Source: a virus | Strand: one strand, 5' to 3' | Length of the DNA: 64,000 nucleotides | Virus record (IMG/VR): IMGVR_UViG_3300042526_000402 | Coordinates: 62,001-126,000 of that record | Shown here: positions 1 to 64,000 of the stretch, piece after piece | Position numbering within the stretch: position 1 is the stretch's first letter | Layout: each line of letters starts with the position of its first letter | Program-made: the position numbers and the translations under genes | The notes under the pieces: model-generated | The model's database searches: none | Seen by the model: only the letters and a program-made list of their open reading frames with translations | What the model was told of the DNA's origin: nothing

Positions 1-360
1 CCCTTAATAAATCAAGATTTTATGTTTATTTATGGTGTTAAGGATTATAAAAGATTAAGTACTTATTTTATTGGTCAACATGAATTAGCAAAAAGAGTCT
101 ATGCTGACTTTGATAAAACTAGTTTATATACAGATGCATATGTTGAATGCTATACAGAAGAAGATGATAGTTTCTATTTAAGCTTTGTTCTTAAAAAAGT
201 TGAATTAGGAATTATTATACATGAGATAACACATCTTATGCAGCATATCAGAACCCGCTTTTTTCCAAATGGAATAGAAAGAGAGTTTGAAGCTTATCTT
301 ACTGAATGGATATTTAATGAAATATATAAGATATTAAAAGATAATAAACTAATACAGTAA
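1..360 (+). CDS. HExxH metallopeptidase-like protein, probably 5'-truncated by the window
   Basis: The frame is open from base 1, so the ATG at 22 may be internal and the real start may lie outside the window. Counting from that ATG, residues 67-71 read HEITH, the zinc-binding and catalytic signature of zincin metallopeptidases. It sits in a hydrophobic helix (GIIIHEITHLMQHI) and is followed about 20 residues later by acidic positions (REFEAY) that could supply a third ligand. There is no signal peptide or membrane segment. The protein is small for a peptidase, so it may be a minimal phage zincin or an inactive relative. It heads a tightly packed plus-strand block with the next ATG two bases after its stop. 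The coding call is firm. Enzyme activity and substrate are unknown. Confidence 0.6.
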   Translation, partial: PLINQDFMFIYGVKDYKRLSTYFIGQHELAKRVYADFDKTSLYTDAYVECYTEEDDSFYLSFVLKKVELGIIIHEITHLMQHIRTRFFPNGIEREFEAYLTEWIFNEIYKILKDNKLIQ

Positions 361-362
361 TC

Positions 363-542
363 ATGGAAGAACAACAAATTAAAAACCAAATTGAAGAGTA
401 TAAGAAACTCTTAACAGGTGATCTTTTTGCTGATAGTGATATTCAGCAAAAAATTTATGATTTAAAAAAACAATTAAACCCAAGAATTGAAGAGCATCCT
501 GAAGAGGATGATGATGAGGGTTGTTCAAACTGCGGAAGCTAA
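363..542 (+). CDS. small acidic protein with C-terminal CxxC, unknown function
   Basis: This 59-residue frame starts with ATG two bases after the preceding stop and ends six bases before the next ATG, so it fills the gap exactly. The N-terminal two thirds are predicted helical and charged (MEEQQIKNQIEEYKKLL). The C-terminus has an acidic run of E and D and then CSNCGS, a lone CxxC that could bind metal only as a dimer or with a partner. I do not recognise a family. The call rests on codon continuity, spacing and plausible composition. Confidence 0.55.
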   Translation: MEEQQIKNQIEEYKKLLTGDLFADSDIQQKIYDLKKQLNPRIEEHPEEDDDEGCSNCGS

Positions 543-548
543 ATTATT

Positions 549-1103
549 ATGGAAACAGCAAAAAAACAAGACCTAGACATATCACAAGAAGATTCAATTA
601 GAATAGTCAGAATTGTTGTAAAATGTTCTGACTTATTATCTGACTATGATTTATTAGCTGATAAAATAGAGAAGAAAAATGCAAAGTATGTTAAGCATGA
701 ACTTAAAAATATAACTTTAGAATTAGGAGAGTTTGTTGATAAATTTAGTGGAGCTTTTTTAGTTCCTTTTGTTAAAACAGATGATGAGCTACAAATGGAA
801 TTACAAAAGTCATTTAGTGCTTTTTCTAAAAACATAAATGTAAAAAACCCTGAATTAACAGCTTTAATATTACTTTACATCAAATGTAAATCTATTTTAG
901 ATGATATATTTGAAATGGAACATGCTGATAAATTCTTAGGTTTACTTATAGAAATGTGTAAGCTTTTTTGTGAGACTGTTGAGAAAAAATATGTCTTTAT
1001 TAAAGACTTAAAGGATCCTAAATCTGGATATACAGTTGAAATGTTAGCAAATGCTATGAGTGAGTTAGGTAAAAAAATAATGTATGGAGAAAAACCAGAA
1101 TAA
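549..1103 (+). CDS. all-helical protein of unknown function
   Basis: This 184-residue protein is rich in K, E, L and D and looks helical throughout. It has no signal peptide, membrane helix or catalytic motif that I can recognise. The helix-forming segment around residues 100-125 (LTALILLYIKCKSIL) is hydrophobic but interrupted by charges, so it is more likely a buried helix than a membrane span. The gene begins six bases after the stop of the 59-residue gene and ends seven bases before the preferred thyX start. It therefore belongs to the same transcription unit as nucleotide-metabolism genes, which is weak evidence for a role in early infection or replication. Confidence 0.5.
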   Translation: METAKKQDLDISQEDSIRIVRIVVKCSDLLSDYDLLADKIEKKNAKYVKHELKNITLELGEFVDKFSGAFLVPFVKTDDELQMELQKSFSAFSKNINVKNPELTALILLYIKCKSILDDIFEMEHADKFLGLLIEMCKLFCETVEKKYVFIKDLKDPKSGYTVEMLANAMSELGKKIMYGEKPE

Positions 1104-1110
1104 CAAAAAT

Positions 1111-1767
1111 ATGAAAGTAGAATTAATTAACTATTTTGGAGATGTCCAAATGGTGGCGGAAGTTGCCCGTGTAAGTTATGATAAATCAGCTATTAATTAT
1201 ACACAAGAACAAAACAACAAACTTATAAAATACTTGTGGAAGCATAATCACACAAGTCCTTTTAGACATTTATCATTGCAGTTTAGAATCACATGCCCTA
1301 TCTATGTAGAGCGTCAGTTAGCAAAACACCAGGTAGGAATATCAATTAACAGTATTTCAGGCAGATATGTGGATTTCTCCGATACCTATACTCTGATTGA
1401 TGAATGGAGAGAGCAAAGTAAAGATAGTAAACAAGGTAGTGCAGGTTCATTAGATTATGAAGGACAAGAAGCTTGTAATATTATTGAGCATAATGTGTAT
1501 CAAACATGTAAGAAAGCTTATGCTGATTTAATTAAGTTGGGTGTTTCTAAAGAACAAGCAAGAACAATACTACCTCTTAACTTGAATACAACATTTATTT
1601 GGACAGGTAGTTTTCTTGCCTTCATACATATGTGTATATTGAGACTTAAACCAGATGCTCAGTATGAAACAAGAAAAGTTGTTGATGCTATGTTAACTGC
1701 TGTAAGAGAGATTCCGGGAAACCCTTATGAACAATTATTAGAAATTATAGATTCAGAATTAATATAA
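1111..1767 (+). CDS. thyX: flavin-dependent thymidylate synthase ThyX
   Basis: ThyX makes dTMP from dUMP using methylenetetrahydrofolate with FAD and NADPH, and many phages carry it to supply thymidine. The sequence shows HTSPFRH near residue 46, then RQLAKHQVGISINSISGRY in the position of the ThyX signature RHRx7S, and a C-terminal DAQYETR matching the conserved AQxE(I/T)R substrate-binding segment. Preceding it is ARTILPL, equivalent to the family's ARxxLP. The canonical RHR is replaced by KHQ or HQV depending on alignment, a variation I recall from other phage ThyX proteins. I chose ATG 1111 (218 aa) because MKVELINYF is the usual ThyX beginning and it avoids overlap. An in-frame ATG at 1084 would overlap the upstream gene by 20 bases. 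Confidence 0.94.
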   Translation: MKVELINYFGDVQMVAEVARVSYDKSAINYTQEQNNKLIKYLWKHNHTSPFRHLSLQFRITCPIYVERQLAKHQVGISINSISGRYVDFSDTYTLIDEWREQSKDSKQGSAGSLDYEGQEACNIIEHNVYQTCKKAYADLIKLGVSKEQARTILPLNLNTTFIWTGSFLAFIHMCILRLKPDAQYETRKVVDAMLTAVREIPGNPYEQLLEIIDSELI

Positions 1768-1772
1768 GCAAA

Positions 1773-1982
1773 ATGAATTTTTTAAGATATTTAATAATTA
1801 ATGGTGTTCAAAGATGGGGCTCATTTATGTGGGTGGGAACTCATGTAAGTATGACTCAAACTGATTGGCATTGGATATTAGAAACTATCTTATGTATTGG
1901 CTTAGACATAATTTTGGTTATGGGTTTGTATTTAGAGTGGGTAGAACATAAAAAAAATAATAATAATGAAAAAACAAATTGA
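1773..1982 (+). CDS. small single-pass membrane protein
   Basis: This 69-residue protein has a tryptophan-rich N-terminal half and one clear hydrophobic helix at about residues 34-55 (LETILCIGLDIILVMGLYL), followed by a positively charged KK-N-rich tail. It likely sits in the host inner membrane with the basic tail in the cytoplasm. Such single-span phage proteins include holins, superinfection-exclusion proteins and unknowns, and nothing here discriminates among them. No lysin gene is adjacent. Its end overlaps the start of the MazG-like gene by 17 bases, consistent with coupled translation. Confidence 0.55.
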   Translation: MNFLRYLIINGVQRWGSFMWVGTHVSMTQTDWHWILETILCIGLDIILVMGLYLEWVEHKKNNNNEKTN

Positions 1983-2361
1983 ATCAGTAAGAGAGTTCCA
2001 TGAAACTTTCAACCAGGAAAATGGTAAACAACCAAGACTTCTTACAGAAGAAGAATTCTCATTAAGATACAACTTAATGGATGAAGAGAATAAAGAATAC
2101 TTCATGGGTTGTGAGAACCAAGACCTTACAGAAATAGCAGATGCATTAGGTGATAAACTTTATATTCTATGTGGTACTATACTTAAACATGGTATGCAAG
2201 ATATAATAGAAAAAGTATTTGATGAAATCCATAGGAGCAATATGAGTAAAGTTGGTGATGATGGAAAAGCTATCATGAGAGAGGATGGAAAAATCTTAAA
2301 AGGACCCAATTATTTCAAACCTAACTTAAAACAATTTATTGAAAATGCTGACAACAAATAA
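1966..2361 (+). CDS. MazG-like / PRA-PH-type nucleoside triphosphate pyrophosphohydrolase
   Basis: All-alpha NTP pyrophosphatases hydrolyse (d)NTPs to monophosphates using magnesium held by an ExxE...ExxD motif. Here an acidic cluster (MDEENKEY, residues about 38-45) precedes EIADALGDKLYIL (about 57-69), the typical second half with E, D and D on one helix face. Then follows a helix with IIEKVFDEIHRSNMSK, also typical of phage members of the phosphoribosyl-ATP pyrophosphohydrolase-like family. The length (131 aa) fits single-domain phage members. Close linkage to thyX suggests control of the nucleotide pool. Specificity cannot be read from sequence. Confidence 0.82.
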   Translation: MKKQIESVREFHETFNQENGKQPRLLTEEEFSLRYNLMDEENKEYFMGCENQDLTEIADALGDKLYILCGTILKHGMQDIIEKVFDEIHRSNMSKVGDDGKAIMREDGKILKGPNYFKPNLKQFIENADNK

Positions 2362-2512
2362 AAACAGAAACAGAAAAACAGTAATAAAATTAGATCTTAT
2401 GTGTCCAATTAGTTACAAAAGATTTAAGTTTAGAGAAAATAAAAGAGGTGTTATTAATCATATCAGAAGAGATAATAAGATTCTTAACAAAATCAATGAT
2501 GATTTAAATTAA
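2345..2512 (+). CDS. small basic protein, unknown function
   Basis: This 55-residue frame starts with ATG inside the end of the MazG-like gene (17-base overlap, +1 frame) and ends five bases before the next ATG. It is strongly basic (MLTTNKNRNRKTVIKL; KRFKFRENKRG), which suggests nucleic-acid or ribosome contact, but no fold is recognisable. The same 17-base overlap occurs at the previous junction, which supports it as a genuine coupled gene. Confidence 0.4.
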   Translation: MLTTNKNRNRKTVIKLDLMCPISYKRFKFRENKRGVINHIRRDNKILNKINDDLN

Positions 2513-2517
2513 CAATT

Positions 2518-2691
2518 ATGCATCCAGGAGTATTTAAAAAACTTATGATTGAAGCATACCTAGCGGGTGCTACTGTTATGGATTGTGGTTGTTATGAAAG
2601 ACCCACTAAGCAAGAAGCTAGAGAATGGTTTACTAATGAATATGGTAAACAAGATTCTAATGAAGAATGTGACTGTTGTGATGAAGAATAA
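2518..2691 (+). CDS. small cysteine-rich acidic protein, unknown function
   Basis: This 57-residue frame is the last gene before the terminator. It contains CGCYERP near residues 23-29 and a C-terminal ECDCCDEE, giving five cysteines. The middle (KQEAREWFTNEYG) is amphipathic. The two cysteine clusters could chelate a metal, but the spacing matches no zinc-ribbon consensus I know. The ATG follows the preceding stop by five bases. Its stop lies four bases before the terminator stem. Confidence 0.45.
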   Translation: MHPGVFKKLMIEAYLAGATVMDCGCYERPTKQEAREWFTNEYGKQDSNEECDCCDEE

Positions 2692-2695
2692 ATTA

Positions 2696-2725
2696 GGGAG
2701 AGCTTTCGGGCTCTCCCTTTTTTTT
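2696..2725 (+). terminator. strong intrinsic terminator ending the plus-strand gene block
   Basis: GGGAGAGC (2696-2703) pairs perfectly with GCTCTCCC (2710-2717) around a six-base loop TTTCGG, and is followed by eight T residues (2718-2725). It lies between convergent blocks. On the minus strand the stem is followed by TAATTTATT, a poorer U-tract, so it is chiefly a plus-strand terminator with possible weak bidirectional use. Confidence 0.92.
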
Positions 2726-2735
2726 CTTTGACAGC

Positions 2736-5700
2736 TTATCTAATTCTTGAAGCACCTTTTTCTAAGTTTTTAAGTAATGCTTCAGGATCTCCTGCACCAC
2801 CACTAAAGCCCATTAGATTAAATGCTCTTTTCCAAATTTTAAGTTCTCCTTTTTTCTGAAACCAGTACGGACCAGCATCTCTTTTGTATCTACCTGCTTC
2901 ATTAAAGGTTGCAAAATTAAGAATGTCACCAATAATTTCCATGTAAGTCAAAATAGTATTTCCAAAAACAGTACTTGTAGAAGTTAACATTTTAGCATAG
3001 TCATCTGCTCCTAAGTTCACACCTCCAATTTGTGGTAAAGGTATGAATGCACTTGTCTCAGCTTGTACACCTAGAAGTAACAATAAAGCATGATTTGTTA
3101 AGAATCCATAAGTATTAAAAGTATCACTGTTTATTGCTCCAGATCTAGCTTTTATTTTTTTCCATCTGTCTTTATCATCATCATCATAACCAAACAACAT
3201 TGAAGCAAGTAAAGAAGTAATAACTGTTATCATACCTTCAGCAGTAGCTCTTTTTAAATCACCTTTTTCATCATCAGTCATAAACTGAAACTCTACACCT
3301 TTAGATTTAATACCTCTATAGATTACCTGAAGAGCATTAATATAAAAACCTTTGGTTGTTTTACCTAAAGCCCAATCATATCTTGCTCCTCCAAAGTTTT
3401 CTTTAGAAGTATCCATTCCAAATCTGTTAACAAACATTGGAGTAAACCACTGTCTCATAAAGAAGAACATTCTGTAAAGCAATAGTTTGTTACCTTCTGG
3501 TTGTCCAAAATCATCATAAACCCCAAACAATGCTCTTGAAGTACCTTGTAATCTGTTTTTAAATAGTTTATAGTTTTCTGATTTAGAAATAATAATCTCT
3601 TGACCATCTGCAACTTGAATTTCAGATTTGATTCTGTTTTTTGCTTTTAGTTCATCTACAGTTACATTGTATTTTTTTGCTATTTCTTCAAATGTTTCTC
3701 CTTTTTTATAAGTATGGTAAACTGATATATTACTCCAACCTGGATGAATTCCTGCTTTTAATCTAGCAATACCATTTTCATCTTGTTCCCAGGCATCTAC
3801 ATATCTTATAGTAGCTTTACTTCCATTAGGTAATGTTTGTTCTACTTTTTGACCATATAAGAAAGCACCAAATAATCTCATGGCTACTTCCATCTCACCA
3901 AATTTTCTATGCATGAAAGTCCATTCAAAGTTCATCATATCTTTAAACATACTTCTATATATAGTATTACCATATTGGTCAGTAGTCTTAAAGTTTGGAT
4001 CAAATATTTGTACTAATTGCGTAGATAAATTACCCGGACCAGTTGTGTATATACCATTAGAACTCCAATCAAACATAGCTTTAGTTGCCCAAGCAGCAGA
4101 AAGTGCTAAATCACGGGAAGTAACAAATCTACCTCCTGTAGATTCAATAATAGTTTGAACATAACCTGAAAACTGGTTTTTCAAATCTGATGGTATGTTT
4201 AATCTTAATGATGCACCACTTGACCATTTAGTTAAATTACCCATCCATTTTGTAAGCCTTGGGTTGGCTTCTTCCATATCACTAACCTTCCTACCGTAGT
4301 ACTCTCTTTCAATAAGAGATCTTACTTGCTCTAACCTGTTATAAGTACTAGTTCTTAAATTAGCATACTCTCTAACTTTAGTCTTAGCATTTTGTAGCTG
4401 TTTAGATTTTTTATCTAAGTTTTTTGGTTGATTTTTTGGATCCTCCAATGTAGATAAAACAGATTGTACTAATGGTAAAGACTTATGTAATTGTTTTTGA
4501 GTTTGTAATGATAAACCATATCTAAAAAGTGAATTAAAAACATCAGCATCCGCTATATCAGCATCAATATTAAATATACCTGTAACTGGTATGTATGAAA
4601 TTTCATCACCATTTAAATCAGTATTTACTAAGTTATTATCAGAATCATAGTTTAAATCATTCAGATAATCTTCTGTAGATTTACCAAACTTTTGTTTCAA
4701 CCATTCTTTAACATTGGCATTGACATTGTTAAATTTATCACCATATTGACCTTTTTGAAACACTTGATAGAAATCTCCTTTCTTAGTGGTATACCTTGGT
4801 ACATCTAAATACAATTTACCATAGTTACCAGCATTTTGTTGCATTTCTAAATGATGATCTTTCATCAAGTTTAATAACTCAAACTCTGGTGAGTTAGGAT
4901 TAGCTTTTAAAGCTTGATATCTCTTATCAATGAATCTATCATCCTCAGCACTGTATTTAGTACCTGGTTCAAAAGATCTTGGTAAAAACTCACCTTTATT
5001 GTTGATATACTTACCAATGTAATCTTCTCTATTAGCTCCTCTTGGAATAGTTCTATACTTGTTTTTTACTTCTCTTCTTGAGTGTCTTGCGTTAGGGACA
5101 CCTAATAATGTAACTTCTTGTTGAGTTTCATTGTCAAAGATTTTTGTAGTTATAAAATATTTACCATCACTTGGTCTTAATACAGAATTAGCAGAGGTTC
5201 TTTGTAACTTCTCTACTTGTTTTCCTTTTTCATATTTTTTTACTGTAACATGGTTTAAAACAAACCATTTTCTAAGTTCATCATCTTTTTCTAATAATTC
5301 TTCAAACTCCTCACTATTAACAAAGTTGTCTACTGTAATATCAGTAACTTCAGTAACATTGTATTTAGATAAGTATGTATTGATAGCTTCTAAATAATAC
5401 TCTGTAGGTACTTTACTAGAAAGGTCAGATAAAGAACTAAAAATTTCCGTCATCTCTTCCACTAAGCCTACATCAATACCATTGTCTTTTTGTTTTTGAA
5501 TAAGGTTATTTAAAGTCTTTGCCTCACTAGAGTCTAATGATTCTGTTTTAGATTTTTGCAATAAGAAATTTAATGTATCAGCTTCTTCTTTAGGAAGACC
5601 TGTTTGATAGTCAAATTTTTCTCTGAAATTTATAATGTCTTGTTCTAACTCTTTTATTTTTCTAATTCTGTCTTCTCCTAATTGTGTTGTATCTGGTTGC

Positions 5701-8700
5701 CCAAATTCATCACGGTATGTGAAAATTAAATCTGAAATAGTTTTGTAAGCTCCTGAGATATCAAAAGTCAAATTCATACTTTGTTTCATTCTAGCTTGGA
5801 TTTCAGAAAGCCTATTTAATAAAGCAGCTCTATTTTCATAAAATTCATCTGAATACTTGATTTTAACATTTTGTTTTTCCCATTTCCTTAACTCAATTTC
5901 AAACGCTGGATCAGTTCTTTTAATATTTTTAGCTTCTAACTCAGTAACAAATTCATTATAAGCTGTATCTAATGAATTAGTAATAGGAACCCACTCATAA
6001 AAATCACTAGTTGCATTTCTATGTTGGATTAATACTTCTGCAATAGATTTATCATAATTATCATTTGCCGGGTCATCAACTTTTTCTGTACCATCTTCAT
6101 AGTATAGAGAATACAATTGCTGATAACTTCTGAAAGCTGCTTCTATAGTACTATAGTTTTCAAACCTTTCTAATTCTTTTTCAAATTGGTTTTGTAAGTT
6201 TATGAAATTATCAAAAGCATTCTTTTTAGATAAGTAAGCAAGTTTTCCTATGTCAGAGGTATTAAATATATCATCTTTCTCATAAAATTCAGGAACATAT
6301 TCCTGCCACATATAAGCTTTGTTAAATTTTCTAACTCTGTCTAAAGCCTCAGCAATTTTGTTTTTATCACCACCATCTTTAGCTTCTGCATATTCATATT
6401 CTAACTTATCTTTCTCATATCTCCAACCATTACCAAATTCATTTAAGAATGTCCATACTTCTTTAGGAACAGGTTGTCCGGTTTTCTTGTCAATATAAAA
6501 TATGGTGTCTTTACCAGCTACCATATCTCTTATCTGCAAAGAATTTAATTTGCTAAAATTAACTTGAGGTAAGATTTTTGAAAGCTTGTTTCTAAATATT
6601 TGAGACTTATCCCAAACTTCATTCTCAACTTCAGTCTTTTCATTTTGAATATACATAGCAAGTGAACCTACTATAGGGTCATTACTTGAAGAATAAGATT
6701 CTAACCATCTATTGAACCAGCTTACATCTTTTGTTTTACCAGACAATACATCATTAATTCTTTTTTCATTAATAACATAGGTATTGTATTGCTCAATAAA
6801 TCTATTTAATACTTCTTTGGGAACTCCTTTTTCATAAAGTCTTATCAAGTCTTCATCTTGTATAGTTCCTTTTACAACTTTATTGTAAAGATTATCTACC
6901 TCAGCTTCTTGTTCATCTGCAGGTAAATTTTTTAAAGCGGTTTTTAAATTAGTATTTAATTGCTCTTCTACAAACTTGGTCATGTAACCAGTTATCTCAA
7001 CAAAAAACTGAACATTATTCTTTTTATAAATATCAGAAACCTTTTTAACAACCATTTTAGAGTTGTTCAAGATCTCATTTACTGTTTGATAAAATGGGTT
7101 ATCACTATCTATAGTACTATCTTCAAGAATATTATTAATCTCATCTACCAAATTCATCCAAGAATTAGCAGTGGACTTATACAACTGAAGCAAAGCAACA
7201 ATGTTTCTATTATTGATTAATGAATCATTTTGCTCAATTATTCTAAGTTCATTTAAAGTATTTATACTAGAGCTTTTAATACGGTCCATACTATTTACAA
7301 GTGCTACAGCTTTTATTCTAGCCATCTCTTGTATTTTCTCTTCCGCATTAAGACTATTTTCAATTACTGATTCAGCATTAATATTATTTGTAGGTATTAC
7401 ATCTTGAAAACCTCTCAAACTTTTATCTACTGCTGGTAATAATTCTGTAGTACCTTCTTTTAATAAAGCTCTTTGTAACATAGCTTTATTTACCGCATCT
7501 TTACCTGTATTAAATTCTCTTGCTTGAGTTACAGCAGCTTTATTATTTAAGTAAGTTTGATTTATGATAGCCTGAGCTGCTTCAGGAGAAGCATGTTTTA
7601 ATAGTTCATCTGCTCTTTCAACTACATCTTTATAAAACATTACTATGTCAGCCTCAGTAATATTTGTTGGAATATCACCTAAGTCTAATTCTTCATCATT
7701 CAATAATCTATCTGCTAAATCACTGATAGTATCTGTACTTTTGAGATCTTTCACTTTTACACCAGTTCCAAATACCCTGCGCATAATATCTTTTAATGCA
7801 GCTAACAACTTGTTTATAAAAGATTCAAAGCCTTGTGATTCAATTTGATTATTTATTTTATTCATTGCATTCATCTGTAATGCAAAAACAATACATTCTT
7901 CTTTAAATAAAGGAGTATTTGTACCAAGTTCTGGATATAATTTTGTAACATGATTAATGATAGCCTGACCCTCTGTTGATCTTTCTAACTCATTAAACAA
8001 ATTCTCAAACAAATCAATATTATTTCTTCTTATAGCTTGAACAAATGGATGTGCAAATTCATGTAAAGCAGTATTAGCATTAAGATTATCTCCTACAAAA
8101 TAAACTGTACCTGCAAAATAAAATGCAGGTTCACCCATATATGGTTTTGAACTACGTGATAAAATTTCTTGAGCTTCTTTAGGTGTTACAGATTGATATT
8201 CAACATTCATTTTAGCAGCAAGTTTTTTAGCTAAAACTTCACCTAGTTCTCTGCTGATACTATCATTGATACTATCTAAGCTTATATTTAAAGTAGATTT
8301 TTTTGGTTTATAAACATTATCATTTGGTACATATCTGTTATAATCCCAAATATCTTTTAATCTACCAAAATCTAGTTTAGCTTTAAAAGTATTTCTCCAA
8401 TCAGCAATTTCAAGTTCTACACCAGAATTTAAAATTATCTTTTTACCAGTTGCCTTTTCTTTTATATCCTTTGGATAACTAAAAATATCAATCAGCTTGG
8501 CCTCTACATCACCTGTATGTGAATCTGTTAAAGGTACATAACTGCTAACAATATTTCCATTTATGTCAACTACATCATAACCAACAATTTTATTGGTATT
8601 TCCAACTTCTACACCATCTTTTAATACTTTTTTTGAATTATCAAAAGTTAAATTTTCTATTGTATATCCTTCAGGTGCAATTAACCAAGTATCAGTTTGG

Positions 8701-10622
8701 TAATCTTCATTATATATATTTCTAATATATTTATTATTAGGATATAAGCTAGTAAAAATTTTAATTGCTTCAGCTCTAGTCACAGGACTTACCCAATCTA
8801 TATCATGTATTTGATTTTCAGTTGGTCTATATACAGTACCTTGTTCAGATAGTGTTATACTTCCTGTAAGTACAAAATATGGAGCCATTTTTTCAATAAT
8901 AGACTTTCCAAACTCATCTGATTTCATAGCTTCTTCTAATGATATTTTAGAAACTGGTTTTCCAACTGAGCCCGGTTTAAATACTGATTGTGTTATTAAT
9001 GACTGATTTTGTAATAGTATATTGTCTGCAATAATTCCTACATTTTTATTAATTCTTGAAATTTTAATCTCATTTAATAAGTTAAAGAATTGTCTTATTA
9101 AATTTTTGATAGCTTCAATAAGTGAACTTGGTAGTTCAGTGTTTGTTTTGTTATGTAATTCTTTAGATATCAAATCTCCAACAGCATCTAAAAGTTCATC
9201 TTTTGATAAATTTTTAAACATACCCATTTTACGCATGTTACCTGTTATTTCAGTTACAAGAGGATTATGTTGCATCATATATGCAATTAATTTACCAGCT
9301 TGTTGGGGATAATCAACCTGATTATTTTTATCAGTATAAAGAATTTTATTTAAGATATCTACATGTGCTAAACTATCAATACCTAATTTGTCTTGAATAT
9401 CAGATAAGACCTCAGTTTTTATACCAAACTTAGAAAGATATGTTGCTAAAGTTTTATTTAGTTCATTGTTTAAATCCTCATATATTTTAGGATTATTTAA
9501 TAAGTCAGTCTTATCTATATTTATTTTATTTATAGAAGAATTTTTAATGATTTCACTAACTATATTATCTACATCTTTATCTGTTACAGTACCAGATTTA
9601 ATTTTTTTAAGAAGCCTGTAAGCATTGTGATCATAAATACCAATTTGATTTAGTATAGGAAATACTTTATCATAATTTCTTCCTTCATATGCACTCTTTA
9701 ATTCAAATATTAAGCTCCAATAATTGTAAAATGTATCATACTTTTTAATGTCTTCATATGTTACACTCTCAGGTTTTTTCTTAAATATTTTCTCAACTAA
9801 ATTACTACTACTGAAGTAAAGATTTTTTATCATATCTTCTCCTCTGAAGTTATATGGTTTGTCTACATTAAGTTTATAAAGACCTTTTTTCTCAAGCATT
9901 TTACCAATATCTTCAGGTACAGATGCAACAAAATCAATATTAGAAATTAATGTACCTAACTCAACAAATAACTCTTTTATATTAGGAGAAGACATCAGTC
10001 TTCCTTTAAAGACATTATTTTTAGCATCCCATTCACCAAAGAAATATGTACTTCTTGATTTAAAAACTTGTAAATTTTCAAACACCTGATTAAATTTTTC
10101 TCTAGTAATAGCTTTACCCTCTCTTTTTCTATCCATAAGATTAACATAGTTATTATAGATATTATCTATTTCTTCTTCAGGTAGATTTAGGTAAGTACCA
10201 TTAGATACAATTTTAAAAGAGTTAACATCTGGTAATTCAGATTTTTCTTCTCTCATAAATTGAGGACCCTCTTCATCAGTATTAGGTACAATTGACTGTT
10301 TAGCTATTTCATTTAAAGCATCATACTTACTTTTTAGTACTTGTAATTGTTCAAACAGAGGTACATTAGGCTCTGCTCTTTCAACTTTAAATGTGGTATC
10401 TCTATAGTATGTTGAATTTCTTTCATCAAGAATTTTCTTACTTGTTGTATCAAACAGCATTTGACCATTTGTAACAAGACCATATCTATCAATTGCTAAT
10501 TGTGTTAGATACTTGTTTGCTTTTTCAAACAATGAGTCATTGATGATTTTTCTTGTATCATCAATGACTTTTACTTTTCTCAGAGTATTAATTGCATTTA
10601 CTGTAACTTCACAAACCATCAT
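2736..10622 (-). CDS. giant putative virion protein with NTase-like motif, zincin motif and LysM domain
   Basis: From ATG 10622 this is 2,628 aa. That start forms a TAATG overlap with the upstream stop, as at other junctions here; an ATG nine bases upstream is also possible. Visible in order: a GS (587-588) followed by HDID (606-609), resembling the GS...DxD core of nucleotidyltransferases; HEFAH (854-858), a zincin motif after a region with a possible third ligand (EE) near 910; long helical, coiled-coil-prone stretches (about 1000-1700); a LysM domain (about 2302-2347, YKKGETFEEIAKKYNVT) of the peptidoglycan-binding type; and two hydrophobic segments near 2465-2480 and 2510-2525. Together these suggest an ejected protein that meets the cell wall and is perhaps processed. 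It is the last gene of the minus-strand block. The domain calls are motif-based. Confidence 0.75.
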   Translation of the reverse strand: MMVCEVTVNAINTLRKVKVIDDTRKIINDSLFEKANKYLTQLAIDRYGLVTNGQMLFDTTSKKILDERNSTYYRDTTFKVERAEPNVPLFEQLQVLKSKYDALNEIAKQSIVPNTDEEGPQFMREEKSELPDVNSFKIVSNGTYLNLPEEEIDNIYNNYVNLMDRKREGKAITREKFNQVFENLQVFKSRSTYFFGEWDAKNNVFKGRLMSSPNIKELFVELGTLISNIDFVASVPEDIGKMLEKKGLYKLNVDKPYNFRGEDMIKNLYFSSSNLVEKIFKKKPESVTYEDIKKYDTFYNYWSLIFELKSAYEGRNYDKVFPILNQIGIYDHNAYRLLKKIKSGTVTDKDVDNIVSEIIKNSSINKINIDKTDLLNNPKIYEDLNNELNKTLATYLSKFGIKTEVLSDIQDKLGIDSLAHVDILNKILYTDKNNQVDYPQQAGKLIAYMMQHNPLVTEITGNMRKMGMFKNLSKDELLDAVGDLISKELHNKTNTELPSSLIEAIKNLIRQFFNLLNEIKISRINKNVGIIADNILLQNQSLITQSVFKPGSVGKPVSKISLEEAMKSDEFGKSIIEKMAPYFVLTGSITLSEQGTVYRPTENQIHDIDWVSPVTRAEAIKIFTSLYPNNKYIRNIYNEDYQTDTWLIAPEGYTIENLTFDNSKKVLKDGVEVGNTNKIVGYDVVDINGNIVSSYVPLTDSHTGDVEAKLIDIFSYPKDIKEKATGKKIILNSGVELEIADWRNTFKAKLDFGRLKDIWDYNRYVPNDNVYKPKKSTLNISLDSINDSISRELGEVLAKKLAAKMNVEYQSVTPKEAQEILSRSSKPYMGEPAFYFAGTVYFVGDNLNANTALHEFAHPFVQAIRRNNIDLFENLFNELERSTEGQAIINHVTKLYPELGTNTPLFKEECIVFALQMNAMNKINNQIESQGFESFINKLLAALKDIMRRVFGTGVKVKDLKSTDTISDLADRLLNDEELDLGDIPTNITEADIVMFYKDVVERADELLKHASPEAAQAIINQTYLNNKAAVTQAREFNTGKDAVNKAMLQRALLKEGTTELLPAVDKSLRGFQDVIPTNNINAESVIENSLNAEEKIQEMARIKAVALVNSMDRIKSSSINTLNELRIIEQNDSLINNRNIVALLQLYKSTANSWMNLVDEINNILEDSTIDSDNPFYQTVNEILNNSKMVVKKVSDIYKKNNVQFFVEITGYMTKFVEEQLNTNLKTALKNLPADEQEAEVDNLYNKVVKGTIQDEDLIRLYEKGVPKEVLNRFIEQYNTYVINEKRINDVLSGKTKDVSWFNRWLESYSSSNDPIVGSLAMYIQNEKTEVENEVWDKSQIFRNKLSKILPQVNFSKLNSLQIRDMVAGKDTIFYIDKKTGQPVPKEVWTFLNEFGNGWRYEKDKLEYEYAEAKDGGDKNKIAEALDRVRKFNKAYMWQEYVPEFYEKDDIFNTSDIGKLAYLSKKNAFDNFINLQNQFEKELERFENYSTIEAAFRSYQQLYSLYYEDGTEKVDDPANDNYDKSIAEVLIQHRNATSDFYEWVPITNSLDTAYNEFVTELEAKNIKRTDPAFEIELRKWEKQNVKIKYSDEFYENRAALLNRLSEIQARMKQSMNLTFDISGAYKTISDLIFTYRDEFGQPDTTQLGEDRIRKIKELEQDIINFREKFDYQTGLPKEEADTLNFLLQKSKTESLDSSEAKTLNNLIQKQKDNGIDVGLVEEMTEIFSSLSDLSSKVPTEYYLEAINTYLSKYNVTEVTDITVDNFVNSEEFEELLEKDDELRKWFVLNHVTVKKYEKGKQVEKLQRTSANSVLRPSDGKYFITTKIFDNETQQEVTLLGVPNARHSRREVKNKYRTIPRGANREDYIGKYINNKGEFLPRSFEPGTKYSAEDDRFIDKRYQALKANPNSPEFELLNLMKDHHLEMQQNAGNYGKLYLDVPRYTTKKGDFYQVFQKGQYGDKFNNVNANVKEWLKQKFGKSTEDYLNDLNYDSDNNLVNTDLNGDEISYIPVTGIFNIDADIADADVFNSLFRYGLSLQTQKQLHKSLPLVQSVLSTLEDPKNQPKNLDKKSKQLQNAKTKVREYANLRTSTYNRLEQVRSLIEREYYGRKVSDMEEANPRLTKWMGNLTKWSSGASLRLNIPSDLKNQFSGYVQTIIESTGGRFVTSRDLALSAAWATKAMFDWSSNGIYTTGPGNLSTQLVQIFDPNFKTTDQYGNTIYRSMFKDMMNFEWTFMHRKFGEMEVAMRLFGAFLYGQKVEQTLPNGSKATIRYVDAWEQDENGIARLKAGIHPGWSNISVYHTYKKGETFEEIAKKYNVTVDELKAKNRIKSEIQVADGQEIIISKSENYKLFKNRLQGTSRALFGVYDDFGQPEGNKLLLYRMFFFMRQWFTPMFVNRFGMDTSKENFGGARYDWALGKTTKGFYINALQVIYRGIKSKGVEFQFMTDDEKGDLKRATAEGMITVITSLLASMLFGYDDDDKDRWKKIKARSGAINSDTFNTYGFLTNHALLLLLGVQAETSAFIPLPQIGGVNLGADDYAKMLTSTSTVFGNTILTYMEIIGDILNFATFNEAGRYKRDAGPYWFQKKGELKIWKRAFNLMGFSGGAGDPEALLKNLEKGASRIR

Positions 10623-13600
10623 TAAGAACATTTAAAAGGATCAGACTCAAAACCATACTTTTGTAAGATCTCATCATCTGACACACCTTGTTTATTATAT
10701 ACTATATCACTTACCTGTTTATTCAAAAGAGAACCTGGATTCAAATATCTTAATTTTTCATATAACTCTCTACTTAAATATACAAATAAATCTTGAGGCA
10801 TGAGGTCTGGATTTCCAAATCCTGCTGTAGGAAGTGCTATATCAAACCCTTTTTCTTTAGCATTTTCAGCTGCACTCAAAATTTTACTCCAGTATTTTTT
10901 AATTTCTTCTTTATCATCTGCTGATAAGTTAGCAAAATTATCATCTTTACCATCAGATATCAAAACTGGAACAGTCATATCTGGAGCATGTAATTGTAAA
11001 ATAGATTGGTCAGTAAAGTTTTTGTTTCTACCATCTTGAAGTTCAGAATTAGTATAAGAATGTAAGAAAATTACTTTAGAGTTTTTATTTGTAAGATTTT
11101 TATAATAAATACTATCTTTATCTACTGAATCATACAAGAATACATTTGGTTCATTAGTCTCAATTAAATCAGATTTAACATCTACTAATCCTAATGGAGT
11201 AGCAAGTGATTCAACACTAGTAGATAGTTGAGTATCATAATCAGTAATATCTTCAGATTTAATATCCTCAAGCATTTGTTTATATGATTCAGCATGTCTA
11301 TCTATAGTTTCATCTGATACATTTGCTCTGTTTTCTCCTCTTACTAGTTGTGCTTTAATTCTTTGTTTGGCTAACTTAGCATTTAATGGCATAAGTTTAT
11401 ATTGAATATTAGCATTAGGTATTGCTTTTTTAATAGCTTCAACAAAAGGTCTTCTTTTATCTTTAGTAAGATTGGTAGTATCAAACACTACTTGTTTACC
11501 TTGTTTAATAGCTTGTATAGCTCTATTAGCTGCTTCAATATAAATCTCTTTGTCTTTAGATTTATTATTTATATCTCCTGTAAATTCAACTCTCATTGCA
11601 TCAGGTTCTATGACTACTAAATTTTCTTGAGGTAAAGACTTTATAAATGTAGATTTACCACTTCCGCTTGTTCCTATGGGAAGTATTACATCAGCTTGCT
11701 GTTGAGTTTTTGTCTTACTAACTTTAATTTTATTAATGTCAAAATTTGTTAAGTAACTTTTGAACTCTTTTTTAGTTGGGTTAGTCACCTTGTTATTAGC
11801 AAATTCAAATTTTTGTAAGTAATCACTAAGTAAATACTCTCTTCTTTCTGGATCATTTTCTAATACATTTAAAACTTCATTACCGGCATCTTGTATAATA
11901 TCAATTACTTTAGTATAATCCACAAATGGAACTAGGTTATATGATGATTTGTTTATACCTGATTGCAAGTATGCAAAGATCGGAAGCATAGAAAACACCT
12001 CTGTTATTTTCTTTATGTCAGCATCATTAAGCTTTAAAGCTTTGGCATAATTTTTTAAAACTACTGGATTAGCTAAGTCTTTTAAGTTACTAATATACAT
12101 GTTAGCTTTAGTACTGTTAATATCTCTATCAGCAATACCTAAGTTAAATATAGTTTGGTCAAAATTTGATTCTGATTTTAATACTGCTAAAACATCAAAC
12201 TTTCTAACTAAATCTGGATACTCATTTATGATTTTAGATACTCTATTACCATATGCTGTATCTGCATTATTAAATAAGTGATAGAAATTAAAAGTATTAT
12301 CTAATGCTTTTTCTGCTAAAAACTTTTCATACTCAGCTTTAGATTGAGAGTCTTCTTTAGGGAAAACACTTCTTAAATATTCTCTTTCTATAACAAACTT
12401 TTTGTACTGTTCAAAGTTTTGATCTTTTTCAAGTGCTGTAAAAGTCATAGGATCTACTTGGTGTAGACCTAATACAACATATGGGTTATCATCCTCAACA
12501 TCATCTGTAGACCATGCGTTGTTTTCAAATTGTAATTTTAAAACTGAATCATTTACAAATAAAGTTTTTGAACCATTGTTATTTGTTTTAACATATGCTC
12601 CAAAATATTTAGACTCAAAGTTTTTAACAGCCAGTTCTTCTTTTAAATCATAAGACATGTATGTGTCTCCTAATTTGCTTTTAAGTAAAGCATTTTGGAA
12701 TATATAACTTACAAAATCATTTCTAAATGCATTAATGAACTGCTTCTCATTATCTTCACCAAAAGTTTTTTTCAACACATCATCTAATTTACGTGTCTTC
12801 TTTAAGTCAATTATATAATTACTAAATGCTTTGTTATATCTCAATTTAAACAAAGGTTTACTTAATGCTAGTGCTAGAGGTCCATTAAAGAAGGAACTGA
12901 TAACAGAATCTTTCATTAAACTATTAATCAAAGGAGAAAGAACCTCATCTTCTAATAAATCTTCTATTGTGCTCTCAGATAACTCAATATTTGATAACGT
13001 AGTATTAGTATTAGTATCAGGATTTGCATTCATCTTAATCTTAGTTATACCCTTGATTTGATCTTCAATCTTCAAGTAATGTAAAAACAGTAACAAAGAT
13101 TTGTTCTCTTTCTTTATATCTGGGTTAACAGAAGATTTTTCAATTAAATCCAACAAACTTTTTTCTGAAAAGAATTTATCTTCTCTACCTTTAAAAGCAG
13201 CTTCTAAAAGCTTATCTGCAGTATCTAATATAACAGCACCTTTTGCATTAGAAGGAAGTATGTTTGTAGGAAAATTTTTAGCTATGACATTTTTCATAGC
13301 ACTGAATTTAACCAATCCTCTAGAATCAACAGCTTTACCTAACATAGGTGCAAAAGTGGAACCAATTAAACGTTGTTGTTCTACATAATCTCTAACTAAT
13401 GGTTGTGACACAAAGTAAATAGCTTCTTTAACAGGTACTCCTGCTTTGATTAAAAACAATAATACAGGTGCTACTTCATAGTTACCTTGAATAAAGAAAA
13501 TCCAGGCATCTTTTTCAACATCCACCCAACCATTGATTGCTTGTGAGAATACATCTGATATTTTATTTATATTATCAACATCATAGATATCTGAAAGAGA

Positions 13601-16600
13601 AATTCTTTTTTCTCCATCTACATCCATAGTTCTATGTCTTAGGGCAAGAGTAACATTTCTTGTTGTCTCTTTATCACCAGACTTACTCAAATAAGTGTTA
13701 GGAAGATTTGCTCCTATAGAATTAAACAAGATATTAAATGTATTTTCAATAGCTCCTAAACCTAATGTAGCTTTACCAATCATGTTAGACTCATGCTTAT
13801 ATAAGTTATATCTTGTTTCAAGAATTCTTGTAGGGCTAAGTTGTTTATCCTTACCTTCTGTCATCTTAGTACCAAAAGGATTATAATCCATAACATATTT
13901 AGCTAATTCATCAGCTGTTTCTTTAAGTAAGAAAGTACCATTAGGTGTAATTAGAGATACAAAGTTTTCAGGTAATTCTAATATTGCTTTGACATCTTTA
14001 ATTAACTCATTTTCTAAACCTGCTTTTTGTTGTTTAAATAACTCATTTAAAGATTCACCTGCAGCATTTTTTTCTTTTACAGTTTTTTTAACAGCTTCAA
14101 TATCAGCTAATGTTGGTTTAATTAATTCACCATTTAAACCAATATTAGTCATGAATATTGTAAGTTTATCAATATCAAAGTCACCCCCTGACTTAGCAAC
14201 TATCTCAGCTGGAGGTATGATAATATTACCTGCTTGAGCTGGTAAGAATTGATAAACTTCCATAAACTCCATAGAGTTTAGACCCTGAACCGGAATCCTA
14301 ACCCCTACAAGAGTTATTGCTTTTCTGTTAGCACCATCATTTGCATCTAACCATTCATCATCTTTGATTGCTCGGTTTAATCTATCTATAGTCTCAACAG
14401 TTTCCCCTTTATATTCAAGATTCAACAAGTTAGCATAGTCCCCCTGTAATGCAATCATAACCTTCATTGCTGCAGTTTTACCATCCGCCTTCTTATGATA
14501 TGTAGGAAGTACATTGCTACCAACCCATTTTTTCTTTTCTTCATCTGTAGCATTTCTGAAATTTTCTGTTTTAGTAACATTGTTTTCATACATTGCAGAA
14601 GACACTTGAACTAATGGTTCACCTTTAATTTTTTGCTTAATGATTCTTTTATTAATCATAGACAAAAGCACTTTCTCAATTTTAAGTACTTCAGGGTGAT
14701 ACGATAAGTCTATTGCAATCTCACCAGAATCTAATGCATCAATAAAGTCTATCAATTCATTTCCATAAGCATCTTCTCTTTCTAGGTTAGCTCTAATAAG
14801 TTCTAACAATTTAGAAATACTGTCTTTATCTCTTGGTGCATATTCTCCTTCAGATACTTCATCATAACCAATTTCTTCAAGTAATTCTAACTTAACTAAC
14901 TCAGTATAATCACTTACATCTTTTAAGTATTTCTCAACAATTGGTTTAGCACTTGGAGAAATAATATCACCATTTTTATATAAGTTGTCTAAAATCAACT
15001 TTCTCATCTGAGTAGAAAATATAGACTTGCCTTTAAATTCAGCATTTACTTCAGTTTGATTCTTTAAGAATTCTGTAAAGATTGTATTAACAGTAAACTT
15101 ACTGTCTTTAAGGAAGTTACCATCTTTATCAAAGATCTCATCACCATTTCCTACATGACCAATTTTAGAACCAGATTGATAAACAACATAGTCTACTTTA
15201 TCTTGCATCATTTTTAAATGTAAATCATAAAGTGGTGTACCTTTTATTGCTACACCCGGTATGATTGGATTAAGGGAAAACTTATGAAAAGATGTTACTG
15301 GTAATAATTCTGATTGCATATTTCCAGCATACTGTAATTTATAAGGAGGAAAAAATTTAACTATATCTACTACAGAAACTTCTTCACCTTTAGCAATTTT
15401 TGTATAAAGTTCTTCTTGCTCTGGTAACCAGTTTCCTTCAAGATTTTTTAATTTTCTGTAACCTTCAAAAGTAACATGACCTTGACCATCACCAATCTCC
15501 ATACCTCTATAACCTTTAAGTGTTATTTCAGTAAGTTCTTTTGCTTTGGCTTTGTCTTTTAATCTTGAGTAGTAATCATCATATACAGCATCATAGTACT
15601 CATTATAATAAATTGACTCATCTACAACTCTTTCTTTTAAAATAGCAGTTTTCAAAGTACCATCAAAATTTCTTGATGTTACACCATCATTAGCAAATGA
15701 TTCTGCATAGATGTTTGGTAATGAATTTACATAAGTTAGTATTTTCATATCTGCAGAGAAGCTTCTACCACCCCCGCCAAAACCAGCATTTCTTTTATGG
15801 AATTCTTCTTTAGCGTGATTATACTGTGCAAAGTCTCCATATATTAAAACAGCAGTTTCAAATTTATGCATCCAAGAGTTGTAAGTATAGGCCTTCATCA
15901 AGGTCTCATTTACTTGCTCATTGGAAAGTTTTTCAAAACCAGGTACTCTTTCTTTTAATCCAGAGTCAATATATTTAGCTTTTTCTAATTCAGCTAGATT
16001 CTCTTCTGTAAGGGCTTGAAAGTATGCTGTAACATCTTTCTCTATTCTTGCTCTTAAATTAGGATTAGAGTTAATTACATCCATCATGTCAAAAGAAGTA
16101 TCTTTAGTGTCTACTGCATTATCTATGATAGCATATAATTCTGTTTGTGTTTCTTCTGTAAGAACGTCATCAAATGCAGTAAATGCATTCCCAGCCATTG
16201 TCTCAGTTTTGTTCTTATCTTTTCTTTGTACCTTTCTGTTATAACCCTTGTAGTTTTTGAGAACATCTTTGTTTAAACCAAACTTAAATATTCTATTAGA
16301 CTCAGCCATTATGTAGCCAGCAATGATATCAAAAGCTCTTGATTCACCAGGACCATATGGAGCAAAGTTTTTAATGTCTACATATAACTTACTGTCATCT
16401 TTAATAACACCTGTATCAATTTTACCAGTTACAGTCAAACCTTGAGCCATTTGTTTAGATGCATGTCTCATAAATTCCTCAACTCCATTCATCAACATAG
16501 TGTGAATCTCTTGTAAGAATTTACTTGTTTTGTCCATAGAAGCTGTAGAAATACCTTCTTTCTTTTCCTTACCACCTTTTCTATCTTCTATTAACTGTGT

Positions 16601-19600
16601 ACCAGCAACATTATTGATTAGTAAAGAGTTGTTTAATCTGCTTCCGTCAGGTTTTTTCTTATCTCTCAAATTAAAAATAGAAGCTAATAATTGAGAATGT
16701 AAAGAATAAGGATTGATATCTTCAGATAACCAACGCATGTGTTGGAACTTGTTACTTGGATCAGCTTGAACTCTTGTAAGTTCTTGCCATGATTTAGCGT
16801 GATTAATAGAAGTAATTACTCTTGTTGTTGTACTATCTAAGAAATGCTCCCATACTCTATTTCCTTCAGGACTTAAAGCACTAAAATTTGAGTACTTATC
16901 AGAATTAGCAGCTTGTATTTTTGCTAATTCTTTTACTCTACTGTTTGAAACATTAGTTTTAGTATTAGTAATAGGGTCCTTAGTAACACCCTCCATTATA
17001 TATTTGATAGGATTAGATGCAATAAATCTTGCTTCAACATTTGATGATGCTACAGCAGCTCTAATAGTTTTAAATATTTGGTCTACACCATATTTAATAC
17101 CAAATTTTGGATCATCTACTATGTCTTTGATAGCTTTATTTGTATAATCTAATCTTATACCTACAGCATCTAAGAAGTCTTTTGATAATTCTGATTTAAA
17201 GTTTCCTTGCTTATCTGTAAAAGTGCTAAAAACTTTTTTGATATCTAATACATACTTACTTTCTATTTCATCAAAAATTAAAAATTTGTTTGTAGATGGG
17301 ATATCCATAACAAAACCGAAATTCCAATCTCTAATCACACTTGTTACAGGAAAGTCTGCTTTAGCCATTCTTGCATCATAAACAGCATCATTGTTTTTAG
17401 CAGGAGTTTTGTTTATGTTTAATTGCAAGTAAGAAATTCTTGGTTTCTTTAAATCTTGCCAAAAGTTCACATCTATACTAAACTCAGTATTGTCTTTGTA
17501 TGTGGTAGAAGATGGGTTAGGTAGTAAACTTAAAAGTTGTTTTATCTCAGGTTCTGATTTAATTGCATTTTGTAACTTGGTATACATCTCAACTTTATCA
17601 AAAGATCCCGCAAGAATTTTAGCAAGCTTATTCCAAATAATATTAAAATCTACTAATATAGGTTCTCCAAACTCATTTAACTCATACTCAATATTAAACT
17701 TAGTCACACCATCTACAACCTCAGAAGTAAATTTACTTCTGTCAACTTTATAGATACTACTTAAAATAGTTTTAGTAGCTTCACTAGCTTCATCTTTTGA
17801 TGATATAGTATTTCCACTATCTAATTTAAATGTTTGAGATTGCTGCATGTTTGTAGGATCATTATCAACTTCTACATAAGTATTTGCTAGAATTTTAAAT
17901 CTTGAGTTTTCCAAGTGATATGTAACAACTCCAGACTTTTGACTTCCTTCTACAGATTCCCTTACATCTCCAAAATTGGTAATCATTTTTTCAATGAACA
18001 CCAAATTACTTAAAAGATTATCTGGAACATCTTCACCATTTATTGCTAATTCTGCAGTCTGTCTTTTAAGATTTTCAAACATTGTTTTCAATCTCTTTTG
18101 AACAGTCTCATACATAGCAACACGGTTACTATTGTTGTAAAGAATTTTAATAGCACCTCCTGAATTATCCTTAGCTTTATTATAAGCCATGAATATTTTT
18201 GGTAGGATACTATCAATTAAACTTGCAGCCTTCAAAGACTCTGATTCTGTAAATTCAGTGTATTGACTTTTAAATTCTTTAAGGGGTCTGATTACTTTAG
18301 CTCTGTTAAGTTTAGTAAACATAAGGTTCTCTGTAGAAGGTTGCATATGTTGCAATAGCTCTGGTCTATTAGATGCCTCATATAACTTATCAAACAGTTC
18401 TTTAACTGCAGGAATATCTCTTGGTCTTAGTACAGCTTGTGTTCTAGACACTTTACCAAAGATGTTATTTAAGAACTGGTATATTCTTCTGAATATTTCA
18501 CCCAAAAATCCTTTAGGTTCTTCTTTTTTACCTTTGCTTTTAGCATAATCTCTAAAATCTTCAGCAATATCTTCTTCAATTTCAAAGAAAGAGTTGTTGG
18601 CCCACTTTGGTTGGCCCTTTAATTCACTGTATAATTTAATTTTTTCTGCTTTTGTTAAGAATAACTGCGAGAATCCGTGCCATGCTTCATGATATATATC
18701 TATTGGAGTACCTCCATCACCTTCATAAAGTGTAATACCAGTACCCATAAATGTTGCAAAAGCATCTGAGTTTACAACTTTTGATATTCTTTCTAAACCA
18801 ATAAGACCTAAATGTTTATACTTTTTATTTTTTGCATGCTGACTATCTTTATTCAATGGAGAATTTTTCCACCAATCTTCAGCTGCTGCTTTGTCAGCTT
18901 CAGTAGTAAATAACTTATCTAAAAAAGTTTCCAGTCTTTTATTTCTTTCAAACATATCTGCATCAAAATCATCATCAAGATCCTCTGGCATGTCTGATAA
19001 ATCTACTTTATCTATTGTATCATCAGTAATAAAATTTACTTCTTCTTCAAATGGTATTTCTTCTGAAACAGCTTCTGTTGCAATTCTACTCTCTTTATAT
19101 TTTTCTTCATTAGTTTTAGGAGGAGCTGAGTTTACTTTTACATTTTCTGCTTCAATTGCATATTCAGAATCTCCCATGTATTCAGCCGGAATCTCATATG
19201 TTAAATATGGATTATTACCATAAGCAAATTTTGCATATTCAACACTAAAATTAGCTTTAGCATAATTTTTAATAAAAGGAATATACATTACAGTATTAAC
19301 AGTAATCTTATCACCATTCACCTCATAATCTGGAAAGTAACCAAGAGCCTTTACTTTCTCATTAAACTGTACTGAAGCAGGATAACTGTTACCTTTTTTT
19401 GAAGTTTTATTAACTTTAAGATGACCTTTAATTATAGCTTTAGCTTTATCTGTGTATAATTCATCTCCTTTTATTACAGTTTCTTTACCTTCAAAATCTT
19501 TAATACTAACTACTAGAGCACCATCTTTAATTTTAACAGTAATATTTTCTCTGTTGTATTTACCGTAAAAACCATTACCTGATTTTTCTAAACTATTATC

Positions 19601-21022
19601 AATAAATATTTCAAAATAAGCTTGTCTTTGCTCATTATCTAGTTCTTTACCTGTTGGAAGTTTAGCCTTTGTTGTTAAAACAGTTGCAACTTTTTCTGCA
19701 AGATTTTCATCAAAATCACCCCTTTGCATATCAATGATTTGCGGAATTTTTCCTACAGGAGTATCAACATGTACAGTAATAACAGGTCTACCTTTTTTAG
19801 TATTATTTTCATCTTTAATGATGTCATAAGTAGCTAAATCTTCTTCAGTAATACCAAGTTGTGATATTGGTTTAGCATATACTTCTGGAGCAATACCTAA
19901 ACTACCACCAGTTATATTTAATTTAACAGGATTCTCAGATGACTCAACTTCTTTTCTTAGTTTATATAAACCATTCATCAAAGCAGTTTGCTCTTCAAAT
20001 ATTTCTTGAGCTCTTATATCAACCCAATCATTATCTATTTCACCACCTTGTGCAGCAAGTATATCAGCTTCTCTATTTGCTATCTTTAATGCATCAACAA
20101 GAGTATTTTTGTATCTGTATAATTTTCTGTTTTCACCTTTACCAAGCGTTCTGCTGTATAATAAAGTAAGTACACCATCAATCTTTTCAACTTTTCTTAA
20201 AAATGTATATACAACTGTTCCATTTTCAGCATCAGTTATGTTACCTTCTTTATCAAAGAAAAGGTAATTACCATCTGTATCAGTGATAACAGCATATATA
20301 CCTACAGATTCACTATCTTCAGAACTTAGGTGCTCTGCTAATTTATATTCATTAGGAAAAGCTGATGACTTAGTTGCTGATAATATAATTGGAGTATCAC
20401 CATATAAAACTTCAGTCTCATTAATAGAGCTGAAATTTATAGCAGCAATAATATTTTTTTGAACAATATTAAATACTGTTTTTTTAGGGTCATCAGGATT
20501 TCTATCATCTCCTTTTTTAAAACCTGCAGGATTTTTAGATGCTGATGTTTGTAAACTTGTTACATTAGGAAATTCAATTTTAGCAGAATTTCTACTTTCT
20601 AAATCTGATTGACTTAACTCACTATCATCAGAAATTACAACATCCTCTTTGGTTTTGTTTATTTCTTTAAGCTTGTTTTCAACATCATCAAATGTTTCTT
20701 GTTCCTCTACAACATATTCACTAACTTTTTCAAGATCTTGAAATTGTCTACGCAAAGATCTTATAATATTAGTATCAAAGTCCATTTCATCTAAAAGGTC
20801 ATTGATTTTACTATTGTTGCTAACTATATTAAAAATATCAGGAACTGCTTGTGCATATTGCAAAGCTTTTCCTGTATCTTCTGTAGCTTCAAGAACTCCA
20901 TTATAAATCTTTTTTATTAACCCTTTTAAATCAAAACTTTCTGAAGGGTTAGCTCCAGAAAGTTTTTTATAGATTAATTTATATACATCACCAATTTGGT
21001 CTTCATTAAGTGAACAAGCCAT
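10622..21022 (-). CDS. giant crAss-like DFDID RNA polymerase with zincin and C-terminal PNK-like kinase domains
   Basis: This 3,466-residue protein carries GGDFDIDKL with DFDID at 2281-2285. It is preceded by a segment (VGVRIPVQGLNSM...PAQAG) like the beta-prime double-psi barrel of multisubunit polymerases. A region at about 1895-1960 (FHKFSLNPIIPG...SGSKIGHVG) is a plausible beta-like barrel with candidate lysines. In the crAss-like phage phi14:2, gp66 with the same signature is a virion-delivered RNA polymerase that transcribes early genes. Additional parts are HEAWH at 778-782 with downstream acidic ligands near 812-820, and a P-loop GTSGSGKS at 3117-3124 with VVFDTTN near 3175 and a basic lid. 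The last part is a C-terminal domain (about 3310-3466, ALPTAGFGN) of uncertain, perhaps macro-like, type. Its ATG overlaps the upstream stop (TAATG). Confidence 0.88.
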   Translation of the reverse strand: MACSLNEDQIGDVYKLIYKKLSGANPSESFDLKGLIKKIYNGVLEATEDTGKALQYAQAVPDIFNIVSNNSKINDLLDEMDFDTNIIRSLRRQFQDLEKVSEYVVEEQETFDDVENKLKEINKTKEDVVISDDSELSQSDLESRNSAKIEFPNVTSLQTSASKNPAGFKKGDDRNPDDPKKTVFNIVQKNIIAAINFSSINETEVLYGDTPIILSATKSSAFPNEYKLAEHLSSEDSESVGIYAVITDTDGNYLFFDKEGNITDAENGTVVYTFLRKVEKIDGVLTLLYSRTLGKGENRKLYRYKNTLVDALKIANREADILAAQGGEIDNDWVDIRAQEIFEEQTALMNGLYKLRKEVESSENPVKLNITGGSLGIAPEVYAKPISQLGITEEDLATYDIIKDENNTKKGRPVITVHVDTPVGKIPQIIDMQRGDFDENLAEKVATVLTTKAKLPTGKELDNEQRQAYFEIFIDNSLEKSGNGFYGKYNRENITVKIKDGALVVSIKDFEGKETVIKGDELYTDKAKAIIKGHLKVNKTSKKGNSYPASVQFNEKVKALGYFPDYEVNGDKITVNTVMYIPFIKNYAKANFSVEYAKFAYGNNPYLTYEIPAEYMGDSEYAIEAENVKVNSAPPKTNEEKYKESRIATEAVSEEIPFEEEVNFITDDTIDKVDLSDMPEDLDDDFDADMFERNKRLETFLDKLFTTEADKAAAEDWWKNSPLNKDSQHAKNKKYKHLGLIGLERISKVVNSDAFATFMGTGITLYEGDGGTPIDIYHEAWHGFSQLFLTKAEKIKLYSELKGQPKWANNSFFEIEEDIAEDFRDYAKSKGKKEEPKGFLGEIFRRIYQFLNNIFGKVSRTQAVLRPRDIPAVKELFDKLYEASNRPELLQHMQPSTENLMFTKLNRAKVIRPLKEFKSQYTEFTESESLKAASLIDSILPKIFMAYNKAKDNSGGAIKILYNNSNRVAMYETVQKRLKTMFENLKRQTAELAINGEDVPDNLLSNLVFIEKMITNFGDVRESVEGSQKSGVVTYHLENSRFKILANTYVEVDNDPTNMQQSQTFKLDSGNTISSKDEASEATKTILSSIYKVDRSKFTSEVVDGVTKFNIEYELNEFGEPILVDFNIIWNKLAKILAGSFDKVEMYTKLQNAIKSEPEIKQLLSLLPNPSSTTYKDNTEFSIDVNFWQDLKKPRISYLQLNINKTPAKNNDAVYDARMAKADFPVTSVIRDWNFGFVMDIPSTNKFLIFDEIESKYVLDIKKVFSTFTDKQGNFKSELSKDFLDAVGIRLDYTNKAIKDIVDDPKFGIKYGVDQIFKTIRAAVASSNVEARFIASNPIKYIMEGVTKDPITNTKTNVSNSRVKELAKIQAANSDKYSNFSALSPEGNRVWEHFLDSTTTRVITSINHAKSWQELTRVQADPSNKFQHMRWLSEDINPYSLHSQLLASIFNLRDKKKPDGSRLNNSLLINNVAGTQLIEDRKGGKEKKEGISTASMDKTSKFLQEIHTMLMNGVEEFMRHASKQMAQGLTVTGKIDTGVIKDDSKLYVDIKNFAPYGPGESRAFDIIAGYIMAESNRIFKFGLNKDVLKNYKGYNRKVQRKDKNKTETMAGNAFTAFDDVLTEETQTELYAIIDNAVDTKDTSFDMMDVINSNPNLRARIEKDVTAYFQALTEENLAELEKAKYIDSGLKERVPGFEKLSNEQVNETLMKAYTYNSWMHKFETAVLIYGDFAQYNHAKEEFHKRNAGFGGGGRSFSADMKILTYVNSLPNIYAESFANDGVTSRNFDGTLKTAILKERVVDESIYYNEYYDAVYDDYYSRLKDKAKAKELTEITLKGYRGMEIGDGQGHVTFEGYRKLKNLEGNWLPEQEELYTKIAKGEEVSVVDIVKFFPPYKLQYAGNMQSELLPVTSFHKFSLNPIIPGVAIKGTPLYDLHLKMMQDKVDYVVYQSGSKIGHVGNGDEIFDKDGNFLKDSKFTVNTIFTEFLKNQTEVNAEFKGKSIFSTQMRKLILDNLYKNGDIISPSAKPIVEKYLKDVSDYTELVKLELLEEIGYDEVSEGEYAPRDKDSISKLLELIRANLEREDAYGNELIDFIDALDSGEIAIDLSYHPEVLKIEKVLLSMINKRIIKQKIKGEPLVQVSSAMYENNVTKTENFRNATDEEKKKWVGSNVLPTYHKKADGKTAAMKVMIALQGDYANLLNLEYKGETVETIDRLNRAIKDDEWLDANDGANRKAITLVGVRIPVQGLNSMEFMEVYQFLPAQAGNIIIPPAEIVAKSGGDFDIDKLTIFMTNIGLNGELIKPTLADIEAVKKTVKEKNAAGESLNELFKQQKAGLENELIKDVKAILELPENFVSLITPNGTFLLKETADELAKYVMDYNPFGTKMTEGKDKQLSPTRILETRYNLYKHESNMIGKATLGLGAIENTFNILFNSIGANLPNTYLSKSGDKETTRNVTLALRHRTMDVDGEKRISLSDIYDVDNINKISDVFSQAINGWVDVEKDAWIFFIQGNYEVAPVLLFLIKAGVPVKEAIYFVSQPLVRDYVEQQRLIGSTFAPMLGKAVDSRGLVKFSAMKNVIAKNFPTNILPSNAKGAVILDTADKLLEAAFKGREDKFFSEKSLLDLIEKSSVNPDIKKENKSLLLFLHYLKIEDQIKGITKIKMNANPDTNTNTTLSNIELSESTIEDLLEDEVLSPLINSLMKDSVISSFFNGPLALALSKPLFKLRYNKAFSNYIIDLKKTRKLDDVLKKTFGEDNEKQFINAFRNDFVSYIFQNALLKSKLGDTYMSYDLKEELAVKNFESKYFGAYVKTNNNGSKTLFVNDSVLKLQFENNAWSTDDVEDDNPYVVLGLHQVDPMTFTALEKDQNFEQYKKFVIEREYLRSVFPKEDSQSKAEYEKFLAEKALDNTFNFYHLFNNADTAYGNRVSKIINEYPDLVRKFDVLAVLKSESNFDQTIFNLGIADRDINSTKANMYISNLKDLANPVVLKNYAKALKLNDADIKKITEVFSMLPIFAYLQSGINKSSYNLVPFVDYTKVIDIIQDAGNEVLNVLENDPERREYLLSDYLQKFEFANNKVTNPTKKEFKSYLTNFDINKIKVSKTKTQQQADVILPIGTSGSGKSTFIKSLPQENLVVIEPDAMRVEFTGDINNKSKDKEIYIEAANRAIQAIKQGKQVVFDTTNLTKDKRRPFVEAIKKAIPNANIQYKLMPLNAKLAKQRIKAQLVRGENRANVSDETIDRHAESYKQMLEDIKSEDITDYDTQLSTSVESLATPLGLVDVKSDLIETNEPNVFLYDSVDKDSIYYKNLTNKNSKVIFLHSYTNSELQDGRNKNFTDQSILQLHAPDMTVPVLISDGKDDNFANLSADDKEEIKKYWSKILSAAENAKEKGFDIALPTAGFGNPDLMPQDLFVYLSRELYEKLRYLNPGSLLNKQVSDIVYNKQGVSDDEILQKYGFESDPFKCS

Positions 21023-24000
21023 TATTTACAGTATTTAGAATTATCTTTTAATTTATTAAATATATCATCATCATTTTCATCTTCAGCCTCACTTTCTAAT
21101 TTAATGATTTTATCCTTAGCATTAGAGAATTTTTCAAGATTATCATGAGATTCTTTTGATAATTCTTTATCTTGTTCTGTTACTGGGGCTTTACCAACTT
21201 TTTCTTTTTCCATTGCTTCTTTAGAATACATAGTGAAGTTATTTTTAATTTCTTGTTCAGTAAACACTTTCTTAGTGTCTGTACCATAAAGTTTAACAAC
21301 AACTTGATTAGTGTCTTTATTTATCATGAACACTTCTACTACAGAATTTTCTGCTCCTTCAAAGATAGGTTTTTTTGAGATAAGTAATGTGCCTTTTTTA
21401 ATTGTATCTGCGGATACATTTGGCAATTCTTGTTCTCTTTTTTTATAAGCTTCTTGTATTGTAGTATAAGAAATATCTCCTCTATTATTTATAGCATCTT
21501 CAAAAGCTTTATCAAGTTCATCTTTATCTTTAGCTTTATTAATAGCTTCAAAAAATGATGGGTTTTCTCCTAATTCTTTTTCTTTTTTAACTGCTGTAAG
21601 AGAAGGTTTAATACTGCGAGCACTGTTAACTATTTCTTTGAGTTCATCTGTTGAGACTGTTTCTCCTTTTCCAGATAATCCAGGAACTGTTTCTGCTTGT
21701 CTGTTGGAAGACTTTTCATTCTTAGGTACACCAGACCTTTTCTGTACTTTGCCGGCATTTGGTCCGAAGACTTTGTTTGCTGCTGCTTGTTGTTTACTGA
21801 ACCTTGCTTTCTTGGTTTTTCCATCTTTTATAATTTTGATTAAATTTAAATCATTTTTTAATTGTAACAAACTATTTATTTGGTTAGATATATCATCTAC
21901 TAAGTCACCTCTATTAACAACTGACACACCTAAACTATATAATTCATCAACTTTTTGGTCAATCCATTTATAAATATAATCTAATTCACTAATAGCAATA
22001 CCTTGAACACCTACTTCAAATAATATATCTAATGTTTCAGGATACTCTTCAGTGTCTAATATTTGTGTGATAGCTTTACTAACTGCTGCTGATAAACTTA
22101 ATCTATCCATCTCTTTAAGATGTTTCTTTTCATCTTGAGGCTTGAATGATTTAGTTGCTTTCTGAAAGCTGTTAGGTAAAGAATTTAAAGCAAATATATA
22201 ATCATTTGCATTACCACCTTTTTGAAACACTACATCATTAGTATTTAATAAGTCTTGTTTTTCTTTTTCAAGTCTAGTAACACGGTCTTTAAGTTGAGAA
22301 ATTTCATTTAACAAATAGAATTGAGAAACCTTGCTTCTTTTGATATCTTTAGGCTTAACTAATTCAGATAATCTTTTGATTTCACCAAGAGCAAATACAA
22401 TTTCTTCATCTATTTCAGAAATTATTTTATCATTTCTTTTATAGCTTAACCCAACAATTGACCCTGACTTATCTCTTACTACATCATAATGTACACCATT
22501 GATAGTTGCTTTAGTTTCATCAGCATTATCAAACTTAGCTTTTATAACTTTGCCGTTAACCTTATTTGTTTGGAAAGGGAAAGTAATACCAGTAATCACA
22601 GATATTCCTAAATCCATTGTATTTAATGAACCGTTTGTAGCAGGTTTAAAATTATGATATACTACTTCAATTTCCTTTTCAGGTTTATCTAATAAAGCCT
22701 TTGTATCAGCAATAGCTTTTTCAAGTTGTTCTCTTATATCAGATTCAGTTTCTGTATCTAAATCACTTTGAAATTGCCCTATCATTTGTTTAAGCAATGC
22801 TTCATCTTTAACAGTATTTTTCTCTACAGCAAATGAACCATCTTCTAACATGATTAACTTACCAGCAGAACCATTAAACATTACTGTTTTGTTTACCAAA
22901 TCATTTAGAGATATGTTTACTAAGTCCTCTGTTTCTTCTAGTACTTCTGGGGTAGATGTTAATTCATCAGTTCCCGTATCACCAGAATCATCATCAGCTT
23001 CTTCCTCAGTAAATTCTGGTTTAATCATCATTACACCATATTCTGAAACAGCATCTAAGAATGGTAATTCATAGTAACCTGGAGCAAGAACTTTTTTACT
23101 AGTGCTACCATCTTTATTTACTACATCATTACCTTCAGCATCTTTAACAGTTACTTGAGCTTTATCAATATCATTTACATAACCCTCTGTATTTACATTT
23201 ATACCTAATGGTAATATTTGTAACTTGCTAACTTTTATACCGGTCATGTTATAAAACAATGTAGCATAAATTGATAACTGAGCTTGGTGTTTTATTCTGT
23301 TATAACTGTTTTCAGACTCATATCCATCCCAATTTTTTGAAGTTTTGATATCTATAATCATTACTTCTCCTTTAGCATTAACAGCTAATAAATCTATCTC
23401 ACCTGTTATACCTAAAGTTTTATCAAACACTAGTAAGTTTTCTGGAAACAATACAAACTCCCCGTCAATCATTTTACTTCTTATAGAAGAAACAATACCG
23501 CCTGGACCAAATAGTCTATTAAAAGCTTTCTCAGACATGAATTCTGAAACCTTATATTCTACTCCATTTATATCTATGCTACCTGTGTAATTAACTTCAG
23601 CAAAACCTTCACCATTACCAGTATCAATAGTTAAGAATTTTCTGATTAATTCATCAACTTTTGTTCCCGCCTCTGAAGATTCAATAAATGCATATTTATC
23701 TATTGTTTCTCTAACACCTTCAACTGTAGGATTTTTTCTTAAATCTGCTTCTATTCTTTCAATTTTAGATTTAGAATTAAAAGCTTTAGATCTTTTAGCA
23801 AGTAGTTTAAACTTATCCATAAAGATATCTACAGCCTTTTGAGGATCAGTTTCATTTTCTAAAATTTCAGCAAAAGTATTTGCATAAAAATCTTTTCTGT
23901 TATATCCAGTCCAAGCTTTACCAGTTATGTCTTCAGTAATTTTAGCTGCAATTTCAGTAACCCTTTTTAATTGTGTACTTGGTTCTGTAGTAGTTTTATC

Positions 24001-27000
24001 CAAAGCAGCTAATTCTTCAAAAATACTAGATACACCATTAAATACTTTTTCTATTTCTGATTTAAGTGTGGGGTTAGTTTTTATTAATGATGAACTGGCT
24101 CCATCAAGATAATCTTGATAACCTGATACATCAATATTACCTAATTTACTTTGCCAATCTTTTAATATTATTGCAATTGCAGCATAATTCTTAAAATCAT
24201 AAATACCATTATTATCTTCATAAGAAACATCTAGATTTAATCCACCAAGGGGAAGTAATGATAATAATTGTTGATTATTACCTTCTACTTTTGCAATTGG
24301 TTTATCATATTTATAATTTTTATTTAAACTATCAAGTATTTGTTTAATAATAGGATTATTATAACCATCTTTATAAGTATCAGCACCTGCTTTTACAAGC
24401 CAGTCTCCACCATTAAAAAAGAATGGATACCACTCACCTTTTGTTTTACTACTAGTTCCTTGTGAGCTTCTGTATACAGGTACTATTGCTCCATCAATAT
24501 TAAATACTATTGCATCTCTGCCAGTAGATTGTTTAAAAAATGCACTATTATTAATTTTTTCTACATAACCTTGTTCTGCTAACTTATCTAAAATTTCTGG
24601 TAATGCTGCTCCTAGTTCAAATTGAGACGTGATAATATCAGCAACTCTACTTCTTTTCTCTATATCAGCTTTTTTAGCTTCTATATCAGTAGAAACAGTC
24701 TCTTCACCAGCAAACTTTCTAGTTTTTCTACCTTCCTCATCAAATACATCTTCTACTTCATCTCTTCTGTTAATTACTCTTTCAATAATAGTATCTACTA
24801 CTTTTTGAGCAACAGACTTAGGCTTGTATGTTTTAGCTATAGCATCAAGATAACCTTGAAGATTTTCCAAGTCTTCATTTAAGTCTGCTTTTTGCTGTTC
24901 TGTAAGGTTATTACCTTTAGCATCCTTACCTGTTTCAGATAGTTTTTTTAATTGTTTGTATAACTGATTTAATGCAAAGATTGTATCTCCAGAAGTTACT
25001 TGCTTCTTGTTGTACTTTAGGAAAGGTGGTTCTTTTAACTTTTCCGCACGGGCTTTTGATTCAGCAAATGCTTTTTCATTATAAACCTTAATTATTTCTC
25101 TAGCATCACTCTGAGGTGATTCAAGCCATCTCTCTCTTCTAGATTCATACTCTGCAAGGTTTACCTCCTTCAATGATGCTTTGTCACCTATTTCTTCTAA
25201 GAACTTATCAAAAGATATATCTAACTGAGCTTTTAATTCATCAGGCATTTGGTCATAAGGAGTATTTACAGTAATTTCATCTACAGTATCTTCAGTTATA
25301 CCTTTTTGTGCAAAACTTTCTTTTACTTCTTTTTCAGATTCATCATAAGAAGCATTAATTTGCTCTACTTTTTCTGTGTAAACATTAAAAGCTTTAGTAG
25401 ATTCTACATCAAATATTTCTGCAGGTTCTTGACTTAACACTTGTTTTTGTGCATTAATTGATTGTGCCAAAAATTCTGGTAAAGACATTATAGAAAGACC
25501 AGCTTTAAGCACATCTTCTTTAGATAAACCAGGAGTATAAATTTTTGAAACAAGAGCTTGTAATTCTTGAATAACAGCTGGGTCACTATCATCTAATGTC
25601 AAAAGCTTGTCTAAATCTTCTTCAGAGATTATGTTTTCAGCAACTAATGCATCAACAGTTTTAATAATTTTTTTAACATCATTATCAGCTATAGCCTCTA
25701 AAGCATCTGTTAAAAGTTTTATATCTGCTTCAGCTTTCTTTTTATCTTCTTCAAGTTTAGTATTAGCATCAGTAATAACAGTATTTTCTTGTTCAACTTC
25801 AGAAAGAGTCCTACCTATTTCATCCGCAAATTGTTGCTCATATACTTCTCTAGCCTCTTTTATTTCAGCTTCTTTTGCAGTCTTTAATTCATTTAATTTA
25901 TCATCAAGCTTTTGCTTGTCTGTCATTGGTTCTCCTGCAGGTTTTTTTGCTAAAGCATTTGAAGCTCTCATAAATATTTCAGCATACTCACCATACAAAA
26001 CACTATTTTCATTAATGATCATATTGTTTGTAGTGTCAATAAATTCATCTGGAATATTTTTTGAATCTTCAACCCAATCAGCAAATTTATCTAAGTCAAC
26101 ATAAATACCTTTACTTGCAAGTTCATTAAGTACTTCATTCTTTTCTGCATTTGCAAACTCTTGATTTACAATGTCTTTAACATAATCTTTTCTGTTATCA
26201 TACATGTTTTTCATCCACTGGAAATTTCTTTCCACATGCTCATTAAACTCTTTAGGATCAGCAAGAATATTTATGTAATCAGATAGTATGTTTTTATCTT
26301 TTACTAATAAATGAGTGTCATAAAGAGAATCAAATAGTTCTTCAAACCCACCATTCTCATCAATTTCATTTTGTAACTTAATTCTGTTTTCATTGCTTCC
26401 TGCAATTGCATCAAGTACATTCTTAAAAGTATCAGCATATTCTTGACGCAATTCTGGAGATATATCAGAACCAGTTTCTTGTACTTGTGCTTTTTCTTCA
26501 GGTGTACCAAAAGCACTAACAAACATATTAATACCAAGAATCTGTGATACTTCTTGCTGTGTCTGTTGAAATCTATAAAGAGAAGATAATAGTTTTCTTT
26601 TTTGTTCAATCTCTTGTTGTGTTTGAGGGTCTCCACTTTTAGTACCTAATTCAATATCTGATTTAAGCATTTCAACTTCTCTGTTTAACTTATTTTCATT
26701 GTTAGTCAGTATAGAAAAATTTGAAAAAGAATTCCCTGATATAGAAGATAACTTAGATAAAGAACCATATAATTTATCTAATCTTTTTAATGTATCATCA
26801 AAGTTAGATTGTAAAAATACAAATGAGTTAATACCTTCTTGATGAGCCATTTGGTATATCATAGCTTTTTTGTATTCTTCAGAATCTTTTTTTAGATTTT
26901 GTGTAGAAAGTTGAGGCTTGAATTTTCTATATGCATAATCATATCTATTCTTAATTGTTTTAGCACTTAATACAGCTTTGTCCAAGTTTTCTAAAGCTTT

Positions 27001-28965
27001 TGTTCCCTCACCTTTCTGTAATCCCCAAGCTTCTTCAATTTCTTGAGGTGATGCATTTTTATATTTTTGCATTTGGTCAATGTACATATCAAATGTACCA
27101 GCTCTCAAAGAAGTAGTTACATCTGATATGAATGCAGCACTTGAAGCATCTTTTAATTTTTTAGTAGTTTGCTCATCCGGTTCATTTACATTTCTTGCAA
27201 GAGCAGATATTGTTGCATAGTTATTGATTCTTGGATCAAACATCTTTTCAGGATTTGAAAGAAGTCCATTAAATGCATTTACTATCTGATCTGCTTCAGC
27301 ATCTTTTTGTTTAATATAAGTGTCATAAGAATCTTTTGATTTAAAGATCTTGTTACCTAATCTTGAACCATGTTTTACTAATTTAGAAGGTCCTTGTAAT
27401 AAAGAACCCATAGCAAAACCAGACAAGAATGTTTCAGAAAAAACACTTTGTTCAGATAAACCATCTGCTAATGCTGACATAGCAAATCTATAACTCTTAA
27501 CAGAAGGATCATAGAAAGCTTTTGTATAATAATCTTCTACAGCTGCAGATAGAGCTTCTTGACCAACTTCTTGGAAACCTTCAATTAAGTTAGCTTTAAA
27601 ATAGTTGATTGCTCCCGCACCCATTTTACGCGGGTTTGTTACAGCTTTCAATGAGTTTTTAAAGTTAATAGGAACTTTCTCCATTGATGCTTTAGCAATA
27701 TCATCAGCATTATTCATAACAAGCTGAAACTCTTTTCCTACTGTACCCACAACTTTACCAGCATTTAAACTTGGTAAGCCTTTTAAAAATTTAGCTTTTG
27801 TTATTGATGGAAAAGCTAGCTTATTAGAATAAAATACTAAAGCAGTATTTGCAATAGTATTTGTAGTACCTGCAGCTTTAGCAGTCTTCATCATTCCTAG
27901 TGTTGTCTTTTCATCCGGAGCTTTGTTATACTTATCTACATAATTATTATAAAAGTTGTTAAACTTAGTTTCTTCAGACATACCACCTTCAAGCTTACCT
28001 TCAGATAAAGCTAAGTTCATAGCCATCATATCATGCCAGAAAGCACCAGCAGTTCTTGTTGACCTAGCAAGACCAGTTAAATTATCTACATTTTTCCATT
28101 CACCTAACTTAGTTATAGCCTCAACTGTATTCTCTAAAGGATTCAAACCTTTTCCTAAAGTAGTAGCAGCTGATTTAGCACCATTCCAAAATGTCTTTGC
28201 AGAGTTAACAGCAGTTAAACCATCTATAGCTTTACCTAATTTTGATATAGTCTTAGCTGTTTTATATAATGCTCCTGGAACTTTCCATAAGTTTTTTAAA
28301 CCTCCACCAATACCTCCAAGTACTGCACCTGGTATAGCACCAACACCACCTTCAGCAAAACCTACAACACCACCAATAACAGCTCCTTCTACAGCACCCT
28401 CAAGCATGATACCAGCAGAGTAAGAAAATGAATTTAATAAGTTTACACCAAATCCACCAACACCTCCTCTACTAGAGTAACCTAACATGTTATAGTATTC
28501 ATAATCTTTTGCAGATTCTGTATTAGCAGCAAATCCTTTACCAGTAGCAATGTCTTTATAAGACTTCAAAGGGTCCATAAAACCTAAACCAACCATTGGT
28601 AATGCAGCAGATGTCAACCATCTCTTCATCTCATCACCTGTAGTTGTACCTTTGTTATAATTAAGTTCATTATTGATTAATGGATCAAATCCAATTCTAT
28701 CATATGTTTTTTGACCAAAAGCTTTATATCTTTCTTTAAATGATCCAGTGGGTGAACTATCAAAAGCAAAAGCTTTACCATACTCATTAGTATCATTTAA
28801 AGAAAGTATATTGTTTCTTGTACTTTGTACAAGTTGTTGACCAAATGCTTTAGCTGGTGACACTTCAGGTTTAGGTTGTCCTTTAGGAGCAGGTGTTGCT
28901 GGAACTCTTGATTTTAATCCATAGTTTTGAGCAAACGCGTCAAGTGAACTTATGTTATCTGCCAT
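21022..28965 (-). CDS. giant putative virion protein with PD-(D/E)xK nuclease domain and Gly-rich hydrophobic segment
   Basis: This 2,647-residue protein has a proline-rich N-terminus and then a glycine-rich hydrophobic region at 168-223 (GAVEGAVIGGVVGFAEGGVG), suited to membrane insertion or pore formation during ejection. A long acidic, coiled-coil-prone middle follows. Around 1830-1910 it shows GITGEID (catalytic D1858), then IIDIKTSK (D1872, K1874) and HQAQLSIY (1893-1900). This is the D...(D/E)xK...QxxxY pattern of RecB/Cas4-like PD-(D/E)xK nucleases. Host DNA degradation, DNA processing or RNA cleavage are all possible. It precedes the RNA polymerase gene with a one-base TAATG overlap and follows a putative cargo gene, so it is probably also packaged. 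Confidence 0.76.
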   Translation of the reverse strand: MADNISSLDAFAQNYGLKSRVPATPAPKGQPKPEVSPAKAFGQQLVQSTRNNILSLNDTNEYGKAFAFDSSPTGSFKERYKAFGQKTYDRIGFDPLINNELNYNKGTTTGDEMKRWLTSAALPMVGLGFMDPLKSYKDIATGKGFAANTESAKDYEYYNMLGYSSRGGVGGFGVNLLNSFSYSAGIMLEGAVEGAVIGGVVGFAEGGVGAIPGAVLGGIGGGLKNLWKVPGALYKTAKTISKLGKAIDGLTAVNSAKTFWNGAKSAATTLGKGLNPLENTVEAITKLGEWKNVDNLTGLARSTRTAGAFWHDMMAMNLALSEGKLEGGMSEETKFNNFYNNYVDKYNKAPDEKTTLGMMKTAKAAGTTNTIANTALVFYSNKLAFPSITKAKFLKGLPSLNAGKVVGTVGKEFQLVMNNADDIAKASMEKVPINFKNSLKAVTNPRKMGAGAINYFKANLIEGFQEVGQEALSAAVEDYYTKAFYDPSVKSYRFAMSALADGLSEQSVFSETFLSGFAMGSLLQGPSKLVKHGSRLGNKIFKSKDSYDTYIKQKDAEADQIVNAFNGLLSNPEKMFDPRINNYATISALARNVNEPDEQTTKKLKDASSAAFISDVTTSLRAGTFDMYIDQMQKYKNASPQEIEEAWGLQKGEGTKALENLDKAVLSAKTIKNRYDYAYRKFKPQLSTQNLKKDSEEYKKAMIYQMAHQEGINSFVFLQSNFDDTLKRLDKLYGSLSKLSSISGNSFSNFSILTNNENKLNREVEMLKSDIELGTKSGDPQTQQEIEQKRKLLSSLYRFQQTQQEVSQILGINMFVSAFGTPEEKAQVQETGSDISPELRQEYADTFKNVLDAIAGSNENRIKLQNEIDENGGFEELFDSLYDTHLLVKDKNILSDYINILADPKEFNEHVERNFQWMKNMYDNRKDYVKDIVNQEFANAEKNEVLNELASKGIYVDLDKFADWVEDSKNIPDEFIDTTNNMIINENSVLYGEYAEIFMRASNALAKKPAGEPMTDKQKLDDKLNELKTAKEAEIKEAREVYEQQFADEIGRTLSEVEQENTVITDANTKLEEDKKKAEADIKLLTDALEAIADNDVKKIIKTVDALVAENIISEEDLDKLLTLDDSDPAVIQELQALVSKIYTPGLSKEDVLKAGLSIMSLPEFLAQSINAQKQVLSQEPAEIFDVESTKAFNVYTEKVEQINASYDESEKEVKESFAQKGITEDTVDEITVNTPYDQMPDELKAQLDISFDKFLEEIGDKASLKEVNLAEYESRRERWLESPQSDAREIIKVYNEKAFAESKARAEKLKEPPFLKYNKKQVTSGDTIFALNQLYKQLKKLSETGKDAKGNNLTEQQKADLNEDLENLQGYLDAIAKTYKPKSVAQKVVDTIIERVINRRDEVEDVFDEEGRKTRKFAGEETVSTDIEAKKADIEKRSRVADIITSQFELGAALPEILDKLAEQGYVEKINNSAFFKQSTGRDAIVFNIDGAIVPVYRSSQGTSSKTKGEWYPFFFNGGDWLVKAGADTYKDGYNNPIIKQILDSLNKNYKYDKPIAKVEGNNQQLLSLLPLGGLNLDVSYEDNNGIYDFKNYAAIAIILKDWQSKLGNIDVSGYQDYLDGASSSLIKTNPTLKSEIEKVFNGVSSIFEELAALDKTTTEPSTQLKRVTEIAAKITEDITGKAWTGYNRKDFYANTFAEILENETDPQKAVDIFMDKFKLLAKRSKAFNSKSKIERIEADLRKNPTVEGVRETIDKYAFIESSEAGTKVDELIRKFLTIDTGNGEGFAEVNYTGSIDINGVEYKVSEFMSEKAFNRLFGPGGIVSSIRSKMIDGEFVLFPENLLVFDKTLGITGEIDLLAVNAKGEVMIIDIKTSKNWDGYESENSYNRIKHQAQLSIYATLFYNMTGIKVSKLQILPLGINVNTEGYVNDIDKAQVTVKDAEGNDVVNKDGSTSKKVLAPGYYELPFLDAVSEYGVMMIKPEFTEEEADDDSGDTGTDELTSTPEVLEETEDLVNISLNDLVNKTVMFNGSAGKLIMLEDGSFAVEKNTVKDEALLKQMIGQFQSDLDTETESDIREQLEKAIADTKALLDKPEKEIEVVYHNFKPATNGSLNTMDLGISVITGITFPFQTNKVNGKVIKAKFDNADETKATINGVHYDVVRDKSGSIVGLSYKRNDKIISEIDEEIVFALGEIKRLSELVKPKDIKRSKVSQFYLLNEISQLKDRVTRLEKEKQDLLNTNDVVFQKGGNANDYIFALNSLPNSFQKATKSFKPQDEKKHLKEMDRLSLSAAVSKAITQILDTEEYPETLDILFEVGVQGIAISELDYIYKWIDQKVDELYSLGVSVVNRGDLVDDISNQINSLLQLKNDLNLIKIIKDGKTKKARFSKQQAAANKVFGPNAGKVQKRSGVPKNEKSSNRQAETVPGLSGKGETVSTDELKEIVNSARSIKPSLTAVKKEKELGENPSFFEAINKAKDKDELDKAFEDAINNRGDISYTTIQEAYKKREQELPNVSADTIKKGTLLISKKPIFEGAENSVVEVFMINKDTNQVVVKLYGTDTKKVFTEQEIKNNFTMYSKEAMEKEKVGKAPVTEQDKELSKESHDNLEKFSNAKDKIIKLESEAEDENDDDIFNKLKDNSKYCK

Positions 28966-28978
28966 GATTTAAATTATA

Positions 28979-31900
28979 TTAATATGAAAAACCAGCATCT
29001 TTAGGTGTGATGCCAAAGAATTTTGTCATGTTTGCTAATGCTTTTTGATTATTTTCTTTATGGAATTTTTGAAACATTTGTATGTTATGCTGATTAGCTG
29101 ATTCTATTTTTGAAATAATCTCTTGTTTTGCTTCTGAAATATTTTTACCAAGAGCTAATGATTCAGTATCATTTAAATCAGGTACTAAATTACCATCCTC
29201 ATCTGCAACATGGTATTTAACATTATATCTAATGTCTCCTGATTGAGGATCTTTTTCAAATACAAAATTACCACCATTGTTTGGATCAACATATCTAATT
29301 TTACTTTTAAGATTAAGCATAGCCTCACTTGGATCAATTTCATTTGATTGAAACATTTGATTTTTCCATGAAGATTTTGGAGCTACATAAGTAATACCAT
29401 TGTTATAAATCTTTTCTAATTCTGTTGCACTAATTTTGTAATCTCCATCTTTGAGATGTTTTTCTAAAAACTCTCTTGGAAATTTAATAGTCATAGCACC
29501 AGCATTTTCATTTTCAAATGCAATCTGACTCTGAAGTAGTTTAAACAATACAGGTTTGTCTTTTTGTTTTTGACTTGCTAGATATAACAAATCATTTGCT
29601 AATCTCTTGTATTTATTAAACTTACCAGCATTTTCTTCATTAACTTCTATTTTACCACCTTTATTTGGACCATCAATACTTATACCATGTAATCCATCTT
29701 GGTTTGAAAATGAAATTTTATTTATATCCTCAACAGTTTGTGCAAAATACTGATACCCATCAGAACCTTTCCAACCTAAATTAACATCAATACTTGTTGG
29801 AACTGCTGCTAAACTACCTTTACCTTTACCTTGCATTTTAGTTGGAGCTACTGTTCTCATACCAATTTTATTATTAGAATTAGTAACAGTAGCATTAAAT
29901 GTTTTGTTAAGCATTTTTAAAATTGAAGCTCCATCTTCATTATGAGTATAAACATCACCTGCTTTTATTTGAGATGTTGAACTAATGTTTGTTGTTGGTG
30001 ATACAGTTGTATAAGAACCACCTGGTGTTTTTTTATTATTTGCATGAACAAGTTTCTTTTTTCTTCTATTTGCTCCAATAATAGAATTTTCAACCAAATC
30101 TTCAAATCTATCTTCATCTATTTTACCTTGTAAATATTGTTCATTATAAAGTTTTAAAATTTCTTTACTTACTTGGTCAGATAAATTTGCAGATGCTAAA
30201 GCTGTAGATAAATCTTTTTGAATAACCTTATAATTATCTTTTTTAGCCTCTTTATAAACTTTAAAGAATTGTCTAACTTCTTCAAAATTACCAGAATCTT
30301 TAGCTTTACTTAAATAATTTCTTGAAAGAGAAGTACCATCATTTGCATAAGCCCATCTATCCATTTTATCTTTCATATTAAAAAGCTTTCCTTGGACAGT
30401 TAAATTTCTTACTGTTTGTGATTTATTATTTCTATAGTCTTCTTTAATTTTTCTAAACTCTTGTAAAGCTTTATCAGGAGTTGTTCCTAATATACCAGCT
30501 AATTCAACTCTATCAATTTCTGGATTAGAACCTTCAATACCACTGGAAATTAAATTAATTAAGTTATTTGCATAACCAGTTGCATTTTTATCAACTGTTT
30601 GAAATAAGTAATCTCTATTATGCTTCATCCAGTTTACAGTCACATTACCTGTATTACCAGCATTAATAGGTTCAAACTTCTGAGTATTTTTTGTTGCAAC
30701 TATATTACCATTTTTATCAAGTTCAGCGGCACCAATAGATAACATGTGCTCTTTAACTAAATTATCTTCTTCAAATTTAGCTTTAGCAATTGCCATTTTT
30801 TCATCATGTTTTTGCTGATCTTTAAATTTAGAGATTTCAAAGTCATACTTCATTTTATCTCTCTGCATATTAAATGCATTTTGACTAGCATCTCTTCTCA
30901 TGTTATGAGAATGTCTCATATTTTCAAGACCAATAGGATTTACTTTTGTATCATAAATCATACCTATTTTAGCATAATCATTAGCAGCACCTAGTATATC
31001 TTCTTGAGCTAATAAGTTAGCATATCCAGAATCTATTTTATCTCTACTTAATTCTAAGTTATCAATATCCAGACCACCTGTTTTAGCACCTAAACCTTGA
31101 GTATTTACAGTGTTTGATTGACCATTTAATTGTTCATTAAGTTTAGAGTTATGATCTTTAATAAAAGATTCAACTTCAAGAGACTGTTGAATTCTTTGTA
31201 AATAAGAACCTTGTTTAGGATGTACATCACCTTTTTCTATGTCATTCTCAACAGAACTTTTCTTATTGTTTTCAACTGTTACTTTTTCATCAGCTTGTGT
31301 ACTTTTTTCTGAAACAAAATTACTCAAGTGTCTGTACTGTTCTTGTAAGTAATCTTTTTCAGCAGCTTTTTTATCTCCATTAAACTTAGAAGCTCTTGTA
31401 TCAATCTCAGTTTTTCTTTTTACATATGCTTCTGTGGCATAAACTCTTTGTAATTCTGGATCATTTACATAGGTATTTAAAAATAATTTCTGTAAACTTG
31501 GAATTACAAGTTCACCATTTTTTTGTCTTACCATGTACATTCCTGATTTATCAGGTTGTGTAATGTCAACAGAAATATTATATTCTTTTGCTAAATCAAA
31601 ATATTTTTTTTGAGCATTAACATAAGGTGTGTAAGATATATTAGAAAAACTTAAAACTTCAGAAGCATCCGCATTTTTAAATTCTTCTAATCTCATTTGC
31701 ATAGCCTTTACACCAACATCCCAGTACCTAGCTCTTTCTTTTTCATCCTTACTATTTAGTAATGAGGTAGCCATTCCTACCTCAGAATTATAATTTTTTG
31801 TAAGTGCTATATCTTTTATTAAATTTTTATTTTCATAAAAAGGCTTGAAAACTTGTGTAGCTTGCTGAACATTTTGTTCTAATGATAAATCTAATCCTGA

Positions 31901-32134
31901 TACTCTTTTTAATTCAAAATCAATTTTTTTAAGATAGTCATCTTTCATCTTATTACTATCATCTCTTGTGACAGCACTGTTGTATAATTGACCGTATAAG
32001 TTGTTTATATTATTAAAATTGGTATCATATTGATTTTGCTTTGTTTGCAAAACATTCAGATAAAAATTATAATCTGGCTGAAACGGTTGTATTTCAGGAA
32101 TATAATCTGTAACACCTTGTAAATAAGTAGCCAT
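28979..32134 (-). CDS. putative virion cargo (ejected) protein of crAss-like type
   Basis: This 1,051-residue, largely helical protein starts MATYLQGVTDYIPEIQPFQPDYNFY. From recollection, the N-terminal region is shared by crAss-like phages in the gene next to the RNA polymerase block, where structural work found large internal cargo proteins. The sequence is rich in N, K, Q and D, with long charged helices and no signal peptide, membrane span or catalytic motif visible. The C-terminus is a short helical tail. It is separated from the 910-residue gene by a 64-base AT-rich gap and lies 13 bases upstream of the 2647-residue gene. The role is inferred from context. Confidence 0.6.
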   Translation of the reverse strand: MATYLQGVTDYIPEIQPFQPDYNFYLNVLQTKQNQYDTNFNNINNLYGQLYNSAVTRDDSNKMKDDYLKKIDFELKRVSGLDLSLEQNVQQATQVFKPFYENKNLIKDIALTKNYNSEVGMATSLLNSKDEKERARYWDVGVKAMQMRLEEFKNADASEVLSFSNISYTPYVNAQKKYFDLAKEYNISVDITQPDKSGMYMVRQKNGELVIPSLQKLFLNTYVNDPELQRVYATEAYVKRKTEIDTRASKFNGDKKAAEKDYLQEQYRHLSNFVSEKSTQADEKVTVENNKKSSVENDIEKGDVHPKQGSYLQRIQQSLEVESFIKDHNSKLNEQLNGQSNTVNTQGLGAKTGGLDIDNLELSRDKIDSGYANLLAQEDILGAANDYAKIGMIYDTKVNPIGLENMRHSHNMRRDASQNAFNMQRDKMKYDFEISKFKDQQKHDEKMAIAKAKFEEDNLVKEHMLSIGAAELDKNGNIVATKNTQKFEPINAGNTGNVTVNWMKHNRDYLFQTVDKNATGYANNLINLISSGIEGSNPEIDRVELAGILGTTPDKALQEFRKIKEDYRNNKSQTVRNLTVQGKLFNMKDKMDRWAYANDGTSLSRNYLSKAKDSGNFEEVRQFFKVYKEAKKDNYKVIQKDLSTALASANLSDQVSKEILKLYNEQYLQGKIDEDRFEDLVENSIIGANRRKKKLVHANNKKTPGGSYTTVSPTTNISSTSQIKAGDVYTHNEDGASILKMLNKTFNATVTNSNNKIGMRTVAPTKMQGKGKGSLAAVPTSIDVNLGWKGSDGYQYFAQTVEDINKISFSNQDGLHGISIDGPNKGGKIEVNEENAGKFNKYKRLANDLLYLASQKQKDKPVLFKLLQSQIAFENENAGAMTIKFPREFLEKHLKDGDYKISATELEKIYNNGITYVAPKSSWKNQMFQSNEIDPSEAMLNLKSKIRYVDPNNGGNFVFEKDPQSGDIRYNVKYHVADEDGNLVPDLNDTESLALGKNISEAKQEIISKIESANQHNIQMFQKFHKENNQKALANMTKFFGITPKDAGFSY

Positions 32135-32198
32135 AATTTTTTATTATTTAGTATTGTAAAACTATTAAAATATTATAAGTTTAATAAACATATCAAGT

Positions 32199-34931
32199 TT
32201 AAAAAATAAAAGGAAAAGTTATATCACTATACATAAAACCACCCATTTTAAGTGGCGGTGTTTTGTCTGTTGCTGGATATTGAGCTAATATAGCGGCTTT
32301 AGCATCAGCATCTAAATCTGAACTTTCCGTAGTTTTACTTTGAGAATCTTTTAAACACTTAGCTAATGCCTCTCCAGATAAACCTAATTTTTTACAGTCC
32401 TCAGCATTACTAAAATAATCATTAGCTGTAGTTGGAGTATGTTGTTTAGCTTTTGTTGGATCAAATGTAACTCTACCACCTGTTCTAGGATCTGTTTTGT
32501 ATTGAGGATGCATAGTATTCATAGCTTGAGTCTTAGCAGCATTGGTAATTCCTGATACAGTTTGATTTATCACGTCATTAACTGATGCTCTCTTAAAATT
32601 ATCAAACTGTTGATTAGCTACTGTATTTTGGTCATACATCTTAGCTTGATTAGCTTGATTCATTGAAGCCTCTTGATTGTTAATATTTGCAATATTACTT
32701 TCAAATTGGTTTGCAATGTTTACATTGGCATTATTGTACTTAGCCATTACATCCGCAGCATTTTTAGATGCTTGTCCTTGTATAGAAGCAGATCTAGCTG
32801 ATAATGCTTGTGGTCCTGCAAACTGAGCCATACCAGCAGTTTGAATATTTGCTTGTTCTGCATTAGCAGCAAGTTCTCTAGTAGGATCCATAAAAGTAGG
32901 TTTTGGTGTTTGCAAGTCTACTCTTGCAGCTCCCATAGGCATATACTTTTTAGCAGAAAATAAATTCATAGCTGCACCTGCAGTCTTGATTTTATCTTGT
33001 AACCAGAATGGAGCATCTTCTTCTGTAGGCTGTTCTACAGTTTCATCTTTTTCCTCTGTGTTAATAACAGTACCATCTTCAGTTTTTACTTGTGGTTGTT
33101 CATCATCTACATATTCTCCTTGGTTATTTGCAATACCATAACTTTGAGCAGCTGTTGTGTTACCTTCATATCCATCAATAGGTGAAGTTTGAGCAAACAA
33201 TTTACCACCAGCAGTTTCATCAGTATCACCTGTATGATATAAAAATTTACCACCTGAAGCATCTTTAGGATCACCTAACATGTTTTCTAAAGCATAAGCT
33301 TCATTAGCGTCAGTATACTTACCAGATCTAAAATCATTGTTTAACTGAACATAACCTCTACCAACAGATTGAGCTAATTTTACATCTAAAGAACCTTCTT
33401 TTGGTGCAACTGTAATACCTGCTTTTCTTTGAACAGCTTGTAAGCTGCTCCAATCTTGTTTTTCATATTTATCAATTTCAGCTTGTGCTTCTTTTACATC
33501 AGTAAACACACCTGCTTTTACAAGGTCATCAGCACTTTTTAATTTTTCACCACTGTTAGTAAACATAGCTGTATTTACACCAGTTTCTTTAAGTTTATTT
33601 GCTCTTCTAGTCTGATCAAGCATTATTTTTGCTACACTATCTTCAGTTAATGTTCCATTTTCAATAGCTTTTAGCATTGCTGGATCAACTTTACCATTTG
33701 AATAAGAAGACTTATCTTTTATCTGCATCAAAGTAGACTCATACAATTTCTTTTTTACAATAGGATCTTTTAAAGTTTCTTCCAACAGTGCTTCTTGAGC
33801 TCTATTTATTTTAGCTAATTGTGTAAGATCCTTACCATCAAAAGTTTCACCTTTTGGAGCAATGTATTTTTGTTTCTTACCATCTTTTATGTAATCAACA
33901 TCTTTACCTTTATTGTCATACCTCAGTCTTCTGATTTCTGCAGGAGTCTTACCTGTTATATCAACTTTCTGTCTTTCTTTTACTTCACCTTGTGTTTGAT
34001 ATCTATTTAATGCACCGCCTCTAGCATACATAGGAGAATTATTTCTACCCATGTAATTTCTTGGATTAGCTCCCATTGCCATACCATATTCTGCTTGTGG
34101 TACTGAATCTGCAAAAGGCATATCATATCCACCCATAGCCATACCGTATTGAGCCATTGGTTGTTGCGGAGCTGCTTGAGGCATTGCTACTGGTTGACCT
34201 TGATTCATTCCTTGAGCTTCATCTTGCAATTCTGTATTAGAATTTGCAGTTTCATCTTCAGCAAGTTTACCTTCAATTTGTTTAGAAAATTGAGCAACAC
34301 CAGGATCTAAGAAACTTTCTTCTGAATATTTGTTTTCTTTTACAGTTGGTTGAGATACTTTAGCAATACCTTGAGGGAAACCTTTCTTACCTTCTTGTAC
34401 AATTGCTAACATACCAAGTTTATTTTGGTAGTTTTTAATCATCAACTCTGCAGTTTTTTTATCAATACTATCAGAATTAGAATCTTGAAGTATCTTTCTA
34501 TACTTCTCAATATCATATTGTTTTGCTAATTGAGCTGGAGTGTAACTTTTCTTACCTTTAGAATTTTTACCAAACATGGTTAATAATTCTGGTTCTTTTA
34601 CACTCATACCTTTAAAATCACTGTAGATAAAAGTATCATCTGGTAAGTTTAATGGAACACCACCATTAGAGTGTCTAGGACCTTTAATAGTTTTGTGTTC
34701 AGCCATTCCATCACCATTGATATCACCATATACAGTTTCACCTCCTTCAGCTTCTAAATTAGCATCTTCTCTAGGAACAGCTGTCATATACTTACTGGAT
34801 TTCAGCTTTGGCTGTCCTATGTAAGTATTATAGTCTGCACCACCCATTGCTGGTACATCATTTGCTAAAGAACCTTGTACTTGGTAACCTGTTCTAGCTT
34901 GCGGTAATTTTGTTATTCTAACCCTTATCAT
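32199..34931 (-). CDS. putative virion cargo/structural protein with GG-motif linkers
   Basis: This 910-residue protein opens with MIRVRITKLP. It contains a compact segment with EAEGGETVYG, a GPRHSNGG element and PDDTFIYSDFKG (about 60-110) that I recall from crAss-like cargo proteins. The following region (KSYTPAQLAKQYDIEKYR) is helical. It then turns to low-complexity Q, M, A and G (about 235-310), with recurring short GG elements such as MGGYDMP and ARGGALN. Near the C-terminus there is an N, A and Q-rich helical stretch, and the protein ends with KMGGFMYSDITF. No enzymatic motif is visible. Likely an internal virion protein; the assignment depends on position between the other cargo genes. 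Confidence 0.6.
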   Translation of the reverse strand: MIRVRITKLPQARTGYQVQGSLANDVPAMGGADYNTYIGQPKLKSSKYMTAVPREDANLEAEGGETVYGDINGDGMAEHKTIKGPRHSNGGVPLNLPDDTFIYSDFKGMSVKEPELLTMFGKNSKGKKSYTPAQLAKQYDIEKYRKILQDSNSDSIDKKTAELMIKNYQNKLGMLAIVQEGKKGFPQGIAKVSQPTVKENKYSEESFLDPGVAQFSKQIEGKLAEDETANSNTELQDEAQGMNQGQPVAMPQAAPQQPMAQYGMAMGGYDMPFADSVPQAEYGMAMGANPRNYMGRNNSPMYARGGALNRYQTQGEVKERQKVDITGKTPAEIRRLRYDNKGKDVDYIKDGKKQKYIAPKGETFDGKDLTQLAKINRAQEALLEETLKDPIVKKKLYESTLMQIKDKSSYSNGKVDPAMLKAIENGTLTEDSVAKIMLDQTRRANKLKETGVNTAMFTNSGEKLKSADDLVKAGVFTDVKEAQAEIDKYEKQDWSSLQAVQRKAGITVAPKEGSLDVKLAQSVGRGYVQLNNDFRSGKYTDANEAYALENMLGDPKDASGGKFLYHTGDTDETAGGKLFAQTSPIDGYEGNTTAAQSYGIANNQGEYVDDEQPQVKTEDGTVINTEEKDETVEQPTEEDAPFWLQDKIKTAGAAMNLFSAKKYMPMGAARVDLQTPKPTFMDPTRELAANAEQANIQTAGMAQFAGPQALSARSASIQGQASKNAADVMAKYNNANVNIANQFESNIANINNQEASMNQANQAKMYDQNTVANQQFDNFKRASVNDVINQTVSGITNAAKTQAMNTMHPQYKTDPRTGGRVTFDPTKAKQHTPTTANDYFSNAEDCKKLGLSGEALAKCLKDSQSKTTESSDLDADAKAAILAQYPATDKTPPLKMGGFMYSDITFPFIF

Positions 34932-34940
34932 AATTCAAAG

Positions 34941-37778
34941 TTATATATATTCTACTTCTCCTCCATTAGCAAGGAACTCTTCTAATTCTTCTTCAGTCAT
35001 TTCAACTTCATCATCTTCAGCATAACCACCTTCTTGCATGTAACCACCATAGTTATAAGACTTTGCAGATGAACCATTTTTTAAATATCTTTTTGCAACT
35101 TCTTCATTTGTAGTTGTATGAATTACTTTTCCATTTGTATCACGTACTATATATGTTGGAGGATTAGTAAACCTATGCTCTATTGTTCTACCATCATTCT
35201 CTTTTTTCTTATAATTGTTAAGTCTTTCAAGATGTTCCTGTGAATTTTCATATGTACTATTTTGTCCACCATCTTGCATGTATCCACCTTCTTGACCATA
35301 TGCAAATCTACCACTTGTATCACTACCCATTTGATCATATCTAAACTGACCCAGTTGTTGACCATAGTCTACATAATCACCTCTGTCTTTTGAGTTAGAT
35401 GCTGCATACATGTTATCGGAAGTGAAATTGTTTTCATACATTTCCTTTTCCTGTTTAGCTGTATCAAGATTATTCATAAACCCTGTTACAGCAGTTGCCC
35501 CTACATTAAAAGCATTAACACCATCTTCACCAGTAAAGTTACTTGGAGCTCTTTGTTTATCAATTGCAATTATATCATCATTTTTTGGTTGTTCTTCTTT
35601 TTTAGGATCACCCAAAAATTGTGTTGTCAATTGATCAGGCATTCCTTTTAAATTATTAGGATTCATAGACATATTATCACCTAAACCATTATTCTTAGAC
35701 ATAATATTACCTAACTGAGTTGTAGTAACAGTCGGATCTGATTCTTTTTTTTCTGGAGGTCCTATTTGTGCTTTTGGTAAACCACCATATCTAAAAAATC
35801 CATTATCCATTCTATCTTCTACTTGCATTCTTGATTGCACTTCATCAGCTGTAATTTCTCTATCTGGTTCTTCAAATAAACCTTTATCATATTTAGCTTT
35901 TATCAGCTCCATATTTTTACTATTATCAGGTCTAAAATGTTTAAGATTATTAAACTGGTTAGCCAATCTTAACTTGCCTTTACTTAAAGTTTCTTCTTCA
36001 TCTTCTACATCTTCGTCATCATAAAAGGTTTGTAATTTTGTTCTTGCATCATTTTCTTTTTCTTCAAAGGGTATCATTGACTCTCTTTCTGCATCCAAAT
36101 CCATTTCTTCTTTTGCTAAAGCATCTTCTTTTGCAATTTGGTCTAATAATGTTTTTTCTTCTGAAGCTTCTTTAGCTGCTGCTTCATCAATTTGTTGTTG
36201 TTCATAATCAATCATATTTTTAGAATCATAATCTTCTTCTGTAAAGCCTGGATCTGGACCAGCTACAATAAAAGGTGAATCAAAGCGTTTACCTTTTTCA
36301 TCACGTGTAAGATAAACATTACCTTTATATGGAAAGTTATCAGACTTATCTATATCAGATACAAAAGATTTATCTTTATCCCAAGCATCATCACTTCTTT
36401 TTTGATCTCTTGCTAAGTCTTCTTCACTATCATATCTATACTCAGCATGAACACCTTTGTTAAATTTAGCATCTTCTGCTAATGACTTAGCACCTCTTCT
36501 AGCCTCTCTACCTAATTGTCTATCTCCTCTTCTGATTTCTCTTTTTGCTTTACCAGATAAGTCATCCCAAAGTTCTTTTTCAACACCGTGTTTTAAGTTT
36601 TTATCTTTATCAGTAGGTACTATTGGTTTACCAGTTGATTTAGAATAATATTCAGTCCATTGTTTAGGTCTTCCAAATAATCCTCTTTTGTGAACTGTTT
36701 TAGCATATGGATTTAATCCTTCAAAAGAATCTTTGTATTCTTCTTTTGTTTTTGCATTATATGCTTTACCTGATATGATACCTCTTCTTGCCTCCGGTAG
36801 AAAATCTGCTTCATAAAATGGTAAGTCAGTTCCCCCGTACATAAACATTTCCGGTTGTTCTTCTCCTACATAACCACCACTTTGAAAACCTTGTTCCATT
36901 GTATCATCTTCAGGAGCAGGACTGTCATCTGAAAATGTTTGAGCAATTTTCATTAGTTCAGGCTTGTTAGACTTTATCATTTTATTATACAAGTCTTCAA
37001 TCTTTGCCTTATTAGCTTGCTCTTTAATAAGGTTCATGAAATTATTCTTTCTTTTTGATACTTCATCATCCATTGTATCAAATTTATTCCCTTGACCAAT
37101 TGATTCATCTTGACCTTCTCCTCCTTCTAGTAATTTTTTAAGAACATTATTTACAAAAGATTTTTTACTTCCTCCTCTTTTGTATTCAGGCTCTTCATAA
37201 AAACTTAAAGGAACTGCAGATTCATAATAATTATTCAATCCTGGTACAACTGTATCTGGTTGTTCTAAGTAACTGTAATCAGGTTGATCTTGAGAATCTT
37301 CAGTAGATCCGCCATCTTGATATTCATCAGACTGAGCACCATCATCTTCAGAACCATATGAATTAAAATAGTCAGTTGCTTGATCTGGTTCTTCTTCTTG
37401 CTCTGACTCTTGTTGCTCTGCAGATTCTTTCTCAGCTTTTTCTTTCTCTAACTGAGCAGTTTCTTCTTCAGCTTGTTTTTCAGACACACTGTTATCAGGA
37501 TTCAATTCACCAGCTGCAACCATTTGATCAACAACAATTGTCAATAATTTTTCAGCAATAGCTTCAGACATACCAGATGCAACTAACTCACCAAAGACAT
37601 CATCTATCTCTTCCTCATTCTTTAACTTTTGATAAATACTTTGCATGTAAGTATTTATCATTTGTTTCTGATCAACTTGTGTACCAGCTTGAGCTTTTTC
37701 TAAAAAAGCTTTTGTCTTATTTACATAAGAACCCTGTTGATTAGGGTCCTTATATATTCTTACCATTCTTTTATTCAT
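34941..37778 (-). CDS. acidic, disordered putative virion cargo protein
   Basis: This 945-residue protein has a helical N-terminal domain of about 100 residues, then extended E, Q, D and K-rich stretches (for example about 105-165) that should be disordered or coiled-coil. At least eight short GG elements occur (YQDGG, YKRGG, FQSGG, MYGG, FRYGG, GQEGG, MQDGG, MQEGG), mostly flanked by Y, M, Q or charged residues. The C-terminal EMTEEELEEFLANGGEVEYI (926-945) repeats an acidic motif found twice in the neighbouring 2241-residue protein. It has no catalytic motif. The gene has its own leader with a TA-rich element. Probably an internal cargo or scaffold-like protein. Confidence 0.6.
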   Translation of the reverse strand: MNKRMVRIYKDPNQQGSYVNKTKAFLEKAQAGTQVDQKQMINTYMQSIYQKLKNEEEIDDVFGELVASGMSEAIAEKLLTIVVDQMVAAGELNPDNSVSEKQAEEETAQLEKEKAEKESAEQQESEQEEEPDQATDYFNSYGSEDDGAQSDEYQDGGSTEDSQDQPDYSYLEQPDTVVPGLNNYYESAVPLSFYEEPEYKRGGSKKSFVNNVLKKLLEGGEGQDESIGQGNKFDTMDDEVSKRKNNFMNLIKEQANKAKIEDLYNKMIKSNKPELMKIAQTFSDDSPAPEDDTMEQGFQSGGYVGEEQPEMFMYGGTDLPFYEADFLPEARRGIISGKAYNAKTKEEYKDSFEGLNPYAKTVHKRGLFGRPKQWTEYYSKSTGKPIVPTDKDKNLKHGVEKELWDDLSGKAKREIRRGDRQLGREARRGAKSLAEDAKFNKGVHAEYRYDSEEDLARDQKRSDDAWDKDKSFVSDIDKSDNFPYKGNVYLTRDEKGKRFDSPFIVAGPDPGFTEEDYDSKNMIDYEQQQIDEAAAKEASEEKTLLDQIAKEDALAKEEMDLDAERESMIPFEEKENDARTKLQTFYDDEDVEDEEETLSKGKLRLANQFNNLKHFRPDNSKNMELIKAKYDKGLFEEPDREITADEVQSRMQVEDRMDNGFFRYGGLPKAQIGPPEKKESDPTVTTTQLGNIMSKNNGLGDNMSMNPNNLKGMPDQLTTQFLGDPKKEEQPKNDDIIAIDKQRAPSNFTGEDGVNAFNVGATAVTGFMNNLDTAKQEKEMYENNFTSDNMYAASNSKDRGDYVDYGQQLGQFRYDQMGSDTSGRFAYGQEGGYMQDGGQNSTYENSQEHLERLNNYKKKENDGRTIEHRFTNPPTYIVRDTNGKVIHTTTNEEVAKRYLKNGSSAKSYNYGGYMQEGGYAEDDEVEMTEEELEEFLANGGEVEYI

Positions 37779-37792
37779 AATACTGCTGTATA

Positions 37793-37802
37793 ATATAATA
37801 TA
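37793..37802 (-). promoter_or_regulatory. candidate late-gene leader element (TATATTATAT)
   Basis: The 58-base gap upstream of the 945-residue gene contains TATATTATAT on the minus strand, 14 bases before the start codon, then CAGTATT. The same ten-mer lies in the leaders of the probable capsid gene and the 690-residue fibre gene. It could be part of a promoter for the phage or host polymerase, but low-complexity AT sequence produces such matches easily. Confidence 0.3.
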
Positions 37803-37820
37803 ATAAATTTAAACTTATAA

Positions 37821-37841
37821 ATTAAACTTTTAATGTTTAAT
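37821..37841 (-). terminator. weak AT-only hairpin after the 2241-residue gene
   Basis: On the minus strand ATTAAAC pairs with GTTTAAT (seven base pairs, seven-base loop) over the stop codon of the upstream gene and is followed by TTATAAGTTT. The stem contains one G-C pair and the U-tract is interrupted, so termination would be weak. It sits just before the leader of the 945-residue gene. Confidence 0.25.
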
Positions 37842-40800
37842 CAACTAAAGCCATACCTGCACCTGTAAAACTATTTTTATTTGCATAACCATAATTCCAA
37901 TCCTTTAATTTCTTATCAGTGATATTACCTTTTACAGAAGAAGAATAACTACCGGCATCAGCTACACCAAGAACTAACTTATTAGGTTGTAATTTGTATA
38001 GTTTTTTAATTTCTTCACCTTCTTTCTTAATTGCATTTGGTGAACCTGCATAGTGCACATATCTTGTTTTTCCTTTGTAAGGGAATATAAATACAACAGA
38101 TTGACCAGATGAATAGTCATATACATTAGGATCTTTACCAGATGAAACTGGTATGGTAGCTTTTGTACTTCCTTTTTTAGTCCAATAAGTATGACCAGGA
38201 AAATTATCATCAGCAACTTTTTTATTAAAGTCAATGTTGTCAAATTTTTCTTGTCTAACTAAGAATGTATTTTTATGCAAATCTTTAGCTGGTATATCTT
38301 TCTTAGGAACATATTTTACAGCAAAGTTTCCATCTTTTTGTTTTTCTAATTTACCTACAAAACCATCAGGTTTAAGATTGTTATAGTAATCTTTTGTTAA
38401 AGGATGCATATAACCTGTTAAAGGACTCTGATCTAGGAAGTGCATTACTGCTCCTTTAGATTTTATGTTTAAGTCAGGATTTCTTTCTGCTCTTGTTCCA
38501 TACACTTGTACTTTCATTGGATCATCATTAGAAGCAGCTACTCTAAACTGCCATCTTGAACCTTTTTCATTACCACCTAAATCATCAAATCTTTTTGTAG
38601 TTCTGAATTTTTCATTTTCTTTTTCTTCTTTTTCTTTATAAGTTTCAAGTTTAGGTAACTTATAACTTGTAGCTTCAACTTGATCAGACAAGTCATATTT
38701 TTGTGCAGGTTTTTTAATCCATGCTGGTGCTGATTCATCAATCCAAGAATCAAGTACTCCTGCATAATCTCTTTTTTTAGAGTTAATAGTAGTAACTAAA
38801 TTATTTCTTTCTTTTAATTTATTATCAAAAGCAGCTTTAACTTGTTTTCTTTTCTCTGGAGAATGTTTAGGATTAGTGTAATCATAATACAAGTTTTGTA
38901 AAGATTGATCATAGCTACCCATTCTATTAGTTAAATTACTAATTACTTTGTATCCAGAATCTTCTTTAACAACTTTCTCTTCTGTTTCTGGTTTTACTTC
39001 AGTAATCTTAGAACCTTTCTTAAAACTTATCTCAGGTTTTAAAGTATTTTGAAACTTAGTTATATCTTGAGGTGGTTTTGCTTTTACAACAGGTTTTTTA
39101 ACTGGGAATTGTTTTCCATTTACTTCAGGTAAGTTAGGTGAAACAATATCAAATTTACCAGGTTCTCCTTGAAGATCTTGAAAATTTTTGATAGGTGCTA
39201 TTTTTTCAGTATCAGATACAATAGGTTTTAAATTTAATCCTTGTTGAATTTTTAACATTCTAGCTTTAAACTCTTGAGTTGACTCTTGAGTTAATGGTTC
39301 TTTCACAGTTAATTTCTTTTTAGGAGCTGTTGGAAAAAATGAATTCTGTAACTGTTTCTGTTTTTTAATACTATCCGGAGTTAAACTGTCTCTTATAGCA
39401 TTAACATAGTTTTTTAACTCAGCTTCTTTTAATTTAGTTTGATTAACTTGTTTACTTTTTTCAAATTGTTTAACCGTATTATTAACAGGTTTAGGTTTTA
39501 AGTTTGAATCTGATATTAAATTTAATTTCTTAACCGGGATGTTCTGATACTGTATAGTTTCAGATTTCATTCTTGAGTCAGGTGTTTTTAAATTTACTGG
39601 TGCTGCAGTTCTTTTTAATATTTCATCAACACTTCTTACAGGAATATTTGCTGTATTAACTGCTTTAGATTTACTATTAGAAGCACTAAATAAATTAGGG
39701 TATCTTTTCATAAGACCCTCTTTTGTACCAATTTGTTGAGCAACTAAATCTTCTAAGGTATTACCTTTCTGAACTAGTGTACTTACTATTTGATCATACT
39801 TATTGTAATCAAAAGTAGGCTTACTTTCAAGATTTTCTTTAACTACAGATGTAGCATCAGCTAATAGTTTTTGTGCTAAAGCTACATTTTGTTCATATGA
39901 ACCATCAGTTAAACCTTGTCTTTTAGCTTCAGACCACGGTGTACCAGTTTTCTCTTCCCATATTTTATATGGTAATTGACCACCAGATTGCATCTCAGGT
40001 TCATCTACTTCTTCAACTATATAACCTTGGTTTATATAGTCTTGAATCTCATCATCTGATAATTCAGTAACAACACCTCCTTTTTTAAATCTTCTTGGTG
40101 CTTTCTCTTCTTCTTTATTTAAAGCACCAATACTAAATGCTGCTGGGACAACAGCAGGAAATACTTTTAGTAATTTACGTTTTACTTCATTAGAAGTAGT
40201 ATTTTTAAAATGGTTATTAACATCTTTTACAGTAATATAAAAATCATATAATTCATCTGAACCTTCAGATTCTAAATTTTTAACTAAACTAGTAGCATCA
40301 GCAACAGATAAATTATACTCTTTCATATAATTTTTAACTGCTTTTAATCTAGCTATTTGTAAATCAGAATGTAACTCATTAACACCTGCCTGCCAACTTT
40401 CAGTACTGTAGCTATCACCTGGTTTTTCAAGTTTTGTAGGTTCAACCATAGCTTCTTCAAATTCTTTAGCTAATTTACTATCACCTTTTTTAGTTACATA
40501 ACCTGTAGTTGGATCCATGTCAGCTAAACCTCTAAGCCAATTTTTATATTTTTGATTGTCATGACCTAACTCATGTATATTTACTTCTCCAATAAATGTT
40601 GGATCAATCATTTTTTGTTCAATATACTTGATTAATTCTTGATCATCTAAATCATTAGTATTATTTTTTTTAAATGCATTTAACCAAGTTTTTGGTTCTA
40701 AAAGTTTAGCTTTTTTTTCTGGAAGTTTTTTGTAATATACAGGAGGATTAGGTTGAGAAGCTAATGTAATTGTATTATTCTTAGTATTAACACCTGCAAT

Positions 40801-43800
40801 CTTATTAAGATTCTCCTTTATAAAATCTTTATCATAATCTGGTAAATCCATCATAGATTGTTCATCAACGTGTACAAGTTTTGGATCTCTCATATGAGGT
40901 AGTTCTACTTCACCACTATAGTCTAAAGAAGTAAGTCTTGAAGGATTGTTTGTTTCATGAAGTATATTATTTACTTTTGACTTAAATAATGGATCTATTA
41001 ATTTGTCTTGTTCAGAAGCTATTTTTTTAATCTCCTCCTTAATTAAATCTTTTTGTTTTTCTATACTTTCTACTTTTGGTTGTAGTTCTTTAAATTTAGG
41101 ATTTGATTCTAAATTTTTATTTACAAATTCTTCAAGTTCATCATCTATTTTTTTTATCTCTTCAACATCTTCTGCACTAGATGGATTATATTTTTTAGAA
41201 AAATATTGTTTTACTGACATAGCTTTATGTTTAAAAAAATCTTCATACAGAGGTGATTTTAATTTTTCAAGCTCACCTTTTTCTTCAAATTCTTTCATTG
41301 TATAACCAGCTTGAAGTTTTAATTTATCTTTTATATCTTCAAGCTCTTTAAATTTTTTAGGATCAGTATAAACCCATCTATCATTAACTTCTGTAGCTTC
41401 ATTAAATGCTTTAGTTTGTGCTTCCCTTGTTCTTAATTCTTCTGGAACATATGCCCAATTGTCAACTTTTTCTGTTTTTAAATTTTCTGGTAGATTTTTT
41501 TCTAATAATTCAGTTTCCTCTTTACTGTATGTACGAACATTGTTTTGCCTGTAAGGATTATCAGGATGCATTCCATATCTATATTCAGTGTTTGTTTTAG
41601 CTAATGCAGGAATAGTTTCATTACTTCTGCTAACATCTATCACATCATCTAATACTTTATTAGATTTTACTTTATTTAGCTTTCCTAATTTTTTTAAGTA
41701 TTTAGGAGCACTTAATGCTTTATTACCTAAACCTAAACCTAAAAAATCCAGCATGTTTAAACCAGTTTCTGAAACTGCATTACCTACATTTCCTAAAGTA
41801 GGATCTTCAGCAACTTTAGAATAAGACTTTCGTACATCACTGTCTTTATCCAAAAATTCAGCTGTTCCATAAGCAGCACCGGCACCAGTAAGAAAATTAT
41901 TTACTGATGCTCCTGGTAACCATGATGGGGCTGCATTATAAGCAGCTTTGGTTGCTTGTAAAAAAGAATTTTTACCAAGTTTATTTAATGTAGCATTTGC
42001 AACAGCATCACCTACACCTACAAGTCCTTCACCTAAAGCTGTTGCTCCAGATCTTATTAATGGTGCAGCTCCTATTGCTGTAAGAGCAGCTGGTGCCCAA
42101 AACCAATCTGAATTACCAGCACCTTGTGCTTTAGAATATAGATTTTTTGTTTGCTCTGTTGCCCAAGAATCTTTCTTAGGATCAAATGTCTTATTAAAAA
42201 CTTTACCGTCTTTACCTATAACTTTTGTATATACAGTACCATCTTCTTTTCTAACCTTAATAGTTTTATTTCCTTTTTTATCTGTATGTTCTTTAGTAGA
42301 TATTATTCCTTTCTGAGCTTGAGTTAAACCACCTGGTACATCAGTATTTGTATCATCTTTTTTTGAAATGTTATTTAACATCCAAATAATTTCATCATCT
42401 GTAAAAGTATTTTTTAAATGGTTCATTGGATCAAAACCTTCTTTATCACCTTTTTCAAATTTAAAGTTTTTTAATTTTTTATAGTATGTATCAGGAGACA
42501 CTCCTTCAGTAAAAGGATCATATAACTTATTATCTTTTGCTGCTTTTCTAATTGAATTAAGTCTAGCTCTAGTTTCTGTTGGGTATGCAACATAATCTCT
42601 ATAATAGTCATTATAAAACTTTTCATTATCGTAATAAGAACCAGTATCCTTATATTCTTGATTATCTTTTGTATTTTTTGGTTTATGTTTATTTATATAA
42701 TCAATATCTTTTTGAGGAATAAGTCTTCTTTCTTTTCCCGGCAATGGTCTATCAGATGAATGAGATAACTCATGCTCAGATGTATGTTCTGTCCCGATAC
42801 CCTGTGGAAAAATTGTAATTTCACCTGTTTCAGATACTGATTGACCTCCTATAGATGGATCATCTAATGGTTGTGGTAATAGTTTTAATGGGGGTGTATT
42901 TTGTAACTGTTTGTTTCGGGATTTTAAAAAATAGTTGTAAGTGTCATCATTTTTTGATGATTTTTTAAGCATCTCTTTATATTTAGGAGAATTATAATAT
43001 TCTTCCATATAATCATAAGATTCTCTAAACTTTTTATTTTCTTCTATTTCTTTTTCTTTTTGCTTTGGGTTAGACTTAAAATTTGAGTACTTATACATAG
43101 ATTCAGGCACACATAATCCATTATCACCTGCGTTAGGGTCAAATATATAACCATCAGGACATATTTGAGAACCACCCTCTTTAGCTTGATTAAGTTCTGG
43201 TACAGATATATCTTCTACTATATAACCACCTCTTCTGTATTCTTCTATTTCATCATCTGTAAGTTCTGCTTCTACATATTCTTCATCATTTTTTGTTTGA
43301 GTGTCTCCACTTGGTAAATATGGAAATAGCTTAGTTGCTTTTGCTCCTTCAGTGAACTTATTTAAAGCATTAATAAGTTTCATACTAGATTCCCATTTTT
43401 CAGGATTAAGTTTTGGAGAAAGTTTTGTCAAAGCTTTTGTTGTTAGACCTAATACTTTATCAAGATTTTTTCCTCCAAGTTTTCTATATGCATTATAAGC
43501 ATTTGCTATTTTATCATTGTATCCAAAATATTTAACAGCATCAAGAAAAAGTTTTTCCCCACCAGCAAGTATTTTTCCAGATTTACCAATTTTACCTATA
43601 AGAGGAAGTGCACCTAATATTTCTAATCCTGTTTTAGGATCAAATAAACCATTTTCATCATAGGCTCTTCTAACATCATCCCATGATGTAATTCCTGTTG
43701 GATCTATAAATTCAGCAATATCTTCAAGTGTATTATCTTCAGCTTCCCACCCCGATGGGATAGTTGCGTCACCTTGCATAGGTACATAAGGTTTTCCAGT

Positions 43801-44562
43801 AAGGGGGCTAATATATTTATTATTTGGTATTATCTTTTCAGAGTATTTACCATCTTTAGTTTTTACTTGTACAACTTCATCTCCTGCTTCATTAATGAAT
43901 CTATTAGTTACTGTGCCATCTTTAGACTTATGTGTTTTTTTAGCACCACCTTTTTGAGCTGAAAGTTGTCCTTCTCTCATTTGAAATTTTTGTTGATATG
44001 CAGGTGATGTTCTGTTTATATTAGTTGGATCTGTTTGATCATGCATATACTGTTCATAATTTCTTCTAGCTTTTTGGTTAAGCATTTCAATAATATCATA
44101 ATTATAAGATGGTTGATCCATATATTCTGAATCTCCCGGAGGATATATTATAGTATCTTTTTCACCACCATCTTGAAAGTATTCTGCATTTGGATCATAT
44201 ACTTTATTCTTGTAGTTTTTAAGCAAAGGATGTGTAAGCATTATTTTATTAGTACCAGATAAACTTCTAGTCTTTTTCTTAGTACCACCTTTTCTCATCT
44301 GTGGATATTCATCTACATAATCTGCTCCAGGAAAAGTATATTCTGCTCCCGGAAGCATTATCTTTCTTTGACCATTATTGGCTACACCTAATACAGGATA
44401 ACCTACTCCTTTCATAGTAATATCATTACTAGGAATTCTAGTTGGTAAACCAGGATATTTCCACTGACCCATTGGATCATTAATTATATCTTTAGGTTTT
44501 TTAGGAGCTTTAGCTTTGTCCAACTCAGCTGAAGCTTTAGATAGAGCTTTTTTATTATACAT
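37837..44562 (-). CDS. giant putative cargo protein with two zincin motifs
   Basis: This 2,241-residue protein has two separate HExxH motifs, HELSH at 597-601 and HELGH at 1330-1334. The second is in a hydrophobic strand-helix context (GEVNIHELGHDNQ) with an acidic segment (NELHSDL) downstream. Hydrophobic, alanine/glycine-rich segments occur near 310-325, 815-850 and 1465-1480. An acidic motif ELTDDEIEEY...GYIVED (433-451) recurs as ELSDDEIQDY...GYIVEE (1500-1518). GG elements (RKGG, QDGG, QKGG, EGG, KKGG, QSGG) punctuate linkers. The C-terminal approximately 200 residues form a compact domain (FIFPYKGKTRYVHYAGSPN; DAGSYSS) that I cannot assign. Its ATG overlaps the muzzle gene stop (TAATG). 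A large ejected protein with protease modules is the best guess. Confidence 0.66.
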   Translation of the reverse strand: MYNKKALSKASAELDKAKAPKKPKDIINDPMGQWKYPGLPTRIPSNDITMKGVGYPVLGVANNGQRKIMLPGAEYTFPGADYVDEYPQMRKGGTKKKTRSLSGTNKIMLTHPLLKNYKNKVYDPNAEYFQDGGEKDTIIYPPGDSEYMDQPSYNYDIIEMLNQKARRNYEQYMHDQTDPTNINRTSPAYQQKFQMREGQLSAQKGGAKKTHKSKDGTVTNRFINEAGDEVVQVKTKDGKYSEKIIPNNKYISPLTGKPYVPMQGDATIPSGWEAEDNTLEDIAEFIDPTGITSWDDVRRAYDENGLFDPKTGLEILGALPLIGKIGKSGKILAGGEKLFLDAVKYFGYNDKIANAYNAYRKLGGKNLDKVLGLTTKALTKLSPKLNPEKWESSMKLINALNKFTEGAKATKLFPYLPSGDTQTKNDEEYVEAELTDDEIEEYRRGGYIVEDISVPELNQAKEGGSQICPDGYIFDPNAGDNGLCVPESMYKYSNFKSNPKQKEKEIEENKKFRESYDYMEEYYNSPKYKEMLKKSSKNDDTYNYFLKSRNKQLQNTPPLKLLPQPLDDPSIGGQSVSETGEITIFPQGIGTEHTSEHELSHSSDRPLPGKERRLIPQKDIDYINKHKPKNTKDNQEYKDTGSYYDNEKFYNDYYRDYVAYPTETRARLNSIRKAAKDNKLYDPFTEGVSPDTYYKKLKNFKFEKGDKEGFDPMNHLKNTFTDDEIIWMLNNISKKDDTNTDVPGGLTQAQKGIISTKEHTDKKGNKTIKVRKEDGTVYTKVIGKDGKVFNKTFDPKKDSWATEQTKNLYSKAQGAGNSDWFWAPAALTAIGAAPLIRSGATALGEGLVGVGDAVANATLNKLGKNSFLQATKAAYNAAPSWLPGASVNNFLTGAGAAYGTAEFLDKDSDVRKSYSKVAEDPTLGNVGNAVSETGLNMLDFLGLGLGNKALSAPKYLKKLGKLNKVKSNKVLDDVIDVSRSNETIPALAKTNTEYRYGMHPDNPYRQNNVRTYSKEETELLEKNLPENLKTEKVDNWAYVPEELRTREAQTKAFNEATEVNDRWVYTDPKKFKELEDIKDKLKLQAGYTMKEFEEKGELEKLKSPLYEDFFKHKAMSVKQYFSKKYNPSSAEDVEEIKKIDDELEEFVNKNLESNPKFKELQPKVESIEKQKDLIKEEIKKIASEQDKLIDPLFKSKVNNILHETNNPSRLTSLDYSGEVELPHMRDPKLVHVDEQSMMDLPDYDKDFIKENLNKIAGVNTKNNTITLASQPNPPVYYKKLPEKKAKLLEPKTWLNAFKKNNTNDLDDQELIKYIEQKMIDPTFIGEVNIHELGHDNQKYKNWLRGLADMDPTTGYVTKKGDSKLAKEFEEAMVEPTKLEKPGDSYSTESWQAGVNELHSDLQIARLKAVKNYMKEYNLSVADATSLVKNLESEGSDELYDFYITVKDVNNHFKNTTSNEVKRKLLKVFPAVVPAAFSIGALNKEEEKAPRRFKKGGVVTELSDDEIQDYINQGYIVEEVDEPEMQSGGQLPYKIWEEKTGTPWSEAKRQGLTDGSYEQNVALAQKLLADATSVVKENLESKPTFDYNKYDQIVSTLVQKGNTLEDLVAQQIGTKEGLMKRYPNLFSASNSKSKAVNTANIPVRSVDEILKRTAAPVNLKTPDSRMKSETIQYQNIPVKKLNLISDSNLKPKPVNNTVKQFEKSKQVNQTKLKEAELKNYVNAIRDSLTPDSIKKQKQLQNSFFPTAPKKKLTVKEPLTQESTQEFKARMLKIQQGLNLKPIVSDTEKIAPIKNFQDLQGEPGKFDIVSPNLPEVNGKQFPVKKPVVKAKPPQDITKFQNTLKPEISFKKGSKITEVKPETEEKVVKEDSGYKVISNLTNRMGSYDQSLQNLYYDYTNPKHSPEKRKQVKAAFDNKLKERNNLVTTINSKKRDYAGVLDSWIDESAPAWIKKPAQKYDLSDQVEATSYKLPKLETYKEKEEKENEKFRTTKRFDDLGGNEKGSRWQFRVAASNDDPMKVQVYGTRAERNPDLNIKSKGAVMHFLDQSPLTGYMHPLTKDYYNNLKPDGFVGKLEKQKDGNFAVKYVPKKDIPAKDLHKNTFLVRQEKFDNIDFNKKVADDNFPGHTYWTKKGSTKATIPVSSGKDPNVYDYSSGQSVVFIFPYKGKTRYVHYAGSPNAIKKEGEEIKKLYKLQPNKLVLGVADAGSYSSSVKGNITDKKLKDWNYGYANKNSFTGAGMALVD

Positions 44563-47500
44563 TATCTTAGAGAAGTTTCATTTTTACTATTACTGATTTT
44601 CAAAATAATATTAGTATTACCAGATTTATTTTTCTTTAAGTTAATAAAACTCATGTAATGTCTAAACTTTTTTCTTTGTAATTCTGGTTTGGAATAATCT
44701 AAATTATTAAAATTAAGTGTTCTTCTAAAACCATCTGGTTCAGTAATCCATGTAGTTTCACCAGCATAGTTACCAATCAATACTGTTGTATCAGGTATAA
44801 CTTGTCCTATTGGAGGATATGATCCACCTAATGGGAACTCACCTCTGTTTTTAGTAATATCCCAAAACTGATTAAATCTATATTTATTCTCTTCTTTTGA
44901 AAATAGTATATCAAAAGAATTATTATTTAGATTTAATTTTGGATACTGTCTAGCTAATATTAAATCATTTTTAGGATACAAATTTAAGTTTAAATATCCA
45001 GATACTTGTTCTGAGTTATACACTACAGCTGTATCAAAGTTAAAATCTAGCACATGATGTGAATCCACACAGTTATCAGATTTTCTATAAGCCTCCATTA
45101 TGTACTCAATAGATCTTGTAGTAGTAATAGTTTGACCTGACACAATTGGAATATCTATTTCACATGCGTAGTCTACACCATAGTACTTACAATAAGAATC
45201 ACATAACCAGTTATGTCTCCAACCACCTGCACCTTTTGTAGATATAAATACATCTTTAGTAGGTAATAATAAATCTGGATGCCAGTCATGAAAACTAATC
45301 CAGAATTGACTCTTAGGGTCATAACTAATTGTCCAGGAAGCATCTCTAAATATAGTAGTGTCACCTAATCTATATTGAACTGCCTTATTGTTATCTACTA
45401 TAAAGTAATCTCCTGTACCATCAGATTTTAAGGGCACATAAGTTGTTCTTCTTTTGAATGAATCTATTAACTGATAATCCCTCTTACAGAAGTATAATAT
45501 AGTGTTAGTATTATCAAATACAGATTGACATCCAATACCAGCTACTGGGTTATCTTGATAAGGATATAAAGGAAAGTCAACTGTTAGTTTGTACGGTAAG
45601 AAGAGTGTGAACCACCATTTCATCCCCTGTTGAGATAATTCTTGAAGTCCTTGACCATATGAGAATATTTTACCAGCTGCTTGAGATATATAGAATATAC
45701 CTACTGGTGTTGATATCACAGACAATCTATTTTGAGAAGCACCATATTCATATGCCTTATCAGAATTTGCTACAGCTTGACCAGGTTGACTAAATAATCC
45801 TCCGTCCCCAATAGTAACCTTTGTTCCTAAATCAGTATTAAGTGTATCCACACCTTGGAACATCATAGGACTATCATTCTTAAAAGTGATCATAATACCT
45901 GATTTGTTTATAGGTTTTACTCCACTAATTTGAGATTTAAATGTTCTATAGTTATTGACTAAATATACAAACCAGCTATCTTTAATTGCTTCATCTTGTT
46001 GTGGTAATGAATAGATGATTCTATTAGGATAGTATGTATAACATAACTCAGACACATTTGGATTGTAGTATCTGCTTTGCATTGATCCTAATGAGAAATA
46101 CTGATTGTATAATTTAGAAACACTTAATGAATAGTCATATTGGTAAAAAGAATTCTTACCCATGATTTCTGGATTCATATCAAACATCTCTTGGTAGTTA
46201 GTATATCTGTAAGGATCATAAAACTTATTACCAATATTGTCTGCTTGCTTTCTAAAATCTACTAATACTTCTGACTCAACAAAGAAATCTCTTATTGAAG
46301 AAGCTGCTAAGTAAAAGTAAGAATCTTTACAAATAAAGAAACCAGGATAGTCATCTGCTATATCTTTTTCATAATCATAAGATTGTTTAATATCAACAAA
46401 GTAATCAAGATTATAAAATTGAGAAGGTTTATAACCATCACCTTTTGCTTTAGGGACATCTACTAAAAGAGTTGCAAAACTTGTAAATAAACTTGCTAAA
46501 TCACTTGAATCATATAATGTACTATTTAACCAAAATCTTGGTCTAGGTATCATACTCTTTAAATAGTAATTATATTCAAAACCATCCGGTTGATTATACA
46601 ACCAATCAAAAAAGAATAACATATTATTCTTTTCAGTGTATCTATTTACATAAGTATCACCTCCAAAAAGTATTGGTGTTCTAGGAATTACAAATCTTTT
46701 TTTGCTAACAGAATTACAAGTTACAGGTGTTATTTCTTGAACATTAGAACCACTAAGTTTTTGTTCACAATTAGTAATTGTAATTTGTTTAATAGAATCT
46801 AACTGTCCATACTGATTTCTAACTCTACCTTTAAGAGCTCCATAGTGACTTGCAATAGGTAATCTAAAAGAAGTAGCTATGTTATTTACATCAAAATTTG
46901 GAACAAAATCATTGTTTATTAAATTTTCACGTATACCTTGCTTTAATGTACCTAATGTAACTAATGATTTATCAATACCTAAATCTTTAGGACCCTTATT
47001 TTCATTAGCACCATTTTTAACTCTTAATGTAACTGTAGCTGGTCTTTTTAAATTATTAATACTATAAGATCTGTAAGTATTAGTATTATCAAGATACTTA
47101 GTCATCTGTTGAATGTTGTCTCTTAAATAAAAAGCATCATCAATAGTAAATCTTTTTGTATCTGTATTTCCTACAGGTTGCATTTGTGAATAAAAACCAT
47201 AAGCTTGCATTTGAAGTGCAAACTGTTTATAAGATGTTACAGCATATAATATTTTAAGAGCAATATCTACACCTTGAGAAAAGTATGTTGCAATATTTGC
47301 CCCATTTGCAAAACGTCTAAGAGTTTCTGGTAAATAATTTGTTTTAGAAATTTCTGTTTGTAAATCAGGTGCTGTATAAATAGCTCCAATTTCTGTAAGA
47401 TTATCTTTTGCTGAGTTATTATATAGTTCTCCTAATTTATCTTTATCACTTATTAAATCATTTAATGCACCTGCATTATTATAATCTTGAACGTCCTTAA

Positions 47501-49976
47501 CTAAATCTTCAACATTGGTTTTAACTTTAGCTTTTGAATCTTTAGTATATTCTGTATCTACAGTTGATATATCACCACCTTCAACGTCATCTATTTTTGT
47601 ATCAATATTACCACCTGCTGCAGTTAATACATTTGAATAACTACCACCTCCACCACCTGAAACTTCTGTACCTGATATATTTGGACCCATCAAACTTTGA
47701 AATGCTAAACCTGGTTGAACAGTTGTTCTTTTACCAACATTTGCAATTAAAGCTTCAGCAATACCAAATATAACCATGACAAGAATAGTTGCATCAGATA
47801 ATAACTTAAACTTAGGATGGTCAGAGGGTGTATTAAATTGTTGATTTGATAAACCTTGTAAATGACCATAAAGTTTAAACTCAGGAGTAGATAAGAACGG
47901 AGTTCTAAACATAGTGTCTGGTGAGTGAAAACTTATTATATCTGATGGTACTGTACTTTCTATTCCTGCTTTAATATATGGATCAGATTGGTTTCGTACA
48001 TTACCCCCTATTGATGAATTTACAGGAGTGATTGTATTAAACGGGTAATTAGCATAAAGACCTGTGTACTGGTTATTACCGGCAATTTTGTAAGTTCTAT
48101 AGTTATTAACCATCCCTTTAGCAACAATAGTTTTGTTACCCTCTCTAGATCCTCTAAGTATCTCATAACCTGCAATTCCTGGTATATCATTACCATCATT
48201 ATCTTTTGGTAGCTGTATGTTTGTAAAAAATACACCCATTAATCTTATGAAATAATCATTACCTACATTAGTTTGTGGTGTAGGATTACTTCTAAATCTA
48301 ATTACATCAGCTGTGTTGCTACCATTAATAAAATCTTCAGGAAATTTATGATGTCTAATATACTTACCACACAAATCAAAAGAATTATCAGTTGCTCCTG
48401 TCCAACATAAACTACTTGGATTCCATATTTCCGGTCTATTATCAGGATAGCTTTCTGTTGATTGCCAGTATCCCATGTCTCCTGTTGCTATAACAGTTCC
48501 CCCATCATCAGTAGTAGTACCAATATAAGAATTGTTATTATCAGCTGAAGCAGTGTTATATATTTCAAATACTCTTTCATCTGTAGTTAAAGTATTTGTA
48601 TCTCCGTTTAATGTAGATGTTTCTTTAAATATTACTCCTGTTGTAGGAAGAGTAAAGTCTCTAGGTGCTCTTCCAGGAATATGGTATGAAGAAGTTTTGT
48701 CTCCAGTATTGTAAACCCATCTAATAAAAAATGAATATACTTCATCTCTCATGTAATTAGTTTTGTTACCACCTTTCATATAATAGTTAGCAGGATATTC
48801 TACAGAAGCCCACTTAGTTGTAATCATATTAGCCAAAGGCTGGTAATTAAAATCAAATTTAGATTTAGGACCCACTCTTAGTAAGTAAGTATTTAACTCT
48901 GCAATCTGATCACTAGTTTCAAATACAGGAGTTTTTAAAGGTAATTGTTCTAATGGGATTGTAATATTAGAAGGATCAATTTGATCAAAAGATAATGCTG
49001 AAGTATTTGTTGAATAAACACCCATTCTTTTAGCAACAGTTTGTTGATTAGTACAACTTACTATTACTAACTCAAACTCATCAAAGTTTAATCTATCAGC
49101 TTCAATTTCTAAATCTAAAGATCCTTCAAGATCATCAGGAGAATATACAAACTGATAATTACTTTGTGAAAAATAATCTGTAACCTTCTGACCATTTATT
49201 AAATAAGCAATTACTACAAAGTAACTACCATTAGCCAGTGTACCACCTGTTTGTCCTAACTTTAATCTAAGACAAGGTGTAGTCATCAGTCTAGCTAATC
49301 TTATTCTTTCACAGTCAAGAGTATTACTATTTTCACATATGTTACAGTCATTTATAATCTTACAAGTTTCTTTCCACTGTACACCCGGCCAAAGTGATTT
49401 TGTACTAGTTCCTAGTAGAGAATAGTAATTAGCCATGACTCCTGTTGCCCCATTAAATATATGATTATCTAATGATGGCCAAGTTTTAGAATTTCCAATA
49501 TTTAAAAACCTATCAGGGTTTAATCCATCAGCCCAATATATTTGCCAAGTACAGTCTTCTCTTTCTCTAGAAGTACCTGATATTAAATATCTCTTGTCAA
49601 ACTTTAAACAAGGATCAATCACAATTGGTCTGTAAACACAGTTCTCTTCTTCAAATAATCCTATTTCAGAATTAATTGGTTGACCTAGTGAATTATGACC
49701 TGCTGTAAGAATGACCCATTTATCAGAGTATAGATAGATTGCTCCAATCACATATTTTTCTTTAACCTGTGGTGGAAAAAATTTACCGGATTCAAAACAA
49801 ATATAATTGGCAGACTCATTAGATAATGAACCTACTCTACCTGTCTTAGAATTGTTGACCATGTTTATAGCATGCGTCCACATTCCTTCAGTTACATAAG
49901 AAGGATCAGAATCTTTGTTCAGACCCTTTATGAAACTGTCAGTAATATTCTGAGAAGTATCTTGCATGTTTGACAT
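44562..49976 (-). CDS. tail stabilisation / muzzle protein, P22 gp10-like
   Basis: This 1,804-residue protein begins MSNMQDTSQNITDSFIKGLNKDSDP, then THAINMVNNSKTGRVGSLSNE. This resembles the N-terminal blade of the phage stabilisation protein family (P22 gp10-like), which in crAss-like phages forms the tail muzzle. The rest is mostly beta-structured, with many Y, T, N, P and G residues. It also has a hydrophobic segment near residues 725-745 and a G-rich, low-complexity insertion near 770, which suggest an inserted or flexible domain. The length greatly exceeds P22 gp10 (about 470 aa) but is typical of crAss-like counterparts as I recall them. It is followed by the 2241-residue gene through a TAATG overlap and preceded by the 350-residue ring candidate with a one-base gap. 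Confidence 0.76.
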   Translation of the reverse strand: MSNMQDTSQNITDSFIKGLNKDSDPSYVTEGMWTHAINMVNNSKTGRVGSLSNESANYICFESGKFFPPQVKEKYVIGAIYLYSDKWVILTAGHNSLGQPINSEIGLFEEENCVYRPIVIDPCLKFDKRYLISGTSREREDCTWQIYWADGLNPDRFLNIGNSKTWPSLDNHIFNGATGVMANYYSLLGTSTKSLWPGVQWKETCKIINDCNICENSNTLDCERIRLARLMTTPCLRLKLGQTGGTLANGSYFVVIAYLINGQKVTDYFSQSNYQFVYSPDDLEGSLDLEIEADRLNFDEFELVIVSCTNQQTVAKRMGVYSTNTSALSFDQIDPSNITIPLEQLPLKTPVFETSDQIAELNTYLLRVGPKSKFDFNYQPLANMITTKWASVEYPANYYMKGGNKTNYMRDEVYSFFIRWVYNTGDKTSSYHIPGRAPRDFTLPTTGVIFKETSTLNGDTNTLTTDERVFEIYNTASADNNNSYIGTTTDDGGTVIATGDMGYWQSTESYPDNRPEIWNPSSLCWTGATDNSFDLCGKYIRHHKFPEDFINGSNTADVIRFRSNPTPQTNVGNDYFIRLMGVFFTNIQLPKDNDGNDIPGIAGYEILRGSREGNKTIVAKGMVNNYRTYKIAGNNQYTGLYANYPFNTITPVNSSIGGNVRNQSDPYIKAGIESTVPSDIISFHSPDTMFRTPFLSTPEFKLYGHLQGLSNQQFNTPSDHPKFKLLSDATILVMVIFGIAEALIANVGKRTTVQPGLAFQSLMGPNISGTEVSGGGGGSYSNVLTAAGGNIDTKIDDVEGGDISTVDTEYTKDSKAKVKTNVEDLVKDVQDYNNAGALNDLISDKDKLGELYNNSAKDNLTEIGAIYTAPDLQTEISKTNYLPETLRRFANGANIATYFSQGVDIALKILYAVTSYKQFALQMQAYGFYSQMQPVGNTDTKRFTIDDAFYLRDNIQQMTKYLDNTNTYRSYSINNLKRPATVTLRVKNGANENKGPKDLGIDKSLVTLGTLKQGIRENLINNDFVPNFDVNNIATSFRLPIASHYGALKGRVRNQYGQLDSIKQITITNCEQKLSGSNVQEITPVTCNSVSKKRFVIPRTPILFGGDTYVNRYTEKNNMLFFFDWLYNQPDGFEYNYYLKSMIPRPRFWLNSTLYDSSDLASLFTSFATLLVDVPKAKGDGYKPSQFYNLDYFVDIKQSYDYEKDIADDYPGFFICKDSYFYLAASSIRDFFVESEVLVDFRKQADNIGNKFYDPYRYTNYQEMFDMNPEIMGKNSFYQYDYSLSVSKLYNQYFSLGSMQSRYYNPNVSELCYTYYPNRIIYSLPQQDEAIKDSWFVYLVNNYRTFKSQISGVKPINKSGIMITFKNDSPMMFQGVDTLNTDLGTKVTIGDGGLFSQPGQAVANSDKAYEYGASQNRLSVISTPVGIFYISQAAGKIFSYGQGLQELSQQGMKWWFTLFLPYKLTVDFPLYPYQDNPVAGIGCQSVFDNTNTILYFCKRDYQLIDSFKRRTTYVPLKSDGTGDYFIVDNNKAVQYRLGDTTIFRDASWTISYDPKSQFWISFHDWHPDLLLPTKDVFISTKGAGGWRHNWLCDSYCKYYGVDYACEIDIPIVSGQTITTTRSIEYIMEAYRKSDNCVDSHHVLDFNFDTAVVYNSEQVSGYLNLNLYPKNDLILARQYPKLNLNNNSFDILFSKEENKYRFNQFWDITKNRGEFPLGGSYPPIGQVIPDTTVLIGNYAGETTWITEPDGFRRTLNFNNLDYSKPELQRKKFRHYMSFINLKKNKSGNTNIILKISNSKNETSLR

Positions 49977-49977
49977 A

Positions 49978-51030
49978 TTATATCACTTTAGTATTATAGT
50001 TTAATCTTGCATAGTTTCCTCTTGTAGGAGCTTTGAACATATCATAGTATTTAGAATACTGTGCTCTTCTATTAGTCCACCATAGTTGCTCCATCTCTTT
50101 GAAGTTTGGAGTATTTATAAAACTTAATGCATTTACTCTAGCATCTTTTAATTCAGGTAAAATGATTTGTAATCTTTGACCAATATTTTCACCATTAAGT
50201 GCCAAGTTTTCAAATATTCTTTTCTTAAATGCATACTCATAGTAATCATTAAGTCTTGGGTGATCAGGAACCATAATGTTTCCATTATCATCAATAAGTT
50301 CACCTTGATAGTTTACATATACATGACCATCTTGGAAAGTAGTAAATAAGAAACCATTTTTAAGCCATCCTTCATCCGGTCCATTGTAATACAAGTTAGG
50401 ACATTCACATTCTATGTTTTGACTTGGCTTCATTCTTAATTGCACAAGCGTAGTGTACTTTCTTGTAAGTCCCGCATGAACAACTTGTATTAATTCATAT
50501 GACTCACCTTTACAATTCATAAATACTCTTGGAGCTACACAAGTATTTCCATAAGGATTTTCAGGATCATATTCCGGAGTTGTGGTTGTAATAGGTGTAT
50601 TAAGTTCACAACCTGCTGTATGATTACATGGATTAGAATTACATGTTCTACAGTTAACAGTTTGAACTGCACATGAATCTACACCACCAGGAAACTCTTG
50701 ATACTTTACAGTTCCTAAAGGAACCTCTTGTATATTAGTGCCACCTACTCTACCATCATAGCCTACATGTTCTGTTCTTTCACGACAAGACATACCAAAA
50801 TTCCATACATAGAAATCATCTGGTAATTTTACTCTACCATGACAAACATCTAATACAACTTCTTTAGTTTGATTAAGTCTCAAACCTAAGTCATAATTAA
50901 TTTTTCTAGCTAGTTTAATTAACTGCTGAGGATCTATCATGTTCTCCAATGCAAAAGTTGGTAGATCAATTAAAACATCTTCCATCAACTGGTCAAATGT
51001 TCTGTATTTTATTGTGTAGTTAAAGTCCAT
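49978..51030 (-). CDS. putative tail ring/adaptor protein
   Basis: This 350-residue protein starts with a helical region (FDQLMEDVLIDLPTFALENMIDPQQLIKLARKINYDLGL), then turns beta-rich with a cysteine cluster at about 125-150 (CNSNPCNHTAGCE). It ends with a helical C-terminus (KRIFENLALNGENIGQRLQ). The arrangement between another small adaptor candidate and the muzzle gene matches the tail-ring genes of crAss-like phages. Its ATG overlaps nothing on the muzzle side but is the G-end of a TAATG with the 223-residue gene upstream. The specific ring identity cannot be determined. Confidence 0.55.
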   Translation of the reverse strand: MDFNYTIKYRTFDQLMEDVLIDLPTFALENMIDPQQLIKLARKINYDLGLRLNQTKEVVLDVCHGRVKLPDDFYVWNFGMSCRERTEHVGYDGRVGGTNIQEVPLGTVKYQEFPGGVDSCAVQTVNCRTCNSNPCNHTAGCELNTPITTTTPEYDPENPYGNTCVAPRVFMNCKGESYELIQVVHAGLTRKYTTLVQLRMKPSQNIECECPNLYYNGPDEGWLKNGFLFTTFQDGHVYVNYQGELIDDNGNIMVPDHPRLNDYYEYAFKKRIFENLALNGENIGQRLQIILPELKDARVNALSFINTPNFKEMEQLWWTNRRAQYSKYYDMFKAPTRGNYARLNYNTKVI

Positions 51031-51701
51031 TATCTTAAAGTATTTTGACCATCATCTGGTCCATCAGTAGGAATTTGTAATGACATTGCTAACTCTTTCA
51101 CAACCATTTGTTCAATTTCAGAAAATAAATATTCTGGAAATGGTAATGAAAGATCTTGTTTAAGCTTACACTGATCTTCAGGGTCACATAAAAAATCTCC
51201 TTTATCTCCTTGGAACATAGCCTCTACTCTTACAGCCTCCCAAATCAAATTAGGAAAATATAAATAGCCATTTAAAAACCAAAAATATTTTCTTTTATTA
51301 TACTTAAATGTAGTAGATTTAGTTATAGAAACCCAAGTACCAGGATTAGTTCTAAAGATAATTTCTGAACCATCTATTGAAGATATGGTACGTATGATTG
51401 GTCCAAACATACCGGAAAGCATATCTGGAATTTTTTCTTTACTTCTTTTAAAGTAACAACCTGAATATACACCAGTACATCCAGCTTCTATTTTATCAAC
51501 ATCTATTAATTCTACATAAGGTAATACAGAAAATATATTACTCAGCTGCATCAATCTATATTGATTATCTTCTCTTTTAAGAAGAGTCTGTCCATACTTT
51601 ATAATAGAGTAATAGATTACTCTATCAGTCAAGAAGGCATCTTCTTTAACGGCCTTTAGTGTATTCCTAACCCTTGATATTGCTTCTCCTACTGTAGTCA
51701 T
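51030..51701 (-). CDS. putative tail ring/adaptor protein
   Basis: This 223-residue protein has a helical start (MTTVGEAISRVRNTLKAVKEDAFLTDRVIYYSI), a beta-rich centre, and a C-terminal helix PFPEYLFSEIEQMVVKELAM that resembles C-terminal helices of phage connector proteins. It begins inside an ATGA overlap with the 193-residue gene and ends in a TAATG overlap with the 350-residue gene, so the three are translated as a coupled set just ahead of the muzzle protein. Assignment to the tail collar is by context and by resemblance to crAss-like genes at this position. Confidence 0.52.
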   Translation of the reverse strand: MTTVGEAISRVRNTLKAVKEDAFLTDRVIYYSIIKYGQTLLKREDNQYRLMQLSNIFSVLPYVELIDVDKIEAGCTGVYSGCYFKRSKEKIPDMLSGMFGPIIRTISSIDGSEIIFRTNPGTWVSITKSTTFKYNKRKYFWFLNGYLYFPNLIWEAVRVEAMFQGDKGDFLCDPEDQCKLKQDLSLPFPEYLFSEIEQMVVKELAMSLQIPTDGPDDGQNTLR

Positions 51702-52279
51702 AAGTCAAATTCATTATAAGTCTCTAATTTTTTTAGAGTTTCTTTATTATTTATTCTTTCATACTGCAATTTCTGATATACTTCTTTAATTGCTTTTGTA
51801 TTTTCTACTACCAAATACATATTCCAATTTTCAGGATATGTTTTAGAAACTGCTCTTTTAAAATCTCTACATGCTGTAAAACTCCAAAACTCTCTATTTT
51901 TTATTTTATGCTTTGGTGCATAGTTTGTAAAAAATATCTTTGCTAACTTTCCATCTGTTGCAAAATTATTATTAGATACTTCTACACCATATTGATTTGA
52001 TTTAGCAAAGTCAATGTTCTTCTTCTTACTATGTTGACATGTTCCTATAAAAAGCCATCCTATCTGTTCTGGTATTTGCACTCCATCTCTATTGTCAATT
52101 ACCATTGTATATAATGCTTTATTAAATGCTTTAGCAATGTTTTTTAAAGCTTTATTATCATAAGTACTATACTTAGGATATTTCTTTTTAAAGCTATCAA
52201 AAAACTCTTTATCCAAAAGTGTAAGTATTTCAGGTCTATATCTTGGTGCTGATAAGTCAGGTTTCTTAAACTCTCTCAT
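51698..52279 (-). CDS. conserved crAss-like protein of unknown function at the head of the tail operon
   Basis: This 193-residue basic protein has a helical N-terminus with KALKNIAKAFNKAL, then VIDNRDGVQIPEQIGWLFIGTC and later NREFWSFTACRDFKRAVSKTYPENW. These segments remind me of a widespread family in phages of Bacteroidota next to tail genes, with no function that I know of. It ends with a TGA overlapping the next ATG, which also shows TGA is a real stop here. A terminator and a candidate promoter lie immediately upstream, so it is probably the first gene of the tail/cargo transcription unit. Confidence 0.5.
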   Translation of the reverse strand: MREFKKPDLSAPRYRPEILTLLDKEFFDSFKKKYPKYSTYDNKALKNIAKAFNKALYTMVIDNRDGVQIPEQIGWLFIGTCQHSKKKNIDFAKSNQYGVEVSNNNFATDGKLAKIFFTNYAPKHKIKNREFWSFTACRDFKRAVSKTYPENWNMYLVVENTKAIKEVYQKLQYERINNKETLKKLETYNEFDL

Positions 52280-52308
52280 AATAATATAGTAAAAATTAGT
52301 TAGTTTAA

Positions 52309-52339
52309 CAAATATAGCTATAAAACAAAACCCCTACAA
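52309..52339 (-). promoter_or_regulatory. candidate Bacteroidota-type promoter for the tail/cargo unit
   Basis: On the minus strand TTG (52339-52337) is separated by 20 bases from TATATTTG (52316-52309). This fits the Bacteroidota primary-sigma consensus TTTG-N17-23-TAnnTTTG, with the -7 box matching at all fixed positions. The start codon of the 193-residue gene lies 29 bases downstream. The -33 element falls in the loop of the terminator hairpin, so termination and re-initiation would be packed together. Confidence 0.4.
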
Positions 52340-52349
52340 GTGCAGGGGT
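52321..52349 (-). terminator. intrinsic terminator after the fibre operon
   Basis: On the minus strand ACCCCT (52349-52344) pairs with AGGGGT (52335-52330) around an eight-base loop, followed by TTTGTTTT. It is the only G-C-rich stem for many kilobases and lies 38 bases beyond the stop of the 185-residue gene. The T-tract has one interruption. Confidence 0.75.
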
Positions 52350-52386
52350 ATGTCTAGTTGAAGATAAACCAACAAACTGCAACTAA

Positions 52387-52944
52387 TTAGACTGGTGGGG
52401 TAAATACTGTAAGAGGCATCTTCATACTCATGTAATGAAACTCCTTTATTTTCTGCATTGCTACCCCTAGTTTTGTTCTATATTCTGTGTACAATGCTTT
52501 TGATGGTACTTGAGCATTTGTATAGTCAACTGTTAAAGTATAGGGTACTTCTTGATTTATTGGATAAACCAGTTTTCTTAGTAGAGTAGCAGTTATTATT
52601 CCAGATTTTTTATCAAAATGTCCTGCAGGAAATAATGAATTCCAGAATCTTCTATTAACATCTTCAAAGGTGTCACTTAAATAAATTATAATACCATTAG
52701 AATGATTAATCAATTTTGATAAATCTAATGGATCAATACAATCTGTGCAAATATTACCTTGGTAATCCCAATACTTTCTTGATACAACTTGTGTTAAATA
52801 GTTTGTTAAAGCTATTTTGAAAGCATTTAAAGTAGCTCTTTTTGTTGTTTCTGAGTCTTCTGCAGAAAGGTTATTTACATCAGGTATATAACCCTCACAT
52901 GTATTACCTATCATTTTATAAATTTTATAATCAAATGGATCCAT
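52387..52944 (-). CDS. last gene of fibre operon, unknown structural protein
   Basis: This 185-residue protein (MDPFDYKIYKMIGNTCEGYIPDVNNL) has a mixed alpha/beta composition with paired cysteines (NICTDCIDPLDL, about 76-87) and no recognised motif. It lies five bases downstream of the 491-residue adhesin-like gene and is followed by a terminator, so it is co-transcribed with the fibre genes and may be an adaptor or chaperone of the same complex. I do not recognise the family. The coding call is firm because the frame is long and the gene is tightly packed. Confidence 0.45.
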   Translation of the reverse strand: MDPFDYKIYKMIGNTCEGYIPDVNNLSAEDSETTKRATLNAFKIALTNYLTQVVSRKYWDYQGNICTDCIDPLDLSKLINHSNGIIIYLSDTFEDVNRRFWNSLFPAGHFDKKSGIITATLLRKLVYPINQEVPYTLTVDYTNAQVPSKALYTEYRTKLGVAMQKIKEFHYMSMKMPLTVFTPPV

Positions 52945-52949
52945 AATAA

Positions 52950-54425
52950 TTAAATTAATTCATATTTATATCTATGTAATGGTAAAGCATCAGCTGCTAA
53001 TAAAAAAGTTTGTTGTGCTAAAATGAGTTCATTCCAATATAACTGTTGAGTATCTCTTCTTTGTCTTTTCAAACCTAACACATCTCCTATTGCACAATCA
53101 CCTAGATCAGAACTAAACTGATTTATAGTTGGATCCCAAGCATAATACTTATTATCTTCATTACACCAAAAATATTCACCTGGTATACCAACTGTTGGTA
53201 TTTCAGAAATTAAGTCTACAGGTGGTAATAATACCATATGATCTTTAACTGTTGGTAGTCTATCAACTATTCTATCACCATTCAAACAAGCAAATTGATA
53301 ATTATTCCATATCCAGTAAGTATATTCTGGACATCCAAAGTCTAATGTAGCTGAAGATAATCTTCCTTTGTACACTATTGTCTGATCAGCCATACCATCA
53401 GGTTCCCAAAGAGAGTAGTCTAAAGGTAAAAATGCAGCACAATTTGTATCCGCATTTTTTTTATTTTGAGTACTAACAAGTATACAATATATACCCATTA
53501 AATAATCATTTCTTAGGTCTCTATAATCATTTACAAAATCTTCACTTGGACCAATACAACCAAAACTTTTTAATTCAGAACAGCTTATTGTTGTATCATC
53601 TCTATCTAAAAAATTTACACCAGGCATTCCAAAATTTAAAAACTGTAGATTACCTCCAACATATTCTGAATATATACCTTCTTCATCTTGTTCTTGAACA
53701 TAACAGTCACAAGAGAAATCATAATACACAGATTTTTTACAACCTATTGAATCTGTTACATCTAACCTAACTAAAGTAGATTTAATTACATCTCTTTGAT
53801 CACATACTAAAGATGTGTTTTCAGTTAAATCTTGTGGTTGTAAAGGAGTAATCCAAGTTTGTACACAAATAATTTCTGTACTTTCTCCTGCTAATAATGT
53901 AAATGATATTTGAATACTTTCACAATTTATATAAGTATAGTTCCTACTAGTACTTCTACTATTTGTTAGTATTAAATAATTACAAGTAATTGGATAATTT
54001 GCTAGAATAGAATTAGCTCCTATAGTATCTAAATCAAGAGTACTAAGATTAGTATCACCTAATACATCATGTCCTACAAAAGGACCTTGTACTATTGTCC
54101 AGTTATATGTATAAGGTCCTGTTCCATTTGTTACTGATGCTGTAAGAGAAGGATAGCTACCCTCAATCCCGCTTATTGATACTGACATAGCACAATTCTC
54201 ACAAGCTGCAGTAAAAAGCTTCTGAAGAGCTACTTCTACATTATCATTTTGTAATATAAGATCATACTCCTGACACAATAATAAATCTTGACCAGAGTAT
54301 GCAATACAAGCTGCATCTATAATTTCAGAACATTTAGTATTCTGAATACACTCTTGTGTAATACATGGTTGTGGTGCTGTAAATAAAGTTCCTCTACAAC
54401 TTTTACATTTTTGAATGTTGCTCAT
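52950..54425 (-). CDS. putative fibre/adhesin with Cys anchor and SprB-like Ig-type domain
   Basis: This 491-residue protein starts with a cysteine-rich head (CKSCRGTLF; TQECIQNTKC), then a module CIAYSGQDLLLCQ...L...AAC (about 40-78) that recurs in three neighbouring genes. Next is an immunoglobulin-like domain (about 80-225) with NGTGPYTYNWTIVQGPF, the style of SprB/PKD-type repeats common in Bacteroidota surface proteins, ending with LVRLDVTDSIGCKKS. The C-terminal part (about 230-491) is Y, W and D-rich, like a receptor-binding head, but has no recognised fold. It follows the 180-residue gene by six bases. A host-binding appendage is the likely role. Confidence 0.55.
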   Translation of the reverse strand: MSNIQKCKSCRGTLFTAPQPCITQECIQNTKCSEIIDAACIAYSGQDLLLCQEYDLILQNDNVEVALQKLFTAACENCAMSVSISGIEGSYPSLTASVTNGTGPYTYNWTIVQGPFVGHDVLGDTNLSTLDLDTIGANSILANYPITCNYLILTNSRSTSRNYTYINCESIQISFTLLAGESTEIICVQTWITPLQPQDLTENTSLVCDQRDVIKSTLVRLDVTDSIGCKKSVYYDFSCDCYVQEQDEEGIYSEYVGGNLQFLNFGMPGVNFLDRDDTTISCSELKSFGCIGPSEDFVNDYRDLRNDYLMGIYCILVSTQNKKNADTNCAAFLPLDYSLWEPDGMADQTIVYKGRLSSATLDFGCPEYTYWIWNNYQFACLNGDRIVDRLPTVKDHMVLLPPVDLISEIPTVGIPGEYFWCNEDNKYYAWDPTINQFSSDLGDCAIGDVLGLKRQRRDTQQLYWNELILAQQTFLLAADALPLHRYKYELI

Positions 54426-54431
54426 AATATT

Positions 54432-54974
54432 TTATGTTAATGATACAGAATTAGCAATTGTGTAATAAGCATCTGCTGTACATCCTTTTGCATCTGTAAC
54501 TTTAAGTTTAATTAATGTTTTATATATAGCATTTCCAGAAATACCTTGAAAATAATTATTAGCATTGGTTGCTAAAGTTAATGTAGAAGTGTTAAGAGCA
54601 CCAAGAGTATGACCAGCATATCCTGAATTTTGATTTGCTATCCATGCATAAGTATAAGGACCTGTGCCTCCTATAATTACAGATTCTAATAAAAAATCAT
54701 TTGTAGAAGACAAATTAATAGTTACACTTAAATTACATTTACATAAAAATTCTACTATGTTAGATAGTATTTGTGATAATGGATTGTTAGCAAATATAAT
54801 ACTCTTAGTACCACACTTAATATCAGCTGTAGTATATTCAAAGCAAAGAGCATTAAACATTTCTGCATCATTACACTTATTTGGTGTAGGGCAAATTACT
54901 TCAAAAGGTCTAACTGTTTCACAGTTACACGTTTCAAAGTTACATACATTACATTTATTACAATTACTTTCCAT
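54432..54974 (-). CDS. putative fibre/decoration protein with Cys anchor and one Ig-type domain
   Basis: This 180-residue protein has an N-terminal cysteine-rich head (CNKCNVCNFETCNC) and the shared CxxY...C...L...LC module (about 44-80). It ends in one Ig-like domain (about 82-180) with IGGTGPYTYAWI and LIKLKVTDAKGCTADAYY, a textbook SprB-like strand pair. It is a shortened paralogue of the 491-residue gene downstream, lacking the large C-terminal head. The 11-base gap to the 203-residue paralogue upstream indicates one transcript. It probably forms a short fibre or decorates the capsid or tail. Confidence 0.55.
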   Translation of the reverse strand: MESNCNKCNVCNFETCNCETVRPFEVICPTPNKCNDAEMFNALCFEYTTADIKCGTKSIIFANNPLSQILSNIVEFLCKCNLSVTINLSSTNDFLLESVIIGGTGPYTYAWIANQNSGYAGHTLGALNTSTLTLATNANNYFQGISGNAIYKTLIKLKVTDAKGCTADAYYTIANSVSLT

Positions 54975-54985
54975 TTTTATTATAA

Positions 54986-55588
54986 TTATTCTGGTTCATA
55001 TTGACAATATTCTTGATCAATTACAGCATTGTAAAAGAAATCATGACTACAACCAAAAGTATCTATTACTTCAATTCTTATAGTACCAGCATATTTTTTA
55101 TTATCACCCGGTCCTATATAAAATTTATTAGGTAAACAATACACAATAACATAAAAACCAAATGTCCCACTAACCACAGGAGTAAAGCATAATGGATAAT
55201 TTACTTGATCATAAGTTACACAATCAGAAAGTGTAATACCAGTAAAAGGTCCTTGTACTATAGAAGCATTAATTGTATAAGGTTGTACACCACCAATAAT
55301 ATTAAAACCCAATGCTGAACCTACATATACACCACCTGTTTGAAAAGTAAACTCAATATCTATTTCACAATTTTTATTACAGATTGTATCTACAAGTGTT
55401 GTTAACACAGTAGGTAATGATTCTCCTGATTCCACAAGTACCTCACCATTACAAACTATTGGATCGCCTGTATAGTTAACACAATCAAGATCAAATATCT
55501 GTTCACAGTCTGGCGCAGGTGGACAGTTTCCACCATACTCACAAGGAGTAGGTGGAATTGGTGCAATATTTTTACAATCTTTTTTCAT
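54986..55588 (-). CDS. putative fibre/decoration protein with Cys anchor and Ig-type domain
   Basis: I start this gene at ATG 55588 (200 aa, MKKDCKNIAPIPP), because that codon overlaps the stop of the 690-residue gene as TAATG and the frame further upstream offers only a TTG. It has a cysteine-rich N-terminus (PCEYGGNCPPAPDC), the shared CVNYTGDPIVC...L...L..IC module and an Ig-like domain beginning IIGGVQPYTINASIVQGPF, ending in IRIEVIDTFGCSHDFFY. It is clearly a paralogue of the two following genes, with a diverged GVQPYT loop. Role as an appendage component is inferred. Confidence 0.55.
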   Translation of the reverse strand: MKKDCKNIAPIPPTPCEYGGNCPPAPDCEQIFDLDCVNYTGDPIVCNGEVLVESGESLPTVLTTLVDTICNKNCEIDIEFTFQTGGVYVGSALGFNIIGGVQPYTINASIVQGPFTGITLSDCVTYDQVNYPLCFTPVVSGTFGFYVIVYCLPNKFYIGPGDNKKYAGTIRIEVIDTFGCSHDFFYNAVIDQEYCQYEPE

Positions 55589-57660
55589 TATGGGCAAGGA
55601 TTACCTTTAAGATCTGTGTTACATGGAGCTAAATATGCCATCATACCATCTAAACTCATCCAACCAAAACCACCTACTTGTGAAGGATTATTAGGATCAC
55701 AACTAAAAGGATAAACTCCGATATCATTAACATCTTCATCATTGCTTGAATAAGAATATCTCATCAACATGTTTTGAATATCTATATTTGGTGAAGAACC
55801 TAATGTGATATCATCAGCAGGATCCGGGGCTCTTCTAAAATAGGGAATATTTTCATTAACTTTAACAGGTGGAGCTAGTATATTTAGCATACTTGTAGCA
55901 AAACTAGATGAACCATTTGTACTTACACCAGATGAAGCATTTTCTTCTAAATCTCTAAGCATTTGTAAACCAATTTTTTTATCAGTTGTAATATAAATTC
56001 TAGCAAGCATATGTATCATAGAAGAGTAAGGTTGTCTACTATTAGCTGGTGATGGAATTTTACTTCTAAAAAATCTTGAACCTATTACCCAACTAGTAAA
56101 AATTGAATGCTCAAAATTTTCACCATTTCCTACAACGGATAAAGGAACAACACGAGTGTTATTATTAAACTGAAGTGCTCCTGAAAATAGTCCACTTGTT
56201 CCTGTTGATAAGTTAACACCTTCCGCACCTTGCCATGGAAGAATATCTGTTAATGAACCATATGTATCAACATAAGGTGTATTACCTGAATAATTATAAG
56301 GAACTACAGCTGTATTAGGAGTATTAGCTAAAGGAATCATTAGACTACCTCTAAAATAAACAACATTTCCAATTCTTCTACACTGAGGTTTAACTGAAGC
56401 AAATTGAAACCAACTAAAACCTTCTAAGTCTTGCCATCCAGTATCTACTATTCGAGCTTTGATATTCCAATCAGTACCTACAGTAGTGAGTGTTAGGTCT
56501 ATTGAGTTACTATCTGTTACTGTTAGTCCTTTACCTGCAACAGTATAAGTTGTATCTCCTGCTGTTGGTCCAGTTTGTGTAACAGTAATGTTTGCTCCTT
56601 GTTGTACAATTGTTTCTTTACCATTAACAGTATAAGTTGTTACATTAGCAACAGTATTAGGAGTTACTGTAATATTATCTCCAGCAGCTACAATAGGTAA
56701 ATTAGCAGATACAGTTACAGTATCTTTATTACCACATGCTGTATTAGCGGTAGTAGTTGTAATATTTACACTTGTGTCACCTGTTACATTTTTAACTTCA
56801 TATGTTTTATGAGCTTTTCTAATATCAGAAACAGTAATCCATAAGTTTTTAAAACTATCACTTAAATTTAAAGGTGTTGCCGTCCAAGAACTATATTCTG
56901 ATTGCATTGCTGTACCGCAATTAAATAATGATGCTGAAGCTCCTGTGGTACCAATATAATTACCAACAGTTATGCTTTGAAATAGATAGGCATTAGTAAC
57001 ATTTCCTGGTCTACCTAATGAAAACAATAATGCACAATAACCATTTGTATCATCATTTACTAAAGCTTCAAGTATATCCCTTAAATTGTGTGAAGTATTT
57101 TCTGAAACAGTACTACTCAATGTACAGTCTACTGTGAAAGATGGTAATACATATGGTACTGGAGGTGGTGTGTTTTCTAATTCAGTTACTCTGTTATCAA
57201 TATTAGTAATTGTAGTATTTATAGTACCTATCTGATCAACAAGACTACAAACTTTTTCACCAATCATCTGTACATAATCAAGCAACAACATTGTTGTTTG
57301 TGTTGCTGATGTTTTAAAGCAATCTGCTATAGGAACAATACAGTTAGTAGGACACGGGTCAGTTATTGCAGCAGGTCCTGGTGTTCCAGTTCCAGCATTA
57401 CATATTTTGTTAATTAATAACTGTATTAATTCACTAAATGTATCTGGAGGATTATTACCAACCTGTAAACATGTAAGATCTAAATTACTTAAATCTAACT
57501 GATTCATGATTGTACATAATTCAGTAGCTAAATTATATATTACTGTGGATATACTATCTCCTGTACATAAACTGATACAGTCTATATTTGGTCCTTGCCA
57601 GATAACACAGTTACTAGATACTGGAGAACATGGAGAATTATCTAAATTTAATGGTTTCAT
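55588..57660 (-). CDS. putative tail or capsid fibre protein with Cys anchor and coiled coil
   Basis: This 690-residue protein opens with CVIWQGPNIDCISLCTGDSISTVIYNL (about 18-49), the same anchor module seen in the next three genes. A second, partly similar segment follows (about 64-87). A short coiled coil occurs near 135-165 (GTINTTITNIDNRVTELE), typical of trimeric fibre stems. Beta-repetitive threonine/valine-rich segments follow at about 290-390 (ANLPIVAAGDNITVTPNT; GANITVTQTG), consistent with a fibre shaft. Then comes a carbohydrate- or receptor-binding-like globular C-terminus that I cannot classify. It is first in the Cys-anchor group, with a 38-base leader carrying the TA-rich element. 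Confidence 0.62.
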   Translation of the reverse strand: MKPLNLDNSPCSPVSSNCVIWQGPNIDCISLCTGDSISTVIYNLATELCTIMNQLDLSNLDLTCLQVGNNPPDTFSELIQLLINKICNAGTGTPGPAAITDPCPTNCIVPIADCFKTSATQTTMLLLDYVQMIGEKVCSLVDQIGTINTTITNIDNRVTELENTPPPVPYVLPSFTVDCTLSSTVSENTSHNLRDILEALVNDDTNGYCALLFSLGRPGNVTNAYLFQSITVGNYIGTTGASASLFNCGTAMQSEYSSWTATPLNLSDSFKNLWITVSDIRKAHKTYEVKNVTGDTSVNITTTTANTACGNKDTVTVSANLPIVAAGDNITVTPNTVANVTTYTVNGKETIVQQGANITVTQTGPTAGDTTYTVAGKGLTVTDSNSIDLTLTTVGTDWNIKARIVDTGWQDLEGFSWFQFASVKPQCRRIGNVVYFRGSLMIPLANTPNTAVVPYNYSGNTPYVDTYGSLTDILPWQGAEGVNLSTGTSGLFSGALQFNNNTRVVPLSVVGNGENFEHSIFTSWVIGSRFFRSKIPSPANSRQPYSSMIHMLARIYITTDKKIGLQMLRDLEENASSGVSTNGSSSFATSMLNILAPPVKVNENIPYFRRAPDPADDITLGSSPNIDIQNMLMRYSYSSNDEDVNDIGVYPFSCDPNNPSQVGGFGWMSLDGMMAYLAPCNTDLKGNPCP

Positions 57661-57675
57661 AATTAATACTAGTTA

Positions 57676-57685
57676 ATATAATATA
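57676..57685 (-). promoter_or_regulatory. candidate late-gene leader element (TATATTATAT)
   Basis: The minus-strand leader of the 690-residue fibre gene reads TTTGTATATTATATTAACTA, containing TATATTATAT 15 bases before the start codon and then AGTATT. The same ten-mer appears before the 945-residue gene and the probable capsid gene. Function is inferred only from recurrence. Confidence 0.3.
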
Positions 57686-57698
57686 CAAAATAATATTG

Positions 57699-59279
57699 TT
57701 AATTACAATATGGATTACTACAACAGTCTGTTGAAATAGTACATACTATAGACTTGTCTCTTAGTGATGCTAAGTCAATAAGTTCTTTTCTTATTAAAGA
57801 TTGTTCATCTTCTTCCGGACAGCAATTTGAAATACCATATCTTTCAGTAAGAACTCTATGATATAATATTTCTGCAGCTGTACAAGAAATAGATTCAAAT
57901 TTATCTGGAGTACATGCAGGAACCGTATAACCTGGTTCTACTAATCTACCTGTTCTTTGTACTGGACAAACCCAAGGATTATCATTAAATAAAGTTGGAC
58001 CAGAATTAAGAGGCTGTTCATAAATATTGATACATGCTCCATATTGTATAACTATGTCTGTTGCAGGATCAATTGGAATAGCCCATCCAGCACTACAAAA
58101 TTTATCACTTGTCTCATTTGGTTCAAGTGTAAACTGAGGTTCAAAAATTTCTCCAGTATTATCATAAATATAATACTGGTATGTTTTTGCTACTGCAGAA
58201 TCATTTGTTACTCTAATACATCCAACCTCTGCTTTTGGTTTACAATCAATACAAGTTTCAAATTCAGCAGCTATTTGTACCTCTACACTTTGTTGTCCTG
58301 TAAGTAAAGTGTGTTCTTCAACATTCCAACATATTGGTTTATTTACAAGATTAATTACTTTACCCACATAATCCGTCATGTTAGTATATGTGATAATTGG
58401 CGCAGCAGAACCTTCACAGTCTGTAAGAATCCAATATTCTCTTAAACATATTTCACAATTTTTAAAGTTTTCTTCAATAGTTATAACTGATGTTGTAGGA
58501 GGCTTAATGTTTATTTGCTCAATACTCCAGCATCCACCACATGTTGAATCTGTAATTGTTCTACCTACATAAGCAGATAAATCTTGTTCAGTAAATTTTA
58601 CTTCACCTGTCTCACAGTTAGTAACTCTATAAGCAATTACAGGAAGACAATCAATACATGTAGCATATGACTTACTTACAACAACAGAAACTGCACAATC
58701 ACAATCTTCTACTGATTCAGCTTTACTTATAGTCCAGCAACCATCTTCACCAACAAGACTTACAATTTTATTTTGAGCCCATAATGTTTCTAAAGCAGAA
58801 GACGTAGATTGAATAACAATTAAAGGATCCGCACAATTTGTTAACAAGTAACAAGTTGGTTGGCTAACACATGGTTCTCCTTCAACACATTCTCCATTAA
58901 AAACTATAGCAGGTGTACCACTAGTTGTAGAAACTTGTGGTATAATTTTAGTACATATGTTTGTGGGACCCGCAGCTGAAGATAATACATCATTTGTATT
59001 AACATAAGTAATAGCACCTGATGTTACATAATAACAATATGCAGCAACCGCTGTTGGTTCACCTGTAATAACTACTGTTGAAGGACTAGGACAATTGCTT
59101 TGATCAGGATTTAATACCACATAATAAGTTCCACCATATACACCACTTATTGTAACATCAAAATTAAAAAATTTATTAGTGTCAACAACATCAATAGTAG
59201 ACCAATATAAAATTTCTTGTAATTCTGCAGGATTATCTTTTACTGGATATAATATGTAACATTTAGGTCTTACTGCCAT
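57699..59279 (-). CDS. putative structural/fibre protein with three tandem cysteine repeats
   Basis: This 526-residue protein has an N-terminal region of beta-sandwich character (about 1-130). Three tandem repeats of about 66-70 residues follow (143-212, 214-279, 282-347). Each begins with Y/L..TNC or TDC, contains an L...VG..I segment and a central CW, and closes with CxxC (208-211, 275-278, 343-346). The C-terminal 130 residues are cysteine-rich, including CCPEEDEQS and DCCSNPYCN, with a helix at about 480-505 (LIRKELIDLASLRDKS). Position next to the fibre and capsid genes suggests a virion surface protein. Repeats of this kind could be lengthened or shortened by recombination, and I do not recognise the family. 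Confidence 0.52.
   Translation of the reverse strand: MAVRPKCYILYPVKDNPAELQEILYWSTIDVVDTNKFFNFDVTISGVYGGTYYVVLNPDQSNCPSPSTVVITGEPTAVAAYCYYVTSGAITYVNTNDVLSSAAGPTNICTKIIPQVSTTSGTPAIVFNGECVEGEPCVSQPTCYLLTNCADPLIVIQSTSSALETLWAQNKIVSLVGEDGCWTISKAESVEDCDCAVSVVVSKSYATCIDCLPVIAYRVTNCETGEVKFTEQDLSAYVGRTITDSTCGGCWSIEQINIKPPTTSVITIEENFKNCEICLREYWILTDCEGSAAPIITYTNMTDYVGKVINLVNKPICWNVEEHTLLTGQQSVEVQIAAEFETCIDCKPKAEVGCIRVTNDSAVAKTYQYYIYDNTGEIFEPQFTLEPNETSDKFCSAGWAIPIDPATDIVIQYGACINIYEQPLNSGPTLFNDNPWVCPVQRTGRLVEPGYTVPACTPDKFESISCTAAEILYHRVLTERYGISNCCPEEDEQSLIRKELIDLASLRDKSIVCTISTDCCSNPYCN
58239..58853 (-). repeat. three tandem protein-coding repeats in the 526-residue gene
   Basis: The three units correspond to residues 143-212, 214-279 and 282-347. 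They align by TNC/TDC, VG..I, CW and CxxC positions but are diverged at DNA level, so this is an old protein repeat rather than a recent duplication. Confidence 0.72.
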
Positions 59280-59285
59280 GATAGT

Positions 59286-59498
59286 TTATTTTTTAATTGT
59301 GTTCACATATCTGTTTGCACCCCATACATTTTTTTGTACAGTTAGTGTTGGTGAACCTGTTGTAGTAGTTGTTGTAGGTTTAGAAGTTAAACCTTTTTCA
59401 TAAAATGATATGCAGTTTGAACAACAAGCTTTACCATCACTAGCAGTTTTTCTTTGGCATCCGCAAGATAGTCTTGCACCACAATTTGAACATGTCAT
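59286..59498 (-). CDS. small zinc-ribbon-like protein
   Basis: This 70-residue protein begins MTCSNCGARLSCGCQ and continues KACCSNC, giving two CxxC pairs plus CGC, a pattern that can hold a zinc ion. A T/S-rich linker (TTTTTTGSP) and a basic tail follow. I recall near-identical N-terminal cysteine patterns in small genes beside structural genes of Bacteroidota phages, of unknown role. It lies six bases from the next gene and 23 bases downstream of the 189-residue structural gene, so it is part of the head/fibre transcript. Confidence 0.5.
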   Translation of the reverse strand: MTCSNCGARLSCGCQRKTASDGKACCSNCISFYEKGLTSKPTTTTTTGSPTLTVQKNVWGANRYVNTIKK

Positions 59499-59521
59499 AA
59501 TAGTTAGTTTTTAAATTAGTA

Positions 59522-60091
59522 TTAACAGTTTTTACATTCAAATTTATTCAAAAGTTTTAAAGCATAGTTATATAATGTCATACCTTTTTGAGATTCATGA
59601 CAAAATTCTACTTTAGACTTTGCTGCATCAAGATACATTTTAATCAATCTTAATCTTTCTAGCTTTTCTTTAACCTTAGCTGGTGGATCACATGCAGCAA
59701 CTTCTAAGCTACATAAGATTTTTTCATATTTGTTTAATGCTTTTGAAATTCTTAAATGATTGTACTGTACAAATACTTGATCATTAGGAGAAACACTGTA
59801 GGTAATGTTATATACACCATCCGGTATATCAGAATATGTACTTCCACAACCTTCTTTTTGTATAGCTAAATCACAAGCTGTAATATTTGTATGACCAAAT
59901 TCTACAAAGTCTTGTGTCTTTGTTGCACTTAGTTCTACGGAATGAGCAAATCCTGGTACACCAATTTGTAATTTAGGACACAGTATTGGAATACTTGGAT
60001 TACTTGTCTGATATATACTTGTATCAAATATTTTTAATACACAAGTATTCATAACAGTTGGGACTTCTAAACTTAATACATGATTTGCCAT
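59522..60091 (-). CDS. crAss-like head-associated structural protein
   Basis: This 189-residue protein has a beta-rich N-terminal half (MANHVLSLEVPTVMNT; DGVYNITYSVSPNDQVFVQYNHLR) and a helical C-terminal half (ILCSLEVAACDP; LIKMYLDAAKSKVEFCH). It reminds me of a conserved protein directly downstream of the major capsid gene in crAss-like phages, possibly an auxiliary capsid or head-associated protein, but I cannot place it exactly. A terminator hairpin stands between it and the capsid gene, so its level may differ from that of the capsid protein. Confidence 0.5.
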   Translation of the reverse strand: MANHVLSLEVPTVMNTCVLKIFDTSIYQTSNPSIPILCPKLQIGVPGFAHSVELSATKTQDFVEFGHTNITACDLAIQKEGCGSTYSDIPDGVYNITYSVSPNDQVFVQYNHLRISKALNKYEKILCSLEVAACDPPAKVKEKLERLRLIKMYLDAAKSKVEFCHESQKGMTLYNYALKLLNKFECKNC

Positions 60092-60106
60092 ATGCTATAA
60101 AATAAA

Positions 60107-60144
60107 AAAAGGAGAGAAGAATTTGAAACTCTCACTCTCCTTTT
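60107..60144 (-). terminator. terminator or attenuator after the probable capsid gene
   Basis: On the minus strand AAAAGGAGAG pairs with CTCTCCTTTT, with an inner AT-rich hairpin (GAGTTTCAAATTC, with one wobble pair) in the loop region, followed by a T-tract of seven (60110-60104). This placement after the capsid gene is a classic way to give the capsid transcript its own end while allowing some read-through. Confidence 0.7.
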
Positions 60145-60161
60145 AAAGTTTATTATTTTTT

Positions 60162-61751
60162 TTATGTGATTGCTCCAGGAATGTTCACAACTGATACACA
60201 GTTTGTACCACAACTAAATGTTTCTAAACCATCACAGTTATTTCCACAAGCATTTAACCAAGCTTCAACAAATGTTTTTAAAGCTTGTCCTTGTCCACCA
60301 TCAGTTGGAGTTACAGTAGATGCAACAATAATCTCTAATAAGTATTGATCATTATCAAAAGTACTAGATGCATTGTTGAAACGCGGAACATGGTGTTGAA
60401 TATAAAATCTATTGTAAGATAAATCTCTATCAATAATATCCAACATTTGGTTTCCTTGAGTAATCTCACGGATACGGAAATCAGAATGGAAGAAGTTTTG
60501 TCTGTATCTTTCTGAAAGAATTACATCTCTCAATACAGTTTCACCTAAACCATTTGCTTGTCTTCCTTGACACTCAGTAATTACACACAATCCTTGGAAT
60601 GTACATGGGTCACCGTTTAAGTCAGTTTCAGAAGCATACAATCTTACTGGTTCTTTTTCATAGAAGTCAGAAACTTGGAATGTACAATCACCAAATTTAG
60701 TATCTACATAAGCACCAAATAATGTGATACCTGCATATTGACCAACAACGTGACCAGGAGATACATAATTATCCCAAGTACCACCGATTGTATAACCTGC
60801 TGGAGGTGTAACACCTGTTAAATCAGAACCTGGTTTGTACCATAATGTATTATTCTCAGCAGTAACTACAGGATAGATGAAAGGAGCAATTAATGGAGAA
60901 TCAACAATTTGTTGAGCCCATTTAATATATACCTCAGTAGCATCTACAGCAGTTGGAACAATGTTTCCAGTTGGGCAACATCCTGTGTAAGCAGTTAATG
61001 TTAAATAAGCATTGTGATTTAAGAATCTTAATGCTGGAGAACCTTTAATATCTAAACGTAAGTTATATGTTTCACCACATAAGAAATCTTTTTTACAATT
61101 ATCTTTAGCACCAGCAGTATCTACAGTTAAGCTAACTTCAGTAACAGCACCACCATCAGATAATAATTGACCAGCAATTGAAGTTAATGTATCAGCAGCA
61201 ACATATCCTGTACCACCATTAACAATTTCTACTACAGTAGCTTGACCACCTACAACAGTTACTTTAGCAATGAATCCAGAACCTGAACCTCCAGAGAAAG
61301 CAATTTCATTATAAACACCATCAACAATGTTTGCACCAACATTACTGATTGTCAAACTTAATACTTGGTCATCTGTAAATGGAGTATATCCTACATGGAT
61401 AACATTTTGAGATGCTGGACAAGCTGGAGCAAAGTAAAATTTGCTTACATACTTAGGGTTGATTTCTTTAGACTTGTTAGACTCTAAATAACCACCGTGA
61501 AAAGGTCCAATTTTATCTTTTTTAAATAAAGAACCTGATGCCAAAATTAATGGACAACATCCTGAACCACTGAAAGTAGTTGGTTGAATCAACCAAGTTT
61601 TTGGATTAACAAAAGCATACTGCCCAGCTGTTAAAATGTTTCCTGTTGTTCCTAAGACACCACCTGCTTTAGCAGTGTAACCTTGTGTACCCGGAGATAA
61701 AGCATTTACCCCTACAAAGGATTTTTGAAATGCATGATTAAAATAACTCAT
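60162..61751 (-). CDS. probable major capsid protein, crAss-like
   Basis: This 529-residue protein (MSYFNHAFQKSFVG) is in the size range of crAss-like major capsid proteins. It has an A-rich, SD-poor leader and a dedicated terminator, both consistent with high expression. Residues 131-205 contain a GSGSGF...GG...VNGGTGYV segment, the beta-rich repeat style found as an insertion domain in several phage capsid proteins, as I recall. The C-terminal region (VLRDVILSERYRQNFFHSDF; RDLSYNRFYIQHHVPRF) is alpha/beta and could be the HK97 axial domain. I do not see an HK97 signature unambiguously, so the call rests on size, position and expression signals. The alternative is another abundant head protein. 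Confidence 0.58.
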   Translation of the reverse strand: MSYFNHAFQKSFVGVNALSPGTQGYTAKAGGVLGTTGNILTAGQYAFVNPKTWLIQPTTFSGSGCCPLILASGSLFKKDKIGPFHGGYLESNKSKEINPKYVSKFYFAPACPASQNVIHVGYTPFTDDQVLSLTISNVGANIVDGVYNEIAFSGGSGSGFIAKVTVVGGQATVVEIVNGGTGYVAADTLTSIAGQLLSDGGAVTEVSLTVDTAGAKDNCKKDFLCGETYNLRLDIKGSPALRFLNHNAYLTLTAYTGCCPTGNIVPTAVDATEVYIKWAQQIVDSPLIAPFIYPVVTAENNTLWYKPGSDLTGVTPPAGYTIGGTWDNYVSPGHVVGQYAGITLFGAYVDTKFGDCTFQVSDFYEKEPVRLYASETDLNGDPCTFQGLCVITECQGRQANGLGETVLRDVILSERYRQNFFHSDFRIREITQGNQMLDIIDRDLSYNRFYIQHHVPRFNNASSTFDNDQYLLEIIVASTVTPTDGGQGQALKTFVEAWLNACGNNCDGLETFSCGTNCVSVVNIPGAIT

Positions 61752-61780
61752 TTTTGTTTTGTTTTAGTTAATAAATAAAT

Positions 61781-61813
61781 ACTATATAATATAGTGAAAG
61801 ATTTTATAAAATC
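61781..61813 (-). promoter_or_regulatory. palindromic leader of the probable capsid gene
   Basis: The 66-base leader contains two perfect palindromes, ACTATAT-A-ATATAGT (61781-61795, including the shared TATATTATAT element) and GATTTTATAAAATC (61800-61813). The AT-only stems are too weak to be good terminators, so binding sites or a promoter region are plausible. Downstream the leader is A-rich (AAAACAAAACAAAA) up to the start codon, as in strongly translated Bacteroidota leaders. Confidence 0.35.
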
Positions 61814-61817
61814 AAAA

Positions 61818-62270
61818 TTATTTCAAGAAAAGTAATTTATATTTTGCAGAATTCATTGTAGACTTGATTGTATCAAGATCATTTACTATTTCTGAGTATG
61901 GCATTTTGTCTTGTAACTTACATACCATATCACACATATCTTTTAAATAATCTATAGCATCAGCAACTGTATCCAACTTTCTTGGAGCAACTTCTGCATA
62001 GGATAATAATTTTTCATGAGCACCTTGGAAACTTTCTGCTAAATCATCAGCATGTCCTGGTAATGCATCATACAATTCATTAAGAGCTTTGTGTGCAGCA
62101 TAGGAACCAGTACCAGTTACTTTTAAATGTAACTTATGGAAACTAGTTGCAGCATTCATTAATTCACTTATACAAGCTGCTGTAAGAGATTCTACGTTAC
62201 CATTAGCCGGAGCTGTAGCATACTCACTACTTGCTTTAGTTGCACTTGGCCTTTTTAACATTCTTTGCAT
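61818..62270 (-). CDS. Dps/ferritin-like four-helix protein
   Basis: This 150-residue protein has a helical core: residues 41-50 (ATSFHKLHLK), 57-83 (SYAAHKALNELYDALPGHADDLAESFQ) and a further long helix near 100-117. The spacing of H45, H48, H60, D75 and E79 resembles the ferroxidase-type ligands of Dps/ferritin-like proteins. It recalls a phage protein family annotated as DUF5856 in cyanophages and related phages. The gene lies between the gp4-like candidate and the probable capsid gene, so a virion or DNA-protection role is suggested. The N-terminal 25 residues are low-complexity (ATKASSEYATAPANG). Iron binding is inferred from residue spacing only. Confidence 0.58.
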   Translation of the reverse strand: MQRMLKRPSATKASSEYATAPANGNVESLTAACISELMNAATSFHKLHLKVTGTGSYAAHKALNELYDALPGHADDLAESFQGAHEKLLSYAEVAPRKLDTVADAIDYLKDMCDMVCKLQDKMPYSEIVNDLDTIKSTMNSAKYKLLFLK

Positions 62271-62272
62271 TG

Positions 62273-62971
62273 TTAATTATTTTTTTCTGATGATTGAGAA
62301 TTTCTACTGTATTGGTTTGTAGATTCAATATCTCCAGCTATTATTGCTGTAGCATCATCAATTAGTAATTCAATTATATCATCTTTAAATTCACATGTTA
62401 CATCAGCAGCTGCAATAGCATTTGTATAAGGATCTGAGCAGTCTAAAAATTCTACTCTTCTTGGTTGTCTATAATATATTAATGATAATGCTCCTATAGT
62501 AAAATCCCCATTAGTGTAAACATTAACATTATTATTGCTTAGAGTAGCAAAGGTTTCTCCCCACTCAAAGCTTGGTTGTTTTGCTTTATCTCTTAAAAGT
62601 TCAGATACATTAGATTCTTCTGTAAGATAGATCATCATCCTCCGGTTATCACAACAACCTTTTTCTCCAGTAAAATCTACACGCTTCCATGCTAAATAAT
62701 TAGTAGGTAAAGCAGCAGAATAAAAAATTTGTTTATTAACAGGAGTCAATTGAGTTGTGGTGAGTAAAACCTGTAAGTCATCCTTTCTTCTATTAGTTTG
62801 CTCATCACCTTCTTTAACAAGATTCAATCCATGAAGTTGTCTTCTTACCCACTCTACCTGAGCTTTATTAAATGCCTCAACTATTTGCCAACATTGGATG
62901 TTGTCGTAATCTTGGCTATCTAATTTATTGAGACGCTGTTTTACTTTTATTTCAATAGTACTGTTTAACAT
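62273..62971 (-). CDS. putative head-tail adaptor, P22 gp4-like
   Basis: This 232-residue protein begins MLNSTIEIKVKQRLNKLDSQDYDNIQC and has two helical ends around a beta-rich middle. The N-terminal helix WQIVEAFNKAQVEWVRRQLHG and the C-terminal helix DDIIELLIDDATAIIAGDIES are in keeping with a gp4-like ring (head-tail adaptor) protein. The TLSNNNVNVY and LIYYRQPRRVEF segments fit a small beta core. It is the first recognisable structural gene at the right end and sits immediately upstream of the Dps-like and capsid genes. The match is by secondary structure and context, so another ring protein is possible. Confidence 0.45.
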   Translation of the reverse strand: MLNSTIEIKVKQRLNKLDSQDYDNIQCWQIVEAFNKAQVEWVRRQLHGLNLVKEGDEQTNRRKDDLQVLLTTTQLTPVNKQIFYSAALPTNYLAWKRVDFTGEKGCCDNRRMMIYLTEESNVSELLRDKAKQPSFEWGETFATLSNNNVNVYTNGDFTIGALSLIYYRQPRRVEFLDCSDPYTNAIAAADVTCEFKDDIIELLIDDATAIIAGDIESTNQYSRNSQSSEKNN

Positions 62972-62974
62972 TTT

Positions 62975-63121
62975 CTATTTGTTTTTAGCCATTGCTTTAA
63001 ATGTTCTAGCCAAAGCTTTTCTCTTTGGTGTACAAGTAGGTTTGGACATTGGAGTGCAGTAACCCTTATGTTTAGGGTTAACTGCTTTCTGTATCCAATT
63101 CTTATCTTTCTTCTCAGCCAT
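62975..63121 (-). CDS. small basic phage protein (48 aa)
   Basis: This 48-residue frame starts with ATG at 63121, two bases after the stop of the next upstream gene, and ends with TAG three bases before the 232-residue start. The sequence (MAEKKDKNWIQKAVNPKHKG...CTPMSKPTCTPKRKALAR) is strongly basic with two CTP motifs. I recall closely similar tiny genes beside the structural genes of many phages. It may associate with DNA or capsid, but no function is known to me. Confidence 0.6.
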   Translation of the reverse strand: MAEKKDKNWIQKAVNPKHKGYCTPMSKPTCTPKRKALARTFKAMAKNK

Positions 63122-63123
63122 TA

Positions 63124-63516
63124 CTAGCACTTCTTTTTAGTAGCACCACCCATTTTTTTCTTGGTCATTTTAGCACCAGCTATTCTATCTGCTGCAGTAG
63201 CTTTAGGGTTTTTATCTACACCAGCTTTAACTGAAAGCATACCAAAAGTAGAACCACCTTTTTTAAAGCTTGGTCTTTCAGATACACATCCACCAGTAGC
63301 AGATCTAACTGTACCTGGAGGGCAAGAATGTTTAACAGCAGTTACTTTAGAACCACCTTTTTTCATAGACTCCATACCTTGCATATTAGGTCCTGTAGCA
63401 CCTGCATTAGGGATTCCATATATTTGTCCTTTTGGTGTAGCAGAACCAACAGTAGTCTTCATTGTAGAACCTCCTGTTTTATATTTCATACCACCACATT
63501 TCATACACTTTGCCAT
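63124..63516 (-). CDS. small basic GG-motif protein, possible virion component
   Basis: This 130-residue protein is rich in K, G, S and T. It begins MAKCMKCGGMKYKTGG and includes repeated GG elements (KTGGS, KKGGS, FKKGGS, KMGGA) together with CPPGTVRSATGGC. There is no regular secondary structure prediction from composition; it is probably disordered and nucleic-acid or virion-associated. The GG elements are the same type as in the cargo proteins to the left. Tight packing between two tiny basic genes supports it as a real gene. Confidence 0.55.
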   Translation of the reverse strand: MAKCMKCGGMKYKTGGSTMKTTVGSATPKGQIYGIPNAGATGPNMQGMESMKKGGSKVTAVKHSCPPGTVRSATGGCVSERPSFKKGGSTFGMLSVKAGVDKNPKATAADRIAGAKMTKKKMGGATKKKC

Positions 63517-63522
63517 GACTAT

Positions 63523-63669
63523 TTATTTTTTAGTTGCTTTAATTTTCTTTTCTTGCTTCAGCATTTGAACTGTAGGTTTCTTACCAGAACCTTTATTATC
63601 ACGGATGTTGTCCCAGAGACCTCTCTGAGACATACTACCGTCTTTTCTTTTTATCATTTGCTTTGCCAT
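63523..63669 (-). CDS. small basic phage protein (48 aa)
   Basis: This 48-residue frame (MAKQMIKRKDGSMSQRGLWDN...KKPTVQMLKQEKKIKATKK) starts at an ATG overlapping the stop of the 80-residue gene as TAATG and ends six bases before the next ATG. It is highly basic (about one third K or R). With its neighbours it forms a row of four tiny basic genes. No family is recognised beyond a general resemblance to small phage basic proteins. Confidence 0.5.
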   Translation of the reverse strand: MAKQMIKRKDGSMSQRGLWDNIRDNKGSGKKPTVQMLKQEKKIKATKK

Positions 63670-63911
63670 TATTTTCTTTTCAAAGTTCTAACTGGTCTTG
63701 CTACAGTTTTTCCTGCAGGAGCTTTACCTGAAGTTACAAAACCACCTAATGCTTTAATTTGATCTTGTGCTAATTTTTGTACATGACCCATCATCTTAGG
63801 ATCTTTTTTAATTTCTTCAGCCCTTTTTAAAGTACTTAAAGCAGATTCAATTTCCCATCTGTCCATTTCTTTTTTTACAGGAGCCGCAATTGTTTTAGTT
63901 ACTTTTGCCAT
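63669..63911 (-). CDS. small helical phage protein (80 aa)
   Basis: This 80-residue protein has a central helix (DRWEIESALSTLKRAEEIKKDPKMM) that I recall from small phage genes near the structural module, then a helix VQKLAQDQIKALG and a basic tail. Composition suggests a cytosolic helical hairpin. It starts two bases after the stop of the partial gene at the right edge and overlaps the next ATG by one base. Confidence 0.55.
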   Translation of the reverse strand: MAKVTKTIAAPVKKEMDRWEIESALSTLKRAEEIKKDPKMMGHVQKLAQDQIKALGGFVTSGKAPAGKTVARPVRTLKRK

Positions 63912-63913
63912 GA

Positions 63914-64000
63914 CTATTTCTTTTTAAATAAATTTTTAAAAAATAATTTAATTTTAGTAGACAATGATACTGACTCAACTACTATTTCTTTAACTTCATC
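63914..64000 (-). CDS. 3' end of a gene that begins beyond the window
   Basis: The minus strand is open from base 64000 to a TAG at 63914-63916, giving the last 28 residues of an unseen protein (VSLSTKIKLFFKNLFKKK at the end). The tail is basic and amphipathic. It ends two bases before the ATG of the 80-residue gene. In crAss-like genomes the portal and terminase genes lie upstream of the capsid, so this could be the end of such a gene, but the fragment cannot show it. Confidence 0.5.
   Translation of the reverse strand, partial: DEVKEIVVESVSLSTKIKLFFKNLFKKK

Follow-up and report, generated by a model that had tools for sequence, protein, structure and literature searches.

The tail of a giant crAss-type RNA polymerase contains an exchangeable payload slot, which in the phage described here is filled by a Pnkp-type polynucleotide kinase and which would probably be loaded by recombination at short homologies onto a protein presumably carried as virion cargo. 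The window that we analysed is a stretch of 64,000 nucleotides, corresponding to positions 62001-126000 of a 135,860-bp IMG/VR record, and the features relevant to this reading are collected in Table 1.

Table 1. Features of the polymerase gene P0001 and of its neighbours, in window coordinates.
Feature	Residues	Position	Strand	Remarks
Neighbouring giant protein, 2631 aa		2736..10631	-	LysM at residues 2309-2348
Putative giant virion RNA polymerase gene P0001		10622..21022	-	3466 aa ORF
Conserved C-terminal domain	3286-3466	10625..11167	-	Common to all close polymerase relatives
ALPTAGFGN	3396-3404	10811..10837	-	Motif search
Variable payload slot	3097-3277	11192..11734	-	Flanked by the core and the conserved C-terminal domain
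3' joint ACTCAACTATCTACTAGTGTTGAA (TQLSTSVE)		11210..11233	-	1 nt off consensus; none expected by chance
Predicted polynucleotide 5'-kinase module	3110-3262	11237..11695	-	Profiles, fold; discrete borders in other contigs
VVFDTTN	3178-3184	11471..11491	-	Motif search
Walker A GTSGSGKS	3117-3124	11651..11674	-	Motif search
Candidate eroded 5' joint ACTCAACAGCAA		11696..11707	-	Counterpart in L002 full-length with 1 mismatch
Catalytic DFDID motif	2281-2285	14168..14182	-	Motif search
HEAWH zincin-type motif	778-782	18677..18691	-	Recurs as HEAWHGF in relatives
Neighbouring giant protein, 2647 aa		21022..28965	-	Exonuclease-like stretch at residues 1846-1926

The polymerase gene and its genomic setting

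The phage is a member of the Crassvirales, as judged from its portal (PHROG_6547, 1e-100), major head protein (1e-28) and terminase (TerL, 3e-56). In tblastn searches the portal aligned with crAss-like phages across up to 98% of its length, the best single match being Leptolyngbya phage Lbo-JY46 (32% over 98%). The polymerase core of P0001 matched PDB 6vr4 (E=4.1e-13), and its tblastn matches were crAss-like polymerases, those of phi14:2 (gp66) and crAss001 among them. Homology to phi14:2 gp66 and the DxDxD motif identify P0001, at the level of sequence, as a crAss-type virion RNA polymerase. The gene sits within a block of three giant ORFs, and three giant polymerase-associated proteins (gp47, gp49 and gp50) have been detected in crAss001 virions by mass spectrometry (PMC10172136); by analogy, P0001 is probably packaged in the virion. 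In addition, this multidomain protein contains a HEAWH motif, and a search of it with peptidase profiles gave no match over threshold.

The first-pass annotation had proposed a crAss-like polymerase encoded by a 3466-aa ORF, and both the assignment and the coordinates were confirmed, with the minus strand, which it had not given, now added. It had also placed DFDID and GTSGSGKS at the residues where we found them, assigned ALPTAGFGN to the last domain, where it does lie, and put VVFDTTN at about residue 3175, a few residues before its actual start.

Identity of the kinase domain

The kinase residues matched the AAA_33 model (E=3.2e-15) and the polynucleotide kinase family PHROG_505 (7.9e-13), and the best NCBIfam profile was TIGR04075 (bacter_Pnkp), of which only the kinase part was covered, with a score far below the cut-off. 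When a profile made from 13 copies of the domain was compared with PDB, bacterial Pnkp (3e-7), Pnkp1 (8e-5), T4 PNK (0.04) and also mammalian PNKP were recovered. The nominal top row of this comparison was a lectin with a 19-residue match, which was not counted as a domain match. In Foldseek, the best seven matches of the AlphaFold model (pLDDT 83) were all bacterial Pnkp kinases (E 2e-7 to 2e-6, TM about 0.7), and these profile and fold matches rule out a chance motif. The residues invariant across the 13 copies were K14 and S15 in the P-loop, D32 and R35 in DxxR, D72 and N75 in DTTN, and R112, which aligns to the lid arginine of CthPnkp; in CthPnkp and T4 Pnk these residues are catalytic. 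Moreover, the copies are under purifying selection (median dN/dS 0.16), and the basic lid noted earlier is present in the module (RIKAQLVRGENRANV). No phosphatase domain was found in P0001 by profile searches, so it is not a bifunctional Pnkp, and no phosphatase partner for the kinase was found. Taken together, the profiles and the structural model identify a genuine Pnkp-type polynucleotide 5'-kinase domain whose activity is predicted, and the polynucleotide-kinase-like domain of the first-pass annotation thus held up in profile searches (AAA_33, PHROG_505, Pnkp) and in Foldseek alike.

The kinase occupies a variable slot

The length of the slot was measured as the number of residues from where the polymerase core ends to the conserved C-terminal domain, both used as anchors. 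The slot was empty (2-36 residues) in 34 fetched relatives and filled (154-587 residues) at ten loci, the window included; in L039, the closest polymerase relative (core 78% identical), it is empty. The kinase is the payload at two loci, the window and L002. The other payloads are a 2OG-Fe(II)/AlkB-like dioxygenase in L048, DUF7831 plus an AlkB-like domain in L067, a cpYpsA SLOG domain plus an HExxH-like (peptidase-like) piece in L043, the HExxH-like piece alone in L044, and a DUF7831-like domain in L078, and those of L075, L077 and L079 are unclassified. Some of these alleles lie in nearly identical surroundings: the DNA of L042 (empty) and L077 (filled) is 96% and 99% identical on either side of the slot, the flanks of L002 (kinase) and L067 (DUF7831 plus AlkB-like) are 95-97% and 99% identical, and L043 and L044 have 95-99% DNA identity outside the slot while differing inside it. 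Since the slot exists empty, filled and differently filled, the kinase is a replaceable payload and not part of a fixed polymerase-kinase unit, as the first-pass annotation had it.

The same annotation had counted the last domain as a second fusion. The domain does exist, but all close polymerase relatives share it, and the clade ordinarily ends in this domain. Its AF2 model (pLDDT 84) gave no confident PDB match in Foldseek, only weak PTP-like ones, and it has no conserved catalytic Cys; as a macro or DUF7831 domain it reached only 64% in hhalign, with one short overlap. The C-terminal domain thus caps the slot and does not vary, and the kinase is merely the present occupant.

The kinase module moves between giant genes

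Relatives of the kinase were found in 20 IMG/VR contigs, the identity of the module being 71-98% over 12 aligned copies and 60% in the weakest match. The copies occupy different giant ORFs at different positions. Some lie in the polymerase tail and others upstream of the core, and in L019 the kinase directly follows DFDID; L010/L011 have it in homologues of the neighbouring giant protein, and further copies are in ORFs without a classification. Across contigs the DNA similarity starts and stops at near-identical borders, and the flanks show little or no similarity, near-duplicate pairs excepted. Between a point within the P-loop and the downstream linker, only 3 of 447 nt distinguish the window from L002, and the blocks of 100 residues on either side are 44% and 37% identical, which marks a recent transfer or conversion. 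Because the crossover falls inside the P-loop, both genes would already have had a copy of the kinase. At the same time, no crAss-like record matched the kinase in a collection of 50,697 phage records, no kinase relatives were found in prokaryotic genomes searched with conserved kinase peptides, and of 75 contigs with a polymerase, fetched by means of the core, only one has the kinase. The fusion is thus not general among crAss-like polymerases, which is in line with the first-pass annotation.

A short DNA joint at the payload borders

A 21-nt in-frame joint, ACTCAAYCATCTACTAGTGTT, also written ACTCAA(C/T)CATCTACTAGTGTT, often borders the payloads, both in this slot and in further giant proteins; it codes for TQ[P/S]STSV. 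The ACTCAACAGCAA at the 5' border of the kinase in the window could be the remnant of such a joint. A scan of the collection gave 80 matches in 62 stretches (72 distinct contexts), all 80 in the frame of the longest ORF, and the conserved part extends over no more than about 26 nt. When all heptapeptides recurring between unrelated flanks were listed without bias, the two versions of the joint ranked first and second, with identical codons in 24 of 26 contexts (P 0.002-0.004 each); the functional motifs HEAWHGF and GSDFDID appear in the same listing in many codon versions. When the unbiased set, free of pattern-fetched loci, was used to compare codons at identical residues, these were kept in 64% of cases in the diverged homologous modules beside the joint and in 54/54 in the joint itself. 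When most synonymous codons were allowed for, a scan returned 38 genuine in-frame joint sites (35 exact, 3 one nt off), the other 9 matches being scattered chance matches. The flanks are freely combined, with 71 pairings made up from 53 upstream clusters and 39 downstream ones, and in most joint pairs neither flank is common to both. In the polymerase ORF of L107, six joints are present in the tail.

The joint had no match in 257 Gb of prokaryotic genomes and only chance-level matches in annotated phages, where the GFQGYKG module was not found either. A hairpin or dyad in the joint scored no better than shuffles, and there was no stable fold. The comparison set consists of metagenome assemblies; an assembly artefact was considered, but the same pairings occur in independent metagenomes (L163/L179, L176/L180, L191/L199, L156/L202 and L187/L208 among them) and both slot flanks come from one lineage. 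A second repeat, TAYGATGCAGAACTAGCTGCT (YDAELAA), was in frame in all 80 matches analysed, and because some of these come from tail-fibre repeats, it was left out of the main evidence.

The joint is missing near the majority of the other kinase copies, so at least one further route of module movement has to be assumed, and the joint accounts for the polymerase slot, not for every move of the kinase. We offer only tentatively the wider idea that selection maintains the joint as the recombination site for cassettes exchanged within genes, the kinase being one cassette among dozens; by in-frame exchange at this single conserved sequence, crAss-like phages would build effector arrays on virion polymerases and other injected giant proteins.

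Proposed mechanism of loading and function

Payload modules (mostly about 130-240 aa) are probably swapped in frame, from one giant cargo gene to another and from phage to phage, through recombination at short homologies, namely conserved module sequence such as the P-loop and the joint of ~26 nt, which codes for a linker and would keep the frame. The record encodes a Sak4-like annealase (6.5e-30) and an exonuclease VIII-like protein (6e-24), and neither a tyrosine (PF00589) nor a serine (PF00239) recombinase was found in it. Annealing activity has been reported for Sak4 (PMC5928155), and single-strand annealing proteins aid recombination of short, divergent sequences (PMC8093625). Given this action on short homology, the annealase and the lack of either recombinase in the record, annealing at joint or module homology is favoured, with the phage's own Sak4-like and exonuclease VIII-like proteins as the likely enzymes. 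Such annealing would be in frame by construction, with selection acting afterwards.

By analogy with crAss001, the polymerase would be ejected into the host with the genome, and the slot payload would thereby be delivered before the expression of any phage gene. The HEAWH motif may serve to free domains, as proposed for polyvalent proteins, and could release the payload; in these, nearly every N4-like polymerase has a fused metallopeptidase (PMC5512222). The kinase would most likely phosphorylate 5'-OH ends of nucleic acids, probably of RNA cut by host ribonuclease-type defences, given that such ends are the product of most metal-independent ribotoxins (PMC4411300), and the 5'-phosphorylation of this presumed substrate would feed healing or turnover. 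Cleaved host tRNA, suggested in the first-pass annotation, may be among the substrates. A search for the RNA ligase partner of a T4-type tRNA repair pair (PF09511, PF09414) gave no match in the 136-kb record, with the PF09511 control also matching nowhere; because no phage RNA ligase was found, sealing, if any, would fall to host enzymes.

Other explanations of the arrangement differ in how well they fit these data. The in-frame fusion of both parts in one virion-type protein and the purifying selection on the kinase would suit a fixed bifunctional enzyme, evolved as a unit and acting on the polymerase's own transcripts, but this is very improbable: it is already contradicted by the empty slot of L039 and by the differently filled alleles, only two slot-bearing polymerase genes have the kinase, and the kinase also resides in other giant ORFs, including positions ahead of the catalytic motif or distant from it. 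We consider it unlikely that the joint serves as the specific target of a site-specific recombinase, as in shufflons or integrons, and is more than a homology patch. Its sharp bounds (~26 nt), the synonymous sites frozen across 72 contexts and the six-joint array within one ORF could point that way; however, neither type of recombinase was found in the record, the joint lacks a clear dyad or stable fold, and other borders are used in some moves. If the linker were instead kept for its peptide, e.g., as a processing site cut by the zincin, the DNA identity would reflect recent common descent with the neighbouring module. The HEAWH motif in the polymerase is in line with this, and fused metallopeptidases are thought to process polyvalent proteins (PMC5512222), yet we give the idea a low probability, as the synonymous sites stayed frozen while adjoining homologous modules diverged to 64% codon identity, and most joint pairs share neither flank.

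As to function, the Zeta_toxin Pfam model scored just over its cut-off (24.6 bits), and zeta-like kinases are known in other polyvalent proteins and in phage MuF fusions (PMC5512222). A toxin-like small-molecule kinase that attacks UDP-sugars instead of healing ends nevertheless seems improbable to a marked degree, since the AAA_33 and Pnkp models scored far better and no zeta structure was among the sequence matches or the 50 Foldseek matches listed, in which Pnkp came first. The main rival to repair is that the kinase drives the turnover of cleaved host mRNA by producing 5'-monophosphates for decay of the RNase E/G type. T4 Pnk promotes the turnover of RegB products, which provides a precedent, and neither of two RNA ligase models matched in the phage. 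We regard this possibility as unlikely but worth serious weight: no phage endoribonuclease partner was identified, and the absence of a ligase rests on those two models.

Comparison with known systems

The polymerase shares the catalytic core, the DxDxD motif and the block of three giant genes with the crAss-like virion RNA polymerases (phi14:2 gp66, PDB 6vr4; crAss001 gp49), and differs from them in its 3466 aa and in a C-terminal linker slot that holds a kinase. This kinase has the fold, Walker A, DxxR, DTTN and conserved arginine of bacterial Pnkp kinase domains (CthPnkp, Pnkp1) and T4 Pnk, but it lies inside a polymerase, without a phosphatase or ligase domain, as a very uniform mobile module.

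Short in-gene repeats permit in-frame module swaps in shufflons (Rci/sfx) and polymorphic toxin cassettes, to which the joint bears a likeness. In contrast to shufflons, no recombinase was found here, the joints are direct and in frame between unrelated domains, and the swaps occur between phages and not by inversion within one genome. Similarly, the glycine-rich motifs of T-even gp38 and the lambdoid boundary sequences are short conserved crossover points for module exchange, whereas here the crossover sequence is a linker with frozen synonymous sites between unrelated enzymes in cargo proteins that are presumably injected. A fixed vehicle, a slot and a frame-keeping joint suggest how phages with giant multidomain proteins may gain and swap effectors, and the payloads point to end-processing or repair-type enzymes (kinase, AlkB-like) delivered with the polymerase before phage gene expression.

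In the mainly open-access literature that we searched, we found neither a crAss-like polymerase with a polynucleotide kinase described, nor a payload slot, nor the DNA joint. That the transcription proteins of crAss-like phages have several domains is known (PMC7886860), and effector fusions to virion polymerases are known from N4-like phages, with a metallopeptidase or ART (PMC5512222). The phage polyvalent proteins to which the latter belong (Iyer et al. 2017, PMC5512222) likewise combine a giant virion polymerase, effector domains and a zincin-type motif, and the idea of cassette shuffling is common to both. Compared with the N4-like polyvalent polymerase, the polymerase here is of an unrelated type, and kinase, AlkB-like and SLOG payloads are found in one slot. 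Moreover, a joint at the DNA level is described here, of which the accessible part of that paper makes no mention; it offers a sequence label by which unknown effector modules could be traced, and it makes the idea that polyvalent proteins are shuffled open to test.

Modules inside the kinase and beside the joint

In two of the other phages carrying the kinase, a module of about 130 residues with an RTRTTR motif is placed within the kinase lid (L016, about 10351-10760; L019, about 10350-10770). The insertion point is identical in both, and the arrangement is one of a module within a module. By eye it is ASCH-like; it had no Pfam match. The kinase copies of L017 (9797-10613) and L018 (9944-10383) are broken across two reading frames, which reflects either decay or a sequencing error.

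The tail of the L107 polymerase gene contains six copies of the 21-nt joint (residues 2045-2978 of a 4099-aa ORF), and each pair of neighbouring joints encloses a different module. L107 and L193 are stretches of one contig. Two modules that are also spread widely across many different giant ORFs, one AlkB-like and the other named 'GFQGYKG', frequently adjoin the joint (L114-L134 and L135-L153); 'GFQGYKG' had no Pfam match. A second in-frame repeat conserved in DNA, TAYGATGCAGAACTAGCTGCT, separates unrelated modules in L216-L302 and codes for (INAK)YDAELAALE; part of its matches are tail-fibre repeats.

Giant cargo proteins

Domains in the giant proteins adjoining the polymerase
Feature	Window position	Strand	Location
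LysM domain	3588-3707	-	giant cargo protein 2736-10631
Exonuclease-like stretch (PHROG_298)	23188-23430	-	giant protein 21022-28965

By eye, two more motifs can be picked out in the LysM-containing protein: STALHEFAHPF, which is HExxH-like, and TGSITL...IHDIDW, which is nucleotidyltransferase-like. The exonuclease-like stretch shows a weak Cas4 likeness as well.

Portal protein and host

The top annotated match of the portal protein (L303:8337-11066; G000 8337-11066) was phage Lbo-JY46 of the cyanobacterium Leptolyngbya. This match exceeded those to every Bacteroidota phage among the annotated matches; the lineage of the window record may have an unusual host.

What the first reader, a model, noticed from the sequence alone, without database searches (positions are those of the whole stretch)
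32199..44562. Punctuating GG motifs and a repeated acidic TDDEIEEY...GYIVE element in the cargo proteins
Seen: short elements such as YQDGG, FQSGG, MQEGG, KKGG, RKGG and QSGG recur in the 910-, 945- and 2241-residue proteins and in the 130-residue small gene, mostly in linkers. ELTDDEIEEY/GYIVED (433-451), ELSDDEIQDY/GYIVEE (1500-1518) and EMTEEELEEF/GGEVEYI (C-terminus of the 945-residue protein) share one pattern and lie next to GG elements. Inferred: a processing, packaging or docking signal used across different virion proteins. Double-glycine sites are typical of protease-processed precursors elsewhere.
Basis: partly seen in the sequence, partly recalled or inferred. Interest (0 to 1): 0.7.

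Follow-up and report, generated by a model that had tools for sequence, protein, structure and literature searches.

The report
Tagged, glycine-punctuated swappable phage cargo proteins
A crAss-like phage builds its injected virion proteins from interchangeable blocks joined at short Gly-Gly punctuation marks, and most of them end in the same 20-30-residue tag, which looks like a shared address label for loading into the virus particle rather than a cutting site.

Summary
The repeats are real and far beyond chance. In the window [YFM][QKR]xGG occurs 6 times in the 945-aa protein, 5 in the 2241-aa and 4 in the 130-aa (expected 0.1 each); the 910-aa protein lacks this exact form. The TDDEIEEY..GYIVE element is a ~28-residue mini-module. 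In cargo regions of 43 relatives a profile finds 117 copies (best reversed decoy 3.2 bits, true copies mostly 28-48). It is the C-terminus of 37/40 gene-B and 34/44 gene-A proteins, usually with one more copy inside gene A, and of none of the gene-C, gene-D or RNA-polymerase proteins. Gene A is a mosaic of swapped domains (lysozyme, amidase, VanY, NlpC/P60, SET, HExxH); 53% of block boundaries lie within 5 residues of a GG (random 10+/-2%; GG ranks first of 400 dipeptides). Codon choice is not conserved, so selection acts on the protein. No prohead protease stands beside terminase-portal-MCP, and S78 and C39 peptidases are absent from 12 long records. Best reading: a C-terminal docking/loading tag plus flexible GG joints on ejected proteins, like T4 capsid-targeting sequences but C-terminal and apparently uncut. 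Binding and loading are inferred, not shown; proteolysis is less likely but not excluded.

The parts
37837..44562 (-). gene A (2241 aa): mosaic cargo protein, first gene after the muzzle gene
   Evidence: same place in relatives, 43 cargo-region stretches fetched; mosaic by BLASTP
44284..44562 (-). conserved N-terminal region of gene A (IPSNDITMKGV...FPGADYVDEYP), closing with MRKGG
   Evidence: predicted beta domain pLDDT ~90 in relative L083; found in the MS/MS-detected virion protein gp040 of phage phi4:1 (E 8.5e-10) and in Lbo-JY46 (E 3e-17)
43957..44157 (-). insert (residues 136-202) between FQDGG and AQKGG, missing from relative L085 with the cut close to the two GG elements
43171..43290 (-). 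internal module YVEAELTDDEIEEYRRGGYIVEDISVPELNQAKEGG (residues 425-464)
   Evidence: 57-92% identical between most relatives while the flanks are swapped
42319..43170 (-). swapped block with HELSH metallopeptidase-like motif (residues 465-748, HExxH at 597), between AKEGG and AQKG
   Evidence: L083 and L105 go from LNQAQKG straight to IISTKEHT; motif
40561..40575 (-). second HExxH motif (HELGH, residues 1330-1334)
   Evidence: no Pfam match
39979..40089 (-). second module FKKGGVVTELSDDEIQDYINQGYIVEEV...MQSGG; in most relatives this type is the C-terminus of gene A
37840..39978 (-). extra ~713 residues after the C-terminal-type module, apparently a fusion; no close relative among the gene A proteins compared
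34941..37778 (-). gene B (945 aa): GG-punctuated, C-terminally tagged protein
34944..35054 (-). YGGYMQEGGYAEDDEVEMTEEELEEFLANGGEVEYI: C-terminal tag of gene B
   Evidence: C-terminal in 37 of 40 relatives; related C-terminus in phage Lbo-JY46
32199..34931 (-). gene C (910 aa): conserved presumed cargo protein; GGs of another type, no module
63124..63516 (-). 130-aa Lys-rich protein with MKCGG, YKTGG, MKKGG, FKKGG
   Evidence: family of small basic proteins whose segments are reshuffled, borders enriched at GG

Best explanation
Genes A and B encode presumed cargo/ejection proteins that share one C-terminal docking tag (helix LTDDEIEEY + strand GYIVE, ~28 residues), probably recognised by one common partner during head-tail assembly, such as the portal-crown cargo protein, portal or scaffold. 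Gene A is a delivery vehicle: a fixed N-terminal region, one internal tag copy, then exchangeable enzyme blocks (mainly cell-wall hydrolases and peptidases) and a final tag. The [YFM][QKR]xGG elements are short flexible joints between blocks; they let blocks be swapped without breaking folds and probably help the chain unfold and pass the tail. Shown: sequence conservation, carrier specificity, C-terminal position, mosaicism with borders at GG, selection at protein level. Inferred: presence in this virion, binding, loading, and passage.
For: Tag: 117 profile hits, best decoy 3.2 bits; C-terminal in 34/44 A and 37/40 B proteins, 0/39 C, 0/40 D, 0/28 RNAP; three neighbouring genes each end in a copy in L189/L190. 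It stays while the neighbouring domain is replaced: SET, lysozyme, VanY, amidase, NlpC/P60, Zn peptidase in different gene As. GG: 159 vs 17 (A), 169 vs 22 (B), 62 vs 18 (C), 13 vs 9 (D), 11 vs 18 (RNAP). Boundaries: 107 of 201 within 5 residues of GG vs 19.9 expected, first of 400 dipeptides; 32 of 99 vs 9.5 after collapsing similar contexts. Codon choice at GG is background, 220 different DNA sequences in 290 elements; identical residues of the tag use different codons 31-41% of the time vs 40% expected. Linkers with GG have low predicted order. Virion: phi4:1 proteins in the same gene positions are MS/MS-detected, and gp040 has the gene A N-terminal domain and four [FY]QxGG.
Against: No binding partner is known and none could be tested. 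If the tag were the general loading signal, the 1051-aa protein and the polymerase subunits should carry it, since their crAss001 counterparts are packaged without it. The internal copy is predicted with low confidence (pLDDT ~45-60). The window's own gene A has lost the strictly C-terminal position by fusion. Loci are related, so counts overstate the number of independent events. Alignment ends can be drawn to a shared GG. Presence in this phage's virion is inferred, not measured.
Confidence: 0.5

Rival explanations
1. The GG elements are cleavage sites of a maturation protease: A, B and the small basic protein are precursors cut at [YFM][QKR]xGG during head assembly, the tag being a removable address as in T4.
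For: Punctuation between domains in several proteins, consensus just before GG, elements in predicted disordered linkers, repeats in a small basic protein, reminiscent of GG processing in other viruses (own knowledge).
Against: Terminase, portal, putative scaffold and MCP stand together without a recognisable protease; S78 and C39 not found in 12 records although controls ring; S77 and C48 searches had no ringing control. A crAss001 cargo segment spans three GGs unbroken; the crAss001 paper's text does not mention cleavage or proteases.
Confidence: 0.17
2. GG elements are only flexible linkers kept by selection for disorder and extrusion, with no partner, and the C-terminal module is a structural cap of the last domain.
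For: Low predicted order around GG; partial unfolding on ejection is proposed for crassviruses (PMC10172136).
Confidence: 0.25
3. The repeats are DNA recombination sites, conserved as nucleotides to let phages swap cargo blocks.
For: Block borders lie at the repeats.
Against: Codon use at GG pairs is background and 290 elements have 220 DNA sequences; synonymous codons of the tag are near saturation, for the C-terminal copies of gene A exactly at expectation.
Confidence: 0.04

Closest known systems
T4 capsid-targeting sequence (CTS) on internal proteins
   Same: Short shared peptide on different internal head proteins that are delivered with the DNA (PMC7697877)
   Different: CTS is N-terminal, ~10 residues, and is cut off by the head protease; here the tag is C-terminal, ~28 residues, has internal copies, and no protease was found
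Crassvirales cargo proteins C1/C2 (crAss001 gp45, gp46)
   Same: Genes between muzzle and RNA polymerase genes; gp45 is long and carries repeated A[YF]GG elements
   Different: No module in gp45 or gp46; no significant sequence or fold match of gene C to gp45
Mosaic ejection proteins of short-tailed phages (T7 gp14-16, P22)
   Same: Domain swapping, lysozyme domain carried by different proteins (PMC8954989)
   Different: No shared tag or GG-marked joints were found described for them in the passages read
Double-glycine leader peptides (peptidase C39)
   Same: Acidic helix followed by GG
   Different: Here C-terminal or internal, wrong spacing, no C39 peptidase found
Encapsulin cargo-loading peptides
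   Same: C-terminal tags on varied enzymes (own knowledge)
   Different: No sequence relation tested; different shell and no extrusion

Membership tests
T4-type capsid targeting sequence | N-terminal position on the cargo | tested here: not met
   copies are C-terminal or internal
T4-type capsid targeting sequence | cleaved by a phage prohead protease of the S77/S78 type | tested here: inconclusive
   S78 absent from 12 records with controls ringing; S77 search without a ringing control; no protease in the terminase-portal-MCP block
T4-type capsid targeting sequence | sufficient to direct a foreign protein into the head | not testable with these tools
   needs an experiment
Double-glycine leader / C39 | consensus LSxxELxxIxGG at the N-terminus with the matching spacing | tested here: not met
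   L is at -13/-14 instead of -12 from the second G, and the position is C-terminal or internal
Double-glycine leader / C39 | C39 peptidase encoded by the phage | tested here: not met
   0 of 12 records, 8 of 14 controls ring
Crassvirales-type virion architecture | muzzle-ring-cargo-RNA polymerase gene order | tested here: inconclusive
   1804-aa protein matches the annotated muzzle of csAssE-Sib (24.6%, E 4e-29); large genes follow in matching order; no taxonomic tree was made
Crassvirales C1 (gp45) | gene C homologous to gp45 of crAss001 | tested here: inconclusive
   hhalign not significant with gp45 alone; E 1e-4, probability 57%, 49 columns with an alignment that also holds phi4:1, csAssE and Lbo-JY46; no fold match
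Mosaic ejection proteins | exchange of enzyme domains among related phages | tested here: met
Mosaic ejection proteins | present in the virion and ejected | not testable with these tools
   only by position and by phi4:1 MS/MS annotation

The most novel reading that the evidence does not exclude
A general cargo-loading code of these phages: any protein block fused upstream of the C-terminal tag through a GG joint is loaded and injected, so the phages exchange injected enzymes as interchangeable cassettes using one address label.
Probability: 0.33. Interest if true: 0.82.

Novelty: new variant of a known kind. Interest (0 to 1): 0.62.

Why it matters
How the large cargo proteins of crAss-like phages are selected for the virion is not explained in the crassvirus papers read here. 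A shared C-terminal tag and defined joints would give a short testable address and a way to recognise injected enzymes in uncultured phages by sequence alone.

Tried and rejected
Named phages: no tblastn match for the 945- and 2241-aa proteins or for the tag peptides. PHROGs and Pfam: nothing useful for the window's A-D; the SutA-RBD hit at the gene B C-terminus (E 0.046, below cut-off) was taken as chance. DNA recombination signal: rejected. gp45 homology by HMM, hhalign and fold: inconclusive. HMMs of B, C and D found no counterparts in the four named phages. Fold search of the gene A model: no match at E <= 0.001. The module was not found in cellular genomes (a degenerate-pattern search only). 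I first took the 529-aa protein used as anchor for the MCP; a better MCP candidate, not tested against a profile, lies outside the window.

Full report
Setting. The window is bases 62001-126000 of a 135,860-base IMG/VR virus record. The minus-strand genes run 1804-aa protein (muzzle-like: it matches the annotated muzzle of csAssE-Sib), then A (2241 aa), B (945), C (910), D (1051), then three giant proteins taken for RNA polymerase by position and size. This is the order muzzle-cargo-RNA polymerase known from crAss001. No named phage matches A or B. Fifty related IMG/VR records were searched and 43 stretches downstream of the muzzle gene were fetched and read.

Observation. A profile of the module finds 117 copies in the fetched cargo proteins, most at 28-48 bits; the best reversed decoy has 3.2. 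Of proteins with a true C-terminus, 34 of 44 A and 37 of 40 B end in it; none of 39 C, 40 D and 28 RNAP do. Some of the remaining A proteins end in a visibly related variant (GDEIDEATMKKLQKLGYTFEKI, L097, L107). Phage Lbo-JY46, whose muzzle is 25% identical, ends its gene B with FQQGGYNLGEEIDLSPEEVAKLIELGYDFEVV. A wider search found the module in 69 IMG/VR matches; 55 of the 68 loci have a muzzle gene within 4 kb, and none was confirmed in cellular genomes.

GG elements. [YFM][QKR]xGG is 6, 5 and 4 times present in B, A and the 130-aa protein against about 0.1 expected and nearly confined to them in the genome. Across relatives the preference is Y/F/M at -3 and Q/K/R/A at -2 of the GG, and it is absent around GGs of D, polymerase and other structural proteins. 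The 910-aa protein does not carry the exact element.

Mosaicism. Gene A keeps its N-terminal region of about 130 residues and the module while other blocks come and go: lengths of complete versions run from about 320 to 2240 residues. L085 lacks window residues 136-205, cut close to FQDGG and AQKGG; L083 and L105 pass from LNQAQKG straight to the block that in the window follows LTQAQKG. Of 201 block borders 107 lie within 5 residues of a GG, 19.9 expected; no other dipeptide comes close. After collapsing similar contexts it is 32 of 99 against 9.5. The small basic proteins show the same trend: 79 of 213 borders within 3 residues against 46+/-6. Blocks with known domains are cell-wall hydrolases, peptidases and SET domains.

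Protein or DNA? GG codon pairs follow background use and synonymous codons of the module are near saturation. Selection acts on the protein.

Mechanism. The tag stays at the C-terminus of A and B while their contents change, which is what an address label does. GG joints lie in linkers of low predicted order. In crAss001, cargo fragments are seen both at the portal and in the tail and partial unfolding is proposed (PMC10172136). The proposed steps are: tag binds a shared partner, protein is loaded, GG joints allow extrusion. All three of these steps are inference.

Processing. No protease stands among terminase, portal, putative scaffold and MCP (names there rest on position and sequence appearance). 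S78 and C39 are missing in 12 long records; S77 and C48 remain open because no control rang. In crAss001 gp45 the modelled segment 425-552 runs through three GGs. Cleavage at other sites is not excluded.

Limits. Relatives are not independent samples. Kinship of gene C to gp45 is not established. The virion location of A, B and C in this phage is inferred from position, and from phi4:1, where proteins at these positions are annotated as MS/MS-detected and one (gp040) shares the gene A N-terminal domain.

Noticed in passing
G000:C1:1-12000 (L132) and 122165-135860: The record carries two versions of part of the structural region (529-aa protein 90% identical over 175 residues, two GG-rich small genes). 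Relatives are about 118-122 kb, so this may be a circular genome whose ends come from diverged strains.
   Followed up: partly
L131:9246-9890; L087:10187-10831, L104:10583-11218, L106:10967-11602, L125:10632-11267: ORFs of about 211-214 aa, by eye like homing endonucleases, sit between terminase and portal and, in several relatives, between genes C and D.
   Followed up: no
window 22-360 (+): Small 112-aa protein with an HExxH motif (HEITHLMQHI), no Pfam match.
   Followed up: no
window 37840-39978 (-): About 713 residues fused after the C-terminal-type tag of gene A have no close relative among the other gene A proteins; a short piece (residues ~1515-1578) matches separate ORFs of 374 and 396 aa in two other records.
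   Followed up: partly
L003-L081, upstream of the 529-aa gene: Family of small Lys-rich proteins made of shuffled segments between MKKGG-like elements, one segment resembling a dockerin or EF-hand loop (GGFPDLNKDGKVTKADILKGRG).
   Followed up: partly
L083-L125, C-terminus of gene C: Most gene C proteins end in a different conserved tail, (F/Y)(V/M)YxDxxYPFIL or a variant of it.
   Followed up: no
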